This document shows, piece after piece, positions 1 to 64,000 of a stretch of 64,000 bases of DNA (position 1 is the first letter of the stretch; every line of letters begins with the position of its first letter). The translations under genes and the position numbers were made by a program. The notes beneath the pieces were generated by a model that saw nothing but the letters and a program-made list of their open reading frames with translations, was not told where the DNA came from and searched no databases. The stretch comes from Peristeroidobacter agariperforans (GTDB lineage: Bacteria > Pseudomonadota > Gammaproteobacteria > Steroidobacterales > Steroidobacteraceae): contig NZ_RYFW01000001.1 in the NCBI RefSeq assembly GCF_004138335.1, forward strand, positions 62,001 through 126,000, written 5' to 3'.

Positions 1-35
1 GCTACTTTGTTTGGGGTGCCAAGTTCGGCTGCTAG

Positions 36-3000
36 TTACAGTGTTCCGGAAACGCTCAGGTAGAGCGTGCGACCCACAAGATCGCCCTGCGAGAAGTCGA
101 AGCCGACGGGTCCGTTTATTTCGGAGAACGGTGGCGAGCGGTTGAGAAGGTCGGAACCGCCGACCATTACATCGACATGCTCGCCAACCTTCCGTGACAC
201 ATTGAGATCAATGGCGAGAGCCGGGCACACGCTCCGTCCGGTGAACCTGCCCATCGTTGTATTGAAATCCTCGTAGCAAGAATCTCGGCGTGCGAGGATA
301 TTCGCCTTCCACTGGCGATGCTCATAGGCGAGCGAGCCACGCAGGCGCCATTGCATGATGGTGCCATGTTCGCTTGCTATTCCAGCTCGCTCCCGAGCGG
401 GCACGTTGCTTCCAGGTAGGTCGGTAAATCTGAATCGATCAGTGTAGGTCACATCTAACCGCGGGCGAAATGAACCGACACTTGTTCGCAATTCGGATTC
501 GACAGAGGCATCGATGCCGCGGGTGTCGGTTTCGCCAAAGTTTGCTCGAGTCATATCCAAAGAAAGCAAGCGGCCCGGTCGGTTTGTGGCAATATCCTCC
601 GCGGTTGGCGAATCACGAACAACGCGGTCAGGTAAAGCAGCGCTGTTCGCAAGTAGTGTCCATGGTGGGACGACTGAAACGCGGTCTCTCAGCGTCATGC
701 GCCAAAAATCGATGGATGCCCGCAATCCACCCCGATCTTCGAACTCGAACCCGATGCTGAACGATCTGCCCACAGATGGGCGCAAGTCGGGATTGCCGCC
801 GGTCACGATGGTAGTTGACGCAATCTCCTGTCGCGCCGGGTCAAAGATTTCAGTTGGCAAGGCCACTCGGGGAAAGAACAGATCAATGAACAGCGGTGCG
901 AAGAAGGCATCGTTGTAACTGGCGCGCACCTTCACATTCCGGATGGGTTGCCACGTTGTCGAATACTGATAGCTTGTCACCGGGGAGAGGTTCTCGTAGT
1001 CATCCCGCCTCACGCCAAACGACGTCTTCAGTTCCCCAAGCAGCGCAAGATCGGCGATAGCAAATTCAGACATGACATTCCGCGCCAGGTCGCTCGTGAG
1101 GTTCGCGTACTCGGCGAACTCTCGTTTCACGTCCACGCCGACATCTAAGGTCGCTGAGACTGCTGGAAGGTCAATAAGTTGCCTCCTTAACCGCGCGGTC
1201 GCTTGCGTACCTCCATGCTCGTAACGACTCGTCTGCTCCGGGGCAAGAATATTCGAGTTGCCTTTACCGGGGCTTGCGGACAAGACATTCAGCGTCGATG
1301 TTCGCCCCGACAGCGCCTCGATCAGCAGGAATGGGTCAACGGCATTCGTCCAAGTTGTCGCCGCGCGTTCAGTAGAGTGCGTAACGTAGGTCTCATAGGT
1401 CCAGTCGGCAATATCGCCGGTGAGTTGTACGACGCCGCGCCGTAGTTGCGACTCAATGCCTTGTGTTGGCGACGGAAGTCCACTCAAGGCACCACTGACC
1501 GCAACGGGAATACCGAACACATTCTGCGGATGATCCTGTCCGAGCACGAGTTGAGGAATAACCTCGGGACTGTATTGAAAGGATGTACTTTTGTCAGACA
1601 GGAGAAACTCAGTCCTAAATGTGCTTGACCCTATATTCTGTTCACCAATTGCAGAGACGCTGATGCGACGAATCTCGGGTACGATCGCTTGCCAAGCCAG
1701 CAGGCTTGTGCGGTTGACTTCACCGGCGCGAAATTCTGGGACGCCAGCATTCGAGATTGAAACTGCCGCAAACGGAGACGACATCCCTGGTAGATTGCTT
1801 CCGTCCAGCGTGCTCACATTGGGTGGCGTCGAGAACAGCGACCGATTATCTACACTGCCGAAGCGTGTGAAGTCCTGATTTGCCCACCGTGATCGTTCGC
1901 TGCCAAGCAATGAAGTTGTTTTGGAGTAGTCAAGCACGAGTGACGCTAGAGCATCGTCGGTTTTGATGCCAGCGCTTACCGAACCGCGGGTCACTCCAGC
2001 TCCACCCTCCGCGCCCTCATACCTGACATTGGCGATCTGACGATCTGCCTCGCGCAGGACAATGTTTACCATTCCGCCGATTGCGTCCGCACCGTGCACA
2101 AGGGACGCAGCATGCGGACTGACCTCGATGCGCTCCACGGCGCTCAGTGGCACTGAGTTCAAGTCGAACGCGCCTTCCCAAAAGTCGCCAGCGCTCGCAA
2201 ACGTGGGACGCCCATTAATGAGCACTTTGACGTACTGTGCGCCAAGCCCGCGCAACTCGGCGAACTGCGCGCCCGTCGCTCGATAACCTAGGGGCCGATG
2301 AAACGCTGTCTGCGACAACTGCTGTAGCACTTCGGGCAAAGTGTCTTTTCCGCCTTCTTCGATGTCCCTGCGGTCCAAGATCGTCGGCGAGGTGATATCT
2401 GCGAACGAGGGCCAGCGCGAAGCAGTGACAAGCATCCTACTGGATGATGGCGGAATGGTTGCCCGACAAATATCGCCAGCCAGATCGCGTGCAACGAGGT
2501 CTTGCTCTGGAGGCACGTTCGCTTTCGGCTCGATCGAGATCATTTCTTGATCCACCCATCGAAACGTCAGTTCCGGTTTCTCGGCCAGGATCTTTGTGAG
2601 CGCTTCCAGGGTCGACCAGCGACCGTTGTATGGACCGACCAGCGTGTCCTCTTCCTCCTTGCTGGTGGACAGGTAGGCGATCGTCAAACCATTGGATTGA
2701 CGTGACAGGTTGCGGATGACATTGGCAAACTTGTCCCTCGGGATACGGTACTTGAAGAGCCGATCGTTCAAGGGCGGGATTTCCCGTGGATAGACGGAAT
2801 AAGTGATACCGCTTTCATGAATTTTCAGTGTCCCGCAGGCGGCCTCGGCGAAGCGCGTCCATAGTTCTTTCGGAGACATTAGCCCTTTCATGGGACCGAC
2901 GTATGCATTGCCTGTGTCTACGGCGACCTGGATGTCATACTTTCTACTGAACCACTGGGCGAAGTCATAGAACCGCATTCGCGGAAGATCCCACTCGACG

Positions 3001-3131
3001 AGTTCGTCAGGATCCAGGGCGGGCTCTGACTCGGCTCCGTTCGCGCATCGGCCGCAAAGGAACAGCGCCGCGAAGAGAATGCCGATAAAATTCTGTGCTG
3101 GACCGCTGCGCATAATTCCGTTTCCCCACAT
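36..3131 (-). CDS. TonB-dependent outer-membrane receptor with STN domain
   Basis: Outer-membrane active transporter, probably for a chelated metal or small organic ligand. A signal peptide is visible (hydrophobic run FIGILFAALFLC near residue 16). It is followed by an STN (secretin/TonB short N-terminal) domain at about residues 50-115, a plug domain at about 225-360 (PEVLQQLSQ, then VERIEVSPH and GMVNIVLRE) and a long beta-barrel to the end. Full length (1031 aa) is usual for STN receptors. STN domains normally signal to a FecR-type anti-sigma factor, but no fecIR pair is present here; the nearest regulator is the tandem-HTH gene just upstream on the same strand. The start could instead be the ATG at 3113, which has a better-spaced GGGGA. 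Substrate unknown. Confidence 0.9.
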   Translation of the reverse strand: MWGNGIMRSGPAQNFIGILFAALFLCGRCANGAESEPALDPDELVEWDLPRMRFYDFAQWFSRKYDIQVAVDTGNAYVGPMKGLMSPKELWTRFAEAACGTLKIHESGITYSVYPREIPPLNDRLFKYRIPRDKFANVIRNLSRQSNGLTIAYLSTSKEEEDTLVGPYNGRWSTLEALTKILAEKPELTFRWVDQEMISIEPKANVPPEQDLVARDLAGDICRATIPPSSSRMLVTASRWPSFADITSPTILDRRDIEEGGKDTLPEVLQQLSQTAFHRPLGYRATGAQFAELRGLGAQYVKVLINGRPTFASAGDFWEGAFDLNSVPLSAVERIEVSPHAASLVHGADAIGGMVNIVLREADRQIANVRYEGAEGGAGVTRGSVSAGIKTDDALASLVLDYSKTTSLLGSERSRWANQDFTRFGSVDNRSLFSTPPNVSTLDGSNLPGMSSPFAAVSISNAGVPEFRAGEVNRTSLLAWQAIVPEIRRISVSAIGEQNIGSSTFRTEFLLSDKSTSFQYSPEVIPQLVLGQDHPQNVFGIPVAVSGALSGLPSPTQGIESQLRRGVVQLTGDIADWTYETYVTHSTERAATTWTNAVDPFLLIEALSGRTSTLNVLSASPGKGNSNILAPEQTSRYEHGGTQATARLRRQLIDLPAVSATLDVGVDVKREFAEYANLTSDLARNVMSEFAIADLALLGELKTSFGVRRDDYENLSPVTSYQYSTTWQPIRNVKVRASYNDAFFAPLFIDLFFPRVALPTEIFDPARQEIASTTIVTGGNPDLRPSVGRSFSIGFEFEDRGGLRASIDFWRMTLRDRVSVVPPWTLLANSAALPDRVVRDSPTAEDIATNRPGRLLSLDMTRANFGETDTRGIDASVESELRTSVGSFRPRLDVTYTDRFRFTDLPGSNVPARERAGIASEHGTIMQWRLRGSLAYEHRQWKANILARRDSCYEDFNTTMGRFTGRSVCPALAIDLNVSRKVGEHVDVMVGGSDLLNRSPPFSEINGPVGFDFSQGDLVGRTLYLSVSGTL

Positions 3132-3263
3132 CCTATTTGCATAGGACCGGTCAACAGTAGTGCGTTATCCTCTTAGTCCAACGGTCATATTTGATTACGG
3201 GTTTTTTGAGACAGCCTTGTTCTTGTGCGATCCGCACTTGAAACATGGGAGAAATGAGCGGGG

Positions 3264-4028
3264 CTAGCCCCGCTCATCCCCCGCGCGCTCCCACGGCTGA
3301 CGGTTAAACTTCGTCTGATGTTGCGGAATGCGGCACTGCGGTGCTGCCTGGATCGCGGGGTCCAGGACATGTTCGATGAGTTGTTCTTCGGCCGGAGGGC
3401 CATTGACGAGCGACAGCAACTCTTCAGCGGCGATGCCCAATGCATGCGCGAGTCTCCGATAGTCCTGTATATGGCCTCTGCCCGCCTCAAGCGCGGAAAC
3501 ATGCATCTTTGAGCATGACAGCCGATGCCCAACGTCCTGTTGTCGTAATCCCTTTGCTATGCGAGTCAATCGGCAGATTGAAGCGAGCTTGAGTGGAAGA
3601 TCGCCCTGGCTGGCTAGGACTGCGCGAACCTCGCGAGTAAGTTCCTTGATTCTCTCGTCAGTGCAGACTTCGGCCATCGCGGCGGCGTCGCAGATGAGCG
3701 GGGGATCGAGCAGGAGCGATACTGCCTGCTCAGCACTCATCTCGACCGGCGCTCTGACAAGCTGGAGTAGGCGAGCCCCGTCCAGCTGAAGCGCATCGAT
3801 CAGCGGCAAGTAGCTCTCAACCGACTCCGCCTTGCCGGCCGCAAGCTTGAAGACGTGACTCATTGAGCAACCGAGCTTTGCGCCCAGCGCGCGTAGCGTG
3901 CATTGCCTGCACAAGCGCGCGAGTCGGCATATCTCGCCGATCTTGCGCACGGGGCTGTGGGCCCACGCCAGCGCCACGGACACGCCAAACCCGAACTGCC
4001 GCAGGGTGATTGACTCCATTATGGCCAT
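3264..4028 (-). CDS. Tandem helix-turn-helix (XRE-like) transcriptional regulator
   Basis: Probable DNA-binding regulator. Two similar XRE-like units occur in one chain: the first around ICRLARLCRQCTLRALGAKL, the second around ICRLTRIAKGLRQQDVGHRL, each followed by an LSCSKMHV-like or GCSMSHVF recognition segment and a leucine-rich helix. They look like an internal duplication. I chose the ATG at 4028 because GAGGAA lies six bases before it; the reading frame stays open to a TTG at 4130. It is upstream of the TonB receptor in the same direction (about 130 bp apart), so it may control that gene. Family-level call only. Confidence 0.7.
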   Translation of the reverse strand: MAIMESITLRQFGFGVSVALAWAHSPVRKIGEICRLARLCRQCTLRALGAKLGCSMSHVFKLAAGKAESVESYLPLIDALQLDGARLLQLVRAPVEMSAEQAVSLLLDPPLICDAAAMAEVCTDERIKELTREVRAVLASQGDLPLKLASICRLTRIAKGLRQQDVGHRLSCSKMHVSALEAGRGHIQDYRRLAHALGIAAEELLSLVNGPPAEEQLIEHVLDPAIQAAPQCRIPQHQTKFNRQPWERAGDERG

Positions 4029-4172
4029 GCAATTTCCTCGTGTCCGCGTGGCTTCTTTGATTCCCCAATAGAGAAATAGACGAATCGAGGCGGCCGCTCC
4101 CTCAGACGCATAGAAGTCGCCCTTTGACAAGCCTTCCGTCGCGCGACATCAGCTTGTACGCTCACAGGCTGA

Positions 4173-4538
4173 ATGTCGTCGCGTCTATCGAACCAAGACG
4201 CCGACGCATTACGACTCTGGTTGTCTGTAACGGCATCGGCCTATGCGGGCGATGGCATCGGTCTCTCGTTGCCACCGAAACCCATCGGTCTGATGGTGTT
4301 GGTCAAGTTGTGGCTTGAAAGCGGAGCGCCGGTCAGTTACTCGGATCTGAGGACAGCACTCAGACTGGAGGAGGCAGACAAGTCGCTCGGCAACGCAATC
4401 GATTTGCTGGTGGAAAGAGGACTCGTGGCGAAGGTCAAGAGTCGCAGCGATGCGCGTGCGCGCGAGCTGAGCCTTACCAGCGAAGGTCGTAGTGTGATCG
4501 GCAACCTTATCCAAGCGCGACATCCCAAGACCCAATAG
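4173..4538 (+). CDS. MarR-like winged-helix regulator
   Basis: Small (121 aa) putative transcription factor. The C-terminal part has the MarR wing signature: RSDARARELSLTSEGR, matching the family pattern of a charged beta-hairpin followed by LTxEGR. Before it lies a helical stretch (SYSDLRTALRLEEADKSLGN) that fits the recognition helix region. It is divergent from the tandem-HTH gene at 4028. No strong ribosome-binding site is visible. A second winged-helix gene of this type lies at 53782. Confidence 0.7.
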   Translation: MSSRLSNQDADALRLWLSVTASAYAGDGIGLSLPPKPIGLMVLVKLWLESGAPVSYSDLRTALRLEEADKSLGNAIDLLVERGLVAKVKSRSDARARELSLTSEGRSVIGNLIQARHPKTQ

Positions 4539-4719
4539 TCCATGTTACATGGACTATATTGATAATTTGAAGCCGGAACAAGACCGGCAAGGCTCGCGCC
4601 GATCCCTGCGGCTCATACCTATATTGAGCTTCCTGCGCTGATCGGACACTCCGGCCGAGGTCAACAGCGTGCGGCATCGCGGTCTATCATTCCCAGAGGG
4701 CGCTGCGCGTATCCACTGA

Positions 4720-4947
4720 ATGCGCGCCAAGCAATCAGCGACCGCCGTCACATCCGGTGTTTTCAAGGGTCACCGGATTTGCAGGGCCGTCGTGTCAGGC
4801 CCGTGCGACGGATTCGACTGCAACGAAACGATCAGGCCAGGCGACAACTACGTGGTCGGCCTACCGCGTGCGCCAACAGCGACGGGATATCGCCGAGAAC
4901 GGCTCTGCATGAAGTGTGGAACCATAGAGTCTTTTGAGGAACGCTAG
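4720..4947 (+). CDS. Small cysteine-rich protein, possible zinc ribbon
   Basis: 75-aa ORF of unknown function. It has two cysteine clusters (CDGFDC and CMKC) separated by about 35 residues containing a GDNYVVG segment, the spacing expected of a small zinc-binding fold. No good ribosome-binding site precedes the ATG, so coding status is moderate. It lies alone, downstream of the MarR-like gene. Confidence 0.4.
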   Translation: MRAKQSATAVTSGVFKGHRICRAVVSGPCDGFDCNETIRPGDNYVVGLPRAPTATGYRRERLCMKCGTIESFEER

Positions 4948-5503
4948 GTCACCCGCTCAGATGACACTGCAAACTCGTCAGAATCCCCAAGCCCGGGACC
5001 TTGGCGAGTACGGAGCCGCAGATCGGAGGGATCGGCGAGTTACGCAGGCACGGGCGGAGCGAGTTGCTCCACTTGCCGTCCTGACAACAGTCATAGATGC
5101 CAATAACTGCGGTCGCAACTACCAGTGATGGAACAAGCGTCCGGCGCCTCACTTCCATTAAATGTTTGTAAATTTCGACTGAGGTAGCGCGTCAACTTCC
5201 GCTTGGTTCCTGGGCTCCTCCGCGAACGACGTCGAGACAGAGAACGAAAATGACATCGTCGCTGCATTGGCGAACGATCCTTGGGCGTGCGACTCCTTGC
5301 GGGGAGGAGATCCGCTGAATACCTTGAGCCGCTGAGGACCTCCTGTTATCGATGTCGTGGGCTTGCAAGCCGCCAGCAGGTCATCACTGAACGCCCCCAA
5401 TCCCAAAGTCCCACATCCCGGATGTGGTTCTTTCCCCCAGGTTTGTCATACTGTCCGATGAGGGGCTGGCGAGACGGTTCACAACCTTTTTTTGGGAACC
5501 ACC
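4948..5503. other. Intergenic stretch, no convincing gene
   Basis: No recognisable coding sequence on the plus strand. On the minus strand two short frames overlap as TAATG at 5156-5160. Neither has a Shine-Dalgarno sequence or a recognisable domain, so I left them out. Confidence 0.4.
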
Positions 5504-5698
5504 ATGAACGCGACAGAACTGGAACGCGAGATCGCCGCCGTCTGTGCAGAGCTGCACGCGATCCCGCAACGCCTGGAAGCGGTGCCCCGGGACCTGCGCC
5601 ATCAGGCCGCCGCCGAACTCGTCGCTCTGCTGGCTCGAACGCTCGTGAACGTCAATCTCCTTCTACCGCCTGCGCCCGCGGATCAGCGAACTATATAA
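5504..5698 (+). CDS. Small helical protein of unknown function
   Basis: 64-aa ORF beginning MNATELEREIAAV. GGGAA precedes the ATG. The sequence is almost entirely predicted helix, with a leucine/alanine-rich second half, and ends in a proline-rich tail. It lies 160 bp upstream of the LuxR-type regulator in the same direction. I do not recognise a family. Confidence 0.45.
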   Translation: MNATELEREIAAVCAELHAIPQRLEAVPRDLRHQAAAELVALLARTLVNVNLLLPPAPADQRTI

Positions 5699-5860
5699 CT
5701 GCCATTTCTTCTGAACTGAGCCTCAACCTGTTGTGCCCCACGGATTTCCACTACGCCCGCGCATGCTAAACAGCGGAACGCGCAGTGCATATCAAAGTCA
5801 ATATATCTATCTTGCGTGGGGCGAATCCGATTCATGCCGTAACACGGATGTGACTAAGAG

Positions 5861-6634
5861 ATGGGACCGATCGATGACGCACAGTCGTTCGTGGAGCGCG
5901 CGCGTGCGCTACCCCTTCAAGAACTAGCAGCGGCATTTCTAGTGACGATCGAGCGGCTGGGCTTCCAGCATTTTGCTTGTTTGGCGCACGTCGATCCGCT
6001 GCACCCTCCTCCCGGCGCCGTCGTAATTCACAACTATCCCCACGATTGGGTGGCCGAGTACGGAGAGCGGCGGTTACATCAGATTGATCCGGTGCTGATT
6101 CACGCCGAGCGCACGTTATTGCCGTTTCATTGGAACTCGCCGGAATTTCTCGCGCAGATCACGACGCCACAACAAGAGATTCTCGCGGAAGCCGCCCGCC
6201 GCGGTCTCAGCCGAGGCTATACGATCCCCATCCATTTGCCCTGGACGCCTGGCGCGCTGCGCGCCTCGTGCTCCGTCGTACCCGCATCCGAATCCATCGA
6301 CCCGAGCAGCTACTTCGCGCTGCAGCTTATGGCAATGCATCTATACGACGCAGCATGTCGAAAGAATGAGCCGCCGATTGAGCGTCTCCAGAAATCGTTG
6401 AGCCTGCGCGAGCGGCAGTGCCTGGAACTCGTTGCAGAGGGTAAGAGCGATTGGGCCATCGGTCAGATCCTGCGCATCAGCGAGCACACCGTGCACCGCT
6501 ATATCGAGAGCGCGAAGCGGCGCCTCGGGGTCGCCACTCGCGTTCAGGCCATCATTTGCGCGCTTCAAGGAAGGCAGATTTCGCTCGGCGACGTGATTCG
6601 GGCCGATCGGCCGATCAAAGCCGTAAGGGATTGA
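5861..6634 (+). CDS. LuxR-family quorum-sensing regulator (solo)
   Basis: Transcription factor that probably senses an acyl-homoserine lactone. The N-terminal autoinducer domain keeps all six classical pocket residues: W63, Y67, D76, P77, W91 and G119. These are exactly six positions later than W57, Y61, D70, P71, W85 and G113 of TraR. The C-terminal LuxR HTH runs from about LSLRERQCLELVAEGKS to RRLGVATRVQAI (residues 180-231). No luxI-type synthase is present in the window, so it is a solo here. It lies about 470 bp outside the first ICE backbone gene (parA). Whether it belongs to the ICE or the chromosome is unclear. Confidence 0.9.
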   Translation: MGPIDDAQSFVERARALPLQELAAAFLVTIERLGFQHFACLAHVDPLHPPPGAVVIHNYPHDWVAEYGERRLHQIDPVLIHAERTLLPFHWNSPEFLAQITTPQQEILAEAARRGLSRGYTIPIHLPWTPGALRASCSVVPASESIDPSSYFALQLMAMHLYDAACRKNEPPIERLQKSLSLRERQCLELVAEGKSDWAIGQILRISEHTVHRYIESAKRRLGVATRVQAIICALQGRQISLGDVIRADRPIKAVRD

Positions 6635-7101
6635 TCAGCCGCTCGCCTGTTGTCTGGTCAAGTCTTCCAGGGAATGTCAACTAGCCTATTCAGGCTAACC
6701 TGGCTGGGGTAGCGCGCGCTGCCCCGACTTCGCGTATGCAGTCTGCCTAGACCGATAGATTCGGCGACTGGAAGACGTTCCACAGGATGTGAGCCCATGG
6801 TGGGGGCGCGTGAGCATACGACAGTTTCGACGACTTGCCGTCGTCGTCGGATGAAACATACCTTCCAATGGAGTGGTCGGACAGGATACGAGCGACCGGC
6901 CCTCGCGATTCTCCCAACAAAGGAAGAAGACGGCCCCGACGTAGGCGACTCTGCCTTATGGCCGATGATCGGCCGGATCACCGCATGGCTAATTCTGCCA
7001 TCGCGTAGACAAATACGGTTGAGGTCAGTACCCGATTTCTTCGAGCGCATGTGCGGGCAGTTTGGCTTGATGGCTTTCCCTCACGCCAAGGGTCGCTCAG
7101 C
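6635..7101. other. Gap at the likely ICE edge, with two hairpins
   Basis: No convincing gene. Two inverted repeats follow the luxR stop: TAGCCT/AGGCTA (6682-6697, 4-base loop) and a nearly perfect GC-rich palindrome at 6706-6725 with GGGG and CCCC ends. They may terminate luxR transcription, although no T-run follows. In PFGI-1/ICEclc-type elements parA lies near the end opposite the integrase, so an att site could lie here. I could not identify a tRNA 3' end. Confidence 0.45.
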
Positions 7102-7968
7102 ATGAGAGTACTCGGCGTCATCTCCACCAAGGGTGGAGTCGGCAAGACAACCACCGCGGCCAACCTCGGCGCGTTCGCGGCCGACGCGGGGCTGCGCGTG
7201 CTTCTGCTTGACTTGGACGTCCAGCCGACGCTTTCCAGCTACTTCGCTCTGACCGAACAGGCTGCCGGTGGCATCTACGAGTTGCTCGCGTCAAACGAGC
7301 AGCGTACCGAACGGCTCATCTCACGTACGACTCTATCCAATCTCGACCTTGTGAAGTCGAACGACGAGCGCGGACAACTGAACACACTCCTCCTTCATGC
7401 CGCGGACGGACGGCTTCGACTTCGGCGTCTGTTACAGATCTTCTCACCTCAGTATGACCTGACGATCATCGATACGCAGGGAGCACGCAGCGTGTTGCTT
7501 GAATCTGCCGTGCTGGCTTCCGACCTTGCCTTGTCACCCGTCACACCCGAAACGCTTGCCGCCCGAGAGTTGCACCGTGGAACGTTGCAGCTGATACGGG
7601 ACGTCGCCTCGTTTAGACAGTGGGGCATCGAACCACCGGCATTGCATTTGCTCCTGAATCGCGTACCCGCCGTGTCCTCCAGCGCTCGGCTGATCCAACA
7701 AGCGCTTCGACAGATGTATCAAGAGGAGCCTTGTGTCTCGGTGCTTGCCACGAATATTCCCGCCATCGAGGCCTATCCACGCGCTGCTGCACTAGGCCAG
7801 CCCGTGCATCGTGTCGAACCACGCCGACCGAGTGGGCGCACGGCGCCAGCCGCGTTGGAAACCGTCCGCGCGCTCGCCTGCGAGTTGCTGCCCGAGTGGC
7901 GAGCCCAGTTCGCGGCGGTCTCAAGCAAATCGCTTGCGACGACCCGACGGAGCAGCGCGCATGCCTGA
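7102..7968 (+). CDS. parA: ParA-family partition ATPase
   Basis: Walker-type ATPase for ICE maintenance or segregation. A deviant Walker A motif (STKGGVGKTT) begins at residue 8, with LLDLDVQPT and IIDTQGARS marking the other nucleotide-binding strands. I chose ATG 7102, which puts the first beta strand at the N-terminus; the frame extends upstream to a GTG at 7051 with no domain content. The stop overlaps the start of parB by 8 bases, so the two are translationally coupled. Family ParA/Soj of PFGI-1-class ICEs. Confidence 0.92.
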   Translation: MRVLGVISTKGGVGKTTTAANLGAFAADAGLRVLLLDLDVQPTLSSYFALTEQAAGGIYELLASNEQRTERLISRTTLSNLDLVKSNDERGQLNTLLLHAADGRLRLRRLLQIFSPQYDLTIIDTQGARSVLLESAVLASDLALSPVTPETLAARELHRGTLQLIRDVASFRQWGIEPPALHLLLNRVPAVSSSARLIQQALRQMYQEEPCVSVLATNIPAIEAYPRAAALGQPVHRVEPRRPSGRTAPAALETVRALACELLPEWRAQFAAVSSKSLATTRRSSAHA

Positions 7969-9475
7969 GCTGACGGTTCAAGACATGGCTGCGCGACTCC
8001 GTGGTGAGAGCTTCACGCGCACAGAATCATCCTCGCCGACTGTCAGTGATCCGATCGCCGATACGCCGATGATCGTGACACTCGATGAGTTGCGACCGTA
8101 TGACCTGAATCCTCGCCTCACACGCAACCCCAAGTACGATGAGATCAAAGCATCCATCCGCGAGCGCGGACTGGACGCGCCGCCCATCATCACGCGCAGG
8201 CCTGGCGAATCACATTTCATCATCCGCAACGGCGGCAACACGCGCTTGTCGATCCTGCGTGAGCTGTGGTCAGAGTTGAGAGATGAGCGATTCTTCCGCA
8301 TCCCTTGCGTCTTCCGCCCCTGGTCTGCCCGCGGCGAGGTCCTCGCGCTGACCGGACACCTGGCGGAGAATGAACTGCGGGGTGAGCTGTCCTTCATCGA
8401 GCGCGCACTGGGTGTCGAGAAGGCGCGCGATCTCTATGAACAGGAGGTTGGCAAGCCGCTCTCACAACGTGAACTCGCCCGCAGACTAGCTGCGGATGGC
8501 TATCCCATCAATCATTCGCTCCTCAGTCGCATGAGCGATGCGGTCCAGCATCTGCTGCCGGCGATTCCGACGGTCCTCTATGCAGGCCTAGGTAGACCGC
8601 AAGCGGAACGGCTCACGGCCTTGCGAAAGACAGGTGCGCGCGTGTGGGACCATCACACGCCCGAGATCCCGCCGGCAATCAGTTTCGTAACGCTCTTTCA
8701 GGACGTGCTTGCCGCGTTCGATGCCGACCCCGATGCATTCGACGTTCAGCGTGTTCAGGACGAACTCCTAAAACAGATGGCACGACTGTTGGCCTCAGAC
8801 TACGACACGCTGTCGCTCGAGCTCATCGATGCGGAAAGCATCCGTGACGCTCTGGGCCGCGATCCTGCAAGCCAGCCAGCATTCAGCACGCCTGCGCTTC
8901 CGGTTGGCTCCGAGACACCGAAGTCTGCAAGCCTGCCTCCACAATCCGTCGCAGCATCGCCACTCCGAACGCTGTCATCCACTCAGGCTCAATCCGTGGC
9001 GCCGCAACGATCAACGCCGGACCACGCGGAGTCCACAGCATCCGATGACTCGGAACCCGATGACGCGGAACTCGATACAACGGAATCCGGCGACGAGACC
9101 GCTGGCTCACGAACGGCCACACAGCTCGCCACCACTGATGCTGCTCCACCCTCTATTGATACCCACACCCTACGTGCCCGAATCGCGCAGCTGGCTCGTG
9201 ACATCGCCGCGGAAGGCGGTTTCGTTGACAGTGTCAAGGCAGTCGATGAAGGCGTCGGTTTTATCTGCGTGAGTCCACCTTCCGGATCGATCGAGCTTCG
9301 CTCTGCCTTTGAGCGCGCACTGCTCGCGCTCCTGCATGCGCTCAGCGCACCTGAGATCGGATCGCTGTCCGATGTTGGCATCGCTAAAGTGTCCGAGATG
9401 TTCAAACTGGCGCGGCGGCTGCCTGCATCGAGGCAAGGCTCATCTTCCGGCAACCCCCGTGCCCACGGGTCGTAG
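7961..9475 (+). CDS. parB: ParB-family protein of PFGI-1-class ICEs (BisD-like candidate)
   Basis: DNA-binding partition or activator protein. The N-terminal ParB nuclease-like fold starts near MIVTLDELRPYDLNPRLTRN, with IRNGGNTRLSIL matching the GxxR box, followed by a HTH (SQRELARRLAADGYPINHSL). The C-terminal third is low-complexity (Ser/Thr/Asp-rich) and then a conserved tail. It matches the ICE ParB family TIGR03764 by layout. Start 7961 overlaps the end of parA; the frame extends upstream without domain content. In ICEclc a ParB-domain protein (BisD) next to a DUF2857 protein (BisC) switches on transfer. The same neighbours occur here, so a BisDC role is a reasonable inference. Confidence 0.88.
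   Translation: MPELTVQDMAARLRGESFTRTESSSPTVSDPIADTPMIVTLDELRPYDLNPRLTRNPKYDEIKASIRERGLDAPPIITRRPGESHFIIRNGGNTRLSILRELWSELRDERFFRIPCVFRPWSARGEVLALTGHLAENELRGELSFIERALGVEKARDLYEQEVGKPLSQRELARRLAADGYPINHSLLSRMSDAVQHLLPAIPTVLYAGLGRPQAERLTALRKTGARVWDHHTPEIPPAISFVTLFQDVLAAFDADPDAFDVQRVQDELLKQMARLLASDYDTLSLELIDAESIRDALGRDPASQPAFSTPALPVGSETPKSASLPPQSVAASPLRTLSSTQAQSVAPQRSTPDHAESTASDDSEPDDAELDTTESGDETAGSRTATQLATTDAAPPSIDTHTLRARIAQLARDIAAEGGFVDSVKAVDEGVGFICVSPPSGSIELRSAFERALLALLHALSAPEIGSLSDVGIAKVSEMFKLARRLPASRQGSSSGNPRAHGS
9225..9237. promoter_or_regulatory. Core-only copy of the ICE palindrome inside parB
   Basis: The 13-bp palindrome TTGACAGTGTCAA occurs inside parB. It equals the central 13 bases of the three longer palindromes at 10134, 11586 and 11654 but lacks their outer arms. 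It may be a weak binding site or chance. Confidence 0.35.
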
Positions 9476-9501
9476 ACACTGTTCGTTACAGGAGTTCCGT
9501 C

Positions 9502-10062
9502 ATGGCCGTGCCGCATCCGCTCAATGAAGCTGTCATTCAGCAAGCGATGCACGACATGCGCAACGGGCAATTGGGCCGATGGGAAGGAACTGGATTCACC
9601 GCTGACATTCTGGATGCGCTCAAGCATCCCCAGAATGCTGTTGCGCTGGCGCACGCTCGAGTTCCGTGGGTGAGATGCCAGATCAATCGCGACGTCGTGC
9701 TCCGCACACTCAACCGCGTACCCGACATCCAGAAAGAAATCGATGCCATCGATCGCATGCTCCGGCTCGGGGCTAGCACGGAAATGTTGGGTGAGTTCCA
9801 CGGATTGAGCCACCAGGAAGTTGCGCGTCGTCGAGCCATCCTCGCATTGCCCGACCGCAAAGGCAGATGGCCCGTGCTGACGGAGGAGCAAGACACGGAA
9901 CTCTGGCAGGGGTGGAGCCAAGCGCGCCTGGAGCGCGCCATCGATCCGGAGGACGATGCAGCCATGCTGGAGCTGGCCATGGAACTCGCCGAAACTCGGC
10001 AGTTGCCACTGGCGGTCGTTTGGAGCGCCATCCAGGACTGGATCGATCAAGGACTGTTATAG
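9502..10062 (+). CDS. DUF2857 protein (BisC-like candidate)
   Basis: 186-aa protein of the DUF2857 family, which sits directly after parB in this ICE class. It has a SHQEVARRRAILAL segment that looks like a HTH, then a conserved C-terminal block (AIDPEDDAAMLELAMELAE). In ICEclc the DUF2857 member BisC, weakly similar to the flagellar activator FlhC, works with BisD to activate the transfer genes; assigning that role here is inference. A degraded copy of the C-terminal block lies at 11380-11529. Confidence 0.82.
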   Translation: MAVPHPLNEAVIQQAMHDMRNGQLGRWEGTGFTADILDALKHPQNAVALAHARVPWVRCQINRDVVLRTLNRVPDIQKEIDAIDRMLRLGASTEMLGEFHGLSHQEVARRRAILALPDRKGRWPVLTEEQDTELWQGWSQARLERAIDPEDDAAMLELAMELAETRQLPLAVVWSAIQDWIDQGLL

Positions 10063-10133
10063 TCTCCTCCTATTCTCCGCTTCGGGCGCCATTCGATCAC
10101 ACAGCGCCTTGCTTTAACCCACACCTCTGATCC

Positions 10134-10156
10134 GAGTGTTGACACTGTCAACACTC
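10134..10156. promoter_or_regulatory. 23-bp perfect palindrome, putative ParB/BisD or operator site, copy 1
   Basis: Arm GAGTGTTGACA, one central base, then the exact reverse complement. It lies 72 bp after the DUF2857 stop. Two further copies with identical arms lie at 11586 and 11656. Exact repetition restricted to the gaps around parAB suggests a parS-like centromere or the operator of a local regulator. Confidence 0.75.
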
Positions 10157-10402
10157 TATCGCCCCTGCAACGACGCCAACGCCTATCCACTCCCACTGAC
10201 TCAGGCGCAATGGCGCAATCGCGTCCACGACGGCGGCGCTCCACGGCAAGTCAGTGGCCCGTGCAGCGCCGGACGGATCGCCTCGACGGCAACATTTCGT
10301 CTCTGCACAAAGAATAGGTCGCTCGTCTGTTTCTCGTTGATGGGCAGATCGACTCAACAGGCGATGGTATTCAACGCAGGTGTGCTGAGACGGAGGCCAC
10401 CG

Positions 10403-11158
10403 ATGCGACAGAAATACTGGATGGGCATATTCGCCAATCGTCTGGAGTTCGAGCTGGTCCCAGACGACTTGGACGCGTACCTTGATGATCATCGAGACCG
10501 CCGCACCTTTGCACCGAAGGCATACGTGCGTGTTGAGCGCCTGGAGCTCCGAGGCGTTGCCCGGCGAGCTCGATCAATGATTGAACGTCTTGTGGCTGAG
10601 GCCCCCGGCGAGCAATGGAATCCCTGCGCGGACTGGAATCCGGTTGGCGGAAATTACGTAGCATTTGCCTGGAACACGCCTGACAAGTGCAGCCTGCCGG
10701 TGGGCTTTACCACTTTCAGCGTCAACATTTTTGACGGCGATAAGTTGCGAATCGCGCCGACAAAAGACCCTATCTGTGATATTCAGCTTAGTCACGAGTT
10801 TGTGTTCGTCCGGCCTCAGCTGCGAGGCGTCGCCTTCGCGCGTTACCTGAGCCGCGGGATCGTCGAGTGGATCGAGAACTGCCGAGTCTCGCCGCCCCGG
10901 TGCTCCGCTGCTGGTGTCACGGTCCGTTATGACGCTGACATCATTAATGAGGGCGGAATGCGGTGTGCAGGAATTCTTATCGACCACTTTGAGTACCTGC
11001 AGGATTGTCGCCGTGAGCAAGGGTTGTCGCCGCGGCCGCGCTGGCTTGTTTCTAAATTTGTAGACGGCTCCGATTTCGAATACTGGATCCCCGAAGATCC
11101 GAACGCCCCGACCACGCGAGAGGGCGTGTCAGCCACGAAGGGATCCGATGTCTCGTGA
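10403..11158 (+). CDS. Hypothetical ICE protein
   Basis: 251-aa protein of unknown function beginning MRQKYWMGIFANRLEFELVP. I chose ATG 10403 because GGAGG lies seven bases before it; the longer frame back to 10136 overlaps the palindrome and has no protein-like character. No membrane segment or recognisable motif. It sits between two palindrome-containing gaps, in a place where ICE relatives carry variable genes. Confidence 0.6.
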   Translation: MRQKYWMGIFANRLEFELVPDDLDAYLDDHRDRRTFAPKAYVRVERLELRGVARRARSMIERLVAEAPGEQWNPCADWNPVGGNYVAFAWNTPDKCSLPVGFTTFSVNIFDGDKLRIAPTKDPICDIQLSHEFVFVRPQLRGVAFARYLSRGIVEWIENCRVSPPRCSAAGVTVRYDADIINEGGMRCAGILIDHFEYLQDCRREQGLSPRPRWLVSKFVDGSDFEYWIPEDPNAPTTREGVSATKGSDVS

Positions 11159-11379
11159 TTGCGCGGCTCACAAGGCCACGCGTCGGCGATTGTCTCGAAC
11201 TCGCGGCGCGTATGATCGCCGATCGCGTGCGCGTTCAATGCGGGCCTTCGGCGACGTATTTTGGACTTAGCGGTCGCAGAATAGCTCGGGGTCTGAGCCG
11301 ACCCGGCTGAATGATTTCGAGCAGATTGTTCTTTTGTTTCGACTCGTGGCCATCAGCCGTCGGCGGTGGCAACACGACC

Positions 11380-11529
11380 GGCACCATCAACATCGATCCG
11401 GAAGACCACCCAGCTTATGTGGGTCTGGCAATGGAACTCGCAGAATCTCACGGTTTCCGCTCGCTCGCGCGTGTCGGCGCCAATCAGGTTGGTGTCGATC
11501 AACGAATGCAACAACTTGACGCCCTTTGA
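11380..11529 (+). pseudogene. Remnant of a second DUF2857 gene (C-terminal block)
   Basis: The translation INIDPEDHPAYVGLAMELAE aligns with RAIDPEDDAAMLELAMELAE near the C-terminus of the intact DUF2857 protein (9502-10062): IDPED and AMELAE are identical. The rest of the gene is missing. As with the intact copy, a palindrome follows shortly after (57 bp here, 72 bp there), so a gene-plus-palindrome unit was probably duplicated and one copy decayed. Confidence 0.6.
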
Positions 11530-11585
11530 CCGTGGCAACTGTACCGGCCTCCTACCACACCTTCATCGAGGTGAGACGGAAAACT

Positions 11586-11608
11586 GAGTGTTGACACTGT
11601 CAACACTC
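11586..11608. promoter_or_regulatory. 23-bp perfect palindrome, copy 2
   Basis: Identical in all 23 positions to the palindrome at 10134 (arm GAGTGTTGACA, centre C). It lies 57 bp after the DUF2857 remnant. Confidence 0.75.
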
Positions 11609-11653
11609 CGATGCGCCGGGAAAAACAGAAGCCGTGGGTGGCGACCGGATGAA

Positions 11654-11680
11654 TCGAGTGTTGACAGTGTCAACACTCGA
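11654..11680. promoter_or_regulatory. 27-bp perfect palindrome, copy 3
   Basis: Same GAGTGTTGACA arms as copies 1 and 2, centre G instead of C, with two extra paired bases on each side (TC/GA). It is 45 bp from copy 2 and about 125 bp before the next operon. A shorter related string (TGTTGAC, TGACACTC) follows at 11737-11752. Confidence 0.75.
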
Positions 11681-11806
11681 ATCTCACCCGAACGAAAGGG
11701 GTGCGGAAGATCAAGCCGGAGCCACAGACCTCCGAGTTGTTGACTGACACTCCTCTGTATCTAACCTCATCCTCTGCCTCCCATCATTGCCGAGGAGGCG
11801 TCCCCG

Positions 11807-12604
11807 ATGGCTGACGAGTTTCGCCTGAATCTGGGCGCGCTACGCAGCGCCATGCAGCTGACGCTGCACACCCATCATGCTTCGCGCATCTGGCATGGTC
11901 GTGCGAGAACCGAAGATCGTGCAGGCATCATCGGCCTCAATGGTTTCGTCGGCATCATGAACAAGATGAAACACGGCGCCGAGCAGGACGATCCGTACTC
12001 GGACTGGTGGATGCTGAGGATCGAAGCGAAGCTCGAAGATACGAAGGTGCAGCTGCAGACGCTGCGTGAGCAGGTGGATCAGGTTCTGGCGAACGTGCCA
12101 CCTGCCCTATCACTGGGCGAGAACCTCAATGTGCAGCCCGTCAAGCTGCCGCTGTTTGTCGGCTCCCAGCTCGGGTTCCTTGCGGTGTACCTCCTTGCAG
12201 CCTATGACGACATCGTGCGACGCCTCATCCTGGCGCATCACACCGCGCTGATCGACCGTCGCACGATGGATCGGTGGCTGGAGGAAGGCGCACACCTGCT
12301 GCGCAGTACCTTCACGATGGCACAGCAGTATCGATATTCCGGCGCGATCCGCGACGACTTCGCCGCCAACAATGCGGTCGCGCGAGCCGCGCGCGAGAAG
12401 TATGGAGAACTGCCGCAGGACATTCTCGAAGGCACGCGTCGCTCTCGCTTTGCGCCGCCGATCGTCCGCCGATCGGCACTCAGCGGCAATGCTGAGCCAG
12501 CTGCGCCACGATCCGCAGCTGGCTCAGCAGACGCGTTGGCGGATTCGACGGTGGTCGAGTCTGACACGGCCACGGAAACCACGGACGAGGATTCGCCAAC
12601 GTGA
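11807..12604 (+). CDS. PFL_4669-family integrating conjugative element protein
   Basis: 265-aa protein matching TIGR03761 (ICE PFL_4669 family) in sequence style and position, between the parAB block and ssb. Function unknown. The core spans about residues 1-205 (YSDWWMLRIEAKLEDT, FVGSQLGFLAVYLLAAYDDI, RWLEEGAHLLRSTF) and is followed by a Ser/Ala-rich acidic tail. GAGGAGG precedes the ATG. It overlaps the next gene as GTGA and probably heads an operon with DUF3158 and ssb. Confidence 0.85.
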   Translation: MADEFRLNLGALRSAMQLTLHTHHASRIWHGRARTEDRAGIIGLNGFVGIMNKMKHGAEQDDPYSDWWMLRIEAKLEDTKVQLQTLREQVDQVLANVPPALSLGENLNVQPVKLPLFVGSQLGFLAVYLLAAYDDIVRRLILAHHTALIDRRTMDRWLEEGAHLLRSTFTMAQQYRYSGAIRDDFAANNAVARAAREKYGELPQDILEGTRRSRFAPPIVRRSALSGNAEPAAPRSAAGSADALADSTVVESDTATETTDEDSPT

Positions 12605-13149
12605 CCGAGTCCTCACCCGATCACCCCGTGCCGGCGTCGCGTCTCTTCGTTCCGTTGGAACGTGCAGCCTTCACGCGCCTGGAACACGCGGCCTCCTTAA
12701 AGGGCCTTTTAAGACCTTTTAAGGGTAAGGGGGAGATGGAGATCTGGGCCAGCGACTGCGAACTGTTGCGCGATCAGCTCATTTCACTCGCGCAACAACT
12801 GCTGGCGCAAGCGACTGCTTATCCGTTCTCTTTGCTGCCCGTCGTGCTGGCTCAGCAGACCACTGGAGCGGGCACGACGCTGCTGCGTTGGCGCAGCGCA
12901 GACCGAACCGCCATGGGTGTGTCGCTATGGACGCAGCTCATCGAGAGTTCGCGCACGCCCCTGTCGCTGGTGCACGAGCTGTTCGCGCTGGAACAACAGC
13001 GTGTCGTTCTCAACATGCAAATCAGCCTCACGCACGCACTCGCCCGAAACGCGCGCGAGTGCAGCGCGAAGCTCACTCACGCCGAAACCACTTATCGTCG
13101 TCGTGCCGACCGGCACGACGATAGCAGCCCCAAGGAGAGCAGCCCATGA
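12601..13149 (+). CDS. DUF3158 family protein
   Basis: 182-aa conserved ICE protein of unknown biochemical function. It begins with a GTG that overlaps the previous stop (GTGA) and ends overlapping the ssb start, so translation is coupled. Central helices (LLRDQLISLAQQLLAQATAY) and a LLRWRSADRTAMGVSLWTQL segment fit the family. Genes at this position upstream of ssb in ICEclc relatives affect integrase expression (inrR); that link is inference. Confidence 0.8.
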   Translation: MTESSPDHPVPASRLFVPLERAAFTRLEHAASLKGLLRPFKGKGEMEIWASDCELLRDQLISLAQQLLAQATAYPFSLLPVVLAQQTTGAGTTLLRWRSADRTAMGVSLWTQLIESSRTPLSLVHELFALEQQRVVLNMQISLTHALARNARECSAKLTHAETTYRRRADRHDDSSPKESSP

Positions 13150-13541
13150 GCACCCGTTTCTTCGGTGAAGGCAATATCGGTTCCGCGCCCGAGTTTCGAG
13201 AGTTCCCGCCACATGACAACGAGGAGCCGAGCCGACTGCTACGTCTCAGTGTGTATTTTGACAACGCGGTTCCTAAAGACGGCGAGTTCCACGATCGCGG
13301 AGGATTCTGGGCACCGGTTGAGCTGTGGCACAGCGATGCGGAGCACTGGAGCACGCTGTACCAGAAGGGCATGCGCGTGCTTGTAGAGGGACGTATGGTG
13401 CGAGAACCCTGGGAAGATGGTGAAGGAAAGCCGCGCACAACCTTTAAAGTTGAGGCGCGGTGCGTCGGCGTGTTGCCGTACCGGATCGAACGCATCGTCA
13501 TCGCCTCCAAGCCTGCTGCCGAGCCTGAACAGCAACAGTGA
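13146..13541 (+). CDS. ssb: Single-stranded DNA-binding protein (ICE type)
   Basis: 131-aa OB-fold protein. It starts MSTRFFGEGNIGSAPEFREF, followed by alternating strands (LLRLSVYFDN, FWAPVELWHSDAEHW, MRVLVEGRMV), the usual SSB strand order, and a short Gln-rich tail instead of the acidic tip of chromosomal SSB. It probably protects ICE single strands during transfer. AAGGAG lies just before the start, and the start overlaps the DUF3158 stop. Confidence 0.88.
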   Translation: MSTRFFGEGNIGSAPEFREFPPHDNEEPSRLLRLSVYFDNAVPKDGEFHDRGGFWAPVELWHSDAEHWSTLYQKGMRVLVEGRMVREPWEDGEGKPRTTFKVEARCVGVLPYRIERIVIASKPAAEPEQQQ

Positions 13542-13696
13542 TACCTGATGGAACTGGGAACTGGGCGGCCGGCGCAATCTGCGCCGGCCGCGAATGGCTC
13601 ATCTAACCGGATGCGTCGCGCGCCAGTTTCTTCCATCATGCAGCCAGATCGGCCGGTCATGCTCACTGCATTTCCACAGTTCGAGTAGCACCTTCA

Positions 13697-15727
13697 GTGC
13701 GGCTGTTTCTTTGTGAGAAGCCCTCCCAGGGCCGAGATATTGCACGCGTGCTTGGCGCCGCACGACGGGCCAGTGGCCATTACATTGGTCCGAACATCGT
13801 CGTCACCTGGTGCATTGGTCATTTGGTTGCAGCCGCTGCGCCGGAAGCGTACGGCGAGCACTACAAGCGCTGGTCCATCGAGCACTTGCCGATCATCCCA
13901 GATCGATGGCGCCTCGACATCAAGGCCTCCACGGCTCATCAGTTCAGAGTCGTTCGCGATCTACTCGCCTCTGCATCTGATCTCGTGATCGCAACCGACG
14001 CCGACCGCGAGGGCGAGATGATCGCTCGTGAAATCCTGGAGCTATGCGAGTACCGTGGCCCTATTCAACGCCTGTGGCTATCCGCGCTCAACGACGCGTC
14101 GATTCGCAAAGCCCTCGCTGAACTTCGTTCCGGCAACGAGACTTTGCCGCTGTACCACGCCGCGCTTGCCCGTTCGCGCGCGGACTGGCTCGTCGGCATG
14201 AATCTCAGTCGGCTATTCACCGTGCTGGGCCGCAGAGCGGGCTACGATGGCATGCTATCCGTCGGTCGGGTGCAGACGCCGACGCTGAACCTGGTTGTGC
14301 AACGAGACCGCGACATCGCGAACTTCGTTGCCGTCCCATACTGGTCCATTGACGTCACACTGTCATCGAGCGAACAGTCGTTTCCTGCGCAATGGACTGC
14401 GCCGCAGGGCACGACTGACGACGAAGGACGCTGCATCCACAGGCATGTCGCGCAACTCGCCGCAGACCAGCTGCGAGCAGCACGCACTGTCCAAGTCACC
14501 TCGGTCGCCACGGAGCGGATTCGTGAGCCACCGCCTTTGCCATTCGACCTGAGCACACTGCAGGAGACGTGCTCGCGTCGGCTCGGTCTGGACGTTCAAG
14601 AGACGCTGGACATCGCCCAGTCGCTCTACGAAACGCACAAGGCCACGACCTATCCGCGCTCGGATTCAGGCCATCTGCCGTCGAGCATGCTCGCCGAGGC
14701 TCCCACGGTCCTCGCTGCGCTGGTTGCGATGGATCCGAGCATCCAGCCATTGATCGCCATGCTGGATCGAACGCAACTCTCGCGCGCATGGGACGACCGC
14801 AAGGTCACTGCACACCATGGCATTGTTCCAACGCTTGAGCCGGCGAGCCTGTCCGCAATGTCGGACAAAGAGCGCGCGGTATACCAGCTGATTCGAGCTC
14901 ACTATCTCACACAGTTTCTGCCGCCGCACGAGTACGAGCGCACCACAGCGCAGTTCTCGTGCGCGGATGCGACACTCAAGGCCGCGGGGAAACGAATAGT
15001 CAGTAATGGTTGGCGAGTCGCGCTGAACGCACTATCGAATGGCGACGGTGACGAGCGTGTCTCCAACAACGACAGGGGCGAGGTACTTCCGCCACTTGCA
15101 AAAGGCACACACTGCTCGATCGGCAGCATCGAGCTGAAGGCGCTCAAGACTCAGCCGTCCAAACCTTATACGCAGGGCGAACTGGTCAAGGCCATGAAGG
15201 GCGTGGCACGCCTGGTCACCGATCCGCAGCTCAAGCAGAAGCTCAAAGACACGACAGGTATCGGCACGGAGGCCACGCGCGCCGCGATCATCCAGGCGCT
15301 GATCGCGCGCCGGTACCTCATCAAGCAAGGGCGCGCGATCAGCGCATCACAGGCGGCATTCGTTCTGATCGACACCATCCCTCGGGCTATCGCTGACCCT
15401 GGAACGACCGCGATCTGGGAACAAGCGTTGGATCTGATTGCAGCCGGACAGATGCCGCTGAGTGAGTTCGTGAGCAAGCAGTCTGCATGGGTCACCACCC
15501 TAGTCCACGAGCACTCACGCAGTCGACTGGTGATGCAGGCGCTGGATAAGCACACGTGCCCAACCTGCGACGCTCCAATGCGTGAGCGCTCGGGTAAACA
15601 CGGCGCGTTCTGGTCTTGCTCCAATTACCCTCGGTGCACGAGTACGCGGCCGATCGAACGCGCGGATCAGCGGAACACTCGTCCAGTCTGCTCGAAGGCC
15701 AGCCGCAGACCCGGGCGCGCCGGATAG
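13697..15727 (+). CDS. topB: DNA topoisomerase III (type IA)
   Basis: Relaxes or decatenates DNA, probably during ICE replication and transfer. TOPRIM domain at the N-terminus (RLFLCEKPSQGRDIARVLG; acidic DADREGEM motif near residue 98). The active-site tyrosine is in TTYPRSDSGHLP near residue 318. The C-terminus carries one four-cysteine zinc finger (CPTC, then CSNYPRC). Starts with GTG. At 676 aa it is the usual length for ICE and plasmid TopB. Confidence 0.93.
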   Translation: MRLFLCEKPSQGRDIARVLGAARRASGHYIGPNIVVTWCIGHLVAAAAPEAYGEHYKRWSIEHLPIIPDRWRLDIKASTAHQFRVVRDLLASASDLVIATDADREGEMIAREILELCEYRGPIQRLWLSALNDASIRKALAELRSGNETLPLYHAALARSRADWLVGMNLSRLFTVLGRRAGYDGMLSVGRVQTPTLNLVVQRDRDIANFVAVPYWSIDVTLSSSEQSFPAQWTAPQGTTDDEGRCIHRHVAQLAADQLRAARTVQVTSVATERIREPPPLPFDLSTLQETCSRRLGLDVQETLDIAQSLYETHKATTYPRSDSGHLPSSMLAEAPTVLAALVAMDPSIQPLIAMLDRTQLSRAWDDRKVTAHHGIVPTLEPASLSAMSDKERAVYQLIRAHYLTQFLPPHEYERTTAQFSCADATLKAAGKRIVSNGWRVALNALSNGDGDERVSNNDRGEVLPPLAKGTHCSIGSIELKALKTQPSKPYTQGELVKAMKGVARLVTDPQLKQKLKDTTGIGTEATRAAIIQALIARRYLIKQGRAISASQAAFVLIDTIPRAIADPGTTAIWEQALDLIAAGQMPLSEFVSKQSAWVTTLVHEHSRSRLVMQALDKHTCPTCDAPMRERSGKHGAFWSCSNYPRCTSTRPIERADQRNTRPVCSKASRRPGRAG

Positions 15728-16273
15728 CAGTGATGATTTCTTTCTCCAAAGTGGCTCTAGCATGCATCGTGGATTCGTGCTCTTGCGGTTCCGGCGTTTG
15801 AGATACGGCTCGAGCCGAAGCCGATGCGTAGCGTGCCTGCACCTGCGAAGCAAGTCTTGCTTCGCGCGCCGAACACTGCCAACGGCGGCGTCATCCTCCC
15901 TGAGTTCGTCTCATCCGAGCGGGCTTCACGCAATCAATGTGCATTCCGGTGGCCGCGAAGGGTCTCCTGACGCACGAGCGCGGGCGCAGTGTCAGGAGAC
16001 CCTTCGGGTCAGCGGTAATCGACCCCGGTGCCCGCCGGCGAAACAACGGGTTCCTTTTGTGCGCGGATGCGTGCCGTCTCGTTCCGACTCCAGCCACGAC
16101 ACGGGTCGGGTGGATTTGCTGGCGCATCGGCAGGCTCACGCACAGTCGCGCCGAACGATGACCGGCTCACGGGTGGCCATGCTGTCCTCCGCCGAAGGTG
16201 CCTCACCTTCGGCGCCTTCTTCCAATCTTTCTCTCGCACCCACACCCCACAAACACCCTAGAGGACGCATACG
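15728..16273. other. Hairpin-rich intergenic region
   Basis: No gene supported. Three perfect inverted repeats: 15845-15865 (GCGAAGCAA/TTGCTTCGC, 3-base loop), 15956-16006 (16-bp arms starting CGAAGGGTCTCC, 19-base loop) and 16191-16213 (GCCGAAGGTG/CACCTTCGGC, 3-base loop, followed by a pyrimidine-rich tract). The last is about 60 bp before the methyltransferase start and may be an attenuator or terminator. Confidence 0.6.
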
Positions 16274-17821
16274 ATGAATGAACCTGAGTCGTTGATTACA
16301 TACGGCAGCGTTTGCAGCGGGATCGAGGCTGTGACGGTCGCATGGCGACCGCTCGGATTCTCGCCCGCATGGTTCGCAGACATCGACCCATTCGCAAACG
16401 CTTTGCTGGCCCATCACTATCCGCATGTCCCCAATCTCGGCGACATGACGTCCATCGCGCCGCAGATCCTTCGCGGCGACATCTGTGCGCCCGACATCTT
16501 GATCGGTGGCACACCTTGCCAGTCATTCTCGATCGCCGGGTTGCGCAAAGGGTTGCGTGATCCTCGCGGCGCACTCACTTTGCACTACGTGGAGCTTGCC
16601 AATGCCATCGATCAAACGCGCACACAACGTGGCCAACCGGCCACGGTCATCGCCTGGGAGAACGTCCCGGGCATCCTCTCCGATCGCGGCAACGCCTTCG
16701 GCTGTTTTCTTGGCGCGCTCGTTGGGGAGACGCGTGCATTGCAACCTCCAGGGCAGAAATGGACAAACGCTGGTTGTGTGTATGGACCCCAAAGAACAGC
16801 CGCGTGGCGGGTTCTTGACGCTCAACATTTCGGCGTCGCCCAACGACGCAAGCGCGTGTTCGTTGTCGCAAGTGCTCGTGAGGACCTCAATCCCGGCGCG
16901 GTACTATTTGAGTCCGAAAGCGTGCCAGGGCATTCTCCGCCGGGCGCGCAGGCGAGAGAAAACATTGCCAACACTCCTGCACCAGGCGCTGCAGGCGCAG
17001 GCCGGGCAGTTCAAGGCGCGACGCCGAGCTACTACGGACGAACGACACTGAGCGCGTCCTTCGGTGGTGGCAACACGAGTGGCCCCATTGACCTGGCTGC
17101 ATGCCTCACAGGGAACGGGCAGCGCAATGATTTTGAACACGAGACGTTCGTTGCTCAGGCGATCACCGGTGATGTCAGCCACACGCTCACCGCGGCCCAC
17201 GATGCTACCGAGGACGGCAATGGCCGGGGTGTACCGATCATCGCTGTCAAAGGCCAGTTTCCGTATGACAACTTTCCAGCGACACAGTCGGCACCTGTCA
17301 CCCTCGCATTCGCTGAGAACAGCCGCGGCGAACTCGGACTTGAAGGCAGAGACGGACAGCGCGTTGGCACATTGTCAGCCGGTGGCGGTAAGACGGGCCA
17401 GGGTGTTCCGACGATCGCCAGTGTCGCCTTGCGAGGACGCAAGCACGGAAGCGTGCCGGAACTCGGTGGCGATCTCGCCCCAACGCTTCGCGCATCCGGC
17501 GGGGGAAGCGATAAAGCACACGTGCTGTTGCCTCCGCTTGAGGCACACTTTGAATGCATTCCTCCATCGGCAAGCAAAGCGCTTCAAGGTGCATACGCGA
17601 CATGGCGCATTCGCCGGCTCATGCCGTTGGAATGTGAACGCCTCCAAGGCCTGCCCGAGCACTACACGCTGGTGCCCTATCGAGGGCAACCTGCCGCAGA
17701 TGGGCCTCGCTATCGAGCGATTGGTCTGAGTATGGCGGTCCCTTGTGTACGCTGGATTGGTCGGCGCTTGATCGTCACGCTGAGGCATGCGCAGGCGAGC
17801 CCTGCTTGCCAACGCCGCTGA
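16274..17821 (+). CDS. DNA (cytosine-5) methyltransferase
   Basis: Modifies cytosine at C5 using S-adenosylmethionine. Visible motifs: SVCSGIEAVTVAW (motif I), the catalytic GGTPCQSFSIAG (motif IV), AWENVPGIL (motif VI), QRRKRVFVVAS (motif VIII) and GLSMAVPCVRWIGRRL at the C-terminus (motif X). A roughly 220-residue variable insert with repeated GNTSGPIDLA-type and TLTA-type segments lies between motifs VIII and X, as in phage-type C5 enzymes. No partner endonuclease is adjacent, so it is probably a solitary enzyme that shields ICE DNA from host restriction. Confidence 0.92.
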   Translation: MNEPESLITYGSVCSGIEAVTVAWRPLGFSPAWFADIDPFANALLAHHYPHVPNLGDMTSIAPQILRGDICAPDILIGGTPCQSFSIAGLRKGLRDPRGALTLHYVELANAIDQTRTQRGQPATVIAWENVPGILSDRGNAFGCFLGALVGETRALQPPGQKWTNAGCVYGPQRTAAWRVLDAQHFGVAQRRKRVFVVASAREDLNPGAVLFESESVPGHSPPGAQARENIANTPAPGAAGAGRAVQGATPSYYGRTTLSASFGGGNTSGPIDLAACLTGNGQRNDFEHETFVAQAITGDVSHTLTAAHDATEDGNGRGVPIIAVKGQFPYDNFPATQSAPVTLAFAENSRGELGLEGRDGQRVGTLSAGGGKTGQGVPTIASVALRGRKHGSVPELGGDLAPTLRASGGGSDKAHVLLPPLEAHFECIPPSASKALQGAYATWRIRRLMPLECERLQGLPEHYTLVPYRGQPAADGPRYRAIGLSMAVPCVRWIGRRLIVTLRHAQASPACQRR

Positions 17822-17849
17822 TCGTAGGAATTGTTGGGTCCGCTAACAC

Positions 17850-18155
17850 ATGGTCGAGCTTGGACGCCCTACCAAGGCAGTCTCAGCACCACCAGTCCGC
17901 TTCAGTATCAATTTGCGGATGATCGCCGGAATTCATAGCGACGATGCACGATATTACTTCATAAGACCCGACGGACGGCGAGTCCACCCCATGGACCGGG
18001 CCCGCAGCACCGTCTTCCAATCCAGAATTTTCAAACTCGCGATGACCTCGTTCGATCGCGACGACCTTCCCTCTAGAAAAGGTTCGCGTTCTTGCAACCG
18101 ATGCCAACAACACCACCCGACAACTATTGGCGGCGCGATGAGCGCGATTTTCTGA
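17850..18155 (+). CDS. Small ORF of doubtful coding status
   Basis: 101-aa frame with no ribosome-binding site and no family I recognise. Its middle (IHSDDARYYFIRPDGRRVHPMD) reads like protein, but the tail does not. It may be a short real gene or chance. It fills the gap between the methyltransferase and the structured element at 18220. Confidence 0.25.
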   Translation: MVELGRPTKAVSAPPVRFSINLRMIAGIHSDDARYYFIRPDGRRVHPMDRARSTVFQSRIFKLAMTSFDRDDLPSRKGSRSCNRCQQHHPTTIGGAMSAIF

Positions 18156-18219
18156 ATGACGTGGTCTTTCGTTCCCTGCATTCTCTCTCACGCACCGCTG
18201 ACGACAGTCGGCACTGCAG

Positions 18220-18322
18220 GCAGCTATCGGTCTCTGCGGCTGCCCTGCGATTTTCGCAGCGACCGAAGCCAGTCCGCACGGCATCGTTCTACGCGGACGA
18301 TCGTCACCTGACGATGATGCCA
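18220..18322 (+). ncRNA. Structured leader element, copy A (three hairpins)
   Basis: Outer stem 1 CGGTC (18228-18232)/GACCG (18261-18265) encloses CTGCGA/TCGCAG (18245-18250, 18254-18259). Stem 2 is GTCCGC (18272-18277)/GCGGAC (18293-18298) with GCATC in its loop. Stem 3 is CGTCA/TGACG (18302-18313), followed by GATGCC. It lies 34 nt upstream of the gene at 18356. It aligns with the element at 40190 over about 80 bp; differences in the inner and third stems are compensated. Probable cis-acting RNA leader. Possible match to the published radC RNA motif, untested. Confidence 0.7.
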
Positions 18323-18355
18323 GATGTCACTGATCATTCCTGGGAGAACCTGTCC

Positions 18356-18751
18356 ATGGAAGACGATCCGACGACTGCGGCCCTGTTCGACGCGCTGGCT
18401 CGCGAGCAAGCACACTTCGCAGATGCGCCAGAAGCCTTCTTGCGCGCATGGAAGCAAGGCGTGGAACTCGCGGGCGTACGGTTCTTCGGGAACGGGACGC
18501 GCGAAGATCTCAATCGCGCCACCCGAAAGTGGGACTTGTGTCCCAACGTCACACTGATCAATGACGCAATCAACGTCTTGAGCCCGGGCGAAGCCATCTT
18601 CCTTGCGTCGCTCGTCAGCTTCTACGACTCCGACGACGGTGGGCGCCTGCTACGCCACGTCGGAGCGGACGGCCTTGCCGACCTTGGCCGACTCGATCTC
18701 AAACGCCGGACCGTCATCGCCGGCTTGCTGCTCCACTACACCGGTTGGTAG
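18356..18751 (+). CDS. Hypothetical ICE protein behind leader element A
   Basis: 131-aa protein starting MEDDPTTAALFDALAREQAH. I chose ATG 18356 because of the GGGAG before it and because the longer frame would run through the structured leader. Mostly helical, with a RTVIAGLLLHYTGW C-terminus. Family not recognised; composition and position match ICE accessory genes. Confidence 0.65.
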   Translation: MEDDPTTAALFDALAREQAHFADAPEAFLRAWKQGVELAGVRFFGNGTREDLNRATRKWDLCPNVTLINDAINVLSPGEAIFLASLVSFYDSDDGGRLLRHVGADGLADLGRLDLKRRTVIAGLLLHYTGW

Positions 18752-18843
18752 CGGCACAGGCGCCGCTCGGCACTTCTACTTCACCCCAGGGACAGTGCTC
18801 CCTGTGGAGCATTGTTCCTCCTTTCATACCAGAGGAGAGATCA

Positions 18844-19134
18844 GTGACGAAGAACATCACAGGCGACTCACAAGCCACCACGATTGCCCGCACGATCGAA
18901 GCGCTGACCGGCGGTCTGAGTCAATGCGCGAAGTGCAGCGCGGAGGCCAACATGCTTGCCAAACGTGGCAAGTTTGACGCAGCCGTCGGCACACTCGCAG
19001 GCATCGACGTGGTTCTGAGCGAATCCATCGCACTCTATCGAGCAACACTCGCCCTTCATCGTACGAGGCGGAAAGCCGACCGCGTCACAGCCAACCGTCA
19101 CATCTTCGCGGGCCGGCGACAGTACCACCGGTAG
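18844..19134 (+). CDS. Small hypothetical ICE protein
   Basis: 96-aa protein starting with GTG, six bases after AGGAG. Helical, with a CAKCSAEANMLAKRGKFD segment and a basic C-terminus (HRTRRKADRV, AGRRQYHR), which could bind nucleic acid. Two small hairpins just upstream (around 18789-18813) separate it from the previous gene. Family not recognised. Confidence 0.6.
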   Translation: MTKNITGDSQATTIARTIEALTGGLSQCAKCSAEANMLAKRGKFDAAVGTLAGIDVVLSESIALYRATLALHRTRRKADRVTANRHIFAGRRQYHR

Positions 19135-19264
19135 GACGACACTCGCAGGATTCCTGCGTGCGAGACCCTGATGTCAACTCTCTGGCAGACATGAATCGTG
19201 CGACCTCGCGCGAGAGACTGACCCCACATCCCGTTTTCGTTCTTCACCAGCAGGAGTACATTCC

Positions 19265-19822
19265 ATGACTTACGTCATTCATCAGAATCGCGTCAGCTTG
19301 CGAAGTCTCAAGACGGCCGACTTTGCCAGCCAGGAAACACTGTGCTTCTCTGCCACGGTGCTCCGTGACGGGCACCCGATTGCGGAGGCTCGAAACGACG
19401 GGCACGGCGGCTGCACAGTCCTTCGTCCGCTGAAGCGCAATCATGCGCAACTCGCCGAGGCAGAGGCCTTCGCGAGAACGCTTCCGCCGGTGATCGTCGA
19501 ACACGACGAAGACCCTTCGGGTAATCTCACCATCGACGTCACGCTCGAGTTTCTCGTCGATCATTTGGCGTCTCAGATGCATGCGGATAGAAAGATTCGT
19601 GCCGCGTTCAAGCGGCAATTCGCCAACGAGGTGCTCTACGTCAGAGACGACCAACTGCTGTACTTGAAGGGAGTTCCGCTCAAGACGGTGACGGACAGGT
19701 CGGCACTCTTTGCTTGGCTTCGAGCAAACCACAAATCGGACATCACCATTCTTGCCGAGCTTCCACTCGAGGAAGCGTTCTTGCTTTGGAAGCGTTACAT
19801 GCTCGAGGACGGGCGGTCATGA
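19265..19822 (+). CDS. Hypothetical ICE accessory protein
   Basis: 185-aa soluble protein beginning MTYVIHQNRVSLRSLKTADF. Mixed alpha/beta character with no catalytic motif I can identify. CAGCAGGAG lies upstream of the ATG. A perfect small hairpin (CGCAGGA/TCCTGCG, 19144-19158) stands in the gap before it, as between most genes of this region. Confidence 0.65.
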   Translation: MTYVIHQNRVSLRSLKTADFASQETLCFSATVLRDGHPIAEARNDGHGGCTVLRPLKRNHAQLAEAEAFARTLPPVIVEHDEDPSGNLTIDVTLEFLVDHLASQMHADRKIRAAFKRQFANEVLYVRDDQLLYLKGVPLKTVTDRSALFAWLRANHKSDITILAELPLEEAFLLWKRYMLEDGRS

Positions 19823-19942
19823 ACCCGTCGACAATCGCACGCAGAGTAATTCGGCGCCTGCGGACTGCCTATTCTCTCGGGACGTGAGTGGAGTGCTGCA
19901 CAATGCTTGGAACCATGTCTGCTGACATACGTCAGCTGCATG

Positions 19943-20038
19943 CCCGGTAGCTGTCGATCTTTGACGCTACCGATCCAGTTCGCTTCAGGCATCCCTCGGC
20001 GAACGCTCATCGGGTACGACGCTCGATGAAGATGCCAG
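19943..20038 (+). ncRNA. Structured leader element, copy E (three hairpins)
   Basis: Stem 1 CGGTAGC (19945-19951)/GCTACCG (19966-19972). Stem 2 GTTCGC (19978-19983)/GCGAAC (19999-20004) with GCATC in its loop. Stem 3 TCATCG (20007-20012)/CGATGA (20024-20029), then GATGCCAG. Stem 2 has two compensated base pairs relative to copies A and B. It lies about 105 nt upstream of the DUF3577 gene at 20144. Confidence 0.7.
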
Positions 20039-20143
20039 ATCGTTCTTCTCTCCTGTTCCGCGCGGACGCCTACGCCTTCCCCGCGGGACAGGCGTACGTC
20101 TCCGCGCTCTCGTTACATTCACGATCGCCCGGAGGCTTCTTCC

Positions 20144-20653
20144 ATGACCACGTTGAACTCCAAGTACTGCAATCTTCTCACAACCGGTGAGGGTCTTGTC
20201 GTTGACATCCACACGGAGCGAACTCGGTGGGGTCAAAGCCTGCTGGCCTGCCATATCAAGGCACTCCATGGGCTACGCGACAAGGCGGAATATCTTGACT
20301 ATGACGCGAGAGTCGTTGGGAAACAGGCTGAGCGTCTGATTCGAAAAGCCCAGAACGCTGTCAACGCTGGCTGCGATGTGCTGATCGCCTTCAAGGCCGG
20401 CGTTCGCTGGCTCAGCATTATCAAATACGATGACGACCACCCGAGGGCCGGCGAGATCGACATCGTGCAGAAAGCACGCCTGCTGTTTGTCCATTGGATG
20501 GACGTGGACGGCGTGCGCGTCTATACCGCCGAAGCCAGTGCCGTCCGAGACGGCAATGCTGAAGACGCGCTGACCGGCAATGACTCCTCCGATGCCGCCA
20601 CTCCCAAGCCGGCCGCCGCCGCTGACGTCACAGCGCTCGCTGCGTCAGCCTGA
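20144..20653 (+). CDS. DUF3577 (STY4534-family ICE replication) protein, copy 1
   Basis: 169-aa protein. The core (YCNLLTTGEGLVVDIH; LLACHIKALHGLRDKAEYLDYDARVVG; ARLLFVHWMDVDGVRVYTAE) matches the DUF3577/STY4534 family of ICEs, thought to act in ICE replication. The tail is Ala-rich. CGGAGG stands before the ATG. A second, diverged copy follows at 21462, and both have the same type of structured leader. An intrinsic-terminator-like hairpin follows at 20661. Confidence 0.8.
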   Translation: MTTLNSKYCNLLTTGEGLVVDIHTERTRWGQSLLACHIKALHGLRDKAEYLDYDARVVGKQAERLIRKAQNAVNAGCDVLIAFKAGVRWLSIIKYDDDHPRAGEIDIVQKARLLFVHWMDVDGVRVYTAEASAVRDGNAEDALTGNDSSDAATPKPAAAADVTALAASA

Positions 20654-20660
20654 TGCATAA

Positions 20661-20679
20661 GGCCCCCTTCTCGGGGGCC
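20661..20679 (+). terminator. Hairpin terminator after DUF3577 copy 1
   Basis: GGCCCCC/GGGGGCC with a TTCTC loop, eight bases after the stop and followed by CTTCTT. Confidence 0.65.
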
Positions 20680-20838
20680 CTTCTTGCGACTCGCTTCAGC
20701 CTCATCAAAGCACTCGTTGGACGCGAGTGTTGCAGGAACGTCTGCGCGCTTGCGTCGCTCTGCGATGTCATGCACGTGAACATTTGGCTCATGCCCTCCT
20801 CCCTGGCCTCTTCAACAAACCAACGCAAGGAGATGTCC

Positions 20839-21117
20839 ATGTCACAGACAAGCCGCACCGGGGGCTCGTCCAGCTATCTATTGCGATTCTCGGCCGTTGC
20901 ATCGGCGCTGATCCTCGTTAGAAAGGTTAGAGCCGTGTGGGTTGCGACCGAGCAGCACGCACTGAACCATCGACATGCCTATCGGGCGGCCCACACCAGC
21001 CTCCACTTGACGTATCTTGCGCTCGTTGCTGCGCATGGTCCTTACAATCTGGCTGCCGGCGTGCTCTTTGTCGTCATGGCCTTTGGATGGGCTCTGCGCC
21101 TGGACGCCGAGTCCTGA
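20839..21117 (+). CDS. Small hypothetical protein with hydrophobic segments
   Basis: 92-aa protein. ATG 20839 has AAGGAG six bases upstream (a second ATG at 20833 touches the Shine-Dalgarno). Two hydrophobic stretches (LLRFSAVASALILV near the start; AAGVLFVVMAFGWAL near the end) suggest an inner-membrane hairpin. Family not recognised. Confidence 0.55.
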   Translation: MSQTSRTGGSSSYLLRFSAVASALILVRKVRAVWVATEQHALNHRHAYRAAHTSLHLTYLALVAAHGPYNLAAGVLFVVMAFGWALRLDAES

Positions 21118-21248
21118 GAGAACTTGCGGGCAAGTCGGTACCCATCATCAATGCGGTGCGCCTCACGTTCTCATTGCCGCGCGACGATTCGGACCGTTTC
21201 AATCCATCCTCACCGCATGTCTGCTGAATCACCAGCAACATGCCAGTA

Positions 21249-21353
21249 GTCATCGGTCCGTTGGACTACGACGCGGCTTGCGCCGCGTGACCGAACCAGT
21301 TCGCAAAGCATCCTTTGTGCGAACGTCATCAAGTCAACCTGATGATGGATGCC
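21249..21353 (+). ncRNA. Structured leader element, copy D (three hairpins)
   Basis: Stem 1 CGGTC (21254-21258)/GACCG (21289-21293) encloses the perfect inner stem ACGCGGC/GCCGCGT (21271-21288, TTGC loop). Stem 2 GTTCGC (21299-21304)/GCGAAC (21319-21324) with GCATC in its loop. Stem 3 TCATC (21326-21330)/GATGA (21341-21345), then GATGCC. Lies about 110 nt upstream of DUF3577 copy 2. Confidence 0.7.
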
Positions 21354-21461
21354 ACCGTCGTCCCTTCTGATCCTTTGACCCATGCGGGGCTTAAGTCGCT
21401 TGTTCCTGTTGGACCAAGCGACGTCTGCCCGCTTCATTCGTGCAACTTACGGAGATTCGTC

Positions 21462-21962
21462 ATGACGCTCCCATCCCCCAACGTGGACTTCTACAACCTG
21501 CAGACCGCAAACATTCGTGGCGTAGGCCAGGTCAAGCAGGTCCGTTCCGTCACGCCCAGGCGAGGCAAGCCGTTCACTGCCTGCACACTCGTCGCGCTGC
21601 TTGGCCCCAGCAAGCAACCCAGACACCGATACTTCGACTGCGAAGTGACCGGGCAAGTTGCTGCGCAAGAGATTCTGAAATGCAAGGAAGCCTGCGACGC
21701 CGGCCGCAAGATCATGATCAAGTTCGAACTCAGTGCGGCTGAACTCAATCCGTTCACCTATCGCAACGGCGACAGAAAGGACGAGGTTGGCTTTACTGAG
21801 AAGGCCAGTTTGGCCGCCATCGATTGGCTCACGATCGATGATGAGCTGAAATATCAGGCCGATGTCAACGCCAACTCCAAGGACGCCGCGGACGAACTCG
21901 CTCCTGCGGCGTCCGCCACCAATGCCATCGTGTCTCCGGAGCCCATCGCTGCCGCTTCGTGA
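21462..21962 (+). CDS. DUF3577 (STY4534-family) protein, copy 2
   Basis: 166-aa paralogue of the gene at 20144. Shared layout: FYNLQTANIRGVGQV; FTACTLVALLGPSKQPRHRY; FDCEVTGQVAAQEILKCKEA; a C-terminal LAAIDWLTIDDELKYQ strand; then an Ala-rich tail. ACGGAG precedes ATG 21462; the frame extends upstream through the structured leader, which is why the later start was chosen. Confidence 0.8.
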   Translation: MTLPSPNVDFYNLQTANIRGVGQVKQVRSVTPRRGKPFTACTLVALLGPSKQPRHRYFDCEVTGQVAAQEILKCKEACDAGRKIMIKFELSAAELNPFTYRNGDRKDEVGFTEKASLAAIDWLTIDDELKYQADVNANSKDAADELAPAASATNAIVSPEPIAAAS

Positions 21963-22024
21963 CGCCTGGTAGGTCACGCGACAGTCGACCGTCGCTCTCT
22001 CGCTTTGTCATTTCCACCGACTGC

Positions 22025-22051
22025 CTGTTGGCGCGTCGTACGCGCCAACAG
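22025..22051. repeat. Perfect 11-bp inverted repeat between small genes
   Basis: CTGTTGGCGCG/CGCGCCAACAG with a 5-base loop, 33 nt before the next start. Could be a terminator for the DUF3577 gene or part of the next gene's leader. Confidence 0.6.
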
Positions 22052-22083
22052 TCTCGGCCGACTTGCAATCACGGAGCTACCCC

Positions 22084-22470
22084 ATGGGATGGTACTTCCG
22101 GCGCTGCTCTCGCGAAGATCTCATCGCAGAGCTGATCAAACCCAGCGATACCGATCGCGCTCGGATCGACGTCATCGCTCATACCCTGAGCGAAAACGTG
22201 TTGTGGTCCGTCGTTCGCGTTAATGCCAAGCAATCGGGGGTCATGAATCTCGCCATCGGCCAATCCTGCTCATACATCCGCTGCGATCTGCTAGACCAGC
22301 ACGGAGATGAGTGGGGATACAAGCCGCTGGACGAATCCATGCATCCCTACTACTACAATTGTCCTCTTGCATATCTCGAACTCGCACCCGTGCAGTGCCC
22401 TGAATGGCGTGAAAACGTTCGCGCGTATCACGGTGCTCGTACGCATCACGAGCGCACTCCAGTCGCTTGA
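22084..22470 (+). CDS. Hypothetical ICE accessory protein
   Basis: 128-aa protein starting MGWYFRRCSREDLIAELIKP, with ACGGAG before ATG 22084. Its aromatic-rich middle (DESMHPYYYNCPLAYLELAP) and RVNAKQSGVMNLAIGQSC segment read as a compact beta-rich fold. It belongs to the small-gene train of the ICE; family function unknown. Confidence 0.65.
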   Translation: MGWYFRRCSREDLIAELIKPSDTDRARIDVIAHTLSENVLWSVVRVNAKQSGVMNLAIGQSCSYIRCDLLDQHGDEWGYKPLDESMHPYYYNCPLAYLELAPVQCPEWRENVRAYHGARTHHERTPVA

Positions 22471-22545
22471 ACTTCTGCTCATTCGTTCCAACGGGTGCGC
22501 CCAAGCATTCTCGCCCCCCCTCTCCATTTTTTAAAGGACACTACT

Positions 22546-22812
22546 ATGGATCCCAAACTATCGTCACTCACCGTCGAACAGCTTCAGATGGTGGAAGAGC
22601 AACTGTCGAGAGATTCGTCATCGACCAACATCGAGCTGCAGTCACAATTCGTCCAGTGCGGACTGACGCCGGAACAAGCCGAGCAGGTGCTGATCTACCG
22701 GCAGTTGTATCTCGAGCATCTGTACCTCGATGGTCATACGCCCATCCTCAAAGGTGAGCAGGCGATCCGATTCAATCCAAATCGGCAACCGCTTGAGTTG
22801 ATGACCGGCTGA
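22546..22812 (+). CDS. Small hypothetical protein
   Basis: 88-aa helical protein beginning MDPKLSSLTVEQLQMVEEQL, preceded by AAAGGAC. Contains a CGLTPEQAEQVLIYRQLYLEH segment. Nothing identifies its function. Confidence 0.6.
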   Translation: MDPKLSSLTVEQLQMVEEQLSRDSSSTNIELQSQFVQCGLTPEQAEQVLIYRQLYLEHLYLDGHTPILKGEQAIRFNPNRQPLELMTG

Positions 22813-22822
22813 CATTTTCCGA

Positions 22823-22863
22823 CCACCGCAGGGGCATCACTTTGCCCCTTGCGGCTGGGGTGG
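22823..22863. repeat. Extended hairpin between small genes
   Basis: Outer CCACC/GGTGG and inner GGGGCA/TGCCCC stems with CGCA/TTGCG between them. It lies 11 nt after the previous stop and 26 nt before the next start. Terminator-like, without a clear T-run. Confidence 0.55.
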
Positions 22864-22888
22864 TGCCTCGTCGTTTCTTGGAGGCATC

Positions 22889-23194
22889 ATGACGACCACC
22901 GGTTCCTTTCACCCGCGGTTCGAACCGGGCCGCTTGGAGCTCAGCTCAGGGGTTGAGGACCTTGTGAACCGAGGCCAGCTCAACGTTGATCACTACCTGC
23001 ATCGTCATCTCCGTGGTGACTGGGGCGATATTGGCAAGGCTGCTCGAGAGGCCAATGAGCAAGCCCTTCGTCGAGGCGGTGTCCTGTATTCGTCTTATGT
23101 GCTCACGACAGAGACGAAGCTCATGATCGTCACGGCGGATAGCCGCACAGAAACCGCCGTGCTGCTCGTTCCTACGCTCCGCACTTCACCCTAA
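22889..23194 (+). CDS. Conserved small plasmid/ICE protein
   Basis: 101-aa protein with TTGGAGG before the start. The order RFEPGRL, HRHLRGDWGDIGKAAREANE, RRGGVLYSSYVL, KLMIVTADSRTETAVLLVP matches a small protein family common on plasmids and ICEs (central SGDWGDL-like motif, C-terminal ITEADRxxTTLLLP-like strand). Function not established; a role in host takeover or anti-defence is possible. Confidence 0.7.
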   Translation: MTTTGSFHPRFEPGRLELSSGVEDLVNRGQLNVDHYLHRHLRGDWGDIGKAAREANEQALRRGGVLYSSYVLTTETKLMIVTADSRTETAVLLVPTLRTSP

Positions 23195-23350
23195 GACGCC
23201 GTATCGCAGCTCTCGGCAGCGGACCGCCGCTATTGCGCCGTCGGCCATCCGAACCTGATCCGGATGGACCTGCTCGTTCTTCACTCTCGACATCAACGAG
23301 TCCGCGTCACAACTCCCGATCTCAAACACTCACTTCATGAGGATACATCC

Positions 23351-23608
23351 ATGACCAATTCCTATGCACCTGAGGTGCAATGCGACCATTCTGGAAAGTG
23401 GTATGGCAATGCGCTGCGCTTTGCGAGTGAATCCGAAGCACAGAAGAACGTCCGTGACCTGGCTAGCCGCTGGACGCTGGTCCACAACACCCGCGTCGTT
23501 CCCTCCGAGGATCCACCCAACTATCGGTGGGACGACACGCTGGGTCTGGTGCGCATTACCGGTGGCGACGACAAACACGTCGCGCCGGATCACACCGCCA
23601 CGCTCTAA
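23351..23608 (+). CDS. Small hypothetical ICE protein
   Basis: 85-aa protein beginning MTNSYAPEVQCDHSGKWYGN, with GAGGAT before ATG 23351. The middle (FASESEAQKNVRDLASRWTL) looks like a strand-helix unit. Family not recognised. The upstream gap (23195-23350) contains small inverted repeats (for example CCATCCG/CGGATGG). Confidence 0.6.
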   Translation: MTNSYAPEVQCDHSGKWYGNALRFASESEAQKNVRDLASRWTLVHNTRVVPSEDPPNYRWDDTLGLVRITGGDDKHVAPDHTATL

Positions 23609-23641
23609 GCATCGTTCTCTGCCATCACGTCCACATCACAC

Positions 23642-23674
23642 GTCGGGATCGCACCCGACGGGGGCGATCCCGAC
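23642..23674. repeat. Perfect 11-bp inverted repeat
   Basis: GTCGGGATCGC/GCGATCCCGAC with an 11-base loop, in the gap after the gene ending at 23608. Likely terminator or RNA 3' end; followed by a C-rich tract rather than T-rich. Confidence 0.6.
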
Positions 23675-23704
23675 TCAACGACTCACAAGTTTGAGGAAGG
23701 GTCC

Positions 23705-24115
23705 ATGACCGAGAAGTCATACGTTTCCATGGAACGTCGCATCTGCATCGTCTGCGGCACTGAGTACGACACGAACGCACTGCTCATCGACAAGCATCTG
23801 CGAGCCAGCTTGGACAGATATACGATCACTGGCTGGGGGCTATGTTCGAAGGACGAGCAGCTATTCAACGCGGGCTTTGCCGCATTAGTAGAGATCGATC
23901 CAGCAAAGAGCGGTAGCCCGCCAGACGGTGCGAGCGTCAAACCAGAGCAGGTCTACCGGACGGGCGCGCTCGCGCATCTCAGGCGAGATATCGCCGCGAA
24001 GGTGTTCAACGTTCCCATTCGTCAAGGTCTGCCGTGCGTGTTCGTCGAACCAGGCATGATTCGGAAGCTTCAGGCAGCGACGCACGCCTCGACAGATCGA
24101 GCTGATGCGACCTGA
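23705..24115 (+). CDS. Conserved hypothetical protein with a CxxC motif
   Basis: 136-aa protein, GAGGAAGGG before the start. An N-terminal CIVCGTEYDTNALLIDKHLR segment and a further cysteine in GWGLCSKDEQ suggest metal binding. It resembles a small plasmid-borne family. The C-terminal half has a VFNVPIRQGLPCVFVEPGMI strand. Role unknown. Confidence 0.65.
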   Translation: MTEKSYVSMERRICIVCGTEYDTNALLIDKHLRASLDRYTITGWGLCSKDEQLFNAGFAALVEIDPAKSGSPPDGASVKPEQVYRTGALAHLRRDIAAKVFNVPIRQGLPCVFVEPGMIRKLQAATHASTDRADAT

Positions 24116-24171
24116 TCATGCTCACCCAGCCACTGCATTGACCTGAGCTGACGCAAGTCTGTCTCCCGCAT

Positions 24172-24195
24172 ACGCGGCCCCTCTTGGGGCCGCGT
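24172..24195 (+). terminator. Intrinsic terminator
   Basis: ACGCGGCCCC/GGGGCCGCGT stem with a TCTT loop, followed by CCTTCCCTGTTTGTTTT. Confidence 0.75.
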
Positions 24196-24390
24196 CCTTC
24201 CCTGTTTGTTTTCACGATCCGCTCCGGCTCCCTCCCATAGGCGCTCACCAGGTGACTGGCAGGTGCCCTTTTCATTCAAGGCCGGCCCGCATGGGCTAAC
24301 GCACCCGTGCTGCGCAGTGCCGCCGATCGCCAGTGCGTCTGGCAACCACACTTCCGCTCCTATCACTTCACCCCGATCGAGGAATTCAAC

Positions 24391-24999
24391 ATGACCTATT
24401 CACAGGATCTCGAACCCGCGGCGGCCCGTGTGTCGACCGCGTTACGCAAGCTTGCAACCGCAGCGAGCGGCCATCTAGGCAGCGACTGTTACATACATGC
24501 AGAGTTGGGACGCGTGTTGCTCGCGGACTGCGGTTTCCAAGCCTTGCGCGTCGTGGGCTTTGCCGCGTGGCGTGTCGGCGAAGGCAACGGCGATGTCATT
24601 GCTCACGCGCCCTATGTGAAGGGCTATCTACCCGCGGGCGTCAAAGGCTTCGCTTACCACGCATGGCTCGATTGTTCTGGATTCATTGTCGACTTCACGA
24701 CGTATCAGCTGAGGCACAAGGCGCAAGAACTGGATGCGATGGACGGTGGCCATACGACGGTGAATTGGTGCCCGGCGTTTTTGCTGCTGCCAAAAAACTC
24801 AATCCGAAGCTACAAGGAGGTCGCCGCCACTCTGCACCCGGGCGTGGCCTATTACGAAGCACGTCCCGAGCTCGAGCGGGCGTTGCGCACGCAGTTCACA
24901 CTCGACCCGCAGGACGTTCATGCTGCTCGTGTGATCCTTGCGAATCCGGGAATGACCGTGCTCGGTCCCAACGGCATGGCCCGGCGCATCGATCAGTGA
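24391..24999 (+). CDS. Putative transglutaminase-like protein (DUF2026-like)
   Basis: 202-aa protein with GAGGAA before ATG 24391. A possible catalytic set is visible in the order expected of a transglutaminase-like fold: a cysteine in LLADCGFQALRVVGF, a histidine in GFAYHAWLDC and an aspartate in FIVDFTTYQL. The arrangement resembles DUF2026 proteins found on mobile elements. Function is inference; no activity can be assigned. Confidence 0.6.
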   Translation: MTYSQDLEPAAARVSTALRKLATAASGHLGSDCYIHAELGRVLLADCGFQALRVVGFAAWRVGEGNGDVIAHAPYVKGYLPAGVKGFAYHAWLDCSGFIVDFTTYQLRHKAQELDAMDGGHTTVNWCPAFLLLPKNSIRSYKEVAATLHPGVAYYEARPELERALRTQFTLDPQDVHAARVILANPGMTVLGPNGMARRIDQ

Positions 25000-25041
25000 T
25001 GTTGAATCGATACCCGTTTAGAACTTCACATCCGCAAGTTG

Positions 25042-25062
25042 GCGGCCCCCGCCGGGGGCCGC
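25042..25062 (+). terminator. GC-rich hairpin before the transfer region
   Basis: GCGGCCCCC/GGGGGCCGC with a 3-base loop, 43 nt after the previous stop. Separates the accessory genes from the transfer genes. Confidence 0.65.
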
Positions 25063-25181
25063 ATTCCTCGGCTGCGCGATTCCGAGCATAAATCGACTTG
25101 CTCGCGACTCGCATTCTCTGCTGATTGCGCCGCAGTTCACCGCCACGCTGCCGTCCAGTCAGTGGTATCTGGGGAACCCCA

Positions 25182-25727
25182 ATGCGTCGCGAGTCGAGTT
25201 CCGTCTGTTTTCAGCGCCGTCTCATCTACGCAGGGCTCGCCTGCCTCGGCTTGATGGCAGGGTGCACCGCGACTTCACCGACGGTCGTGGCGCCCGCCAC
25301 GCCGTCTTCTCCGGAACTCTTGCCGTCAGACGGCACACTGGTCGTGCGTCATGGTCGGTACACGCTCGTAGAGCTGATTCCGGAGCATGACCAAAGCGAT
25401 CTGATGCAGCAGATCATGGATATCACGTTTCCCGCAGCCGTGATTCACAGTGTCACGGACGCACTTCGTTACCTGTTGCTGCACTCGGGCTATCGCATGA
25501 GCGAGGACTGCGAGGCCGCTCACGCCTTCGATGGACTGGCGTTTCCCGCGACTCACGCATACCTCGGACCTCTCACGCTACGCAACGCGCTTCAGGTACT
25601 TGTCGGACCGGGGTGGCAGCTAGACGAGGACAACGCATCCCGCACAGTTTGCTTCGCACGCCGCGACGCCGCGCAGCCGGCCGCCGGCACCGTCCGCGGC
25701 GACGCGACGGAGCACGGCAATGACTGA
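25182..25727 (+). CDS. PilL N-terminal-like conjugative lipoprotein (TIGR03748)
   Basis: 181-aa predicted lipoprotein, first gene of the transfer cluster. The signal has a lipobox (GLACLGLMAGC), followed by a Pro/Ser linker and a conserved core (TVSVTDALRYLLLHSGYR-like block: IHSVTDALRYLLLHSGYRMS; then LGPLTLRNALQVLVGPGWQL), matching TIGR03748. I chose ATG 25182, since the longer frame lacks a signal peptide at its start. The end overlaps the next gene by eight bases. Confidence 0.85.
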   Translation: MRRESSSVCFQRRLIYAGLACLGLMAGCTATSPTVVAPATPSSPELLPSDGTLVVRHGRYTLVELIPEHDQSDLMQQIMDITFPAAVIHSVTDALRYLLLHSGYRMSEDCEAAHAFDGLAFPATHAYLGPLTLRNALQVLVGPGWQLDEDNASRTVCFARRDAAQPAAGTVRGDATEHGND

Positions 25728-26370
25728 CCCTGCAACGTCACCTCGATCACGACTCCTTCGCGTCCTTGCGATCGTTTGGGTCACGCTGATCAGCGCTATA
25801 GCGCTCGTTGACCGAGTTGCCGTAGGGCATCTGACCCAGCGTGTCGAGGGGAACCTCGAGTATGGCCAGTTGGTGGTGGAAGCCCTCGAGGAGCGGTTGA
25901 GTGCAGTCGAGCAACGCATGGGAGCGCTCCAACGTGCTCCCCGCCAAGTCAGCAAGGCCGCGTTTGCCGAGGCGCAGCAAGCACTCGATGATCGGCTTGA
26001 TCAAATCGATCGAACAATACGTGAGTCAGCGCGCGCGAGCGACCTCGTGTCTCTGCAGGAGCGACTGATCGCCGTCGAAAAAGGGCTGGCGCGCGCGAGA
26101 ACATCCAAGCGTCCCGCAACGCCCACGCGCGCACCCGATGCCGTTCACACCGAACCGCCGCCTCCAGACCCGCCATTCACCGTGCTCGGCATCGAATGGC
26201 GCGGCGGCAAGCGCTTCCTGTCGTTGGCGCCTACCGGCGCGTACTCACTCGATGCCGTGCGCGTACTGCAACCGGGCGAGGCGTACGACGATTGGCAACT
26301 TGAAAGCGTGGATCGCGACAGCGCCGCCTTTCGAGTCGCCGGTCGGTTGCAGCGAGTCACGGTTCCATAG
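25720..26370 (+). CDS. ICE inner-membrane coiled-coil protein
   Basis: 216-aa protein with one N-terminal membrane segment (LLRVLAIVWVTLISAIALVD), a long coiled coil at about residues 40-125 and a Pro-rich linker. It ends in a small beta domain (FTVLGIEWRGGKRFLSLAP), which resembles the periplasmic domain of PilP-like proteins. Its start overlaps the previous stop. Usual gene at this place in PFGI-1-type transfer clusters; precise role unknown. Confidence 0.7.
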   Translation: MTDPATSPRSRLLRVLAIVWVTLISAIALVDRVAVGHLTQRVEGNLEYGQLVVEALEERLSAVEQRMGALQRAPRQVSKAAFAEAQQALDDRLDQIDRTIRESARASDLVSLQERLIAVEKGLARARTSKRPATPTRAPDAVHTEPPPPDPPFTVLGIEWRGGKRFLSLAPTGAYSLDAVRVLQPGEAYDDWQLESVDRDSAAFRVAGRLQRVTVP

Positions 26371-26379
26371 AGCACAGAC

Positions 26380-27138
26380 GTGAAGACGATTGTTTCCTGT
26401 ATGCGTCTGCTCTCGCGTGCCGCGCTCCTGACGGTCCTCTTGCCACTATCGAGCTTGGCGGCGCAAAGCCATCGCGCTGTCGAATCCCGCGTTGTCGAGA
26501 GCGACCTGCGATCGTCGACGAGCGCAGCGCTTGACGAGCGCCTTGCACGCGACTGGGGTCTCAAAGCCGAAGAATGGGGACGGTATCGCCAGTTGATGCA
26601 GGGACCACTGGGGCTGTACTCACCCAACCTCGATCCACTCACGGCGCTGGGCATGGAGGCGCGCAACGAAGACGAACGGCAACGCTACGCCGAGTTGCAG
26701 GTGCAGGCGGAACGTCGTCGCGTGGAGAAGCTGCTCGCATATCAGCGAGCCTATGACGAGGCATGGCAGCGCCTGTATCCGAGGCAGCAGCGTATCACCG
26801 CATCCAGTCTACGCTCGCACCTAGCTTCATCGCAGCCTCTTGCCTCTCCGGTCGAACTACGCCTCGCCGTTTTCGTGAGCAATCACTGCCCGCCCTGCGA
26901 TCAGCGCGTGAAGCAATTGCAGGCGGCGGGTCAGCCGTTCGATCTCTACATGGTCGGGAGCGACAACAACGATGCAGAGATTCGCCAATGGGCCGCGCGT
27001 GCAGGCATCGAGCCGTCCAAGGTCCGAGCCGGACAGATCACGCTCAATCACGATGCGGGACGCTGGGCATGGATCGGCGGACGTGGCGGACTGCCGGCCG
27101 TGGTTAAGGAGATTGACGGGCGATGGCAGCGTCAGTGA
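26380..27138 (+). CDS. TIGR03759 (PFL_4693-family) ICE protein
   Basis: 252-aa exported protein with a GTG start. It has a signal peptide (LLSRAALLTVLLPLSSLAAQ), a helical region (RDWGLKAEEWGRYRQLMQGP) and a C-terminal thioredoxin-like domain with the CPPC motif (VFVSNHCPPCDQRVKQL). The CPPC suggests a role in disulfide handling of T4SS components in the periplasm. Overlaps the next gene by 16 bases. Confidence 0.88.
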   Translation: MKTIVSCMRLLSRAALLTVLLPLSSLAAQSHRAVESRVVESDLRSSTSAALDERLARDWGLKAEEWGRYRQLMQGPLGLYSPNLDPLTALGMEARNEDERQRYAELQVQAERRRVEKLLAYQRAYDEAWQRLYPRQQRITASSLRSHLASSQPLASPVELRLAVFVSNHCPPCDQRVKQLQAAGQPFDLYMVGSDNNDAEIRQWAARAGIEPSKVRAGQITLNHDAGRWAWIGGRGGLPAVVKEIDGRWQRQ

Positions 27139-27695
27139 GCACGCGGACTTCCGCGCTGATGTGTGTCACTTGCCTGTTCCTCGGATCGGGCGCGGCACGG
27201 GGCCAAGGCATCACACCGCCTGCCGCCTATCAGCATGCTGCCTCGTCCGCAGACATTCCTTCGACGGTCCTGTTCGCGGTGGCGCTACAAGAGAGCGGCA
27301 TGACCGTTCGGGGTCGTCTGATCCCGTGGCCGTGGACATTGAACACAGACGGCATGCCTCATCGCTTTCGCCGCCGAGCCGAGGCGTGCGCGGCGCTCCG
27401 GCGCGCGCTGACTCAGTATAGAAACGTTGACGTGGGTCTCGGCCAGATCAGCGTGCGCTATCACGGGCATCGCGTCGGAGAACCCTGCGAATTGCTGGAT
27501 CCCTATCGCAATCTCGCGATCACGGCGGCCATTCTCCGCGAGCACTACACCCCTGGTGAGGATTGGCTGGTCGCCATCGGTCATTACCATCGCCCGGCGG
27601 GTGGCGAGCCTGCAGCGCGCTATCGACGTAGCGTCCAGCAGCACCTCGCACGTGTTGTCGGCACGGTGGCGGCCTCACCGGAAGCACGCCGATGA
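27123..27695 (+). CDS. Lytic transglycosylase (SLT domain)
   Basis: 190-aa periplasmic enzyme that opens peptidoglycan for T4SS assembly. Signal peptide at the N-terminus. The SLT fold starts at SADIPSTVLFAVALQESGM, with the catalytic glutamate in ALQES, followed by VGLGQISVRYHG and LDPYRNLAITAAIL, the standard SLT motifs. It overlaps both neighbours (ATGA with the next gene). Confidence 0.9.
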   Translation: MAASVSTRTSALMCVTCLFLGSGAARGQGITPPAAYQHAASSADIPSTVLFAVALQESGMTVRGRLIPWPWTLNTDGMPHRFRRRAEACAALRRALTQYRNVDVGLGQISVRYHGHRVGEPCELLDPYRNLAITAAILREHYTPGEDWLVAIGHYHRPAGGEPAARYRRSVQQHLARVVGTVAASPEARR

Positions 27696-28237
27696 AGCCG
27701 CGCTGCCTCCGCGTGTTCGCGGTATGGGTCGGAGCGATCGTCACAGCGCCGGCACTCCCGGACGGGCAGGAACTTATCGTCGTCGACGATCTCGGTGGCG
27801 CCTCCGCGCTGCCGTACTACCGCGCACTCAATCTGCAATCGCGGAAACCCTTTCCGTCGTTGGTGGATCCGACGTCGGTGCGAACTCCTTCAGCAAGCAC
27901 TCGGTACAGCGAAGCGGACCTGCTTCCCGTGCGCTCAGCTCGACTCACGCCGGGCTCCATCGCGCCTCGCGCAATCAATGTGCCGGGCCTCACGCCATTG
28001 TTCCTGATCGGCGATGACGATCGATCGCGGGCTTGGTTGCGAGCACGCTTGCCCAAGTTGCGCGCGTTACGCGCGCTTGGCTGGGTCGTGAATGTCAACT
28101 CCGCCGAAGCCTTGGCGTCGCTGCGGGAACTTGCACCGGGCCTCACGCTCGCGCCCATCTCCGGCGACGACCTGGGAGCGCGGCTCGGACTGCATTACTA
28201 CCCCGTGCTGATCACGCCCACGGGCATCGAGCAATGA
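27692..28237 (+). CDS. TIGR03765 (PFL_4695-family) ICE protein
   Basis: 181-aa exported protein of the conserved ICE transfer cluster. It has an N-terminal signal, then ELIVVDDLGGASALPYYRAL and a thioredoxin-like C-terminal half (TPLFLIGDDDRSRAWLRARL; LGWVVNVNSAEALASLREL; LGLHYYPVLITPTGI). It always lies just before traD in this class. Biochemical role unknown. Confidence 0.88.
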   Translation: MKPRCLRVFAVWVGAIVTAPALPDGQELIVVDDLGGASALPYYRALNLQSRKPFPSLVDPTSVRTPSASTRYSEADLLPVRSARLTPGSIAPRAINVPGLTPLFLIGDDDRSRAWLRARLPKLRALRALGWVVNVNSAEALASLRELAPGLTLAPISGDDLGARLGLHYYPVLITPTGIEQ

Positions 28238-28238
28238 T

Positions 28239-30392
28239 ATGGCGCGGGTGCACGCCCTCGAGGTGCTGCTGCGACCCGCCGTGGAACTGTACACAGTCGC
28301 CGCGTGCGTACTGTGCAGTGTGCTCTGTCTCGCCGCGCCCTGGTCACTCGCCCTGCCTCCGTCACTGGGGCTGGGCGCCGCTTCAGTGCTACTTGTTCTC
28401 GCGGGATGCCGCCTGCACGAAGCGATCATCGTCCTGCGTTACCGGCGCAACATCCGCCGTCTACCGCGCTATGTGATGACGAGCCGTGCGGTGCCGGTCA
28501 GCCAGCATCGGTTGTTCGTGGGTCGCGGCTTTCGTTGGGACCAGCGCCACACACATCGACTGCTGCAGACCTATCGGCCCGAATACCGCCGCTACATTGA
28601 ACCCAGTGGGTTGTATCAGCGGATTCGATCGCTCGAACATCGGCTCGAGTTCGCCTCATCCCCTCTAAACGGCCTCGCACGCATCACCCAGTGGGATCAC
28701 GCACTCAATCCGGTCCGCCCATTACCCCCCGTCGGCGGACTACCGCGCCTGCACGGCGTCGAACCTCATGAATCGGACGTGACGCTACCCCTCGGTGAAC
28801 GGGTCGGACACGTGTTGGTGATGGGGACCACCCGCGTAGGCAAGACGCGCCTTGCCGAACTGCTCCTCACGCAAGACATCCGCCGCCAACGCAGTGGCGA
28901 GCACGAGCCTGTGATCGTGTTCGATCCGAAAGGCGATGCGGATCTTCTGACGCGACTGTACGTGGAAGCCAAGCGTGCGGGGCGCGAAGGCGAGTTATAT
29001 GTGTTCCATCTCGGCTGGCCGGAGCTGAGTTGCCGCTATAACGCCATCGGTCGGTTCGGACGCATCTCTGAGGTCGCAACCCGCGTCGCCGGTCAGCTCA
29101 GCGCGGAAGGTGATTCGGCCGCCTTCAAAGAATTTGCCTGGCGCTTCGTCAACATTATCGCGCGCGCATTGGTTGAACTCGGTCAACGACCTGACTATGC
29201 ACTCATCCAGCAGCATGTCATCAACATCGATGCGCTGTTTCTCGAATATGCTCGCCACTACTTCTCACGCGTCGATCCGAAAGCGTGGGAGATCATTGTC
29301 GCGATCGAGGGCAAGCTCAACGACAAAACCATCCCGCGTCACATGCTGGGTCGCGAACGACGGGTGGTGGCGATCGAGCAGTATCTGTCGCAGTCTCGGC
29401 TCTATGATCCCGTCCTGGATGGGCTGCGCTCGGCCGTTCGATACGATCGAACGTACTTCGACAAAATTGTCGCAAGCCTGTTGCCGCTGCTCGAAAAGCT
29501 CACCACCGGCAAGATCGCGCAACTCCTCGCGCCTCAGTACTCAGATCTCAATGATCCGCGGCCCATCTTCGACTGGATGCAGGCCATCCGTCAGCGCGCT
29601 ATCGTGTACGTGGGCCTCGATGCGCTCAGCGATGCCGAGGTCGCGAGCGCAGTCGGCAACTCCATGTTCGCCGACCTGGTCTCGGTCGCGGGCAGCCTGT
29701 ACAAGTTCGGTATCGACGACGGACTGCCAGGTGGCGGACGCGCCGCCAAGATTCCCATCAACGTGCATGCCGATGAATTCGCAGAGTTGATGGGCAACGA
29801 GTTCATTCCGTTGCTCAACAAGGGAGGGGGTGCGGGTCTTCAAATCACGGCCTACACGCAAACCCTGAGCGACATTGAGGCTCGCATCGGCAATCGCGCC
29901 AAGGCGGGTCAGGTCATCGGCAACTTCAACGCGCTGATCATGCTGCGCGTTCGCGAGACGGCGACCGCGGAGTTGCTGACCCAACAACTGCCCAAGGTAG
30001 ACATCTACTCCACGTCGCTCGCAAGCGGTGCGACGGACAGCTCCGACCCGCACGGTGACACCGCCTTCGTCTCCTCGACGCACGATCAGATCGAGATGAC
30101 GAGTGTGCCCCTGATTGAACCGGCGCATGTGGTCGCACTGCCCAAGGGACAGGCCTTTGCGTTGATCGAGGGCGGCACCCTCTGGAAGGTTCGAATTCCG
30201 CTGCCCGCCCCGAACCCAGATGAAGTCATGCCGAAAGACCTGCAGACACTCGCCTCCCATATGCGGCAGCGGTATGCGGACCCGCACGAATGGTGGGAAG
30301 GCCAGCCGGCTGCTCAGGATCGACCGCTACCTCACGATCTGCGCGGCCTCGCTGAACGCGATAGCGGCTCCTCACCCGAAACAAGCACATGA
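28239..30392 (+). CDS. traD: Conjugative coupling factor TraD (SXT/TOL subfamily)
   Basis: Hexameric ATPase that links the relaxosome to the T4SS and pumps DNA. N-terminal membrane segments at about residues 10-60, then Walker A GTTRVGKTRLAELLL near residue 195 and Walker B VIVFDPKGDADLL near 228. The length (717 aa) and TIGR03743-like C-terminus (LASHMRQRYADPHEWWEG) fit the SXT/TOL group. It begins one base after the previous stop and overlaps the next gene as ATGA. Confidence 0.95.
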   Translation: MARVHALEVLLRPAVELYTVAACVLCSVLCLAAPWSLALPPSLGLGAASVLLVLAGCRLHEAIIVLRYRRNIRRLPRYVMTSRAVPVSQHRLFVGRGFRWDQRHTHRLLQTYRPEYRRYIEPSGLYQRIRSLEHRLEFASSPLNGLARITQWDHALNPVRPLPPVGGLPRLHGVEPHESDVTLPLGERVGHVLVMGTTRVGKTRLAELLLTQDIRRQRSGEHEPVIVFDPKGDADLLTRLYVEAKRAGREGELYVFHLGWPELSCRYNAIGRFGRISEVATRVAGQLSAEGDSAAFKEFAWRFVNIIARALVELGQRPDYALIQQHVINIDALFLEYARHYFSRVDPKAWEIIVAIEGKLNDKTIPRHMLGRERRVVAIEQYLSQSRLYDPVLDGLRSAVRYDRTYFDKIVASLLPLLEKLTTGKIAQLLAPQYSDLNDPRPIFDWMQAIRQRAIVYVGLDALSDAEVASAVGNSMFADLVSVAGSLYKFGIDDGLPGGGRAAKIPINVHADEFAELMGNEFIPLLNKGGGAGLQITAYTQTLSDIEARIGNRAKAGQVIGNFNALIMLRVRETATAELLTQQLPKVDIYSTSLASGATDSSDPHGDTAFVSSTHDQIEMTSVPLIEPAHVVALPKGQAFALIEGGTLWKVRIPLPAPNPDEVMPKDLQTLASHMRQRYADPHEWWEGQPAAQDRPLPHDLRGLAERDSGSSPETST

Positions 30393-31135
30393 CCAGTCCA
30401 GCAGACGCCGCGCAACGGCAGCAGGCTCGTGCGCAAGGTTTGATTGCAAACACCCTGCTGCTCCCATTTCAATTGTTCGGGGTACTGTGCGGTTCACTGA
30501 TCCTGTCCGTTATCGTGGAATGGATCGGCATGCATTGGGTGTGGCCGGAACAGGGCTGGCATCATGCGCAACACATGCTGGAGCACGAACTCGATCAGCT
30601 ATCGCTGCAATTCCCGCAGAGTCTGCTCATCGAAGCGCCCGAAGCGACCACCCGTCGCGTCGTCTTGAGTGCATATGACAAGCTGTTCGTGAAGACCGGT
30701 GTGCTTGAACACGCACGCGCACTATCAGCACGCGCCCACGTACAGTCCGATCGCATCGAGGGGTTTCGGTCGGTACGGCGTAGGGTCAGCTTACAAATGG
30801 AAGCGTATGCGCTCGCGGCCAGCTACACGCTATTGACGTTTCTCGTGCGCGTCGTGGTGTTGTGCCTGACGTTGCCGCTCTTCATCACCGCCGCCTTTGT
30901 GGGCTTCGTGGATGGACTCGTGCGCCGGGACATTCGTCGCTTCGGCGCAGGGCGTGAATCAGGATTCGTCTACCACCGCGCCAGAGCGAGCCTCATGCCA
31001 CTCGCGGTGCTGCCCTGGGTTACTTATCTCGTGCTGCCCGTGAGTATGCATCCGCTCTGGATTCTTCTGCCCGGCGCAATCGGGCTGGGCATTGCCGTGA
31101 GCATCACCGCAGCTAGCTTCAAGAAGTATTTGTAA
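30389..31135 (+). CDS. TIGR03747 (PFL_4697-family) ICE membrane protein
   Basis: 248-aa inner-membrane protein with at least four hydrophobic segments (LFGVLCGSLILSVIVEW; LLTFLVRVVVLCLTLPLFIT; LPLAVLPWVTYLVLPVS; LLPGAIGLGIAVSI). It immediately follows traD in this ICE class. A degraded copy of its C-terminal end lies at 31849-31996, and the same kind of leader element follows both copies. Confidence 0.9.
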   Translation: MTSPADAAQRQQARAQGLIANTLLLPFQLFGVLCGSLILSVIVEWIGMHWVWPEQGWHHAQHMLEHELDQLSLQFPQSLLIEAPEATTRRVVLSAYDKLFVKTGVLEHARALSARAHVQSDRIEGFRSVRRRVSLQMEAYALAASYTLLTFLVRVVVLCLTLPLFITAAFVGFVDGLVRRDIRRFGAGRESGFVYHRARASLMPLAVLPWVTYLVLPVSMHPLWILLPGAIGLGIAVSITAASFKKYL

Positions 31136-31166
31136 CGCTGCTGATCGTGGCGCCGAAAACCGATAT

Positions 31167-31224
31167 CCGGTGCGCGCTCATTCATTGAGGCGCGCTCTCA
31201 CCGAACGTCGCAGCATCGAGCTCC
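31167..31224 (+). ncRNA. Structured leader element, copy F (T4SS variant)
   Basis: An outer CGGTG/CACCG pair of strands encloses the perfect inner stem GCGCGC/GCGCGC around a TCATTCATTGAG loop. ACCGAAC and then GTCGCAGCATC follow, reproducing the order ACCGAA, CGCA, GCATC of copies A, B and D. It lies about 55 nt upstream of the RAQPRD gene. Confidence 0.55.
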
Positions 31225-31279
31225 TATCTCACAATTGAAGCTAACGGGTACGCGTGTAATGACGCTCCAAGGACTCACG

Positions 31280-31603
31280 ATGAAGACCCAACCGCGGTTG
31301 TGGGCAGTGACGCTCGCGGTCGGCTTGAGCTTGTGTCAACCCGCCACTGCCGATTCGGATCTAGAGAACGCGCGGCTCGCCGCGCTCATGCGTCAACTCG
31401 ACGTGCTTGATCGCCTGGCGGCGCAGAGCGCTTCCTCACCGCCCGCGAATACCCGCTACCACTTTGACTACGCGCGGTTGCGCCAGGACCTGGTGCGCAT
31501 CCGCACAGGTATCGAGGACTACCTGAGCCCGAGTCGGGCGCAGCCGCGCGACCCAGACACGCTGAGCGGTGAGTACCGCCGTGAAGGTGTGCCAGCGCGA
31601 TGA
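31280..31603 (+). CDS. RAQPRD-family ICE protein (TIGR01690)
   Basis: 107-aa exported protein. The diagnostic RAQPRDP motif is present near the C-terminus (PSRAQPRDPDTLSGEYR), after a signal peptide (LWAVTLAVGLSLCQPATA) and a helical core. I chose ATG 31280, which has AAGGA six bases upstream; the frame extends to 31235. It overlaps the next gene as ATGA. Function in the T4SS unknown. Confidence 0.92.
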   Translation: MKTQPRLWAVTLAVGLSLCQPATADSDLENARLAALMRQLDVLDRLAAQSASSPPANTRYHFDYARLRQDLVRIRTGIEDYLSPSRAQPRDPDTLSGEYRREGVPAR

Positions 31604-31833
31604 CTCAAGATCAACTCGATGCATTTCTCGCCAACGGCGGTTTCGGTCCCTCCGAAAGCGCCATGCTGCTGCTGAGCACCGTCTTCGCCGTCCTGCTCCT
31701 CTGGGGCGTATGGGCGATGCGCGCAGCCTATGTCGGCTGGGCCGAACACCAGCTCCCCCATCGTGCTCTCTTGATGGTCATCGTCCGCTTCGTCTCAATG
31801 TACCTCGTGCTGACCTACTTCCTATTGTCGTGA
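31600..31833 (+). CDS. DUF3262 (TIGR03758, PFL_4701-family) membrane protein
   Basis: 77-aa small inner-membrane protein with two hydrophobic segments (AMLLLSTVFAVLLLWGVW; ALLMVIVRFVSMYLVLTYFL). It has the size and place of the DUF3262 protein of PFGI-1-class T4SS and is coupled to the RAQPRD gene. Confidence 0.88.
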   Translation: MTQDQLDAFLANGGFGPSESAMLLLSTVFAVLLLWGVWAMRAAYVGWAEHQLPHRALLMVIVRFVSMYLVLTYFLLS

Positions 31834-31848
31834 TCCGTCGGCTCTGAC

Positions 31849-31996
31849 GCGAGCCTTCTGCCGTTCGCTGCACTTCCCCGCCATTGGTATCCGGCCCTGC
31901 CCGTGAGCGTGCGTCTGCTCGGGACGCTCTTCTCAGCGCGACCGGGCTGGCCAGCACGATGAGCAGCATCGCAGGCAGTTTCAACCAATTTCTCTA
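31849..31996 (+). pseudogene. Remnant of the TIGR03747 3' end
   Basis: One frame reads ASLLPFAALP then ALPVSVRLLG, aligning with ASLMPLAVLP and VLPVSMHPLW of the intact protein at 30389-31135. A frameshift later, another frame reads SSIAGSFNQFL and a stop, aligning with VSITAASFKKYL. The reading frame is broken, so this is a decayed duplicate of the gene end. Leader element G follows it, as element F follows the intact gene. Confidence 0.6.
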
Positions 31997-32036
31997 AGCG
32001 CGTATCGCGTTCACTGACCGTTATTCCGGCGCGGGA

Positions 32037-32112
32037 AAAGCGGTGTGCATCGCGTGCCCATTCATTGCGGCGGCCCCGATCGACCCCTCGCAGCATCACG
32101 CCTCCCGCGAGT
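32037..32112 (+). ncRNA. Structured leader element, copy G (T4SS variant)
   Basis: Aligns without gaps to copy H (37010) over about 68 columns, including AAAGCGGT at the 5' end and CTCGCAGCATCACGCCTC at the 3' end. CTCGC/GCGAG (32088-32112) forms a stem with GCATC in the loop, as in stem 2 of copies A, B, D and E. Ends 17 nt before the start of the TIGR03745 gene. Confidence 0.55.
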
Positions 32113-32129
32113 AGATCGGTGACCCCGCA

Positions 32130-32495
32130 ATGAAATCATCCATCCGTCTCAATCGTGCAATTCCTCTTCTTGTTCTTTCCAGCTTGCTGCTGATTGATAT
32201 GAGCTTGCCATCCGTCGTGCAAGCACAGGGCCTGCCGACCGTGGAGGATCCCTCGCGACCCAGTGACGGCATCCTAGAAACCATCCAGAACTACAGCTAC
32301 GACGTTGTGCTGTTGGTTGCACTCCTCGTCATCTCTACGATGTTCATTGGCGTTTGTTATCACGGGTATGTCTCCTATTCGGAGATCCAGACGGGCCGCA
32401 AGACGTGGGGTGAGTTTGGTCTGACGGTCGCTGTGGGGGCCGTGCTCCTAGTCATCGCAATCTGGCTGCTCAATGCGGCCACTGACATCCTGTGA
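32130..32495 (+). CDS. TIGR03745 (PFL_4702-family) ICE membrane protein, probable pilin-like
   Basis: 121-aa protein with a signal peptide (AIPLLVLSSLLLIDMSLPSVVQA) and two further membrane segments (YDVVLLVALLVISTMFIGVC; FGLTVAVGAVLLVIAIWLL). This layout resembles VirB2/TraA-type pilins. Conserved position between DUF3262 and TIGR03750. Confidence 0.88.
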   Translation: MKSSIRLNRAIPLLVLSSLLLIDMSLPSVVQAQGLPTVEDPSRPSDGILETIQNYSYDVVLLVALLVISTMFIGVCYHGYVSYSEIQTGRKTWGEFGLTVAVGAVLLVIAIWLLNAATDIL

Positions 32496-32504
32496 GGTCA
32501 TCGC

Positions 32505-32900
32505 GTGAGCGGGAATCTCGAGCCACGCGATAGGGTGACGTTCTTGCCGCATCGCCTGAACCGCCAACCTACGGTCGTGCGCGGTCTCACCGCGGATGAG
32601 TTGTGGATCACCGTCACGCTGAGCGCAACAGTCGGGCTGCTGATCGGCGTTCCGCTTGCGTGGATTGCGCACAGCATTGCGCTGGCGCCGACCGTCATCG
32701 CCGTGAGCATGGCCGTCGGCGTCTTCGCAGGTGGCGGCGTACTCCGGCGACACAAGCGCGGTCGACCGGACACCTGGCTCTACCGGCAGATGCAGTGGCG
32801 CATAAGACGACGCGTCCCGGCGCTGTCCCGCTATGTCGGTGCGAGCGAACTCATCGACCGCTCCGGGTATTGGAGTATTCGGCGAGGTCCGACACGATGA
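32505..32900 (+). CDS. TIGR03750 conjugative transfer protein (TraL/VirB3-like position)
   Basis: 131-aa membrane protein with a GTG start. The N-terminus FLPHRLNRQPTVVRGLT is typical of TIGR03750, followed by two membrane segments (WITVTLSATVGLLIGVPLAW; SIALAPTVIAVSMAVGVFAG) and a basic cytoplasmic tail. Overlaps the next gene as ATGA. Confidence 0.9.
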   Translation: MSGNLEPRDRVTFLPHRLNRQPTVVRGLTADELWITVTLSATVGLLIGVPLAWIAHSIALAPTVIAVSMAVGVFAGGGVLRRHKRGRPDTWLYRQMQWRIRRRVPALSRYVGASELIDRSGYWSIRRGPTR

Positions 32901-33580
32901 GCCGGTTTCAGAATGAGGTCGTGCATCTGCAAGCGCACGTGCGAACGTTGCGCTTCGCGGCCGTCGCGCTTCTACTCATCACATTACTACTGGCGCTCGG
33001 TTGGTGGAACGCACCGCGTGAACTGACCATCCATGTGCCACCGGATCTGCGGACAGGCAGTGTACGCAAGTGGTGGGATGTACCGCCGGAGTCCGTTTAC
33101 GCCTTTACGTTCTACGTCTGGCAGCAACTGCACCGCTGGCCGACCAATGGTGAAGAGGATTATCCAAGAAACATCCGTGCGCTCGACGCGTACCTGACAC
33201 CCGCGTGCAAAACGTTTCTGGAGCATGACTTTGCCACCCGCCGCGATGCCGGCGAGCTGCGGCAACGTGTACGCGGCATCTACGAAATCCCCGGGCGCGG
33301 CTATGGCGAAGCGCCTGCGATTCGGGTCCAGACCGTGTCGAACCGCGACTGGATCGTGACGCTCGATGTGACCGCCGATGAGTACTACGGCTCCGAGCAG
33401 GTCAAGCGCGCATTGATTCGCTATTCCCTGAAGGCGGTCCGCGCTGACGTGGATCCGCAGCGCAATCCGTTTGGCCTCGCCATCAACTGCTACAGCACGC
33501 CGCCACAACGAATTGCATCGCCTGCCCCAGCAACGCCTGACCGTTCAGGACTACCCGGCACATCGGAAGGCACATCATGA
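32897..33580 (+). CDS. TIGR03746 (PFL_4703-family) protein, VirB8/TraE-like
   Basis: 227-aa bitopic protein with one N-terminal membrane helix (LRFAAVALLLITLLLALGWW) and a periplasmic domain (PPESVYAFTFYVWQQLHRW; NRDWIVTLDVTADEYYGSEQ). The start overlaps the previous stop as ATGA; the frame extends far upstream without coding character. Probable inner-membrane scaffold of the T4SS. Confidence 0.9.
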   Translation: MSRFQNEVVHLQAHVRTLRFAAVALLLITLLLALGWWNAPRELTIHVPPDLRTGSVRKWWDVPPESVYAFTFYVWQQLHRWPTNGEEDYPRNIRALDAYLTPACKTFLEHDFATRRDAGELRQRVRGIYEIPGRGYGEAPAIRVQTVSNRDWIVTLDVTADEYYGSEQVKRALIRYSLKAVRADVDPQRNPFGLAINCYSTPPQRIASPAPATPDRSGLPGTSEGTS

Positions 33581-34458
33581 AGCATTCGATCTTCCTCAGC
33601 GCGCTCTTGCTTGGCGTTGGATCGGTCGGCCATGCCGTAGAGATCCTTCGATGGGAGCGACTGCCACTCTCGATCCGCCTGGTGGTCGGGCAGGAACGCG
33701 TGATCTTTGTCGATCGCAACGTAAGAGTCGGGATACCGGCCTCGGTCAGCGAGCGCTTGCGCGTGCAGAGTGCGGGCGGCGCGTTGTACCTCCAAGCAAG
33801 TGCGCCCATCGAACCGACGCGCCTGCAACTGCAGGATGCGATCAGTGGTGCGCTCGTTCTGGTGGACGTGACGGCGGAACATGCGATGGCCGATGCCGCA
33901 CCTCTGGAGCCGATCCGGATCATTGATGGCGAGGCGGCGCGGGCTCTCACCGATCGACAGCTCCACGCAGGGGCCGATGTACAGGTGTCAGACGACCCTG
34001 CGGCCATCCCGACACCCGTTTCTGTGGTACTCACGCGATACGCTGCGCAGAGCTTCTATGCACCGCTTCGCACGCTCGAGCCGGCGTCTGGACTCGTGCG
34101 TGTGGCGACACCGCGCAATCTACCCCTCGACACGGTGCTGCCCACGCTGGCGGTGCGTTTGAAAGCAATGGCCGCGTGGCGTCTTGCAGATCATTGGGTG
34201 ACCGCCCTCCGCATCACGAACGCCGAACCGCAGTGGATATCGCTGGACCCGCGCGCACTGCAAGGTGACTTCCTTGCCGCGACCTTCCAGCACGCCGATC
34301 TCGGCCCTGCCGGCGACTCGACGGACACGACGATGCTGTACCTCATCACTCGTGGACATGGCCTGGCTGAAGCCTTGCTACCTTCAATCGGGTCCATCGA
34401 TGCCAGCTCGAATCTACCGCCCGCATCGATCAACGACGGAGGTCCACGTGAAGAGTAA
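33577..34458 (+). CDS. TIGR03749 (PFL_4704-family) protein, VirB9/TraK-like
   Basis: 293-aa periplasmic protein with a signal peptide (FLSALLLGVGSVGHAVEI) and an all-beta core starting LRWERLPLSIRLVVGQERVI. Position between the TraE-like and TraB-like genes matches the TraK/VirB9 component of the outer-membrane core complex. Overlaps both neighbours. Confidence 0.9.
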   Translation: MKHSIFLSALLLGVGSVGHAVEILRWERLPLSIRLVVGQERVIFVDRNVRVGIPASVSERLRVQSAGGALYLQASAPIEPTRLQLQDAISGALVLVDVTAEHAMADAAPLEPIRIIDGEAARALTDRQLHAGADVQVSDDPAAIPTPVSVVLTRYAAQSFYAPLRTLEPASGLVRVATPRNLPLDTVLPTLAVRLKAMAAWRLADHWVTALRITNAEPQWISLDPRALQGDFLAATFQHADLGPAGDSTDTTMLYLITRGHGLAEALLPSIGSIDASSNLPPASINDGGPREE

Positions 34459-35899
34459 TGGTCTACTCAAGTGGCTCTTGATTCCGATCGTGCTGCTTGT
34501 CGTATTCGTCGGCGTGCGATTGCTCTCCAGTCCGCCAACGCCCTCCCCGGCACGTTCCGCAAGTGAAGCAGCAAGCGAATTGACGGCTGAGGAAATGAAA
34601 AGTCTCGGCATCGAGGGCGACACCCCGGAGGACACCGTCGCGACGCTCGTGGCTCAGGTCAAGGAGTTACGAACCGAACTCAAGAGTGCCCTCGAGGGCA
34701 ACAAGCAGCAGAAGGCCGAGAACCAGCGCCTCCGCCAGCGCGAAAGCGCGATCGATCGGCGCATCCAGTCTGCACTCGAGGCCGAGCGGGACCGCTCGCG
34801 AGAAGATCGAGAGCAGGGCGCACGCGAGCAAGAGCGAATCCGCAGTCTCCTGCTCGAGCTGCAGCAGCAGCTTGACCGATCCTCACCCGGCCACGCCGAC
34901 CTACCAGTGGGTCTCGGGCTACGCGAAGAGGATGCCTACGGCCCGCACGACGTCTCCAGCCTCCAATGGGTCGAGCCGCAGGACGCAAGACCCGCAGATA
35001 GGAAAACGGGCTCGCGGCCAACATCATCCGCGAGCACTGCTGTGTTCCCGACGAGTTTTGGTCCAGCCCTAGACGATACAAAAGACACCCCGAGCTCCGA
35101 TGGTGACAAACAACCCGAGGGTGGTGTGTCACAGCGCGAGGTCAAGAAAGCTGATACCACGAGACCCATCTACACGGTGCCGGCGAATTCGACATTGATG
35201 GGCGCTGTCGCGATGACCGCGCTGATCGGACGTATCCCGGTCGACGGCGCGATCGATGATCCGTATCCGTTCAAGGTGCTCATTGGTGCGGACAACCTGT
35301 CGGCCAATGGCGTCGAACTGCCGGAGGTCGCGGGCGCCATCGCCAGCGGCACAGCCTCGGGCGACTGGACATGGTCATGCGTGCGCGGCCAGATACGCTC
35401 GATCACCTTCGTGTTCCACGATGGCACGATTCGCACTGTGGGCTCGACTGCTTCGGGCAACGGGACGACCGGCGACACCCTCCGCAGCGGTCTCGGGTGG
35501 ATCAGCGATCCACATGGCATTCCCTGTGTCAGCGGCCTACAGCGCAGCAACGCTCAACAGTATCTGACCTCACGATCGTTAATCACCGCGGCCGGCGCCG
35601 GCGCGGCTTCGCTCATCGACTCCGACAGCGGCAGCATCTCTTATGTCAGCCCCGCCGGATCGCTCGGCACGGTCGGCATCTCGGGGAATGAGGCAATGGG
35701 GCGCATTCTTTCGGGCGGCGTCCAGGACCTCGCACAATGGGTCAACAAACTATATGGCCAGGCTTTCGCTGCTGTGTACGTGCCACCTGGCGCGAAGGTG
35801 GCAATCCACATCGAACAGCCGCTCGCGATCGACTATGACGCGGCGGGACGCAAGGTGAACCACACCCTAGGAGCGAGTCATGTTTCGGATCTCGACTAA
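34448..35899 (+). CDS. TIGR03752 (PFL_4705-family) protein, VirB10/TraB-like
   Basis: 483-aa envelope-spanning T4SS channel protein. N-terminal membrane helix (LKWLLIPIVLLVVFVGVRLL), a coiled coil at about residues 50-135, a Pro/Ser-rich linker, then the conserved TraB C-terminal domain (IYTVPANSTLMGAVAMTALIG onward; VYVPPGAKVAIHIEQPLAID). I chose GTG 34448 with GGAGG six bases upstream; it overlaps the previous stop. Confidence 0.9.
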   Translation: MKSNGLLKWLLIPIVLLVVFVGVRLLSSPPTPSPARSASEAASELTAEEMKSLGIEGDTPEDTVATLVAQVKELRTELKSALEGNKQQKAENQRLRQRESAIDRRIQSALEAERDRSREDREQGAREQERIRSLLLELQQQLDRSSPGHADLPVGLGLREEDAYGPHDVSSLQWVEPQDARPADRKTGSRPTSSASTAVFPTSFGPALDDTKDTPSSDGDKQPEGGVSQREVKKADTTRPIYTVPANSTLMGAVAMTALIGRIPVDGAIDDPYPFKVLIGADNLSANGVELPEVAGAIASGTASGDWTWSCVRGQIRSITFVFHDGTIRTVGSTASGNGTTGDTLRSGLGWISDPHGIPCVSGLQRSNAQQYLTSRSLITAAGAGAASLIDSDSGSISYVSPAGSLGTVGISGNEAMGRILSGGVQDLAQWVNKLYGQAFAAVYVPPGAKVAIHIEQPLAIDYDAAGRKVNHTLGASHVSDLD

Positions 35900-36311
35900 C
35901 GCAACACGCATGGCACTGGTGGCCGTGGCGCTCAGCGGCTGCGCGACGAGCAAAGACACGCTGCTCACGCATGACAGCGCCACGATGCTCGACATCTGGA
36001 ACCAACACACGAGCGGTCAGCCGGGAGCCGGTGCAAATCGGGAACTACTGGATGCGCGGCAAGCACTGCGACGCCCATTGATCGAAGCGGACCGCTCAGC
36101 GGCACTCGCCGCCAATGTCACCTACACGCGCACGGCTCGCAGTGAAATCTATCGACAGTTTCCGCGCCTGCCGAATCCCGATCTCATCATGTACGTCTTT
36201 CCGCATCTCGCCGGGTCAGAGCAGGTTCCAGTGCCCGGCTACAGCACCGTCTTTGCTTTGCACTCGCGGGTCGAGTATGCCCTGCCGGGCGAACGCACCG
36301 ACGACTATTGA
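35880..36311 (+). CDS. TIGR03751 conjugative transfer lipoprotein
   Basis: 143-aa lipoprotein: signal with lipobox ALSGC, then LLTHDSATMLDIWNQHTSG and a C-terminal QVPVPGYSTVFALHSRVEYALPGE block typical of TIGR03751. Plays the TraV/VirB7-like part in the outer-membrane core. Overlaps the traB-like gene by 20 bases. Confidence 0.9.
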   Translation: MFRISTNATRMALVAVALSGCATSKDTLLTHDSATMLDIWNQHTSGQPGAGANRELLDARQALRRPLIEADRSAALAANVTYTRTARSEIYRQFPRLPNPDLIMYVFPHLAGSEQVPVPGYSTVFALHSRVEYALPGERTDDY

Positions 36312-36435
36312 CTGACCAAATCGCTCGCGAGACGCCCGCTATCGCTGGCGTGCGACTTACCGCGCGACTATTCCATCCTCGCTGAATCATCTCGCGCTCG
36401 TGTGTGACTGACTGCGTCAGCACCAAGCCAGGCGG

Positions 36436-36500
36436 CCATAGGTCCTCGAGGCTGCGCTGCGGTTCCCCGCAGTGACCAGAACTATCAGCTCGACATGCTG
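36436..36500 (+). ncRNA. Structured leader element, copy C (partial match)
   Basis: GGTC (36441-36444)/GACC (36474-36477) encloses CTGCGG/CCGCAG with a TTCC loop and keeps GGCTGCG on the 5' side, as in copies A and B. The following stem is CAGC/GCTG and lacks the GTYCGC strand, so this is the least certain copy. Lies about 80 nt upstream of the gene at 36579. Confidence 0.4.
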
Positions 36501-36578
36501 ACGGTCGTACTCGGACGCAGCAATGCCGATGCAGGGACTCTCCAAAATCATCCACACCCGCTATGCGAGGACTCGAAC

Positions 36579-36815
36579 ATGGCCGATGCTAAGATCGTTT
36601 CCGTCACCATAGGACCGATGCCACGTACGCTACCTGAAGGAATGGGTGACCCCATGCCAAAGGTTCACGCTTATTTCGATGATGGGACCGACGAGGTGCT
36701 CTTTCATTACTATCCGGATGAGATCTCCCTCACAGAGAGTGAGTTTATCGGGCTCACAGCTTTGGAAGCCAAAGCGCTACGTCGTCTCAAAGACGTTAGT
36801 TACTTGCGCTCCTGA
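36579..36815 (+). CDS. Small hypothetical protein inside the T4SS cluster
   Basis: 78-aa protein starting MADAKIVSVTIGPMPRTLPE, with GAGGA before ATG 36579. Predicted beta-rich N-terminus (VHAYFDDGTDEVLFHYYPDE) and helical C-terminus. Not a known T4SS part; it is flanked by structured element C and a strong terminator, so it is an independent cargo gene. Confidence 0.65.
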   Translation: MADAKIVSVTIGPMPRTLPEGMGDPMPKVHAYFDDGTDEVLFHYYPDEISLTESEFIGLTALEAKALRRLKDVSYLRS

Positions 36816-36871
36816 GTTCCTCAGCGCTGCTCGCAGAGTCTGATCTAGCCAACATCAAGCATCTACTTGAT

Positions 36872-36907
36872 GGGACACGGCTTCCCCGCTGCGGGAAGCC
36901 GTGTCCC
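36872..36907 (+). terminator. Strong intrinsic terminator
   Basis: 15-bp perfect stem GGGACACGGCTTCCC/GGGAAGCCGTGTCCC with a 6-base loop, followed by CCTTCTTTCTC. It ends the unit before the TraC ATPase. Confidence 0.8.
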
Positions 36908-37009
36908 CTTCTTTCTCCCGTCCGCACGATCGTGCATTGACCACGCGCGTGACGTGAGCAACACCATGAGCGCATACCGCGTGCATCTGGCAATAACACC
37001 GCCTCTGCC

Positions 37010-37085
37010 AAAGCGGTATGTAACGCGCACCGATTCCTAGCGGCACGACCCAGCTGACGCTCGCAGCATCACGCCTCTATCCCTC
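37010..37085 (+). ncRNA. Structured leader element, copy H (T4SS variant)
   Basis: CGGT (37014-37017)/ACCG pairing followed by CGCAGCATCACGCCTC, matching copy G at 32037 over about 68 positions without gaps. A short stretch before it (GTGAGCAACACC at about 36955) resembles the 3' end of the TIGR03747 gene, so this copy may also have travelled with that gene end. Ends about 20 nt before the TraC start. Confidence 0.5.
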
Positions 37086-37104
37086 CTACAGACAGGTAAC
37101 GCCT

Positions 37105-40100
37105 GTGATGCCCCTTCCCGCAACGCGCAAGGAACAGCCGAACGTGGCTGTGGGCCGTGATCTGATGAAGGCAGAGCAAGATGCTACCGCGGCATTCGCG
37201 CGAGCACCGTCCAAACCGAGCGAGCCCTCGGCGGATGCTTGGGAACAGTACGTCGCTCATCTGCGCGCTCACGGCATTCCTGCACCAGATACATGGCGCG
37301 AGTCACGGCATCGCCGCGCAACGCTCGCCGACGAACGAGCGCTTTATGATGTCGCACCGTCCTTCGTCGACATGCTCCCGTGGGTCGAGTTCTTACCCAA
37401 CTCACAAAGCCTGCTCCTCGAAGACGGACGGTCGGTCGCGGCGTTCTTCGAACTGACGCCGATCGCCACTGAGGGGCGCGAAACACTCTGGCTCGATCAG
37501 GTCCGTGACGCGCTGGAGGACTCGCTCCAGGACAGCCTCGATGAGCTCGATGACGACCCATGGGTCGTGCAGCTCTACGCTCAAGATGAGACTGGTTGGG
37601 ACCCGTATCTCCGCGCGCTCCGTGACTACGTTCATCCACGGGCCAAAGGAACGGCGTTTACCGAGTTCTATCTACGTTTGGTCGAGCACCACCTGCGCTC
37701 CGTGTCCCGGCCCGGCGGTCTCTTCCGGGATAATGCGGTGACGCAGCTGCCCTGGCGCGGTCAGACGCGACGCGTGCGCATGGTCGTCTATCGTCGCTTG
37801 AATGGCATTGATCGTGCCGGCCGGCACTGGGCGTCACGGAATGCATCTCCTCGCGAAGCGTTCCCCGAACAAGATCTGACCATCACCTGCGATCGACTCG
37901 TCGGTGGTCTGTCCAACGCGGGCATCAAGGCACGACGACTCGGCGCGGCCGACATTCACGCTTGGCTCGTGCGCTGGTTCAACCCGTCTCCGGCGATGCT
38001 TGGAACATCGCCCGAGGCCAGAGAGCGCTTCTATCAGCTCGTTGCCTACCCAGAGGATAGCAGTGCCGAAACGTTAGAGCTGGCGAGCGGCACCGATTTC
38101 GCGCAACGGCTTTTCTTTGGTTCCCCACGGTCCGATGCCGATCACGGTGTGTGGTCCTTCGACGAGCGGCCTCATCGCGTCGTCGTGCTCGACCGACTGC
38201 GCACGCCCCCGGTCACCGGGCACACGACGGGTGAGACCTCCAAAAGTGGCGAGGCGATCAACGCGCTCTTCGACCAGTTTCCCGATGACACGGTGATGTG
38301 CATCACGCTCGTGATCACACCACAGGACCGGCTCGAATCGCACCTGAATTATCTCGCCAGGAAATCCGTAGGAGACACGCTCGACTCCGAGCAGACTCGC
38401 CAGGACGTGCAGCAAGCCCGTTCCACGATTGGCCGCGCCCATAAGTTGTATCGTGGAGCAATCGCGTTCTACATACACGGTCGTGATCTCGCCGAACTCG
38501 ATGACCGCACGCTGCAACTAACCAACGCCCTCCTGGGCGCCGGCCTGCAACCCGTGCGAGAGCACGATGAGGTCGCGCCGCTTAACAGCTATCTGCGCTG
38601 GCTGCCCTGCAAGTACAACCCGGCCATGGACCGGCGGCAGTGGTACACGCAATTGATGTGGGCGCAGCATGTCGCAAACCTCGCGCCTATTTGGGGACGC
38701 CACCTGGGGACAGGACACCCCGGCATGACATTCTTCAATCGTGGCGGTGGTCTGGTCAGCATCGATCCGCTCAACCGCCTTGACCGACAGATGAACGCCC
38801 ATCTGTTCCTGTTCGGACCGACGGGGTCGGGCAAGTCGGCGACGCTCAGCAGCATGCTCAATCAGGTCACGGCGATCTACAGGCCGAGAGTCTTCGTCGT
38901 CGAGGCCGGCAACTCTTTCGGGCTGTTTGCTGACTTCGCTCGACGGCTGGGGCTGAGCGTGCATCGAGTGCGACTCGCACCTGGCGCCGGCGTGAGCCTC
39001 GCACCGTTCACAGACGCCCGCCGACTCGTGGAAACGCCGAATGATGTTCAGACCCTGGACGTCGATGCGTTGGACGAACCGGATACGCCTACGGGACGGA
39101 CCGACGATCCCGATGAGCAGCGCGATGTACTCGGTGAACTTGAGATCACCGCTCGCCTGATGATCACCGGCGGCGAAGAGCAGGAAGAAGCGCGGATGAC
39201 GCGCGCCGACCGCAGTCTCATCCGCCAGTGCATCATCGACGCCGCACAATACTGTTCATCGCAGCGACGTACCGTTCTCGCCGGAGACGTGCACGATGCC
39301 CTACGGCGCCGCGCGAGCGATCCCGTGCTGCCCGAGCCGCGCAGAACGCGCCTGCTCGAGATGGCCGATGCCATGGACATGTTCTGCCAGGGCGCGGACG
39401 GCGAGCTCTTCAATCGCCCAGGGACGCCGTGGCCAGAGGCGGATATCACAATCGTGGATCTGGCGACCTTTGCGCGCGAGGGATATCACGCGCAACTCGC
39501 CGTCGCTTACGTCAGCCTCATCAACGCAGTCAACAATATCGCCGAGCGCGACCAGTATCTCGGTCGGCCACTGATCAACGTGACGGATGAAGGTCACATC
39601 ATCACGCGAAATCCGCTCCTCGCCCCGTATGTGGTGAAGATCACGAAGATGTGGCGAAAGCTCGGCGCTTGGTTCTGGTTGGCGACGCAGAACCTGGACG
39701 ACCTTCCGGCGGTCGCGAAGCTCATGCTCAACATGATCGAGTGGTGGATCTGTCTCAGCATGCCGGTCGATGAAGTGGAAAAAGTGGCGCGCTTTCGCGA
39801 GCTCAGCCCTGCGCAGAAAGCCCTCTTGCGCTCGGCTCGCAAAGAAATGGGCAAGTACTCAGAAGGCGTCATTCTCAGCAAGTCGACGGAGATCCTGTTT
39901 CGCGCCGTTCCCCCGAGCCTCTACCTGGCGCAAGCCATGACGGAATCGGACGAGAAGCATGAGCGCCATCAGCTGATGACCTCGGAAGGAATTAGCGAAC
40001 TGCAGGCGGCCATGCGTGTTGCCGAGCGGCTGGATCGCTCACGCGGCATCGAGCCGCTGTCCTTCGAGGAACTTATTGCGAGCACTACGGCGCGCCCGAC

Positions 40101-40122
40101 GCCTGGCAGTCCCAATAAATAG
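37105..40122 (+). CDS. traC: Conjugative transfer ATPase TraC (PFL_4706 family, TIGR03744)
   Basis: 1005-aa VirB4/TraC ATPase that powers pilus assembly and transfer. The N-terminal TraC/VirB4 domain holds the first half. Walker A LFGPTGSGKSATLSSML is near residue 570 and a Walker B-like INVTDEGHIITRNPLL near 822. The full length is typical. Start is GTG 37105 or the adjoining ATG 37108. Element H and a terminator precede it, so it probably has its own transcription signal. Confidence 0.95.
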   Translation: MMPLPATRKEQPNVAVGRDLMKAEQDATAAFARAPSKPSEPSADAWEQYVAHLRAHGIPAPDTWRESRHRRATLADERALYDVAPSFVDMLPWVEFLPNSQSLLLEDGRSVAAFFELTPIATEGRETLWLDQVRDALEDSLQDSLDELDDDPWVVQLYAQDETGWDPYLRALRDYVHPRAKGTAFTEFYLRLVEHHLRSVSRPGGLFRDNAVTQLPWRGQTRRVRMVVYRRLNGIDRAGRHWASRNASPREAFPEQDLTITCDRLVGGLSNAGIKARRLGAADIHAWLVRWFNPSPAMLGTSPEARERFYQLVAYPEDSSAETLELASGTDFAQRLFFGSPRSDADHGVWSFDERPHRVVVLDRLRTPPVTGHTTGETSKSGEAINALFDQFPDDTVMCITLVITPQDRLESHLNYLARKSVGDTLDSEQTRQDVQQARSTIGRAHKLYRGAIAFYIHGRDLAELDDRTLQLTNALLGAGLQPVREHDEVAPLNSYLRWLPCKYNPAMDRRQWYTQLMWAQHVANLAPIWGRHLGTGHPGMTFFNRGGGLVSIDPLNRLDRQMNAHLFLFGPTGSGKSATLSSMLNQVTAIYRPRVFVVEAGNSFGLFADFARRLGLSVHRVRLAPGAGVSLAPFTDARRLVETPNDVQTLDVDALDEPDTPTGRTDDPDEQRDVLGELEITARLMITGGEEQEEARMTRADRSLIRQCIIDAAQYCSSQRRTVLAGDVHDALRRRASDPVLPEPRRTRLLEMADAMDMFCQGADGELFNRPGTPWPEADITIVDLATFAREGYHAQLAVAYVSLINAVNNIAERDQYLGRPLINVTDEGHIITRNPLLAPYVVKITKMWRKLGAWFWLATQNLDDLPAVAKLMLNMIEWWICLSMPVDEVEKVARFRELSPAQKALLRSARKEMGKYSEGVILSKSTEILFRAVPPSLYLAQAMTESDEKHERHQLMTSEGISELQAAMRVAERLDRSRGIEPLSFEELIASTTARPTPGSPNK

Positions 40123-40189
40123 GGATCGGCGCCAACGCGTGTTCACTGCTGCAGTGAGCTCTCCGCTCGTCCATCTTGATCTCGATTCT

Positions 40190-40296
40190 GCAGCTATCGG
40201 TCTTTCAGGCTGCGTGCGGCTCTGCGCATCGACCGAAACCCAGTCCGCATATGCATCGTAGCCGCGGACCTTCACCAGCACATCTGGTGGCGATGC
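40190..40296 (+). ncRNA. Structured leader element, copy B (three hairpins)
   Basis: Stem 1 CGGTC (40198-40202)/GACCG (40231-40235), with a short inner TGCG/CGCA pair. Stem 2 GTCCGC (40243-40248)/GCGGAC (40264-40269) with GCATC in its loop. Stem 3 CACCAG (40273-40278)/CTGGTG (40284-40289), then CGATGC. It aligns directly to copy A at 18220 although the genes behind the two are unrelated. Lies about 90 nt upstream of the gene at 40389. Confidence 0.7.
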
Positions 40297-40388
40297 ACTT
40301 CTCTTCAGCCAAGTCAGCGATCTTCGAAAGATGGCGTGCATCTTTCAAACAGTCGTGCCTTTTCAACCACTCACTGACGGGAGATGAT

Positions 40389-40820
40389 ATGCACACTCAT
40401 AATATACGCAGCGCCGGGGCCCTCTATGTCGAACGGCTGCAGCAAGCTGTCCGAGTCATGAAAGGACTTTCGGAAGACGAGCGTTCGCACTTCGATATTG
40501 ATCTGTTCGCGATTCGCAACAAGAGCGGCGTTTCCGCATGCATTGCCGGCTTCTGTGGTTTTGATCCGTGGTTCCAGGCCGAAGGCTTTATGACCACCGT
40601 TGGCGACGATAAGTCCCTATCCCGCGGACAGGTCAGTATCCCCGTGGAGATCTTTTTCGGTACTGAGGAACCGTTCTACCGTTCCGGCTATGGGCCTGCG
40701 TTTCGCGACCGTCCGATCTCAGTCGATCAGGCCATCGCGGCACTAAACAGGGCAATTGCGTCATTCGATGCGAGCTCGAACACCGAGACTCCTTCAGCCG
40801 GCGCATCAAGAGCGGACTAA
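40389..40820 (+). CDS. Hypothetical ICE protein behind leader element B
   Basis: 143-aa protein, GGGAG before ATG 40389. N-terminal amphipathic helix (GALYVERLQQAVRVMKGLSE), then alternating strands with two cysteines (CIAGFCGFDPWFQAEGF) and a C-terminal helix with a Ser-rich tail. No recognised family. The upstream frame runs through the structured leader, so the later start is preferred. Confidence 0.65.
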   Translation: MHTHNIRSAGALYVERLQQAVRVMKGLSEDERSHFDIDLFAIRNKSGVSACIAGFCGFDPWFQAEGFMTTVGDDKSLSRGQVSIPVEIFFGTEEPFYRSGYGPAFRDRPISVDQAIAALNRAIASFDASSNTETPSAGASRAD

Positions 40821-40939
40821 GGACCTCTGTATGGACACGCGCACCAAGGTTGGCCGCGTGTCCTCTCACCTTGATGCCTGTCGCGGCATCCCGAGAGTCC
40901 CGTCCCAGTTAACCACTTCCTTCTTGCAGGAGACCTTTC

Positions 40940-41168
40940 ATGCGTCTCTGTTCCGCGTTGTCCGATCTGTGACCAGCCTGCGATTGGCACCGTTGATCTC
41001 ATCCCCGGCATTGCCCTCTTCACCGGCATCGGGCCTGATGGCTCAGCGATGTACTGCGGAGAGACCCGAGTTGATTGGAATGGTCAGCAAGTTCGCCGAG
41101 GTCCGCATCAGCTCCGGCTCGCGATCTGTGGTGAACACGAATGGGAGTCTCAGATCAATGAATCATGA
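40940..41168 (+). pseudogene. Small zinc-finger-like gene broken by a frameshift near its start
   Basis: ATG 40940 has AGGAG seven bases upstream but stops after ten codons. Shifting frame at about 40957 opens a coherent frame to the TGA at 41166: CPICDQPAIGTVDLIPG, then GIGPDGSAMYCGETRVDWNG and LRLAICGEHEWESQI, with a CxxC pair and later cysteine/histidine. The match of start signal and downstream frame suggests one inserted or lost base. It could be a sequencing error. Confidence 0.5.
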
Positions 41169-41364
41169 AATTTTGCGCAAGGTCGCAGCGAAACATACGT
41201 CCTCTCTGAGGCGAGCATCATGTGTTGCGATGAGGTCGTCGTTTGTCATCCGTCGCATCGCCGCATTCTAGCGAGCCAGACGACCTGTCATTTCGGACTG
41301 CGCCCGAGCCGATACGTGCCGTGCGCGCGCTCTACCCAATTTCTTCACCCGAGGAAACTACTTC

Positions 41365-41724
41365 ATGCTGAGATTCAAAAATGGTGATCTGCGCTTGGTC
41401 TTGGAAGAAGCCAAGGCGAATGGCTGCAAGATCCTTCTCGTCAAGGACCATGGCGTGTACATGATGTCTGCCATCGGCGAGAAGGACGATCGTGGCACAC
41501 ACAAGCGATTGGCCTACGCGATCGGGTGCAATCCAAACGTCGACGATTCTGATGCGTGGTGGGACACCGCGAGGCTCGAGTTTGGCGGCGACGATTTCGT
41601 CGAGCGATTCGACGTCACTGACCCGGTCTTCGAGGCCATTCTGAACGGCACTGACGATCTGCTCGTGAGCGCGACCGAAACGCACATTCAATTGGAAACT
41701 GCTGCGCCACTTTCTCCTACCTAA
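41365..41724 (+). CDS. DUF3085 family protein
   Basis: 119-aa protein, GAGGAAAC before ATG 41365. The N-terminus LRFKNGDLRLVLEEAKANGC followed by ILLVKDHGVYMMSAIGEKD matches DUF3085, a small family of ICE and plasmid accessory proteins. Function unknown. Confidence 0.75.
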   Translation: MLRFKNGDLRLVLEEAKANGCKILLVKDHGVYMMSAIGEKDDRGTHKRLAYAIGCNPNVDDSDAWWDTARLEFGGDDFVERFDVTDPVFEAILNGTDDLLVSATETHIQLETAAPLSPT

Positions 41725-41757
41725 AGATCGAATCCGGAGAACTTGGGAGGCGATGTT

Positions 41758-41952
41758 ATGAGCACGCTTCGATTCTCCGATGGAGTAGCGATCGATACTT
41801 CCGGCGACTATCGCACGCTGAGATTGCCGGATGGATGGTATGTCGTTGGGAATGGACTCTGTTGTCCGTGTCGAGGCGAAAGCGACGCGATCAAGCTCAG
41901 GGATGAGCTGAAAAAGAACGTATCGAATCAAACCTCCCGCCAGGTCCCATAG
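41758..41952 (+). CDS. Small conserved ICE/plasmid protein
   Basis: 64-aa protein starting MSTLRFSDGVAIDTSGDYRT, with GGGAGG before ATG 41758. The order RFSDG, DTSG, LPDGWYVVGNG is seen in a small protein family on plasmids and ICEs. Probably co-transcribed with the DUF3085 gene (33 bp apart). Confidence 0.65.
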   Translation: MSTLRFSDGVAIDTSGDYRTLRLPDGWYVVGNGLCCPCRGESDAIKLRDELKKNVSNQTSRQVP

Positions 41953-41966
41953 CCTTCTCTTAGCTC

Positions 41967-42005
41967 CGCGAAGGGACATACGGTCAACCGACCTGTCCCT
42001 TCGCG
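41967..42005 (+). terminator. Hairpin terminator
   Basis: 12-bp perfect stem CGCGAAGGGACA/TGTCCCTTCGCG with an inner CGGT/ACCG pair in the loop, 14 nt after the previous stop. No long T-run follows. Confidence 0.65.
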
Positions 42006-42102
42006 TTCAATCCGCTCTACTCACGTTCGCATTGTTTGCGGCTGCACGACGCGGCTTCGGTTCGACTACCCACTGGACCTGCTTCCTCCAGTGGTACTAC
42101 AG

Positions 42103-43077
42103 ATGCGCTCAGGGCGAAGGACTCACGACAGAAGCTCGAATCGACGTCTTTTGGTTGTCGTATCGGTCTCGGGTGGAAAGGACAGCACCGAAACCGCCTT
42201 CCGAGCGATTGACCAGGTGGGCGTCAAGCGCTGCAAGTTCGTCTTCGCCGACACTGGCAATGAGCATGAGTTGACCTACGAGTATGTGGGCCACTATTTG
42301 CCGACCGTGCTGGGCGCCAATGTCGACGTCGTTCGTGCGGAGTTCTCGCGCCAGATTGCCGCCAAGCGCGTTTACTGTGAAACAGTGTGGCCCGAGAAAG
42401 GCGTGCCTGAGAAGATCGTGCAACGCGCGCTGCGCGTACTGCATCCGACCGGCAATCCATTTTTGGATCTGTGCCTGTGGAAGGGACGATTTCCCTCACG
42501 CATGGCTCAGTTCTGCACGCAGCACCTAAAGCGCATCCCGCTCGATCGGTATCTGCTTGATCGGATCGCCGAAGGCTTCTCAGTCGAAAGCTGGCGCGGC
42601 ATTCGGCGAGACGAGAGTCTACACCGGCGCAACGCTCCTGATCGCGAACGAGTCGCTGAGGGGTACTGCATCGTGCACCCCATCGCGGACTTGACGAGCA
42701 TGGAAGTCGTCGCCGCCGTGCGAGCGCGCGGCGTCGAGCTCAATCCTCTCTATAAACTGGGTATGCGACGTGTGGGGTGCATGCCCTGCATCAACTGCTG
42801 CAAGGACGAACTCCTGGAAATCTGGAAGCGATTCCCTGAATACCTCGCCATCAAGCGTGAATGGGAGTCGCTGGTTTGCTTGGCCTCCAAGCGCGGATGG
42901 AGCACGTTCTTCACCGATGCCGCCAGGGACGGCGAGACCGAGGCGGAGTTGTTCGATCGTTTGTGCATCGACGGACGCGTGCGCTGGGCACAAACGGCTC
43001 GCGGCGGTCGCCAGATCGATGCCTTTCGATTGCAGGCCCCGCCGGCATGCAGTTCGGTGTACGGTCTATGCGAATGA
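42103..43077 (+). CDS. PAPS-reductase-like PP-loop protein inside the T4SS operon
   Basis: About 325-aa protein of the phosphoadenosine-phosphosulfate reductase superfamily. PP-loop VSVSGGKDSTETAF near residue 20, FVFADTGNEHELTYEYV (second strand), WRGIRRDESLHRR and a C-terminal cysteine set (GCMPCINCCKDELLEIW) that could hold an iron-sulfur cluster. Related proteins on mobile elements take part in sulfur transfer (DndC-like) or are uncharacterised; true sulfate reduction is unlikely here. The start is uncertain: GTG 42091, ATG 42103 or a later TTG near 42150. A CCACTGGA/TCCAGTGG hairpin (42070-42094) precedes it. The stop overlaps the next T4SS gene. Confidence 0.8.
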   Translation: MRSGRRTHDRSSNRRLLVVVSVSGGKDSTETAFRAIDQVGVKRCKFVFADTGNEHELTYEYVGHYLPTVLGANVDVVRAEFSRQIAAKRVYCETVWPEKGVPEKIVQRALRVLHPTGNPFLDLCLWKGRFPSRMAQFCTQHLKRIPLDRYLLDRIAEGFSVESWRGIRRDESLHRRNAPDRERVAEGYCIVHPIADLTSMEVVAAVRARGVELNPLYKLGMRRVGCMPCINCCKDELLEIWKRFPEYLAIKREWESLVCLASKRGWSTFFTDAARDGETEAELFDRLCIDGRVRWAQTARGGRQIDAFRLQAPPACSSVYGLCE

Positions 43078-43529
43078 GCGCACCCACTGGACGTACCACT
43101 GACAGCGATGCTTTCAGGGGTGTTTGGATATTGCTGCTCATGACTGCCTGTGCACTTGCCTTTGAGGCGAGTGCACGGGCAGCGGAGATCTGGGTGATCA
43201 CCGATCGGGAACATCCGATGGAGATGGCACCGGGTGTTCGCCTGATTGAGTTGGATGCCCCAGCACGCATCAAAGCCGAACTGTCATCGAAGTTGCCTTC
43301 CGATCCGGCACAGGCGTCGCTGATCGCGCAACAGCGATTGAAGCGCGGCGGCTCTGAACTGCAAGAGCGCTTGGCAACGGCGTATCAGGGCGTGATCGGT
43401 GCCTGGAGCCTGGGCGTCACCAAGGTCCCCGCCATCGTCGTCGATCGGCGATATGTCCTCTACGGAGAGACAAACATTGCGCGCGCACTGGCGAGTGTTG
43501 AGGATTATCGACAGAGGACGCAGAGATGA
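43074..43529 (+). CDS. TIGR03757 (PFL_4709-family) ICE protein, DUF1525
   Basis: 151-aa exported protein with a membrane/signal segment (WILLLMTACALAFEASARA), then EIWVITDREHPMEMAPGVRL and a C-terminal VTKVPAIVVDRRYVLYGETN, the thioredoxin-like block of DUF1525. ATG 43074 overlaps the PAPS-like stop as ATGA; ATG 43068 is possible. Part of the TraU-side T4SS genes. Confidence 0.88.
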   Translation: MSAPTGRTTDSDAFRGVWILLLMTACALAFEASARAAEIWVITDREHPMEMAPGVRLIELDAPARIKAELSSKLPSDPAQASLIAQQRLKRGGSELQERLATAYQGVIGAWSLGVTKVPAIVVDRRYVLYGETNIARALASVEDYRQRTQR

Positions 43530-44488
43530 CCGGCAGTTGTCGCGCGAAATGGCGTCGGCGCATCACGTACCTGTTGATGAGTGTCACGAGCACCGCCTTC
43601 GCGATCGACACCGCCAGCATCACGTCCTCGGCGCTGTCTCTGGACTGCCTTGAATACCGTGTTGTGGGCATCTGCTTCTGGCTACGGTGCTCGATCTATG
43701 AGTGCCAAGTCGAGACCTCCGTCCAAGTGCGTCATTACGTCCCCGACGCCGTCGTCTCCAGTTATAGCAACACGGGAGAGAACCCCTGGGTTGAAGTCGC
43801 CGCGATGAGTCGACCGAACACGACCGCAGTGAGCGGTGGCGACGGTTCGGCGGATCAGGCCAACGAAAACGACATGGCGAAGTTCAAGAACGCGGATGTG
43901 ATCGGCCACCCGGCGGGGCTCGTCTTCAATCGATTCGCCGCTCAACTCGGCTACATCTGTCCCGGTGCCGGCACTCCGTTGACACCCTACCTTCTGAGTA
44001 CCCTCGACACGCTGGCATGGCGATACAACATTCCTGAGATGTTCTACCCGGAATCGCTGATTCCGGGTCGGCGCGAGATCGGCAGTCGCCAGTCACTGAA
44101 TCTCTGGGGCAACGTCTATCCCCGCGGCGGATTCTTGCATCAAGTGGACGATCACAAATCTGCGGCGGTGGTCGCACAGCGCGCCGGCGACATCGTCACA
44201 CGTGGCGGCCAACCGCATGTCTATCAACCGTTGCTACCCAGGGATATTCAGATCGTCGAAGGACAGGACGGCTACTGGCCGGCGGGCGCACTCATCGAAA
44301 ACGACGCGAGGACGGGGAAGTGGCAACCACTCACGCCAACGCTGTCATCAACCTGCGCTGTGTTTCCGCATCGGAATGCGCGGGCGCAAGCCACGGATGG
44401 TGGCTATGCCTGGGCACTGTGGCGTCCCTACAGTTGCTGCGAGCGCAGAGGACAGATCTTCCTGGGTCACATCGAGTTCGCCAACTGA
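43526..44488 (+). CDS. TIGR03756 (PFL_4710-family) protein, TraU-like
   Basis: 320-aa cysteine-rich exported protein: LDCLEYRVVGICFWLRCSIYEC at the start of the mature part is typical of TraU-like proteins, with more cysteines at the end (YSCCERRGQIFLGHIEF). Probably disulfide-bonded in the periplasm and needed for pilus function or mating. ATGA overlap with the previous gene. Confidence 0.9.
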   Translation: MTGSCRAKWRRRITYLLMSVTSTAFAIDTASITSSALSLDCLEYRVVGICFWLRCSIYECQVETSVQVRHYVPDAVVSSYSNTGENPWVEVAAMSRPNTTAVSGGDGSADQANENDMAKFKNADVIGHPAGLVFNRFAAQLGYICPGAGTPLTPYLLSTLDTLAWRYNIPEMFYPESLIPGRREIGSRQSLNLWGNVYPRGGFLHQVDDHKSAAVVAQRAGDIVTRGGQPHVYQPLLPRDIQIVEGQDGYWPAGALIENDARTGKWQPLTPTLSSTCAVFPHRNARAQATDGGYAWALWRPYSCCERRGQIFLGHIEFAN

Positions 44489-44666
44489 CCATACGTTCGG
44501 CGGCCATTCACCTGCAATGCCGCCCATCGCGCGCCAGTGTGCACACGCCCGCCTTCAAACAGAGCGGGGCCAACAATCCGATGAGCCGCAAGATCGGGTT
44601 GATTGCGGTTGAGCCTGACTGAAAGCGATTCACTGTTCCGTGCGTTCCCCTAGCGCCGCACAGAAC

Positions 44667-46052
44667 ATGATCACACCTCTTTCCGTTCACCACGCAATCA
44701 GACTGGCTGTCGTCAGCGGCCTATTGCTCTCAAGCAGCGCTCTGCTCGCCCAAACCGTCATTGATGAGGATGTACGGATTCATGGCAGTGTGATCGATGA
44801 TCACGTGCTGTACACGATCGGCGGCGGCAGCGCGGTCTCGATGAGTCGCGCGCCTGGCATGCAGAGTTACGGTGCCGGCATTGGATGGAACGCCAATCTC
44901 ATCTGCGGCGACATGAGCCTGGAAGTGACGCTTCGCAATCAGCTCAACGGCATCACGGATGGCTTTCAGGCCATCATGAGCGACATCATCGAGAGCGCGA
45001 CCGCTGCAGTCGCTTCGTTACCTGCGCTCATCATTCAGCGCGCCGATCCTGGGCTGTATAACCTGCTGACCAACGGCATATTGCAGGCACGGCTGGACTA
45101 TGACCGCAGCAAACTCACGTGCCGTCAAATCGCAGATCGCATGGCCGAGGTCGCGGGTGGACAGTTGGGTTGGGACCAACTGGCCGAAGGACTCGCGCTG
45201 AGGGATGCGGTCGCAAGCACCGATGCCGTGTCGGCGATTGAAGCGGCGGAGAACAATCGCGGCAACAATGGCGTGACCTGGATTGGTGGCCAGGATGCTG
45301 GGGGCGCGGGACAGGAGCCGATTGGAGTGGTGGGCGATATCGCGCGCGCCGGCTACAACCTTCTGAACGGACGCGGCATCACCGACACCTCACCCATCGA
45401 CCCGAATGCCTGCAACGGTCGCCTTTCCTGTGCGGCCTGGCCCTCCCCGGATGCCGCGGCTGCATGGGCGATCCGCGTCCTTGGGGAGACACAGCACCGC
45501 ACCTGTGACACCTGCACCAAGACTCAGGCGACGGCTGGCGTCGGTCTCACCCCGCTGATCCAAGAGGAATACGAACGTAAGCTCCAGGCACTGCAGGGAC
45601 TCGTCACCGGCGCCCAGGCGCTGACCATCGAAAACCTCGTAGCGGCCGGCAGTACGGCCATGCCGATCACACGAGGCGTCATCGAAGCCCTTCGTGATGA
45701 GCCCGACCAGAACCTGCTCGCCCACCGTCTGGCCTCGGAGATCGCGCTCGCCGCCGTGCTCGAGCGGGCACTTCTGCTACAGCGCCTCCTACTGGCTGGC
45801 GCCAAGGAACCTAACGTCGCCTCGAACCGGCTCGCTCAAGATGCCATCTCTCGTGAGACCGAGTGGCTCGCGCGAGAGATCGAAAGCCTGCGCACCGAAC
45901 TTGAAGTCCGCCGCACGCTGGCGTCTAACGCACCCATGGCAATCATCGAGCGCCACAGTGGTCGCAGTGATGCCTCGCGCGGCGTCTTCCAGGGTGATCG
46001 CCCCGATCGATTGGAACAGATCCAGCGTGCCGGGGGCGGCGGTCAGAACTGA
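44667..46052 (+). CDS. TIGR03755 (PFL_4711-family) ICE protein, TraH-like position
   Basis: 461-aa exported protein. Signal peptide (AIRLAVVSGLLLSSSALLAQ), a Gly-rich segment (GVTWIGGQDAGGAG), a cysteine block (RTCDTCTKTQATAGVGLTP) and long C-terminal coiled coils. It matches PFL_4711 by order and length. Start ATG 44667 or the upstream GTG 44640; neither has a clear ribosome-binding site. Confidence 0.88.
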   Translation: MITPLSVHHAIRLAVVSGLLLSSSALLAQTVIDEDVRIHGSVIDDHVLYTIGGGSAVSMSRAPGMQSYGAGIGWNANLICGDMSLEVTLRNQLNGITDGFQAIMSDIIESATAAVASLPALIIQRADPGLYNLLTNGILQARLDYDRSKLTCRQIADRMAEVAGGQLGWDQLAEGLALRDAVASTDAVSAIEAAENNRGNNGVTWIGGQDAGGAGQEPIGVVGDIARAGYNLLNGRGITDTSPIDPNACNGRLSCAAWPSPDAAAAWAIRVLGETQHRTCDTCTKTQATAGVGLTPLIQEEYERKLQALQGLVTGAQALTIENLVAAGSTAMPITRGVIEALRDEPDQNLLAHRLASEIALAAVLERALLLQRLLLAGAKEPNVASNRLAQDAISRETEWLAREIESLRTELEVRRTLASNAPMAIIERHSGRSDASRGVFQGDRPDRLEQIQRAGGGGQN

Positions 46053-46053
46053 G

Positions 46054-46398
46054 ATGACTACCCATACGCATGCGCGACGGCCGCTACCTCGTCGTTTTGC
46101 ACGCGTCCTCCTCTGCGTGCTAGCGGCCGTGCTCGCTGCTGCTGCCATCAACGTGCTTGGCATATGGCTCACGGGTGACGTGAAGGGTTGGACCGCGTGG
46201 CTTCACGAGCACGCGGGGTATTTCGCGGTGTGGCGCGGAATTCTGTACGCGATAACGGCTTTGGGGTGGTGGTGGATGTGCGGCCGTGTACTTCGGCGCG
46301 AATCAAACGCCGAGACACGAACTCGACTGCGCCGCGCAGAAATCGGCGCAGTGCTCGCGGTGGCCGCGCTTGAGGTTACGACGCTTCTGCAAACTTGA
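46054..46398 (+). CDS. Small ICE inner-membrane protein
   Basis: 114-aa protein with an N-terminal basic stretch (ARRPLPRRFARV) and three hydrophobic segments (LLCVLAAVLAAAAINVLGIW; WRGILYAITALGWWWMCG; EIGAVLAVAALEVTTLL). It sits one base after PFL_4711 and before traG, the usual place of a small unnamed membrane protein in this ICE class. Confidence 0.75.
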   Translation: MTTHTHARRPLPRRFARVLLCVLAAVLAAAAINVLGIWLTGDVKGWTAWLHEHAGYFAVWRGILYAITALGWWWMCGRVLRRESNAETRTRLRRAEIGAVLAVAALEVTTLLQT

Positions 46399-46418
46399 TA
46401 GAGCGGCGAGCACGACAC

Positions 46419-47966
46419 ATGACGTTATATACGAGCGACTACCTTGAGTACTATCTCACGCTCGTCGGCTGGCTCGTCAGCAACGGCATCTGGAATGTCC
46501 TCGTCGCCAGCGGCGTGGTGGCACTACCATTCTTGGTGATTGTCCTTCAGGAGTGGCTGCGCTCCCGCACCGAGGGCATAGATGAAGGAAACAAAGGCGT
46601 ACTCTCCTCGATGCGTATCGAGCAGCGGGTCTGGGTCGCTATACTGATCATTGTGTTCGCTGGCATCCCGCTCATTCAAATCGACCTCAACACCATCCAG
46701 TTTGATCGCCCGCGCTCGCGACAATGTCAGGTAACGCTGCCGTTGCCTGCAGAAACAGGGTGGGAGCCCGTGTTCACGGAACTCAACGGACAGTCCGCAC
46801 AGGTGCCGGTCTGGTGGTTCTTCATCCACGCATTGTCGAAGGCTGTTACAGGCGCTGCTTCAGCCTCTATTCCATGTGGGACGGACTTACGGCAGATGCG
46901 CATCGAGATCGATGCGACCCGTATTGATGACCCGACGCTGTCACAAGAGATCGCCGATTTCGGCCGGGACTGTTATGGACCCGCACGTGCTCGGTTGTTC
47001 GCAAGCCGGCCCACGCTTAGCGAGGACGAGATGAATGACGTGACCTGGATTGGATCGAGCTACTTCCTATCCACAGCGGGGCTTTACGATACCTATCATT
47101 CTCGTACACCGCGCGACGCATGGCCGTACGATCCTGTACGCGATGCAGGATTAGCTGAGACTCCGAGCGGTGACGGCTATCCCACCTGCCAGCAATGGTG
47201 GTCAGATGCTGACGACGGATTGCGAGCGCGCTTGCTCACACAAGTCGAGCCGGATTTGTTGCTGCGATTTCGCCAATGGGCCGGGTTCCTGTCGCAGGAT
47301 GAAGTAGATGATGCGGTCATTCGCGCTATCGCATCCCCACGCCACCAGACCGTCAACCACGGGCAGGTCTACACAGACTATGGCGGGAGAATCGGCATGA
47401 CCGCACCCAACCTCGCGACGCGCATCGCCGCGGACCTGGGCGTCATGATGGGCACGCTGGGCTATGTGCCGGCGTCAGATGCCATGAGGCAGGCGTTACC
47501 GATGGTGTTGTCATTGCTCAAGATGGCACTCGTGATCTGCGTGCCGCTGGTACTGGTGGTGGGCACATTCGAGCTGAAAACCGTAGCGGTCATCAGTTGC
47601 GTTCAATTCGCGGTGTTCTTCGTGGATTTCTGGTTTCAACTCGCGCGCTGGATCGATAGCACGATCCTGGATGCCATGTATGGTTGGGACGCTCCGCACA
47701 GCAACTTCAATGCTCTACTCGGGCTCAACAATACGTTTCAGGACATGATCCTCAACTGGTTCGTGACTCCAGTCATGTTTCTCGTGCTGCCCTCACTTTG
47801 GATGACCGCGCTTACATGGACAGGAATCTATGCAGGCAACGTGCTGCAGGGACTAGCGCAGGGTTCGCGCGACGTCGGGCAGGCCGGTTCGCAAGGCGCA
47901 AATGTTCTCACGCGAATGGCTACAACGCGAATTGACGAAGGCTCAAAGGCCCAGAGCAAACGGTAA
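46419..47966 (+). CDS. traG: TraG-family T4SS protein (N-terminal domain type)
   Basis: 515-aa membrane protein involved in mating-pair stabilisation. N-terminal segments (GIWNVLVASGVVALPFLVIVL; RVWVAILIIVFAGIPLIQI), a periplasmic domain containing cysteines and a cluster of hydrophobic segments near the C-terminus (MALVICVPLVLVVGTFELKT; VAVISCVQFAVFFVDFWFQL), as in TraG_N proteins. It ends the forward T4SS cluster; DUF3742 follows on the opposite strand. Confidence 0.9.
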   Translation: MTLYTSDYLEYYLTLVGWLVSNGIWNVLVASGVVALPFLVIVLQEWLRSRTEGIDEGNKGVLSSMRIEQRVWVAILIIVFAGIPLIQIDLNTIQFDRPRSRQCQVTLPLPAETGWEPVFTELNGQSAQVPVWWFFIHALSKAVTGAASASIPCGTDLRQMRIEIDATRIDDPTLSQEIADFGRDCYGPARARLFASRPTLSEDEMNDVTWIGSSYFLSTAGLYDTYHSRTPRDAWPYDPVRDAGLAETPSGDGYPTCQQWWSDADDGLRARLLTQVEPDLLLRFRQWAGFLSQDEVDDAVIRAIASPRHQTVNHGQVYTDYGGRIGMTAPNLATRIAADLGVMMGTLGYVPASDAMRQALPMVLSLLKMALVICVPLVLVVGTFELKTVAVISCVQFAVFFVDFWFQLARWIDSTILDAMYGWDAPHSNFNALLGLNNTFQDMILNWFVTPVMFLVLPSLWMTALTWTGIYAGNVLQGLAQGSRDVGQAGSQGANVLTRMATTRIDEGSKAQSKR

Positions 47967-47985
47967 CCGCTTTCGAGAGCGTGAG

Positions 47986-48381
47986 TTACTGCGACGACTT
48001 GTCATCAAGTCGTGGATCGTAAAAGCGTGGATCCGGATCGTCATTGTATGACAGTGGATGATAGAAGAGATCTTCTCGATGATCATCCGGGTCCTTCTCC
48101 AGCCATTTCGGCTGGTCCGAATCCTGGGCGGCATTTGATGCGCTTGCTACAAGAATCAGAACGGCAGCAATCACGAGTGCCAACCAGAATGCCGCATAGA
48201 GCAAGGCCGCGACAACGCCGAGTTTCAGGACCCACAGCGATGACACGGCAACCTTCCGAGGTACTCCGCGATCAAGCATCCAGCGAGTCGCCCGAACATC
48301 TTGACGCACGGCCCACCGCCAGGCGGTGCCGAACCATCGACCCATACGCTCTCCGCGGGTTTTGCTCGCGTAAGTATTCAT
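47986..48381 (-). CDS. DUF3742 family protein
   Basis: 131-aa protein, convergent to traG. N-terminal basic helix (GERMGRWFGTAWRWAVRQD), a GVPRKVAVSSLWVLKLGVV segment leading into a membrane helix (LLYAAFWLALVIAAVLILV) and an acidic tail rich in Asp/Pro/Tyr, all typical of DUF3742. Conserved at the traG end of PFGI-1-type clusters. An alternative start lies at 48393. Confidence 0.85.
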   Translation of the reverse strand: MNTYASKTRGERMGRWFGTAWRWAVRQDVRATRWMLDRGVPRKVAVSSLWVLKLGVVAALLYAAFWLALVIAAVLILVASASNAAQDSDQPKWLEKDPDDHREDLFYHPLSYNDDPDPRFYDPRLDDKSSQ

Positions 48382-48491
48382 GGCCGACCTCACCCACAGT
48401 CCATTGGAATAACCGAAGAGGCAGCGCTCCTACTCCTACCGACAACCCGGACGAGCTGATGTTCCGAACCAGCTTTTTCCCGCAGTGAAGA

Positions 48492-48878
48492 CTAGACCAG
48501 TCGCACCGATCCAGGATATTCAGCCAGCGCGTGGTCCGCAGTCAGCAGCGTAATTCCTTCGATCGACGCCTGAGCGACGAGAATGCGGTCGAAAGGATCC
48601 TTGTGAATCGGCGGAAGACTGTCGACAGCAACGACGTGCTCACTGCCGATGGGCAATTCACTGTAGCCGTTGTCGAGCAATGCTCGCCGAAGCACGCGTG
48701 GGTCCACCTTGAAATCATCGCGGCCCAACGACCGCTTGATCACGACCTCCCAGAGATTTGCCGCGCTGAAGAACAACTCGTTCTCGGGGGCCGCGATCAG
48801 GTCTCGAGCACTCTGCGGCAGGCGGTCAGGCCGCCCGGCCGCCCACAATAATATATGTGTGTCGAGCAGCAGCTTCAT
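48492..48878 (-). CDS. vapC: PIN-domain toxin (VapC)
   Basis: 128-aa PIN ribonuclease. Acidic active-site residues in LLLDTHILLWAAG (first Asp), SAANLWEVVIKRSL (Glu), KDPFDRILVAQA (Asp) and LLTADHALAEYP (Asp). It overlaps the antitoxin by four bases (ATGA) on the minus strand. Expected to cleave RNA when freed from the antitoxin and so to stabilise the ICE. Confidence 0.92.
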   Translation of the reverse strand: MKLLLDTHILLWAAGRPDRLPQSARDLIAAPENELFFSAANLWEVVIKRSLGRDDFKVDPRVLRRALLDNGYSELPIGSEHVVAVDSLPPIHKDPFDRILVAQASIEGITLLTADHALAEYPGSVRLV

Positions 48879-49120
48879 TCCTCATTTCCAAAGAGCTGGT
48901 CGATCTCCGCACGGCCCATCTCATCAAAGTCATCGGGCACCGAGATCTGCCCCTCCAAGAAGCCGAGACGCTTCGCTTCTCCAGCCGCTGGCGCGTCCAG
49001 TGGCACCACCTTAACGAGCGGCTTTCCCGCTTTGGCAATCACAAACGGCTCGCCGCGGGCAGCCTGATCCACCAGGCGCGAGAGGTTGGTTTTCGCTTCA
49101 TGAATGTTGACGGTCTGCAC
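48875..49120 (-). CDS. vapB: Phd/YefM-type antitoxin (VapB partner)
   Basis: 81-aa antitoxin: N-terminal DNA-binding Phd/YefM fold (VNIHEAKTNLSRLVDQAARG; FVIAKAGKPLVKVVPL), then an acidic C-terminus (DDFDEMGRAEIDQLFGNEE) that should bind the toxin. First gene of the pair and likely autorepressor. Confidence 0.92.
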   Translation of the reverse strand: MQTVNIHEAKTNLSRLVDQAARGEPFVIAKAGKPLVKVVPLDAPAAGEAKRLGFLEGQISVPDDFDEMGRAEIDQLFGNEE

Positions 49121-49855
49121 GGTCGCACCTATAGGCTAAGTTCGATTAGTCTAGTCCGAATCTGGCGCATCCCGCAACGGTCGTAGCCCTCAGGCTGACC
49201 AGCCTCGGAATGACAGGAATTTCGTTGCTATACATGTAGTTGCGCACTTTCGAGGTACGCCCTGGTTCGCCATTGCTGCCTGACACCTCCCGCCCAAACG
49301 GCTCCGGACCAAAAGGCACAAGAGGGCGGAATGGGAACAGGTGGAATCAAGGGTAAAGGCCCCACCCCTGCAGAGAGGAAACGGCATCGCAGCCCGAAAC
49401 AGGCGAGCACGAGACGGGATCAGGCCACCAGCCGAACGTCTCCGGCGGAAAAGGAAAAGGGACCTAAAAGGCTCACACGCGATGACGAAAATGTGGAGGC
49501 GGCCGCAATCGCTTTTGCCGTGGTGACCGGCCCCTGGCACATAGCATCCTTTCGCCGACCGTTCGCTGCGGCAGGTTGGGACCGGTACGGTTCGCTCCTC
49601 ACCGTCACGATCCCGGCGGTAGCGCACGGTTTCCTGACTGAGCTTCCCACAGGAGGCAGGCCAGGAGCTTCATGCGAAGCGGAATGCGCGGGCGGTTAGG
49701 TCAGTGTCCGCCCGCGCTTCTTTCCCCAGCACGTTGATCTTGCAGCCTTCCCGAGGCAACACTGAAGTCCGCGAATGGAGTGTGAAGCACCGCCCGCCTC
49801 GATCCTGATGGAAGCGTTGCCAACTTCCAAAGGAGCTGCGTCCGCATGAGTTTCT
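49121..49855. other. Long gap between VapBC and traI
   Basis: No gene I can support. Frames on both strands at 49190-49699 lack ribosome-binding sites and recognisable domains. An A/G-rich stretch spans about 49330-49480. A 10-bp perfect stem terminator sits at 49686-49717. Confidence 0.45.
49686..49717 (+). terminator. Intrinsic terminator before traI
   Basis: GCGCGGGCGG/CCGCCCGCGC with a 12-base loop, followed by TTCTTTCCCC. Confidence 0.7.
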
Positions 49856-51670
49856 ATGACGTTCGCACTGTTCCGCAAAAAAGCGGCTGCACAACCTGAG
49901 AGCGCGTCGGCTCCGGCGCAGGCGCTGCCGAAAGGGCTGCTGCCGCCCGAATCCGCGGCCAGATTGCTCGCGACGCCGCGTCGTCAACAACTCCTTGATC
50001 ACATCTGGCAGCGCACGTCACTTTCGCGCGCGCAGTTCGCATCGCTCTACCGCGCGCCGATCGAGCGCTACGCTCTCCTCGTCCAGCAGTTTCCCGCAAG
50101 CGAGACGCACCATCACGCGCACCTGGGCGGCATGCTAGATCACGGCTTGGAGATCGTCGCTTACGCGTTGCGGCTGCGGCAGTCACATCTGCTACCGGTG
50201 GGTTCGCCGCCTGAATCGCAAGCGGCCCAGGCGGAGGCCTGGACTGCCGGCGCCGCATACGCCGCGCTCCTGCACGATGTCGGCAAGATCGCAGTCGACC
50301 TACACGTCGAGCATCAGGACGGCCGCCGCTGGTATCCGTGGCACGGCCCACTGCAGAAGCCCTATCGGTTTCGTTTCCGACGCGATCGCGCGTATCGATT
50401 GCACGGCGCCGCTGCAGGTTTGGTGTACACGAACATCCTTGACCCACTGATCATGGATTGGCTCAGCGGCTTTCCTGAACTTTGGGCGGCGCTGCTCTAT
50501 GTGCTCGCCGGCCAATACGAACATGCGGGAATTCTGGGCGAGCTCGTCGTGCAAGCCGACCAAGCCTCGGTCGCACAAGATCTCGGCGGAGACCCAGCGA
50601 AAGCACGCACCGCTCCAAAGCGGACCCTGCAACGCCAGTTGATCGACGGTCTGCGCTATCTCGTGAGAGAGCTGAAACTCAACCAGCCTCACGCGTCCGA
50701 TGGATGGTTGACACAGGATGCTTTGTGGCTGATCAGCAAGACAACTTGCGACAGGTTACGCGCACATCTGCTCTCACAAGGAATCGACGGGATCCCGGAA
50801 AACAACGTCACGTTTTTCAATGCGCTGCAGGATCATGGGATTGTGTTGGCGGCGCCCAACGGCAAGGCGATCTGGCGAGCGACAGTCATCAGCGATGCCG
50901 GCTGGTCGAATACTTTCACTTTCCTGCGGCTGTCCCCTGCGATGATCTGGGAAGCCAATGAGCGTCCACCGACGTTCAAGGGGACGATTCGGATCGAGGA
51001 CGCTGCGGATTCGAGAAGAGAGACAACACCGGCCGCCCACGCTTTGACAAGTACGCCAGCTGAGCACGCCAGTGCTGGTTCATCGCATGTCGAAGCCATT
51101 CATCAAGAGGCGGTCAAAGACGCACTCGCCCTTTCGGATCTGCCCAGCGCTTGTCCTGCGTCCGACGACAACGCCGAGCGTGCCAGCGCCCCGATATCAA
51201 TGTCGGATGGTGAAAGCACGCGCATGCACAGCAATCCATCCACCCCGCCGGTCGAAGCACCCGGCGAGAGGTTCATCACTTGGTTACGCGACGCCGTCGC
51301 GAGTCACCGCCTCATCATCAATGACTCGCGCGCGCTCGTTCACACGGTTGACGGCACGGCATTTCTCGTTTCACCTGGCGTATTTCAACGCTATGCACAG
51401 GAAAACCCCGAACTCGCCGAAGCCGCCCGGCATGACGGAATGGCGGCATGGGAATGGATTCAGAAGCGCTTCGAACGCCTGCGCGCACACAAGAAACAAC
51501 GGAATGGACTCAATATTTGGACGTGCGAAGTGACGGGGCCGCGTAAGAGTCGGCGGCTGCACGGCTACCTGCTGATCGATGGTCACGCGATATTTTCGCA
51601 GCTGCCGCCGAACAACCTGTACCTAAAAGTTCAGACGGATAGCAAAAATCCGAATGCAGCTGCTGCATGA
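49856..51670 (+). CDS. traI: MobH-type relaxase TraI (TIGR03760)
   Basis: 604-aa relaxase that nicks oriT and leads the strand into the T4SS. The N-terminal TraI_2 domain carries the MobH histidine block (ETHHHAHLGGMLDHGLEI, residues 83-100) and the HD pair in LLHDVGK (residues 139-144). After a disordered Ser/Ala/Thr linker (about 390-460) comes the C-terminal TraI_2_C-type domain (FITWLRDAVASHRLIINDSR; VSPGVFQRYAQENPELAEA). Length and order match ICE TraI of Pseudomonas. An upstream ATG at 49846 in another frame has the stronger AGGAG but stops quickly. Confidence 0.93.
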   Translation: MTFALFRKKAAAQPESASAPAQALPKGLLPPESAARLLATPRRQQLLDHIWQRTSLSRAQFASLYRAPIERYALLVQQFPASETHHHAHLGGMLDHGLEIVAYALRLRQSHLLPVGSPPESQAAQAEAWTAGAAYAALLHDVGKIAVDLHVEHQDGRRWYPWHGPLQKPYRFRFRRDRAYRLHGAAAGLVYTNILDPLIMDWLSGFPELWAALLYVLAGQYEHAGILGELVVQADQASVAQDLGGDPAKARTAPKRTLQRQLIDGLRYLVRELKLNQPHASDGWLTQDALWLISKTTCDRLRAHLLSQGIDGIPENNVTFFNALQDHGIVLAAPNGKAIWRATVISDAGWSNTFTFLRLSPAMIWEANERPPTFKGTIRIEDAADSRRETTPAAHALTSTPAEHASAGSSHVEAIHQEAVKDALALSDLPSACPASDDNAERASAPISMSDGESTRMHSNPSTPPVEAPGERFITWLRDAVASHRLIINDSRALVHTVDGTAFLVSPGVFQRYAQENPELAEAARHDGMAAWEWIQKRFERLRAHKKQRNGLNIWTCEVTGPRKSRRLHGYLLIDGHAIFSQLPPNNLYLKVQTDSKNPNAAAA

Positions 51671-51907
51671 ACGGCCGCGCGTATTTTGGACATCCTCGGT
51701 GCGCGGCGCGACCAAATAGATCCAGGAAAGGCGAGGGTCGCGTAAGCAAGTCCAATTCAAGGGTCGAAGTGCCAAGGCAGGAAACAATCCGGCATCACGC
51801 GTCAGCGCGTAGTTCGTGGAAGCGCGCGGCACCTCTCATTCAATCTGCACGGGACCGGTCCCTATGGACGCTGGGTTGGGCGTCCCTCACGACACGAGCA
51901 TAGTCGC

Positions 51908-52141
51908 ATGCCCGAATCCGAGACAACCGCGACCACGACCTACCTCAGTTGCGAACAGGCCGGAGCGCATCTCAATCTCAGCCCGAGGACATTGGAGAAG
52001 CTGCGCACGGTGGGTGGAGGGCCACGCTTCCGGAAACTCGGGCGGCGAGTCCTGTACAAACTCGCTGACCTCGATGCCTGGTCTGACGCTCGTGCGTGCG
52101 AGAGCACATCTGATCCCGCGTACACGACATTGCACGATTAG
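51908..52141 (+). CDS. AlpA/excisionase-like helix-turn-helix protein
   Basis: 77-aa MerR-like winged HTH: TYLSCEQAGAHLNLSPRTLE followed by GGPRFRKLGRRVLYKLADLDAW, the usual excisionase/AlpA pattern. Small regulators of this type sit near the traI/integrase end of ICEs and control integrase or transfer genes. No good ribosome-binding site is visible. Confidence 0.82.
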   Translation: MPESETTATTTYLSCEQAGAHLNLSPRTLEKLRTVGGGPRFRKLGRRVLYKLADLDAWSDARACESTSDPAYTTLHD

Positions 52142-52571
52142 CGATTAGGATGTGCGCGCTCCGACTTGCTTGGCATTACTCATTCCACGAGGACTGAAGC
52201 AAACGGGCTTCTGGGCAATGCGTCCGCTTCGGCGCGTGATCGATCTGACCTGGCGGCATCGAAGAAGAAGAGCGATGTCGTTCATGATCATCGTAAGCGC
52301 CACGTCGAAGTACACTGTCGATCCGCGCTTATCGAGAGATCCGCTCGAGTTGGAATCGGTCACATGGCACCCGGGCTTCAGTCTATCGATCCTCCGATCC
52401 TGATCGCTTCGAAAGGCATGTACCGGCCCGCTTTGTTGCAGGCATGGGGTTTCGTCAAGCGGACGGTTCGGGCAGCAAGCTACATGCAGACAATTGAGCT
52501 CGCCGCGGTGCAAGCGCGAAACGCCGCGTCCCTGTCGGCGCTTAGCGAGGAACAGGGGACATGGCAGACCC
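52142..52571. other. Gap without a supported gene
   Basis: Several open frames cross this stretch on both strands, but none has a start signal or a recognised domain. It may be a remnant left when genes between the AlpA-like regulator and the XRE operon were lost. Confidence 0.35.
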
Positions 52572-53000
52572 TCAATTGCGAAATGGTCGTAAACTTCCGC
52601 CCTTGCTCTCTGAGTTGTGCACCTCCAGTACATCAATGATCCTGACCACGAAGCGCTGCTGTGTTTTGGAAAGAGCCTGAAGCCGCTCCGCGTGTCGCAT
52701 CGCTCGAGGAGAAAGCCGTCCTTTCCTAGATGGCACCGGACCAAAGCCCAAGAGCTGATCTATCGATAGCTTGAACAGTGTCGCGATCCGTTCCAGAACG
52801 AGAACGGAGATCCGCCGATCTCCAATTTCATAAGCGAACACTGCCTGCTGAGACACGCCGAGCGCGCGAGCCAATTCTGCTTGCGTCATACCTCGTGATT
52901 TACGCAACTGTGTGACGCGACTCCCGAGCATGGCGAAGTAGACGCGACTGTCCTTCTTGATCAGCCCTGGCCTGGGCGATGCGATCAGGGTGTCGCTCAC
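52572..53000 (-). CDS. XRE-family transcriptional regulator
   Basis: 142-aa repressor-type protein. HTH_3 domain at residues 28-86: RVTQLRKSRGMTQAELARAL, then VSQQAVFAYEIGDRRISVLV. The C-terminal half is a basic helix (LSPRAMRHAERLQALSKTQQ). Last gene of a three-gene minus-strand operon. Confidence 0.88.
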   Translation of the reverse strand: MSDTLIASPRPGLIKKDSRVYFAMLGSRVTQLRKSRGMTQAELARALGVSQQAVFAYEIGDRRISVLVLERIATLFKLSIDQLLGFGPVPSRKGRLSPRAMRHAERLQALSKTQQRFVVRIIDVLEVHNSESKGGSLRPFRN

Positions 53001-53020
53001 GTGCGCGCCCTACTTCGCTG

Positions 53021-53320
53021 CTATGCTGAACTACGGGAGTTGGCACCACCGGACGTTTTGTCCGGAGGCGGACCAAAGTCATCGGCTTTGAATCGCCTGA
53101 CGATCTTCTCGAGCGAATCGACTGCCTCCTTGACCAACCGCGCAATGAGCTCCGCCACAGCAGCATGCATCGCCCCATCATCGTCATCCGAGTACAGCAA
53201 AGTGTCATACAGGCACCTGGCCATCGCTTGAACCTGCATGAGGTTCACACGCTCTGCTTCGATGAGTTCTTCAAGGGCGCGGCCGGCGGGAAGTGCCTCG
53301 TATTTCTCTTTCTCCGCCAT
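53021..53320 (-). CDS. Hypothetical helical protein
   Basis: 99-aa, all-helical protein (ALEELIEAERVNLMQVQAMA) with an acidic run (YSDDDDGAMHAAV). It starts three bases after the stop of the preceding gene and ends 20 bp before the XRE gene, so the three are probably co-transcribed. Family not recognised. Confidence 0.65.
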   Translation of the reverse strand: MAEKEKYEALPAGRALEELIEAERVNLMQVQAMARCLYDTLLYSDDDDGAMHAAVAELIARLVKEAVDSLEKIVRRFKADDFGPPPDKTSGGANSRSSA

Positions 53321-53323
53321 AAG

Positions 53324-53680
53324 TCACCACTTCTTGCGGAGCGGTGTGCCACACATGCGCTCGATAGCTTCGGCGCCATCGATCAGCCGCTCGTGTAGGG
53401 TGGCCACCTGTCCTTCGTGATATTGCTCAGCGGCGTCACAAAGTCCGTCGGCGACGAGGAGCCCTTCTGTGACCGCAGTACTAGCTTCAACGGTGTCTGT
53501 GTTCGTCAAGAACTTGCAGCGGGTCGCGAGGATCGCATGTGTTGGTAGGCACGTACGTCGGAGCGGGGCTGCGTCAACCTGCAGCCGCCACCATGCTGCT
53601 TCGGTCTGGCGAACACAAACGAGCAGCGTATTGATGCCCATGCTGAGCCGGACCATGTCTTCGCGGCCAGGGCGAGTCAT
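53324..53680 (-). CDS. Hypothetical helical protein, first gene of the XRE operon
   Basis: 118-aa protein with start MTRPGREDMVRLSMGINTLL and helical content throughout (VTEGLLVADGLCDAAEQYHE). Resembles its neighbour in style. Divergent from the MarR-like gene at 53782, sharing a 100-bp promoter region. Confidence 0.65.
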   Translation of the reverse strand: MTRPGREDMVRLSMGINTLLVCVRQTEAAWWRLQVDAAPLRRTCLPTHAILATRCKFLTNTDTVEASTAVTEGLLVADGLCDAAEQYHEGQVATLHERLIDGAEAIERMCGTPLRKKW

Positions 53681-53781
53681 GGTTCGGTACCCAATACCAG
53701 CGCCGCGCTGAGGCGAGGCGACGCTCTACCAGCGCGACCGATCTCGACTCGGTTCGCGCCAGTCAGTAAACTCCCGAGCCA

Positions 53782-54111
53782 ATGCGCAGGCGTGTCACAG
53801 ACAGCGCCGACATGCGCCTTTACCTTGCGAGGTTTTTGCAGGCCGTAGATTCGATCGGTTGGCCACGCCACGCCGCGAAAGTCTTGCTTCACATCGCTGG
53901 ACAACGCAGCGGGCGCATTGCTTATAGCAAAGTCCTCACAGATCTTGATCTTAGTGAGGGGCAGCTTGAGCGAGCCGTCAAAGCACTGGACGATGCGAAG
54001 TGCATCGTTCGCGCGGACAGTGCCGAGAGCTTTCGTCATGTCGACCTGCAAATAACTCCAACGGGCGAGGACATGATCGGCAAACTAGACGACCATTCCA
54101 AAGGCAAGTGA
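53782..54111 (+). CDS. MarR-like winged-helix regulator
   Basis: 109-aa protein: HAAKVLLHIAGQRSGRIAYS, then LDLSEGQLERAVKALDDAKC (recognition region) and a wing (RHVDLQITPTGEDMIGKL) matching the LTxxG pattern of MarR proteins. Divergent from the XRE operon. A tandem inverted repeat begins exactly at its stop and may be its operator or terminator. Confidence 0.7.
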   Translation: MRRRVTDSADMRLYLARFLQAVDSIGWPRHAAKVLLHIAGQRSGRIAYSKVLTDLDLSEGQLERAVKALDDAKCIVRADSAESFRHVDLQITPTGEDMIGKLDDHSKGK

Positions 54112-54180
54112 GTCATCCTCGAATTCCGATGATGACTATCCTCTCGCAGTCATCCTCGCAATTCGAGGATGACTGCGAGA
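54111..54180. repeat. Two tandem inverted repeats sharing AGTCATCCTCG
   Basis: First repeat 54111-54137: AGTCATC/GATGACT around CTCGAATTCCGAT. Second repeat 54142-54180: a perfect 17-bp stem (TCTCGCAGTCATCCTCG and its complement) around a CAATT loop. Both contain AGTCATCCTCG followed by AATTC. GTCATCCTCG recurs at 55840. No T-run follows, so operator or recombination site is as likely as terminator. Confidence 0.7.
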
Positions 54181-54410
54181 ATAGCGCCACCCGCATGGAG
54201 AACGCAAGACCGTACCGAAGGCCCTCTCGTTAGAGCGCCGAGAGCTGGGACGCAGATCCCGCGCTCAGTCCCCGTGGTCATCGGCTGAAATGAGAGGGAT
54301 GTCACGCGTTTTAGTCCTTCCGCTGTGCCAAATGTCTGTTCAGCTGGCTGATCTGTCGCTGTAATCTTGACCACAACCTCACCGTCAAAAGAACAACAGC
54401 AGCGTCATCC

Positions 54411-54941
54411 ATGAAAACACGACCGGCTCTCGTAGCGATTGCCTTGCTCATTGCCGCATTCACGGGCTCAGCTCAAGCCCAGATGGCGAAAAACGACTTC
54501 GTGAAGCAAGCGAAGGGGCACCTCGCGAGCGCTCAGGCTCGTGAGTACGAAGAGATGGAATATTGCCGCCTGGGTACGAAGGTCAACCTAGATCTGACTG
54601 TGCTGTGGGTCTCGCAGCGACAGCGTGATCTGCAAGCCGGAGACAAGATCGTTCAGGTGAATTCCACCGAGGTTCGTACTCAAGAAGGATTCCGCGCGGC
54701 AATGGCTGCGATTGCTCCAGGCTCTCCTGTCAATCTCACCCTAGAGCGTAATGGTGAGACAAAGCAAGTCGTCGGCACGTGTAAAAGCGGGCGAGAATTT
54801 GGTAAGCAGTGGAATGATCTGCTCCGCCAGATCGCAAAGAAGGACTTCAAGGGCTGTGTATCCACGGCCCTATCTGCAGTGGTTGTATTTCAATTGTGCA
54901 AGTCACTCAGGCCAGCTCCAGGTCGCGCAGCGCCCGCCTGA
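54411..54941 (+). CDS. PDZ-domain exported protein, probable 5' part of a frameshifted HtrA-like gene
   Basis: 176-aa frame: signal peptide (LVAIALLIAAFTGSAQAQ), then a PDZ-like core (LQAGDKIVQVNSTEVRTQEGFRAAM, broken here for clarity into LQAGDKIVQVNS and TEVRTQEGFRAAM; then GSPVNLTLERNGETK). The sequence after about 54850 (STALSAVVVFQLCKSLRP) reads as out-of-frame. The overlapping frame at 54751-55770 continues with a serine protease domain, so the two are probably one disrupted gene. Confidence 0.6.
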   Translation: MKTRPALVAIALLIAAFTGSAQAQMAKNDFVKQAKGHLASAQAREYEEMEYCRLGTKVNLDLTVLWVSQRQRDLQAGDKIVQVNSTEVRTQEGFRAAMAAIAPGSPVNLTLERNGETKQVVGTCKSGREFGKQWNDLLRQIAKKDFKGCVSTALSAVVVFQLCKSLRPAPGRAAPA

Positions 54942-55770
54942 GGTGTATGAACTCTGGCGATTACGCATCGCGGAGTCGAAGTGGGACCCCACTCTTCTGG
55001 CGCAGATCCGCGGGCGAGTCATCGCCGATGAGCCCTTCTTCCAAGCCAATGGCTACTCGGGTCTATATCGCGAGCTCGAGCGAATATTGAATGAAGCCTC
55101 TCAGCCAAAGAGCGCCGCACAAGTAGCAGTGGCGACCGATGCTCCACAAGGCCCAGTACTCGCCGGCACCGGAACTGGCTTTCTGGTTTCTCGTTCAGGC
55201 ACCGTCATTACGAGCAATCACGTCATTGATGGGGCGAAACGGATCGTAGTGCACTTCACAGATGCCACGCAGGCTGAAGCGACGGTGACCGCGCGCAGCA
55301 GCATGACGGATCTTGCAGTGCTGGAGACGCGAATACCCAGGCAAACCTACCTCGGGCTCGCGCCGGCCCGCAGCGCAGCTGTTGGCATGCGAGTCTTCAC
55401 ATATGGCTTCCCTGCGACGTCAGTGTTGGGACGTGAGCCGAAGTACACGGATGGAACCGTCAGCGCGCTGTCCGGGATCGATGACGACCAGACCTATCTG
55501 CAGATGTCCGTTCCCGTGCAGCCTGGTAACTCCGGCGGTCCGGTCATCGATGACACCGGCAACGTCGTCGGAGTGGTCGCCTCCACGGCTGCGATCACAG
55601 CCTTCCTTCGAAACACAGGATCGCTGCCCCAAAACGTGAACTGGGCGGTAAAGTCAGAGTACGCTGGCTTGCTCTACGCGCAGGCAACAAAGCCGCCTTC
55701 GGTGAGTTCACGTGAAGCTGCCGTTGAACGAACCCGAGCGGCAATCGTCTTCGTTGAAGTCTTCAAATGA
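54751..55770 (+). CDS. Trypsin-like (HtrA/DegP-type) serine protease, 3' part of a frameshifted gene
   Basis: The protease domain carries the full triad: His in VITSNHVIDGAKRI, Asp in SSMTDLAVLE and Ser in PVQPGNSGGPVIDD. The N-terminal 45 residues of this frame are not protein-like; real coding seems to begin near YLQWLYFNCASHSGQL (about 54865). It lacks its own signal peptide, which the overlapping upstream frame has. PDZ before protease is the reverse of DegP order. Pseudogene, sequencing error or programmed frameshift are all possible. Confidence 0.7.
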   Translation: MVRQSKSSARVKAGENLVSSGMICSARSQRRTSRAVYPRPYLQWLYFNCASHSGQLQVAQRPPEVYELWRLRIAESKWDPTLLAQIRGRVIADEPFFQANGYSGLYRELERILNEASQPKSAAQVAVATDAPQGPVLAGTGTGFLVSRSGTVITSNHVIDGAKRIVVHFTDATQAEATVTARSSMTDLAVLETRIPRQTYLGLAPARSAAVGMRVFTYGFPATSVLGREPKYTDGTVSALSGIDDDQTYLQMSVPVQPGNSGGPVIDDTGNVVGVVASTAAITAFLRNTGSLPQNVNWAVKSEYAGLLYAQATKPPSVSSREAAVERTRAAIVFVEVFK

Positions 55771-55993
55771 AAGATGGGAATCACCGCGAGAAGCACCCCA
55801 GGCTCGCGGCAACATCGCTGACTGAACCATCTTGTTGACGTCATCCTCGCTAGTAACGCAAAAAGGAGATCGGTCGGAGGCGCGCGCACGCGCGGCGTTG
55901 CCACGCATTCCGGGCCTCACGGACGCCGACAAATTGCGCGGTACGCGCAAAGCGGTGTCGCACAGTATGTCGTCGTCGCGCGATGAAATAGCG

Positions 55994-56150
55994 ATGGGCA
56001 CGATCTTCGACGACGCTGACATTGGAATCGTGGCCGAAGCGCGAGGACCTCACCGCGCGGCTGATCCGCGCGATCGTCGCCGGCGAAATCAACCGTCCAC
56101 GGATTGGGGCCCTTGCCGAAGTTCTCGAGGACGTTCCAAAGCCGGGATAA
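55994..56150 (+). pseudogene. Remnant of a small gene
   Basis: A frame starting MGTIFDDADIGIVAEA runs into a second frame reading LTARLIRAIVAGEINRPRIG then ALAEVLEDVPKPG and a stop at 56150. The change of frame near 56040 suggests a broken gene. The following remnant starts nine bases later, so the two were probably an operon. Family not recognised. Confidence 0.35.
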
Positions 56151-56158
56151 TCTGTTGA

Positions 56159-56644
56159 ATGCGCGGCCCCATCCAACATCTGATGGACGTTCACGACCGA
56201 CGGCCCCTGCTCTCTGCTACTCGTTGGGCAGACGTCTCGCTGGGGCCGCTACGCGAGCTCGCTTCGCCCGAGATCGATCGTCTCGGAACTCCCCAGTCGC
56301 ACGACTCCAGAAATCTCTGGAGAACTCACCACTCACGGCCATCCATAAGCAGTTGGAGGCGGCGGCCACGATCGGCGCGGCCCTTGAGAACTCAGCCGCA
56401 TTCCAATCCGCTGACAGGATTCGCGCCGCCTTCGACAACTCGGCCGCCGCACGGCCTCGATATTGATAGCGGCGACGTAGATCACATTCTCGCCAAGCAA
56501 GTGAAGGCCAGCCACGCCAAGAACGTCGAGCAGCTACACCGGGACGTTGCGACGTACCGCCAGCTCAGTGCCGAGTGCGAAGGGATGGGGGATCTCTCCC
56601 GAAAGACTAAAAAACTTACAAATGACCGTGACTCAGGACGCTAA
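56159..56644 (+). pseudogene. Decayed gene with two frame changes
   Basis: Three protein-like pieces lie in successive frames: MRGPIQHLMDVHDRRP to PLRELASPEIDRL; then SPVARLQKSLENSPLTAIHK, LEAAATIGAALENSAAFQSA; then DIDSGDVDHILAKQVKASHA to a stop at 56644. Their repeated helical style (SPVARL, SPLTAI) suggests one original protein. Frames change near 56280 and 56455. Confidence 0.4.
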
Positions 56645-56660
56645 ATTACGTAAAATTTGA

Positions 56661-56747
56661 TGCATCATTGAGAATGATGCAATAAATTAGTTGACAGTGG
56701 CGAACTTCGCACACTATATTTGCATCATGAGACATGATGCAATAAAT
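56661..56747 (+). promoter_or_regulatory. Promoter flanked by two matching palindromes
   Basis: Sigma-70-like -35 TTGACA (56691-56696), 18-base spacer, -10 TATATT (56715-56720). A palindrome GCATCATT/AATGATGC followed by AATAAAT lies at 56662-56687; a second, GCATCATG/CATGATGC followed by AATAAAT, at 56722-56747, exactly 60 bp later. The second contains the start codon of the first restriction gene in its stem. Suggests repressor binding on both sides of the promoter, or start-codon masking. Confidence 0.7.
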
Positions 56748-57338
56748 CAATCAAGGCTGGGGGACGCGGTGCGCGTTGCATCTGGCTATCCACTCCGCAG
56801 CTCGGTTGAGTTGCTGGAGCCGGGCGATGTCCATTTTGTGCAGATCAAGCACACGAGCCCCGATGCGGACATTGACTGGAGCCAGGTGCCTCAGGTCTCG
56901 CTGCCGTCCAAACGTGAGCCCGTCTGGCTCTCCGATGCAGATGTGGTATTCACGTCGCGCGGCACACGCACACTGGCCTACCCACTAGTTGGCACGCCGT
57001 CGAAGGCCGTTTGCGCTCCGCAGTTCTTCGTACTGAGCGTGCGGGAGATCGGAAAAATCTCGCCAGAGTTCTTGGCTTGGCAGATCAATCAAAAGCCTGC
57101 GCAAGACTACTTTCAGCGAACCGCGACGGGCTCATACATCCAGAACATTCGACGGGAAGTTATCGAGAACCTCCCGATAACTATTCCACCTATTCAGCAG
57201 CAGCGGCTCATCGTGAAGTTCTGGCGAGCCGCGCAGCTTGAGCGCATCACGCTCAACCGCCTCGTCGAAAATCGAAATCACCAATTAGAAGCCCTAGCAA
57301 TGGGTCTTCTGCAATCAACAAACGGAGTCAAAGCATGA
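56727..57338 (+). CDS. Half-size type I restriction specificity-like (HsdS) protein
   Basis: 203-aa protein with a single target-recognition unit: LGDAVRVASGYPLRSSVELL at the start, FVLSVREIGKISPEFLAWQI in the middle, and the HsdS hallmark FQRTATGSYIQNIRREVIEN, LPITIPPIQQQRLIVKFWRA at the end of the unit, followed by a coiled-coil arm. Normal HsdS has two such units (see 58839). It is the first gene of the operon, with its stop overlapping hsdM as ATGA. If ATG 56727 is used the mRNA is nearly leaderless. It may provide an alternative specificity or modulate the complex. Confidence 0.75.
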   Translation: MRHDAINQSRLGDAVRVASGYPLRSSVELLEPGDVHFVQIKHTSPDADIDWSQVPQVSLPSKREPVWLSDADVVFTSRGTRTLAYPLVGTPSKAVCAPQFFVLSVREIGKISPEFLAWQINQKPAQDYFQRTATGSYIQNIRREVIENLPITIPPIQQQRLIVKFWRAAQLERITLNRLVENRNHQLEALAMGLLQSTNGVKA

Positions 57339-58849
57339 GCCCACAAATCAAACAAGAAGACATCAATAAAGCGGTGTGGGAGGCGTGCGACACGTTCCGT
57401 GGCACCGTCGATGGCTCCGTCTATAAAGACTATGTGCTGACGATGCTGTTCCTGAAATACATCAGTGATGTTTGGCAGGACCACTACGACAACTACAAAA
57501 AAGAATACGGCGATGAGCCGGGCCTCATCGGCGAAATGATGAAGAATGAACGCTTCACTCTTCCCGAAGCTGCGAACTTCTATGCGCTCTACAAGCGCCG
57601 TCATGAAGCCGGAAACGGCGAACGCATCGACAAAGCGCTGCACGCGATTGAGGAAGCCAACATCTCGAAGCTGCGCGATGTGTTCCAAGACATCAGCTTC
57701 AACTCCAACAAGCTCGGTGAGGAAGCGCAGAAGAACGAACTACTCAAGCACCTACTAGAGGACTTCGCGAAGGAAACTCTCAATCTGAGCCCAAGCCGCA
57801 TCGGCAAGCTTGATGTTATCGGAAACGCATATGAATTCCTGATCAAGCAATTCGCCGCCGACTCTGGCCGGAAGGCGGGAGAGTTCTATACGCCGCCAGA
57901 GGTTTCTGAACTGATGGCCGAGATCGTCGCGCCGAAAGAAGGTGACGAAATCTGCGATCCAACGTGCGGCTCCGGCTCCCTGCTCATGAAGTGCGGCAGA
58001 CGCATTCAGATCGAACACAATGGCTCAAAGAAATACGCGCTGTACGGCCAAGAGGCAATTGGCAGCACGTGGGCCCTCGCCAAGATGAACATGTTCCTGC
58101 ACGGCGAAGATAACCATCGCATCGAATGGGGCGACACGATTCGCAATCCGAAGCTCCTCGACAAAGAGGATCAGCTAAAGCATTTCGATGTCGTCGTTGC
58201 AAACCCTCCTTTCAGTATGGAGAAGTGGGGTCATGGCACAGCCGAGAATGACAAGTTCGGTCGCTTCCGTCGCGGTGTTCCGCCGAAAACAAAAGGCGAC
58301 TATGCCTTCATCCTGCACATGGTTGAGACCATGAAGCCAAAGACGGGCCGCATGGCAGTCGTCGCGCCAACTGGGGTCCTCTTCAGAGGATCATCCGAGG
58401 GCCAGATCAGACAGAAACTAATTGAGGAAAATCTCCTCGACGCCGTGATCGGTCTGCCCGAGAAGCTGTTTTATGGAACGGGCATTCCCGCAGTCATTCT
58501 GGTGCTGCGCAAGAACAAGAAGGATAAGAACGTCCTGTTCATTGACGCGAGCCGCGAGTTCGTGTCCGGCAAGAATCAAAACCAGCTATCCGATGAGCAC
58601 GTCGCTCGGATCGTGACAACATATCAGGCGCGAAAAAGTGTCGATTCATACGCGTATCTGGCAACGCCCGAAGATTTGAATGACAACGAAAACAACCTCA
58701 ACATCCCGCGCTATGTAAACACCTTCGAGGAAGAAGCGGAGATCGATCTCGTTGCCGTGCGCGCCGAGCGTAGAAAGCTGCAAGCGGAGCTTAGCGATCT
58801 CGAAAAGCTGATGGATGGGTACTTGAAGGAGCTGGGCTATGGTTCCTGA
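57335..58849 (+). CDS. hsdM: Type I restriction-modification methyltransferase subunit
   Basis: 504-aa N6-adenine methyltransferase. HsdM N-terminal helical domain (YVLTMLFLKYISDVW), GEFYTPPEVSELM (183-195), motif I DPTCGSGSL (208-216) and catalytic NPPF (290-293). Works with HsdS to methylate the target and with HsdR to restrict. Overlaps the genes on both sides. Confidence 0.96.
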   Translation: MSPQIKQEDINKAVWEACDTFRGTVDGSVYKDYVLTMLFLKYISDVWQDHYDNYKKEYGDEPGLIGEMMKNERFTLPEAANFYALYKRRHEAGNGERIDKALHAIEEANISKLRDVFQDISFNSNKLGEEAQKNELLKHLLEDFAKETLNLSPSRIGKLDVIGNAYEFLIKQFAADSGRKAGEFYTPPEVSELMAEIVAPKEGDEICDPTCGSGSLLMKCGRRIQIEHNGSKKYALYGQEAIGSTWALAKMNMFLHGEDNHRIEWGDTIRNPKLLDKEDQLKHFDVVVANPPFSMEKWGHGTAENDKFGRFRRGVPPKTKGDYAFILHMVETMKPKTGRMAVVAPTGVLFRGSSEGQIRQKLIEENLLDAVIGLPEKLFYGTGIPAVILVLRKNKKDKNVLFIDASREFVSGKNQNQLSDEHVARIVTTYQARKSVDSYAYLATPEDLNDNENNLNIPRYVNTFEEEAEIDLVAVRAERRKLQAELSDLEKLMDGYLKELGYGS

Positions 58850-60068
58850 GGGTTGGCGCGCGGTGCCAGTGTCAGACATTTGCACATTGAAGAATGGACA
58901 CGGCTTCAAGCCGCAGGAATGGGACACGAAAGGTCTACCTATTATACGAATTCAAAATCTAAACGGTAACGAGAACTTCAACTACTTCTCCGGCGAGCCA
59001 GAAAAGGAATGGGTCGTTGAGCCGGGCCAGATGCTTTTTGCATGGGCCGGAACGAAGGGTGTCTCATTTGGCCCCACGATCTGGAGAGGACAGACTGGCG
59101 TATTGAATCAGCACATCTTCAAGGTATTGCCCGATACAGCTGTAGACGAAGACTGGCTCTTCTACTGCCTCCGATCAGTCACCGAGCGCATCGAACGCAA
59201 AGCCCACGGCTTCAAGGCGACGTTGGTACACGTTAGGAAATCAGAGATCGACAATCAGATCATTCTCTGCCCGCCGATTGGTGACCAGAAACGAATCGCC
59301 GAGATCCTTTCGACGTGGGATCGCGCAATCGGTGTTACTGAGAACCTCATGAAAAATAGTAGAGCGCAGAAAACTGCGCTATTGCAGCAACTGTTGACAG
59401 GCAAAACGCGCTTCCCAGAACACGTTCGTTCAAGAAGCTTTAAGAACACGGCGTATGGACGAATTCCAAGCGACTGGGACTTTGTTCATATCAGCGACGT
59501 TGCGCGAGAAGTTTCCAGCAGGAACGCGGATGACCATGACTATCCCGTAGTCTCGTGCTCAAAACATCGTGGGTTCGTGAACTCTCTGGAGTACTTCAAA
59601 AAGCAGGTGTTCAGCGAGAACCGAACGACCTACAAAATCATAAGCAGAGGCCAGTTTGGCTTTCCCTCAAATCATATCGAGGAAGGATCGATTGGCCATC
59701 AAGATCTCCACGATCATGCACTCGTTAGTCCAATCTATTGCGTATTTGAGGCCAGCGAGAGAATCAATCACAGATACTTGTATAGCCTTCTAAAGACCGA
59801 CCGTTACCGACAGCTATTCTCCGCCGCGACAAATGGTTCTGTGGATCGCCGAGGCAATCTCCGCTGGAAAGAATTCTCCAAAATTGGCGTATTTCTTCCG
59901 TCGCTGGAAGAACAAGAGTCCATTACTTCGGCAATCGGCATTTTAGATCGCAACCTGCGAACTAAAGAGGCGCTGCTTGCCAAGCTTCGCCAGGAGAAAT
60001 CCGCCCTCATGCAACAGCTTCTGACCGGCAAGCGTCGCGTGAAGATCGACAAGGAGATCGCAGCATGA
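58839..60068 (+). CDS. hsdS: Type I restriction-modification specificity subunit
   Basis: 409-aa protein with two target-recognition domains separated by a coiled-coil arm. The first unit ends ILCPPIGDQKRIAEILSTWD, the second VFLPSLEEQESITSAIGILD; each is followed by a helix ending ALLQQLLTGKTRF or ALMQQLLTGKRRV. Determines the DNA sequence recognised. Overlaps hsdM by 11 bases and the DUF6119 gene by four. Confidence 0.95.
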   Translation: MVPEGWRAVPVSDICTLKNGHGFKPQEWDTKGLPIIRIQNLNGNENFNYFSGEPEKEWVVEPGQMLFAWAGTKGVSFGPTIWRGQTGVLNQHIFKVLPDTAVDEDWLFYCLRSVTERIERKAHGFKATLVHVRKSEIDNQIILCPPIGDQKRIAEILSTWDRAIGVTENLMKNSRAQKTALLQQLLTGKTRFPEHVRSRSFKNTAYGRIPSDWDFVHISDVAREVSSRNADDHDYPVVSCSKHRGFVNSLEYFKKQVFSENRTTYKIISRGQFGFPSNHIEEGSIGHQDLHDHALVSPIYCVFEASERINHRYLYSLLKTDRYRQLFSAATNGSVDRRGNLRWKEFSKIGVFLPSLEEQESITSAIGILDRNLRTKEALLAKLRQEKSALMQQLLTGKRRVKIDKEIAA

Positions 60069-61735
60069 GTAAGTCACGTTCGTTTTCAATTTACCTTCTT
60101 AAGGAAGGGTTCGACGCGTCGAACGCACTGAAGGACAATCACAAGCTCGACGCCGAGGTCGTGGGCGAAAACCTGCCCGAGGGCTCCTCCCTCTACATCC
60201 TCGACACGCCGCCGACCGCGCCGTGGTGGAAAGGTTATTTCGGCATTCAGGAGCCGCTGACGCAAAGCCTCAAGGGCGCGATCATCTTTCTCCCGGTTGC
60301 CAACCGCACTTTCGCAATCACCTTCGGCCACGTCTATCACAATTTCCATGAAGCCAGTTACGAATACGACTTCGGCCTGCGCGTCACGCTGAACTGCCTT
60401 GATCCGGAAAAGCTCAAGAGCACGGACATCTTGGAGCCGAGCGGTGCGAAGCGTCAGCGAACTCAGGTCCCCATCGACTCCGATCTCACATTCTTCGATT
60501 TCGACCGCGACACGACCATTCTGAAGAGCCTGACGGGCAAGGTGCGCGCCGAATACAAGGGCCTTTTCGGCCACGCGACGGGCGCGAGCAACATTCGTAT
60601 CAGCTCCGACGTGACGCCTGAAGGTTTGCCGGGTCTCTGCGAGCAGTTACTCGATCTGTATTCGTCAGAGACATACAAGGTCAACTTCCCGGACATCCAG
60701 AACATCTCGCCTGTACGCGATCCCGGAACGATTGCGTTACTGAACGTGAGACTGCTCGATGCCGTGAAGGCGAAGAGCTTCGATCTGGCTCTCAGCGCAC
60801 CGAAGATTCTCGACTACCACGACGAGCTGTGGGCCACGTTCTCCGGCGCGGGCAGCGGCCTTGTTTACGACGACATTTTTATCGGCCGCTATTACGAGTA
60901 CCTCGAAATCTGCGAAGTCGATTTCAACGCAATCGACAACGACACTCTCAAGAATCACTGCCTCGTGCTGACGAATGAGGACGGCGAAGCTCGCGGCGAA
61001 CGCTACTCGATCTACAAGTGCCTCGTGTTCGACACGACATTGAACAGCGCGAAGCAGACTTACCATCTCTGCGAGGGCAACTGGTATCTCGTCGAGAACG
61101 ACTTCGTAACGCGGCTATCCACGTACCTTGATCCGCTCTGTGCCGCGACGACACTGCCCAACTTCAATCACGAAGACGAAGGCGAGTTCAATAAGGCCGT
61201 GGCGGCGACTGGCACAGCCATTCTTTGCCTCGACAAAACGTCTATCGCGCCAGCGGGACAGAAGGCGGTCGAGCCTTGCGATCTGTACGAACTGAAGAAC
61301 GGTCAGGCGATCCTGCATCACGTCAAGATTTCGACGTTATCGGCGCAGCTCAGCCACCTGTTCAATCAGGGCACGAACTCCATTCACCTGCTGCGCGACG
61401 ATGACGAATCGCGCAAGCGCTTAACGGGCTTGGTCGAGGAAAAGGCACCCGCAGGGAACGTTGCCGACTTTACGGCGCCGATTGCTGCCGACAATTTCAA
61501 GATCGTGTTCGGCGTGGTGACGCATAAGAACCCCGCCGCCAAGTCTGCCAACCTGCCGCTCTTCTCACGCATCAGCCTCATGCGGGCGATGAAGGATATG
61601 AAGCGCATGGGCATTGACGCGGAGCTGTGCTTCATCAAGGACGACTCGGTGACGACGGCTGGCAAGGTAAAAAAGCGAAAGCCCCGCGCCAAAAAACAGG
61701 CAGACGACGGAATTGAAGAGGCAGAAGCGGCATGA
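60065..61735 (+). CDS. DUF6119 (TIGR04141, sporadically distributed) protein inside the restriction operon
   Basis: 556-aa protein resembling the TIGR04141/DUF6119 family: N-terminal FSIYLLKEGFDASNALKD; WWKGYFGIQEPLTQSLKGAI; FGHVYHNFHEASYEYDFGLR; central YSIYKCLVFDTTLNSAKQTY; and a basic C-terminal tail (KVKKRKPRAKKQ). Molecular function unknown; the family occurs patchily and often near defence genes. It overlaps hsdS and hsdR by four bases (ATGA) on each side, so it is made with the restriction enzyme and is likely a working part of this variant. Confidence 0.85.
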   Translation: MSKSRSFSIYLLKEGFDASNALKDNHKLDAEVVGENLPEGSSLYILDTPPTAPWWKGYFGIQEPLTQSLKGAIIFLPVANRTFAITFGHVYHNFHEASYEYDFGLRVTLNCLDPEKLKSTDILEPSGAKRQRTQVPIDSDLTFFDFDRDTTILKSLTGKVRAEYKGLFGHATGASNIRISSDVTPEGLPGLCEQLLDLYSSETYKVNFPDIQNISPVRDPGTIALLNVRLLDAVKAKSFDLALSAPKILDYHDELWATFSGAGSGLVYDDIFIGRYYEYLEICEVDFNAIDNDTLKNHCLVLTNEDGEARGERYSIYKCLVFDTTLNSAKQTYHLCEGNWYLVENDFVTRLSTYLDPLCAATTLPNFNHEDEGEFNKAVAATGTAILCLDKTSIAPAGQKAVEPCDLYELKNGQAILHHVKISTLSAQLSHLFNQGTNSIHLLRDDDESRKRLTGLVEEKAPAGNVADFTAPIAADNFKIVFGVVTHKNPAAKSANLPLFSRISLMRAMKDMKRMGIDAELCFIKDDSVTTAGKVKKRKPRAKKQADDGIEEAEAA

Positions 61736-64000
61736 TGTCACCGAACACGGCGGAACAATACTCGGCGCAAATTCCCGCCCTACAGACGCTCATCTCCCTT
61801 GGCTGGATATTCCTGTCGGCGTCGGATTGCTACAACCTGCGCGGCGGCAACAATGCGGTGATCTTGAAGAGCTTTCTTGTCGAAGCTCTTCGAAAGCGCC
61901 GCTTTGAGTTCAAAGGCCAAACCTATCCGCTTTCAACCAACGCCATCGACCAGATTGTCCGCGATCTTTCATCGCCGTTGATGCAGGAAGGTCTGCTAAC
62001 CGCGAATGAGCGCCTGTATAACGCAATGACGCTCGGCGTGACCGTCACGGAATTCGTAGACGGGAAACGGCACTCGGCGACGATCCCAATTATTGATTGG
62101 GAGAACACCGACAACAACAGTTTCATCGTCACCGAAGAGTTTGAGGTTCTGACCACGGACGGAACACGGACGAGACGACCCGATGTCGTATGTTTCGTGA
62201 ACGGCTTGCCGCTCGCGGTGATTGAGGCCAAGCGCCCCGATTCTGGCAACCCGAATAAATCAATGGTCGATGAAGGCATCAGCCAATCCATCAGAAACCA
62301 GAAACATGATGAGATTCCTCACTTCTTTGCCTACTCGCAGCTTTTGCTTTCCATCAGCGGAATCGACGGACGCTACGGGACGACGAAGACCGATAAGAAG
62401 TTCTGGGCGCGCTGGCATGAAGAAAGCCTGACCGACGCCTACTTCTCGGGAATCAAGAACAAGCCACTGCCGGCAATCGTTCAGGCGGCGCTTTTTGCCG
62501 GGAAGCCGCAAAGCGTACAAAATCATTTCCAGAAACTCTGGTCGGACATTCAATTTGTCACCGAGCAGGACAAACTGCTGATCAGCCTTCTGTCGAAGGA
62601 CCGCTTTCTTGAGTTTGTCCGCTTCTTCATCATGTTCGACAAGAAGGCAGGAAAGATTGCCGCACGCTACCAGCAAGCCTTCGGTATCAAGGCGCTGATC
62701 GACCGCATATCAAAGATACGTCCCGATGGTGGCCGCGAGGGCGGCGTGATCTGGCACACGACGGGCTCGGGTAAGAGCTTCACGATGGTCTTCCTGTGCA
62801 AAGCATTACTGCTTCACCGGAACCTCACCGAATGCCGCGTGGTTGTCGTCACAGACCGTCTCGATCTAGAAAAGCAACTTGCACGCACGTTCCTGACGGG
62901 CGGCGCACTCGGCATTTCCGACGCAACGAAGAAGGAAGAGAACCGGGCGAAGGCCTCGACGGGCCGGGACCTTGCGAAGCGCATCGGTCAGGGAAAAGAG
63001 CGGATCATCTTTTCCATCATCAACAAGTTCGGGACGGCTTCCAAGCTGCCAGAGTGCTTCAATGCCAGCCCGAACATCATCATGCTGATCGATGAAGGGC
63101 ACCGCAGCCAGAACGGCGAGAACCACGAGCGGATGAAGAAGGCTCTGCCGAATGCATCCTATGTTGCGTTCACAGGAACGCCGCTTCTTAAGGACGATAA
63201 GACAACAAGTAAATTCGGACCCATCGTGCACGCGTACACGATGCGCCGCGCCGTTGAAGACGGGACAGTCACACCCCTGCTTTATGAAGAACGCAAGCCC
63301 GTTCTTGATATCAACGCGAAGGCCATCGACAACTGGTTTGAGAAAATCACTGCCTCGCTTTCCGACAAACAGAAGAGCGATCTCAAAGAGAAGTACGGCA
63401 AGAAAGGTCCGGTCTACGGATCAGCCAATCGCATTGACCTGATTGCGTGGGACATTGCTGTCCATTTCAGCGAGAACTTCAAGAGCATCGGCAAGGATTT
63501 GAAAGGTCAGCTTGCGTGCGACAGCAAGCTTTCAGCTGTGCGCTACAAGAAGGCACTCGACAACACCGGGCTCGTGACCAGCGCCGTGATCATTTCGCCA
63601 CCCGATACCCGTGAGGGCCATGAAGAAGTTGACGAGTCGGAATTGCCTGAAGTCCAGCAATGGTGGAAGGACAACGTCAAGGTCGATCCTGAGGAATACG
63701 AGCGCGCGACCATCGAAGCATTCGGCGAGCCCGGCAAGCCAGATATCCTGATCGTGGTCGATAAGCTCCTGACCGGATTTGACGAGCCGAGAAACACGGT
63801 TCTCTATATCGACAAGCCGCTCAAGGAGCACAACCTGATCCAAGCGATCGCACGCGTGAACCGTCTGCATGAGCTTAAGAAGTTCGGCCTCCTGATCGAC
63901 TATCGCGGCATCCTGAAGGAGCTGGATACCGCGATCACGGAATATCAGGACCTGGCTGATAAGACGCAAGGCGGCTTCGATGTTGATGACATCGAAGGCC
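61732..64000 (+). CDS. hsdR: Type I restriction endonuclease subunit (cut by window end)
   Basis: No stop before 64000; about 756 codons are visible. N-terminal nuclease domain with PD-(D/E)xK: RRPDVVCFVNG (residues 149-158), then VIEAKRP. SF2 motor: Walker A WHTTGSGKSF near residue 343, VVVTDRLDL, LIDEGHRSQ (motif II), FTGTPL (motif III) and, near the end, LIQAIARVNRLH (motif VI). Start is ATG 61732, overlapping the previous stop, or ATG 61735. Translocates and cuts unmodified DNA. Confidence 0.95.
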   Translation, partial: MMSPNTAEQYSAQIPALQTLISLGWIFLSASDCYNLRGGNNAVILKSFLVEALRKRRFEFKGQTYPLSTNAIDQIVRDLSSPLMQEGLLTANERLYNAMTLGVTVTEFVDGKRHSATIPIIDWENTDNNSFIVTEEFEVLTTDGTRTRRPDVVCFVNGLPLAVIEAKRPDSGNPNKSMVDEGISQSIRNQKHDEIPHFFAYSQLLLSISGIDGRYGTTKTDKKFWARWHEESLTDAYFSGIKNKPLPAIVQAALFAGKPQSVQNHFQKLWSDIQFVTEQDKLLISLLSKDRFLEFVRFFIMFDKKAGKIAARYQQAFGIKALIDRISKIRPDGGREGGVIWHTTGSGKSFTMVFLCKALLLHRNLTECRVVVVTDRLDLEKQLARTFLTGGALGISDATKKEENRAKASTGRDLAKRIGQGKERIIFSIINKFGTASKLPECFNASPNIIMLIDEGHRSQNGENHERMKKALPNASYVAFTGTPLLKDDKTTSKFGPIVHAYTMRRAVEDGTVTPLLYEERKPVLDINAKAIDNWFEKITASLSDKQKSDLKEKYGKKGPVYGSANRIDLIAWDIAVHFSENFKSIGKDLKGQLACDSKLSAVRYKKALDNTGLVTSAVIISPPDTREGHEEVDESELPEVQQWWKDNVKVDPEEYERATIEAFGEPGKPDILIVVDKLLTGFDEPRNTVLYIDKPLKEHNLIQAIARVNRLHELKKFGLLIDYRGILKELDTAITEYQDLADKTQGGFDVDDIEG

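Follow-up and report, generated by a model that had tools for sequence, protein, structure and literature searches.

radC RNA leaders of conjugative elements: tandem pseudoknots, a putative Shine-Dalgarno-masking platform and a probable kinship with STAXI RNA

The window analysed here, a stretch of 64,000 nt from Peristeroidobacter agariperforans (contig NZ_RYFW01000001.1, positions 62,001 to 126,000), carries a gene for a MobH relaxase of the PFGI-1 class (49856-51670, + strand; NF041494, TIGR03760), which indicates that the host element of the RNA copies described below is an ICE. When the whole window was scanned with cmscan against 4227 families of Rfam 15, five matches to radC RNA (RF01754) reached the gathering score of 40 bits, all on the + strand. 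These are copy A at 18184-18320 (66.7 bits, E 3.1e-10); copy E at 19904-20035 (57.7 bits, E 3.4e-8), in which the P2 hairpin is absent and PK1 is reduced; copy D at 21206-21352 (81.2 bits, E 1.6e-13), which is complete with P0, P1, P2, PK1, P3, P4 and PK2; a fifth copy at 36389-36521 (51.5 bits, E 8.8e-7), whose PK2 is degenerate with a longest pairing of 3; and copy B at 40156-40296 (47.1 bits, E 8.9e-6). All five are radC, and STAXI RNA (RF01728, gathering score 40.5 bits) gave no window match reaching threshold in the same scan. The initial annotation had placed copies A, E, D and B correctly and had named radC RNA as a candidate identity, which the Rfam scan bears out for all four above the gathering threshold; the fifth copy had been overlooked. 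The other option raised then, an undescribed class, is ruled out for the window copies because the Rfam radC model matches them. The copies in the window add new members to the known radC RNA family; what is new is the anatomy of the leader and the link between radC and STAXI.

These copies lie 35-109 nt ahead of ORFs of the PFGI-1-class ICE, the distance from motif end to start codon being 35 (A), 108 (E), 109 (D) and 92 nt (B), in agreement with the 34-110 nt given earlier. Copy A is followed by a gene of 131 aa (18356-18751, +), the fifth copy by one of 78 aa (36579-36815, +) and copy B by one of 143 aa (40389-40820, +). The genes behind E (20144-20653, +) and D (21462-21962, +) encode STY4534/DUF3577-related ICE replication proteins, with NF040584 scores of 100.1 and 110.7 bits, respectively, below the curated cut-off of 160. 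At E 0.01, no Pfam or NCBIfam match was found for the genes behind A and B, and no NCBIfam match for that behind the fifth copy. The description of the downstream proteins as unrelated therefore does not hold for E and D, which precede two relatives. Across the family the downstream genes vary, RadC and ICE replication genes being among them. For CsrA, considered as a candidate trans-acting factor, two genes occur in this genome, both beyond the window.

Copy A shows the architecture in two successive units on the + strand, each an exact sequence match with support from family covariation. Pseudoknot 1 (18220-18266) comprises P1 GCAGCT/GGCTGC (18220-18225, 18238-18243), the P2 hairpin (18245-18259) and PK1 TCGGTC/GACCGA (18227-18232, 18261-18266), and pseudoknot 2 (18272-18321) comprises P3 GTCCGC/GCGGAC (18272-18277, 18293-18298), the P4 hairpin (18302-18313) and PK2 GGCATC/GATGCC (18280-18285, 18316-18321). 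Copy D repeats this order on the same strand, also by exact matches: pseudoknot 1 (21246-21294), whose descriptor score was reached by 0/60 shuffles, is built of P1 GTAGTC/GACTAC (21246-21251, 21264-21269), P2 (21271-21288) and PK1 TCGGTC/GACCGA (21253-21258, 21289-21294), and pseudoknot 2 (21299-21352), found by descriptor search, of P3 GTTCGCA/TGCGAAC (21299-21305, 21318-21324), P4 (21326-21345) and PK2 GCATCC/GGATGC (21308-21313, 21347-21352). In copy B (+), PK1 is TCGGTC/GACCGA (40197-40202, 40231-40236) and PK2 is TGCATCG/CGATGCA (40252-40258, 40291-40297). Exact matching recovered the stems sought in A, E and D, and in B all of them apart from the P2 hairpin, GTGCGGCTCTGCGCAT, which the descriptor search shows. 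The three hairpins into which the motif had been resolved are present, but that picture was incomplete, since GCATC..GATGC and CGGTC..GACCG supply the second strands of a pair of H-type pseudoknots that stand in tandem and carry inserted hairpins, and a 5' hairpin, P0, also belongs to the motif.

The proposal of a functional RNA with compensating changes gains family-wide support, as covariation in 121 distinct radC rows lies far above shuffled and slid controls; 94.1% of the cells are paired and all five measures exceed 500/500 shuffles. Double-change cells number 926 versus 291 after shuffling in an alignment that was fitted without pseudoknots, and changes on both sides are seen in 5/5 PK1 pairs and 3/6 PK2 pairs. 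Among 69 distinct full-length copies, own-partner pairing was 5.20 for PK1 versus 4.08 permuted (best of 2000 partner permutations 4.45) and 6.17 for PK2 versus 4.70 (best 5.19). On the sense strand of 75 rows, G.U exceeds A.C in the nested stems (120 vs 31) and in the pseudoknots (56 vs 24, where column composition alone gives a ratio of about 1.4). The longest PK2 helix is 6.17 with G.U allowed and 5.35 with A.C allowed; that of PK1 is slightly longer with A.C (5.28) than with G.U (5.20), so that for PK1 the strand test carries less weight. A strict pseudoknot descriptor, which has little power on single leaders, was applied to 18 leaders with 60 shuffles each. No shuffle was as good in 7/18 (window D, E and B, and L114, L121, L122 and L126), one reached L116 and four reached L125, and between 7 and all 60 did so in nine others, among them most STAXI leaders, most of those lacking an Rfam match and one radC leader; the top match on L115 lay away from the STAXI place. 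As shown by covariation, the predicted fold of radC RNA is P0 followed by two H-type pseudoknots in tandem, each of which has a hairpin between its strands.

A sigma-70-like promoter lies upstream of radC RNA, and its -10 box coincides with the first bases of the Rfam motif, which places the likely transcript start at the 5' end of the RNA. TTGACA was matched in at least 5/6 positions at the right spacing in 36/88 distinct upstream regions, compared with a shuffled mean of 2.4 and maximum of 6. Copy A has a promoter-like pair at 18157-18184 (+), with TGACG (18157-18161), a 17-nt gap and CATTCT (18179-18184), an exact match whose position agrees with the consensus of related copies and whose resemblance to the sigma-70 consensus is weak. 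By eye, terminator-like sequences are seen directly 5' of some radC promoters.

Downstream of the motif, and outside the Rfam model, lies a hairpin predicted to mask the Shine-Dalgarno sequence (SD). Accessibility of the SD was below 10% in 41/51 radC leaders versus 63/249 control ORF starts that possess an SD (Mann-Whitney p 1e-14), and averaged 0.077 versus 0.181 when the upstream sequence was shuffled. The nearby ATG ORF with SD was wanting in 47/127 radC matches, including a large group with no visible platform. In a re-optimised arm-swap test, used in place of a biased variant in which the arm is chosen to fit its own partner, the two arms of this hairpin, P6, co-vary in 51 leaders (8.84 vs 8.30 pairs, with 8.69 as the highest value in 5000 permutations), and in 46 leaders an upstream arm can compete with P6 (-10.67 vs -9.26 kcal/mol, the most favourable of 5000 permuted values being -10.31). 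RNAalifold on a MAFFT alignment of 40 platforms returned 0 consensus pairs because the platform regions are too gappy. A search for P5 plus P6 in ICE loci found 18/501 ORF starts, five of them with radC, and many of the remainder look spurious.

Within the window, copy E has a possible platform at 20071-20136 (+; exact match and fold), with competing arms TACGCCTTCCC/GGGACAGGCGTA (20071-20081, 20085-20096) and P6 GTCTCC..GGAGGC (20098-20103, 20131-20136) predicted to cover the SD, which is 0.01 unpaired versus a shuffled mean of 0.07, 12% of 40 shuffles being as low. The SD of copy D, GGAGAT (21451-21456, +), is predicted to be 91% paired, at 0.09 unpaired no more so than its shuffled controls (0.10). 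A possible platform of copy B (40326-40386, +; exact matches) contains GAAAGATG (40326-40333), which can pair with CATCTTTC (40339-40346), as can GGGAGATG, which contains the SD (40379-40386); there the SD is predicted to be 0.12 unpaired versus 0.11 for the null. The fold of copy A revealed no SD-masking platform, and the SD of the fifth copy is predicted to be unmasked (0.78 unpaired). Masking of the SD by a conserved structure with an alternative fold is thus predicted for the radC family, while no single window copy exceeds shuffled sequence by a clear margin in these fold comparisons (copy A judged by its fold alone).

In most of the Enterobacterales leaders fetched for STY4534/DUF3577, STAXI RNA occupies the place of radC; its strands follow the same order, and a hairpin is predicted to mask the SD there too. 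Fifteen DUF3577 leaders were scanned, and STAXI precedes the gene in seven, three of which had been found via similarity to a STAXI leader, and radC in two; SD accessibility was at most 0.014 in 12 of the 14 scored. The best of 4227 families for a Klebsiella leader were radC (28.7 bits, E 0.0012) and, at 23.1 bits (E 0.0062), STAXI; both matches are below threshold and they overlap. Tandem pseudoknot repeats near DNA-handling genes, the STAXI-type trait, are shared by radC in the same strand order, meaning that radC is built like STAXI rather than a member of it; neither model detects the other above threshold, and no match to either was obtained for the leaders tested from Burkholderia, Comamonas and Vibrio. 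L123 carries a further STAXI copy, some 700 nt ahead of an integrase gene, and no masking hairpin is seen there. An RF01728 search of 369 genomes of the class returned no match, a null that does not show absence, and the R1 search gave a match of 19.5 bits within the L122 topoisomerase gene as well as weak matches at other places, which were taken as chance. The protein of an Enterobacter ludwigii record (H1) shares 83% identity with a protein of the radC type. The occurrence of STAXI before the same gene, its strand order and its similar platform suggest that radC and STAXI most likely represent lineages within a single class of translational leaders of PFGI-1/SPI-7-type elements. No such link and no mechanism for radC were found in the literature as covered by titles, abstract openings and passages.

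Overall, radC RNAs are probably cis-acting 5' leaders of single ICE genes, joining a pseudoknot domain to a switchable SD-masking platform, and would form one translational class with STAXI. Transcription would begin at the 5' end of the RNA, as the promoter suggests, and P0 and then the two tandem H-type pseudoknots would fold. In most relatives with a nearby gene, family statistics point to a platform of P5 followed by P6, which would bury the SD beside the start codon. The 5' arm of P6 may pair alternatively with the P5 region, the arms co-varying and the switching itself being deduced, and the gene would be poorly translated as long as the alternative pairing is not favoured by the upstream domain, to which a factor is probably bound in that state. 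As for the trigger (ICE protein, host protein, metabolite or RNA), a protein is our guess, given the tandem repetition of the domain and its modular look. Weinberg 2010 marks radC as a switch with a question mark. A wider and more tentative reading unites radC, STAXI and a Vibrio/Shewanella form, as yet undescribed, as branches of a single RNA class in which three-stem pseudoknots are strung together at 5' mRNA ends of PFGI-1/SPI-7-type conjugative elements. Their shared bistable SD-masking platform would let an element turn on a set of its DNA-handling genes jointly at the level of translation, possibly when it enters a new host that lacks an element-encoded factor.

Several other explanations can be weighed against this translational leader. 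The pseudoknots might guard the mRNA from 5'-end-dependent decay, with P6 tuning translation and no switch; the structure at the predicted transcript 5' end, the varying downstream genes and the separability of platform and sensor in copies lacking a platform suit this stabiliser, which is nonetheless unlikely, as it needs neither a conserved SD-masking hairpin nor a competing arm. SD-masking hairpins are typical of RNA thermometers, and P6 might open directly to temperature or ions with no specific factor. We regard this as improbable, given that P6 helices are long in many leaders (e.g., 10-13 predicted pairs) and an elaborate tandem pseudoknot domain would be superfluous. Processive antitermination of the put type, in which a nascent leader alters RNA polymerase so that terminators are read through, would fit the presence of RNA structure right at the predicted +1, the occurrence of several copies in one element and the terminator-like sequences before some promoters. 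However, it comes without any demonstrated bypassed downstream terminator and leaves P6 unexplained, and its probability appears low.

It is similarly doubtful, to a high degree, that the leader acts chiefly in trans as a small RNA, its mRNA role being secondary. Rfam types STAXI as sRNA, and its detection by RNA-seq and qPCR is reported, including a listing as sRNA in Pectobacterium RNA-seq and presence in vesicles of one E. coli strain (PMC4710047; PMC12370729); yet a masked SD beside the start codon accompanies the leader, and leader processing can yield short RNAs. A single-stranded-DNA promoter or folded T-strand, used when ssDNA of the ICE enters a recipient, is suggested by Frpo promoters, which drive leading-region genes (PMC11541004), by the folded ssDNA raised for STAXI (Weinberg 2010), by the downstream RadC and ICE replication genes and by PK1, which tolerates A.C about as well as G.U on the longest-helix measure. 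This Frpo-like reading is judged very unlikely because of the wobble-pair strand, promoter position and mixed orientation: all columns together, the gene-sense strand favours G.U over A.C, whereas a T-strand template would be its complement (PK1 alone being equivocal); duplex-type -35/-10 elements lie at the motif start and upstream of it, outside the fold; and copies within 52 kb face both ways (three + and one - on G690, not necessarily one element). Conserved SD masking, moreover, requires RNA.

Compared with known systems, the translational leader proposed here shares with radC RNA as described (RF01754; Weinberg 2010) the gathering score, the position 5' of ICE genes and P0, P1, P2 and P4, whereas the Rfam model, as seen in cmscan output, lacks P3, both pseudoknots and the platform and has a three-pair helix around P4 instead. 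According to Rivas 2020 (PMC7657543), radC is among the RNAs whose covariation exceeds the database structure, its Rfam and ZWD structures differ, and the two pseudoknots may already be noted in a table there. STAXI RNA (RF01728; Weinberg 2010) is alike in its tandem pseudoknots, 5' hairpin, position before STY4534 in Enterobacterales elements and P5/P6-like platform. It differs from radC in its UUCG loops, in CCAAUG where radC has CCCAG, and in its Rfam type, sRNA rather than cis-regulatory. The preQ1-II riboswitch and other three-stem pseudoknots likewise tie an H-type pseudoknot with an inserted hairpin to SD access, unlike which the radC leader has two or more tandem units, a separate SD-masking hairpin and no known ligand. 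PK-repZ of ColIb-P9 has, to our knowledge, no tandem units, and its genes and trigger differ from those of radC. This plasmid leader is similar to the proposed radC leader in that its translation is reported to be controlled by a pseudoknot (PMC12370729), and three-stem pseudoknots are described as riboswitches in the abstract of PMC11262651.

radC and STAXI have been separate orphan RNAs since 2010. Their shared anatomy, together with the predicted transcript start and the predicted SD-masking output, makes "function unknown" testable by simple reporters. If the proposal is true, half of the leader, its output part, is missing from the Rfam models, a cis-regulatory type would be the right one for STAXI, and conjugative elements would share a layer of translational control over genes used in transfer.

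Scanning the window against Rfam gave five matches at the gathering threshold, all of them radC RNA (RF01754) and all on the + strand. The initial annotation had named radC RNA as a candidate identity for copies A (18184–18320), E (19904–20035), D (21206–21352) and B (40156–40296), and each of the four reaches the Rfam gathering score. A fifth copy, overlooked at that stage (36389–36521, +), was recovered by Rfam and has a degenerate second pseudoknot and an unmasked Shine-Dalgarno (SD) sequence. The window copies add new members to a known Rfam family; radC appears in the main text of Weinberg 2010 as a table row graded ‘Y’ for RNA, ‘y’ for cis-regulatory and ‘?’ for switch. Judging by the element proteins found, including ParB (TIGR03764), PFL_4669 (TIGR03761), TopB, TraD (TIGR03754), TraC (TIGR03744) and the MobH relaxase (TIGR03760), the window belongs to a PFGI-1-class ICE; PFGI-1 itself is carried by the laboratory strain P. 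protegens Pf-5. The cargo of the window's ICE includes a Dcm-type methyltransferase (16274–17818), HsdM with a weakly matching HsdS-like protein (57335–60065) and a TIGR04141 protein (60065–61732). A radC search of the window's own genome listed four of the five copies, each inside the window, and copy E (57.7 bits in the window scan) was absent from that listing. With this genome counted, radC RNA occurred in 4 of 217 genomes of the family (three above the cut-off) and in 6 of 398 sampled across the phylum; in one genus, probably Pseudomonas, it occurred in 222 of 398.

For the anatomy, 25 radC copies were aligned and a covariance model of nested stems only was built, which returned 127 matches in 96 sources. 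Removal of rows more than 90% alike left 75, and omission of six partial rows left 69 for a partner-swap test. In these 69 copies the loop of P1 pairs with bases 3' of hairpin P2 (PK1) and the loop of P3 with bases 3' of hairpin P4 (PK2). Exchange of partners between copies lowered pairing from 5.20 to 4.08 for PK1 and from 6.17 to 4.70 for PK2, the observed mean being reached by 0 of 2000 permutations in either case. Among 121 distinct rows, aligned with a model that left out both pseudoknots, 94.1% of cells were paired and double changes numbered 926 against 291 expected from shuffling, a signal that was lost when partner columns were slid; the compensating base changes reported from the sequence alone are borne out. 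Because partner swaps lower pairing and the columns covary, radC RNA is, as judged from comparative sequence data, a 5' hairpin (P0) followed by two pseudoknots of identical plan, each with the strand order stem 1, stem 2, linker, stem 1, inserted hairpin, stem 2. Shortened copies at related loci apparently consist of unit 1 alone (L054:12233-12338, L072:18529-18632, L062:10310-10413) or unit 2 alone (L011:739-828), and their occurrence suggests that the pseudoknot units are modules. The radC pseudoknots may not be wholly new, since Rivas 2020 (PMC7657543) reports for radC that the database structures disagree and that covariation backs additional pairs. The combined anatomy of pseudoknots and downstream platform seems new.

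The same alignments bear on which strand folds. Over 75 rows, G.U pairs outnumber A.C mismatches by 120 to 31 in the nested stems and by 56 to 24 in the pseudoknots; independence of the columns would give a ratio of roughly 1.4 to 1. The longest helix of PK2 also agrees with the sense strand (6.17 with G.U vs 5.35 with A.C). That of PK1 is no shorter with A.C (5.28) than with G.U (5.20), as would suit a Frpo-like single-strand promoter, an explanation that we regard as highly improbable. On balance, the constrained strand appears to be the gene-sense one, as in an RNA. In related copies, TTGACA lies at –35 and the first bases of the Rfam motif coincide with a –10 box, NATNNT, so that transcription would be predicted to start near the CAUG of P0. 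Of 88 distinct upstream sequences, 36 had at least five of the six TTGACA bases, against a mean of 2.4 after shuffling and counts of 1 and 6 at control offsets. In the window, copies A and D carry weak versions only (TGACG or CGACGA, 17 nt, CATTCT or CATCCT). A promoter overlapping the 5' bases of the Rfam model seems new.

Downstream of 80 of the 127 matches, our ORF script placed an ATG ORF with an SD at 50–140 nt, and 51 leaders remained after similar ones were removed. In most of these the P6 hairpin conceals the SD, for example GTGTTTCTCC...GGAGAAACAC followed by CATG. SD accessibility, the predicted unpaired fraction, is below 10% in 41 of 51 leaders. In an uncurated control set of 249 other SD-bearing ORF starts, drawn from 26 related loci as well as the window, 63 fall below that limit. 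The P6 arms co-vary across leaders. The region around hairpin P5 can pair with the P6 5' arm, and in a test on 46 of the 51 leaders the fit of these arms to their own partners exceeded that in all 5000 permutations; this pairing is read as an anti-masking alternative, whose use we infer. In the predicted folds of the window copies the platform is weak: copy E has an accessibility of 0.01 (shuffled mean 0.07; 12% of 40 shuffles equally low), copies D (0.09) and B (0.12) resemble their own shuffles, the fifth copy stands at 0.78 and copy A forms no platform. By eye, a platform-like CAGGGACAGTGCTCCCTGTGGAGCATTGTTCCTCC...GGAG (18780–18844) also precedes a GTG start that has no radC RNA. A group of radC copies of 144–145 nt has no visible platform (L079:4092-4236 and the similar L102:4685-4829 and L107:4274-4417). 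At L079 the genes that follow on the + strand are DUF3987 and an integrase, and this locus seems to belong to another integrative element.

Downstream genes whose ATG lies 20–215 nt past the motif encode 49 distinct proteins of 70 aa or more. Of these, 10 matched DUF3577, the STY4534 family ICE replication protein, three matched RadC, three Prok-JAB and two, weakly, KfrB, the remaining listed Pfam families being matched by one protein apiece. Two radC copies flank a hypothetical gene of 58 codons at L114:14351-14527, and its PLSDB label, OXA-573, looks like a spurious resistance call.

A tblastn search of plasmids with a DUF3577 protein gave 62 matching records, from the 30 listed of which 12 were chosen; three E. 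coli leaders added through DNA similarity to one STAXI leader brought the set to 15 leaders from 12 genera. The DUF3577 gene is preceded by radC at gathering in two leaders (Pseudomonas aeruginosa, Stutzerimonas), by STAXI RNA (RF01728) in seven (Pantoea, Salmonella, Erwinia, Serratia and three E. coli) and by neither in six; in the protein-search subset of 12, the counts are 2, 4 and 6. Inspected by eye, the predicted folds of all 15 show a P5-like hairpin and another that covers the SD; of the 14 leaders scored, 12 have an SD accessibility of at most 0.014. On one E. coli plasmid, STAXI at L123:5169-5327 precedes a different gene (5554) with a platform of the same kind; the other copy on this record lies roughly 700 nt ahead of an integrase gene and lacks a platform there. 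Weinberg 2010 characterises STAXI as two or three repeats of a pseudoknot, located close to genes for Ssb, topoisomerase, antirestriction proteins and integrase, and weighs folded ssDNA. By eye, the STAXI alignment has a strand order identical to that of radC. STAXI transcripts are recorded in an RNA-seq table for Pectobacterium atrosepticum, as an sRNA at topB, and by qPCR in vesicles from a single E. coli strain (PMC4710047, PMC12370729); it is for STAXI only that transcription is supported. Our literature search found no paper linking radC with STAXI, and the link, which would reflect common descent of the two RNAs, seems new.

The Klebsiella DUF3577 leader was singled out because our radC model scored 11.5 bits there. 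Its two best matches among 4227 families are radC (28.7 bits, E 0.0012) and STAXI (23.1 bits, E 0.0062), both below gathering and overlapping on the same strand. This leader is interrupted, inside the inserted hairpin of pseudoknot 1, by an ERIC-like dispersed repeat some 127 bp long (L116:14729-14855); a 411-base query had some part in common with 336 plasmid records. The leaders tested from Comamonas and Burkholderia, and one from Vibrio, gave no radC or STAXI match even at E up to 10. Vibrio and Shewanella plasmid leaders before DUF3577 (L118:14782-14819; L127:2798-2838; L128:1132-1176 and 2808-2852; L130; L131; L132; L133-L135) have their own form, with GCACACG...GTGTCGCG invariant in 9 rows. 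Its second strand pair changes in step in the alignment, by eye (GCTTTC/GAAAGC, GCGTTC/GAATGC, CTCTT/AAGAG), and the strand order looks like that of radC and STAXI. The L118, L127 and L128 leaders had no Rfam match at gathering, nor L128 at E up to 10. Two copies of this form lie ahead of two genes in the first 50 kb of pVS127 (L136). Downstream of its DUF3577 gene, genes 25701, 26287, 26747 and 28964 show, by eye, SD-masking platform-like sequence and no sensor pattern.

Two CsrA-family genes lie outside the window on its contig (G000:C9:144822-144977 and 11152-11307), and their products are possible candidate RNA-binding factors. Across the radC family, the comparisons establish at sequence level the radC identity, the two pseudoknots, SD masking, the co-variation of the competing arms and the promoter position. 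As the best overall explanation of radC leaders, which we hold to be probable and have graded down slightly because the window's own platforms are weak, the RNA would switch between the masked and the alternative fold and may thereby control the downstream gene at translation.
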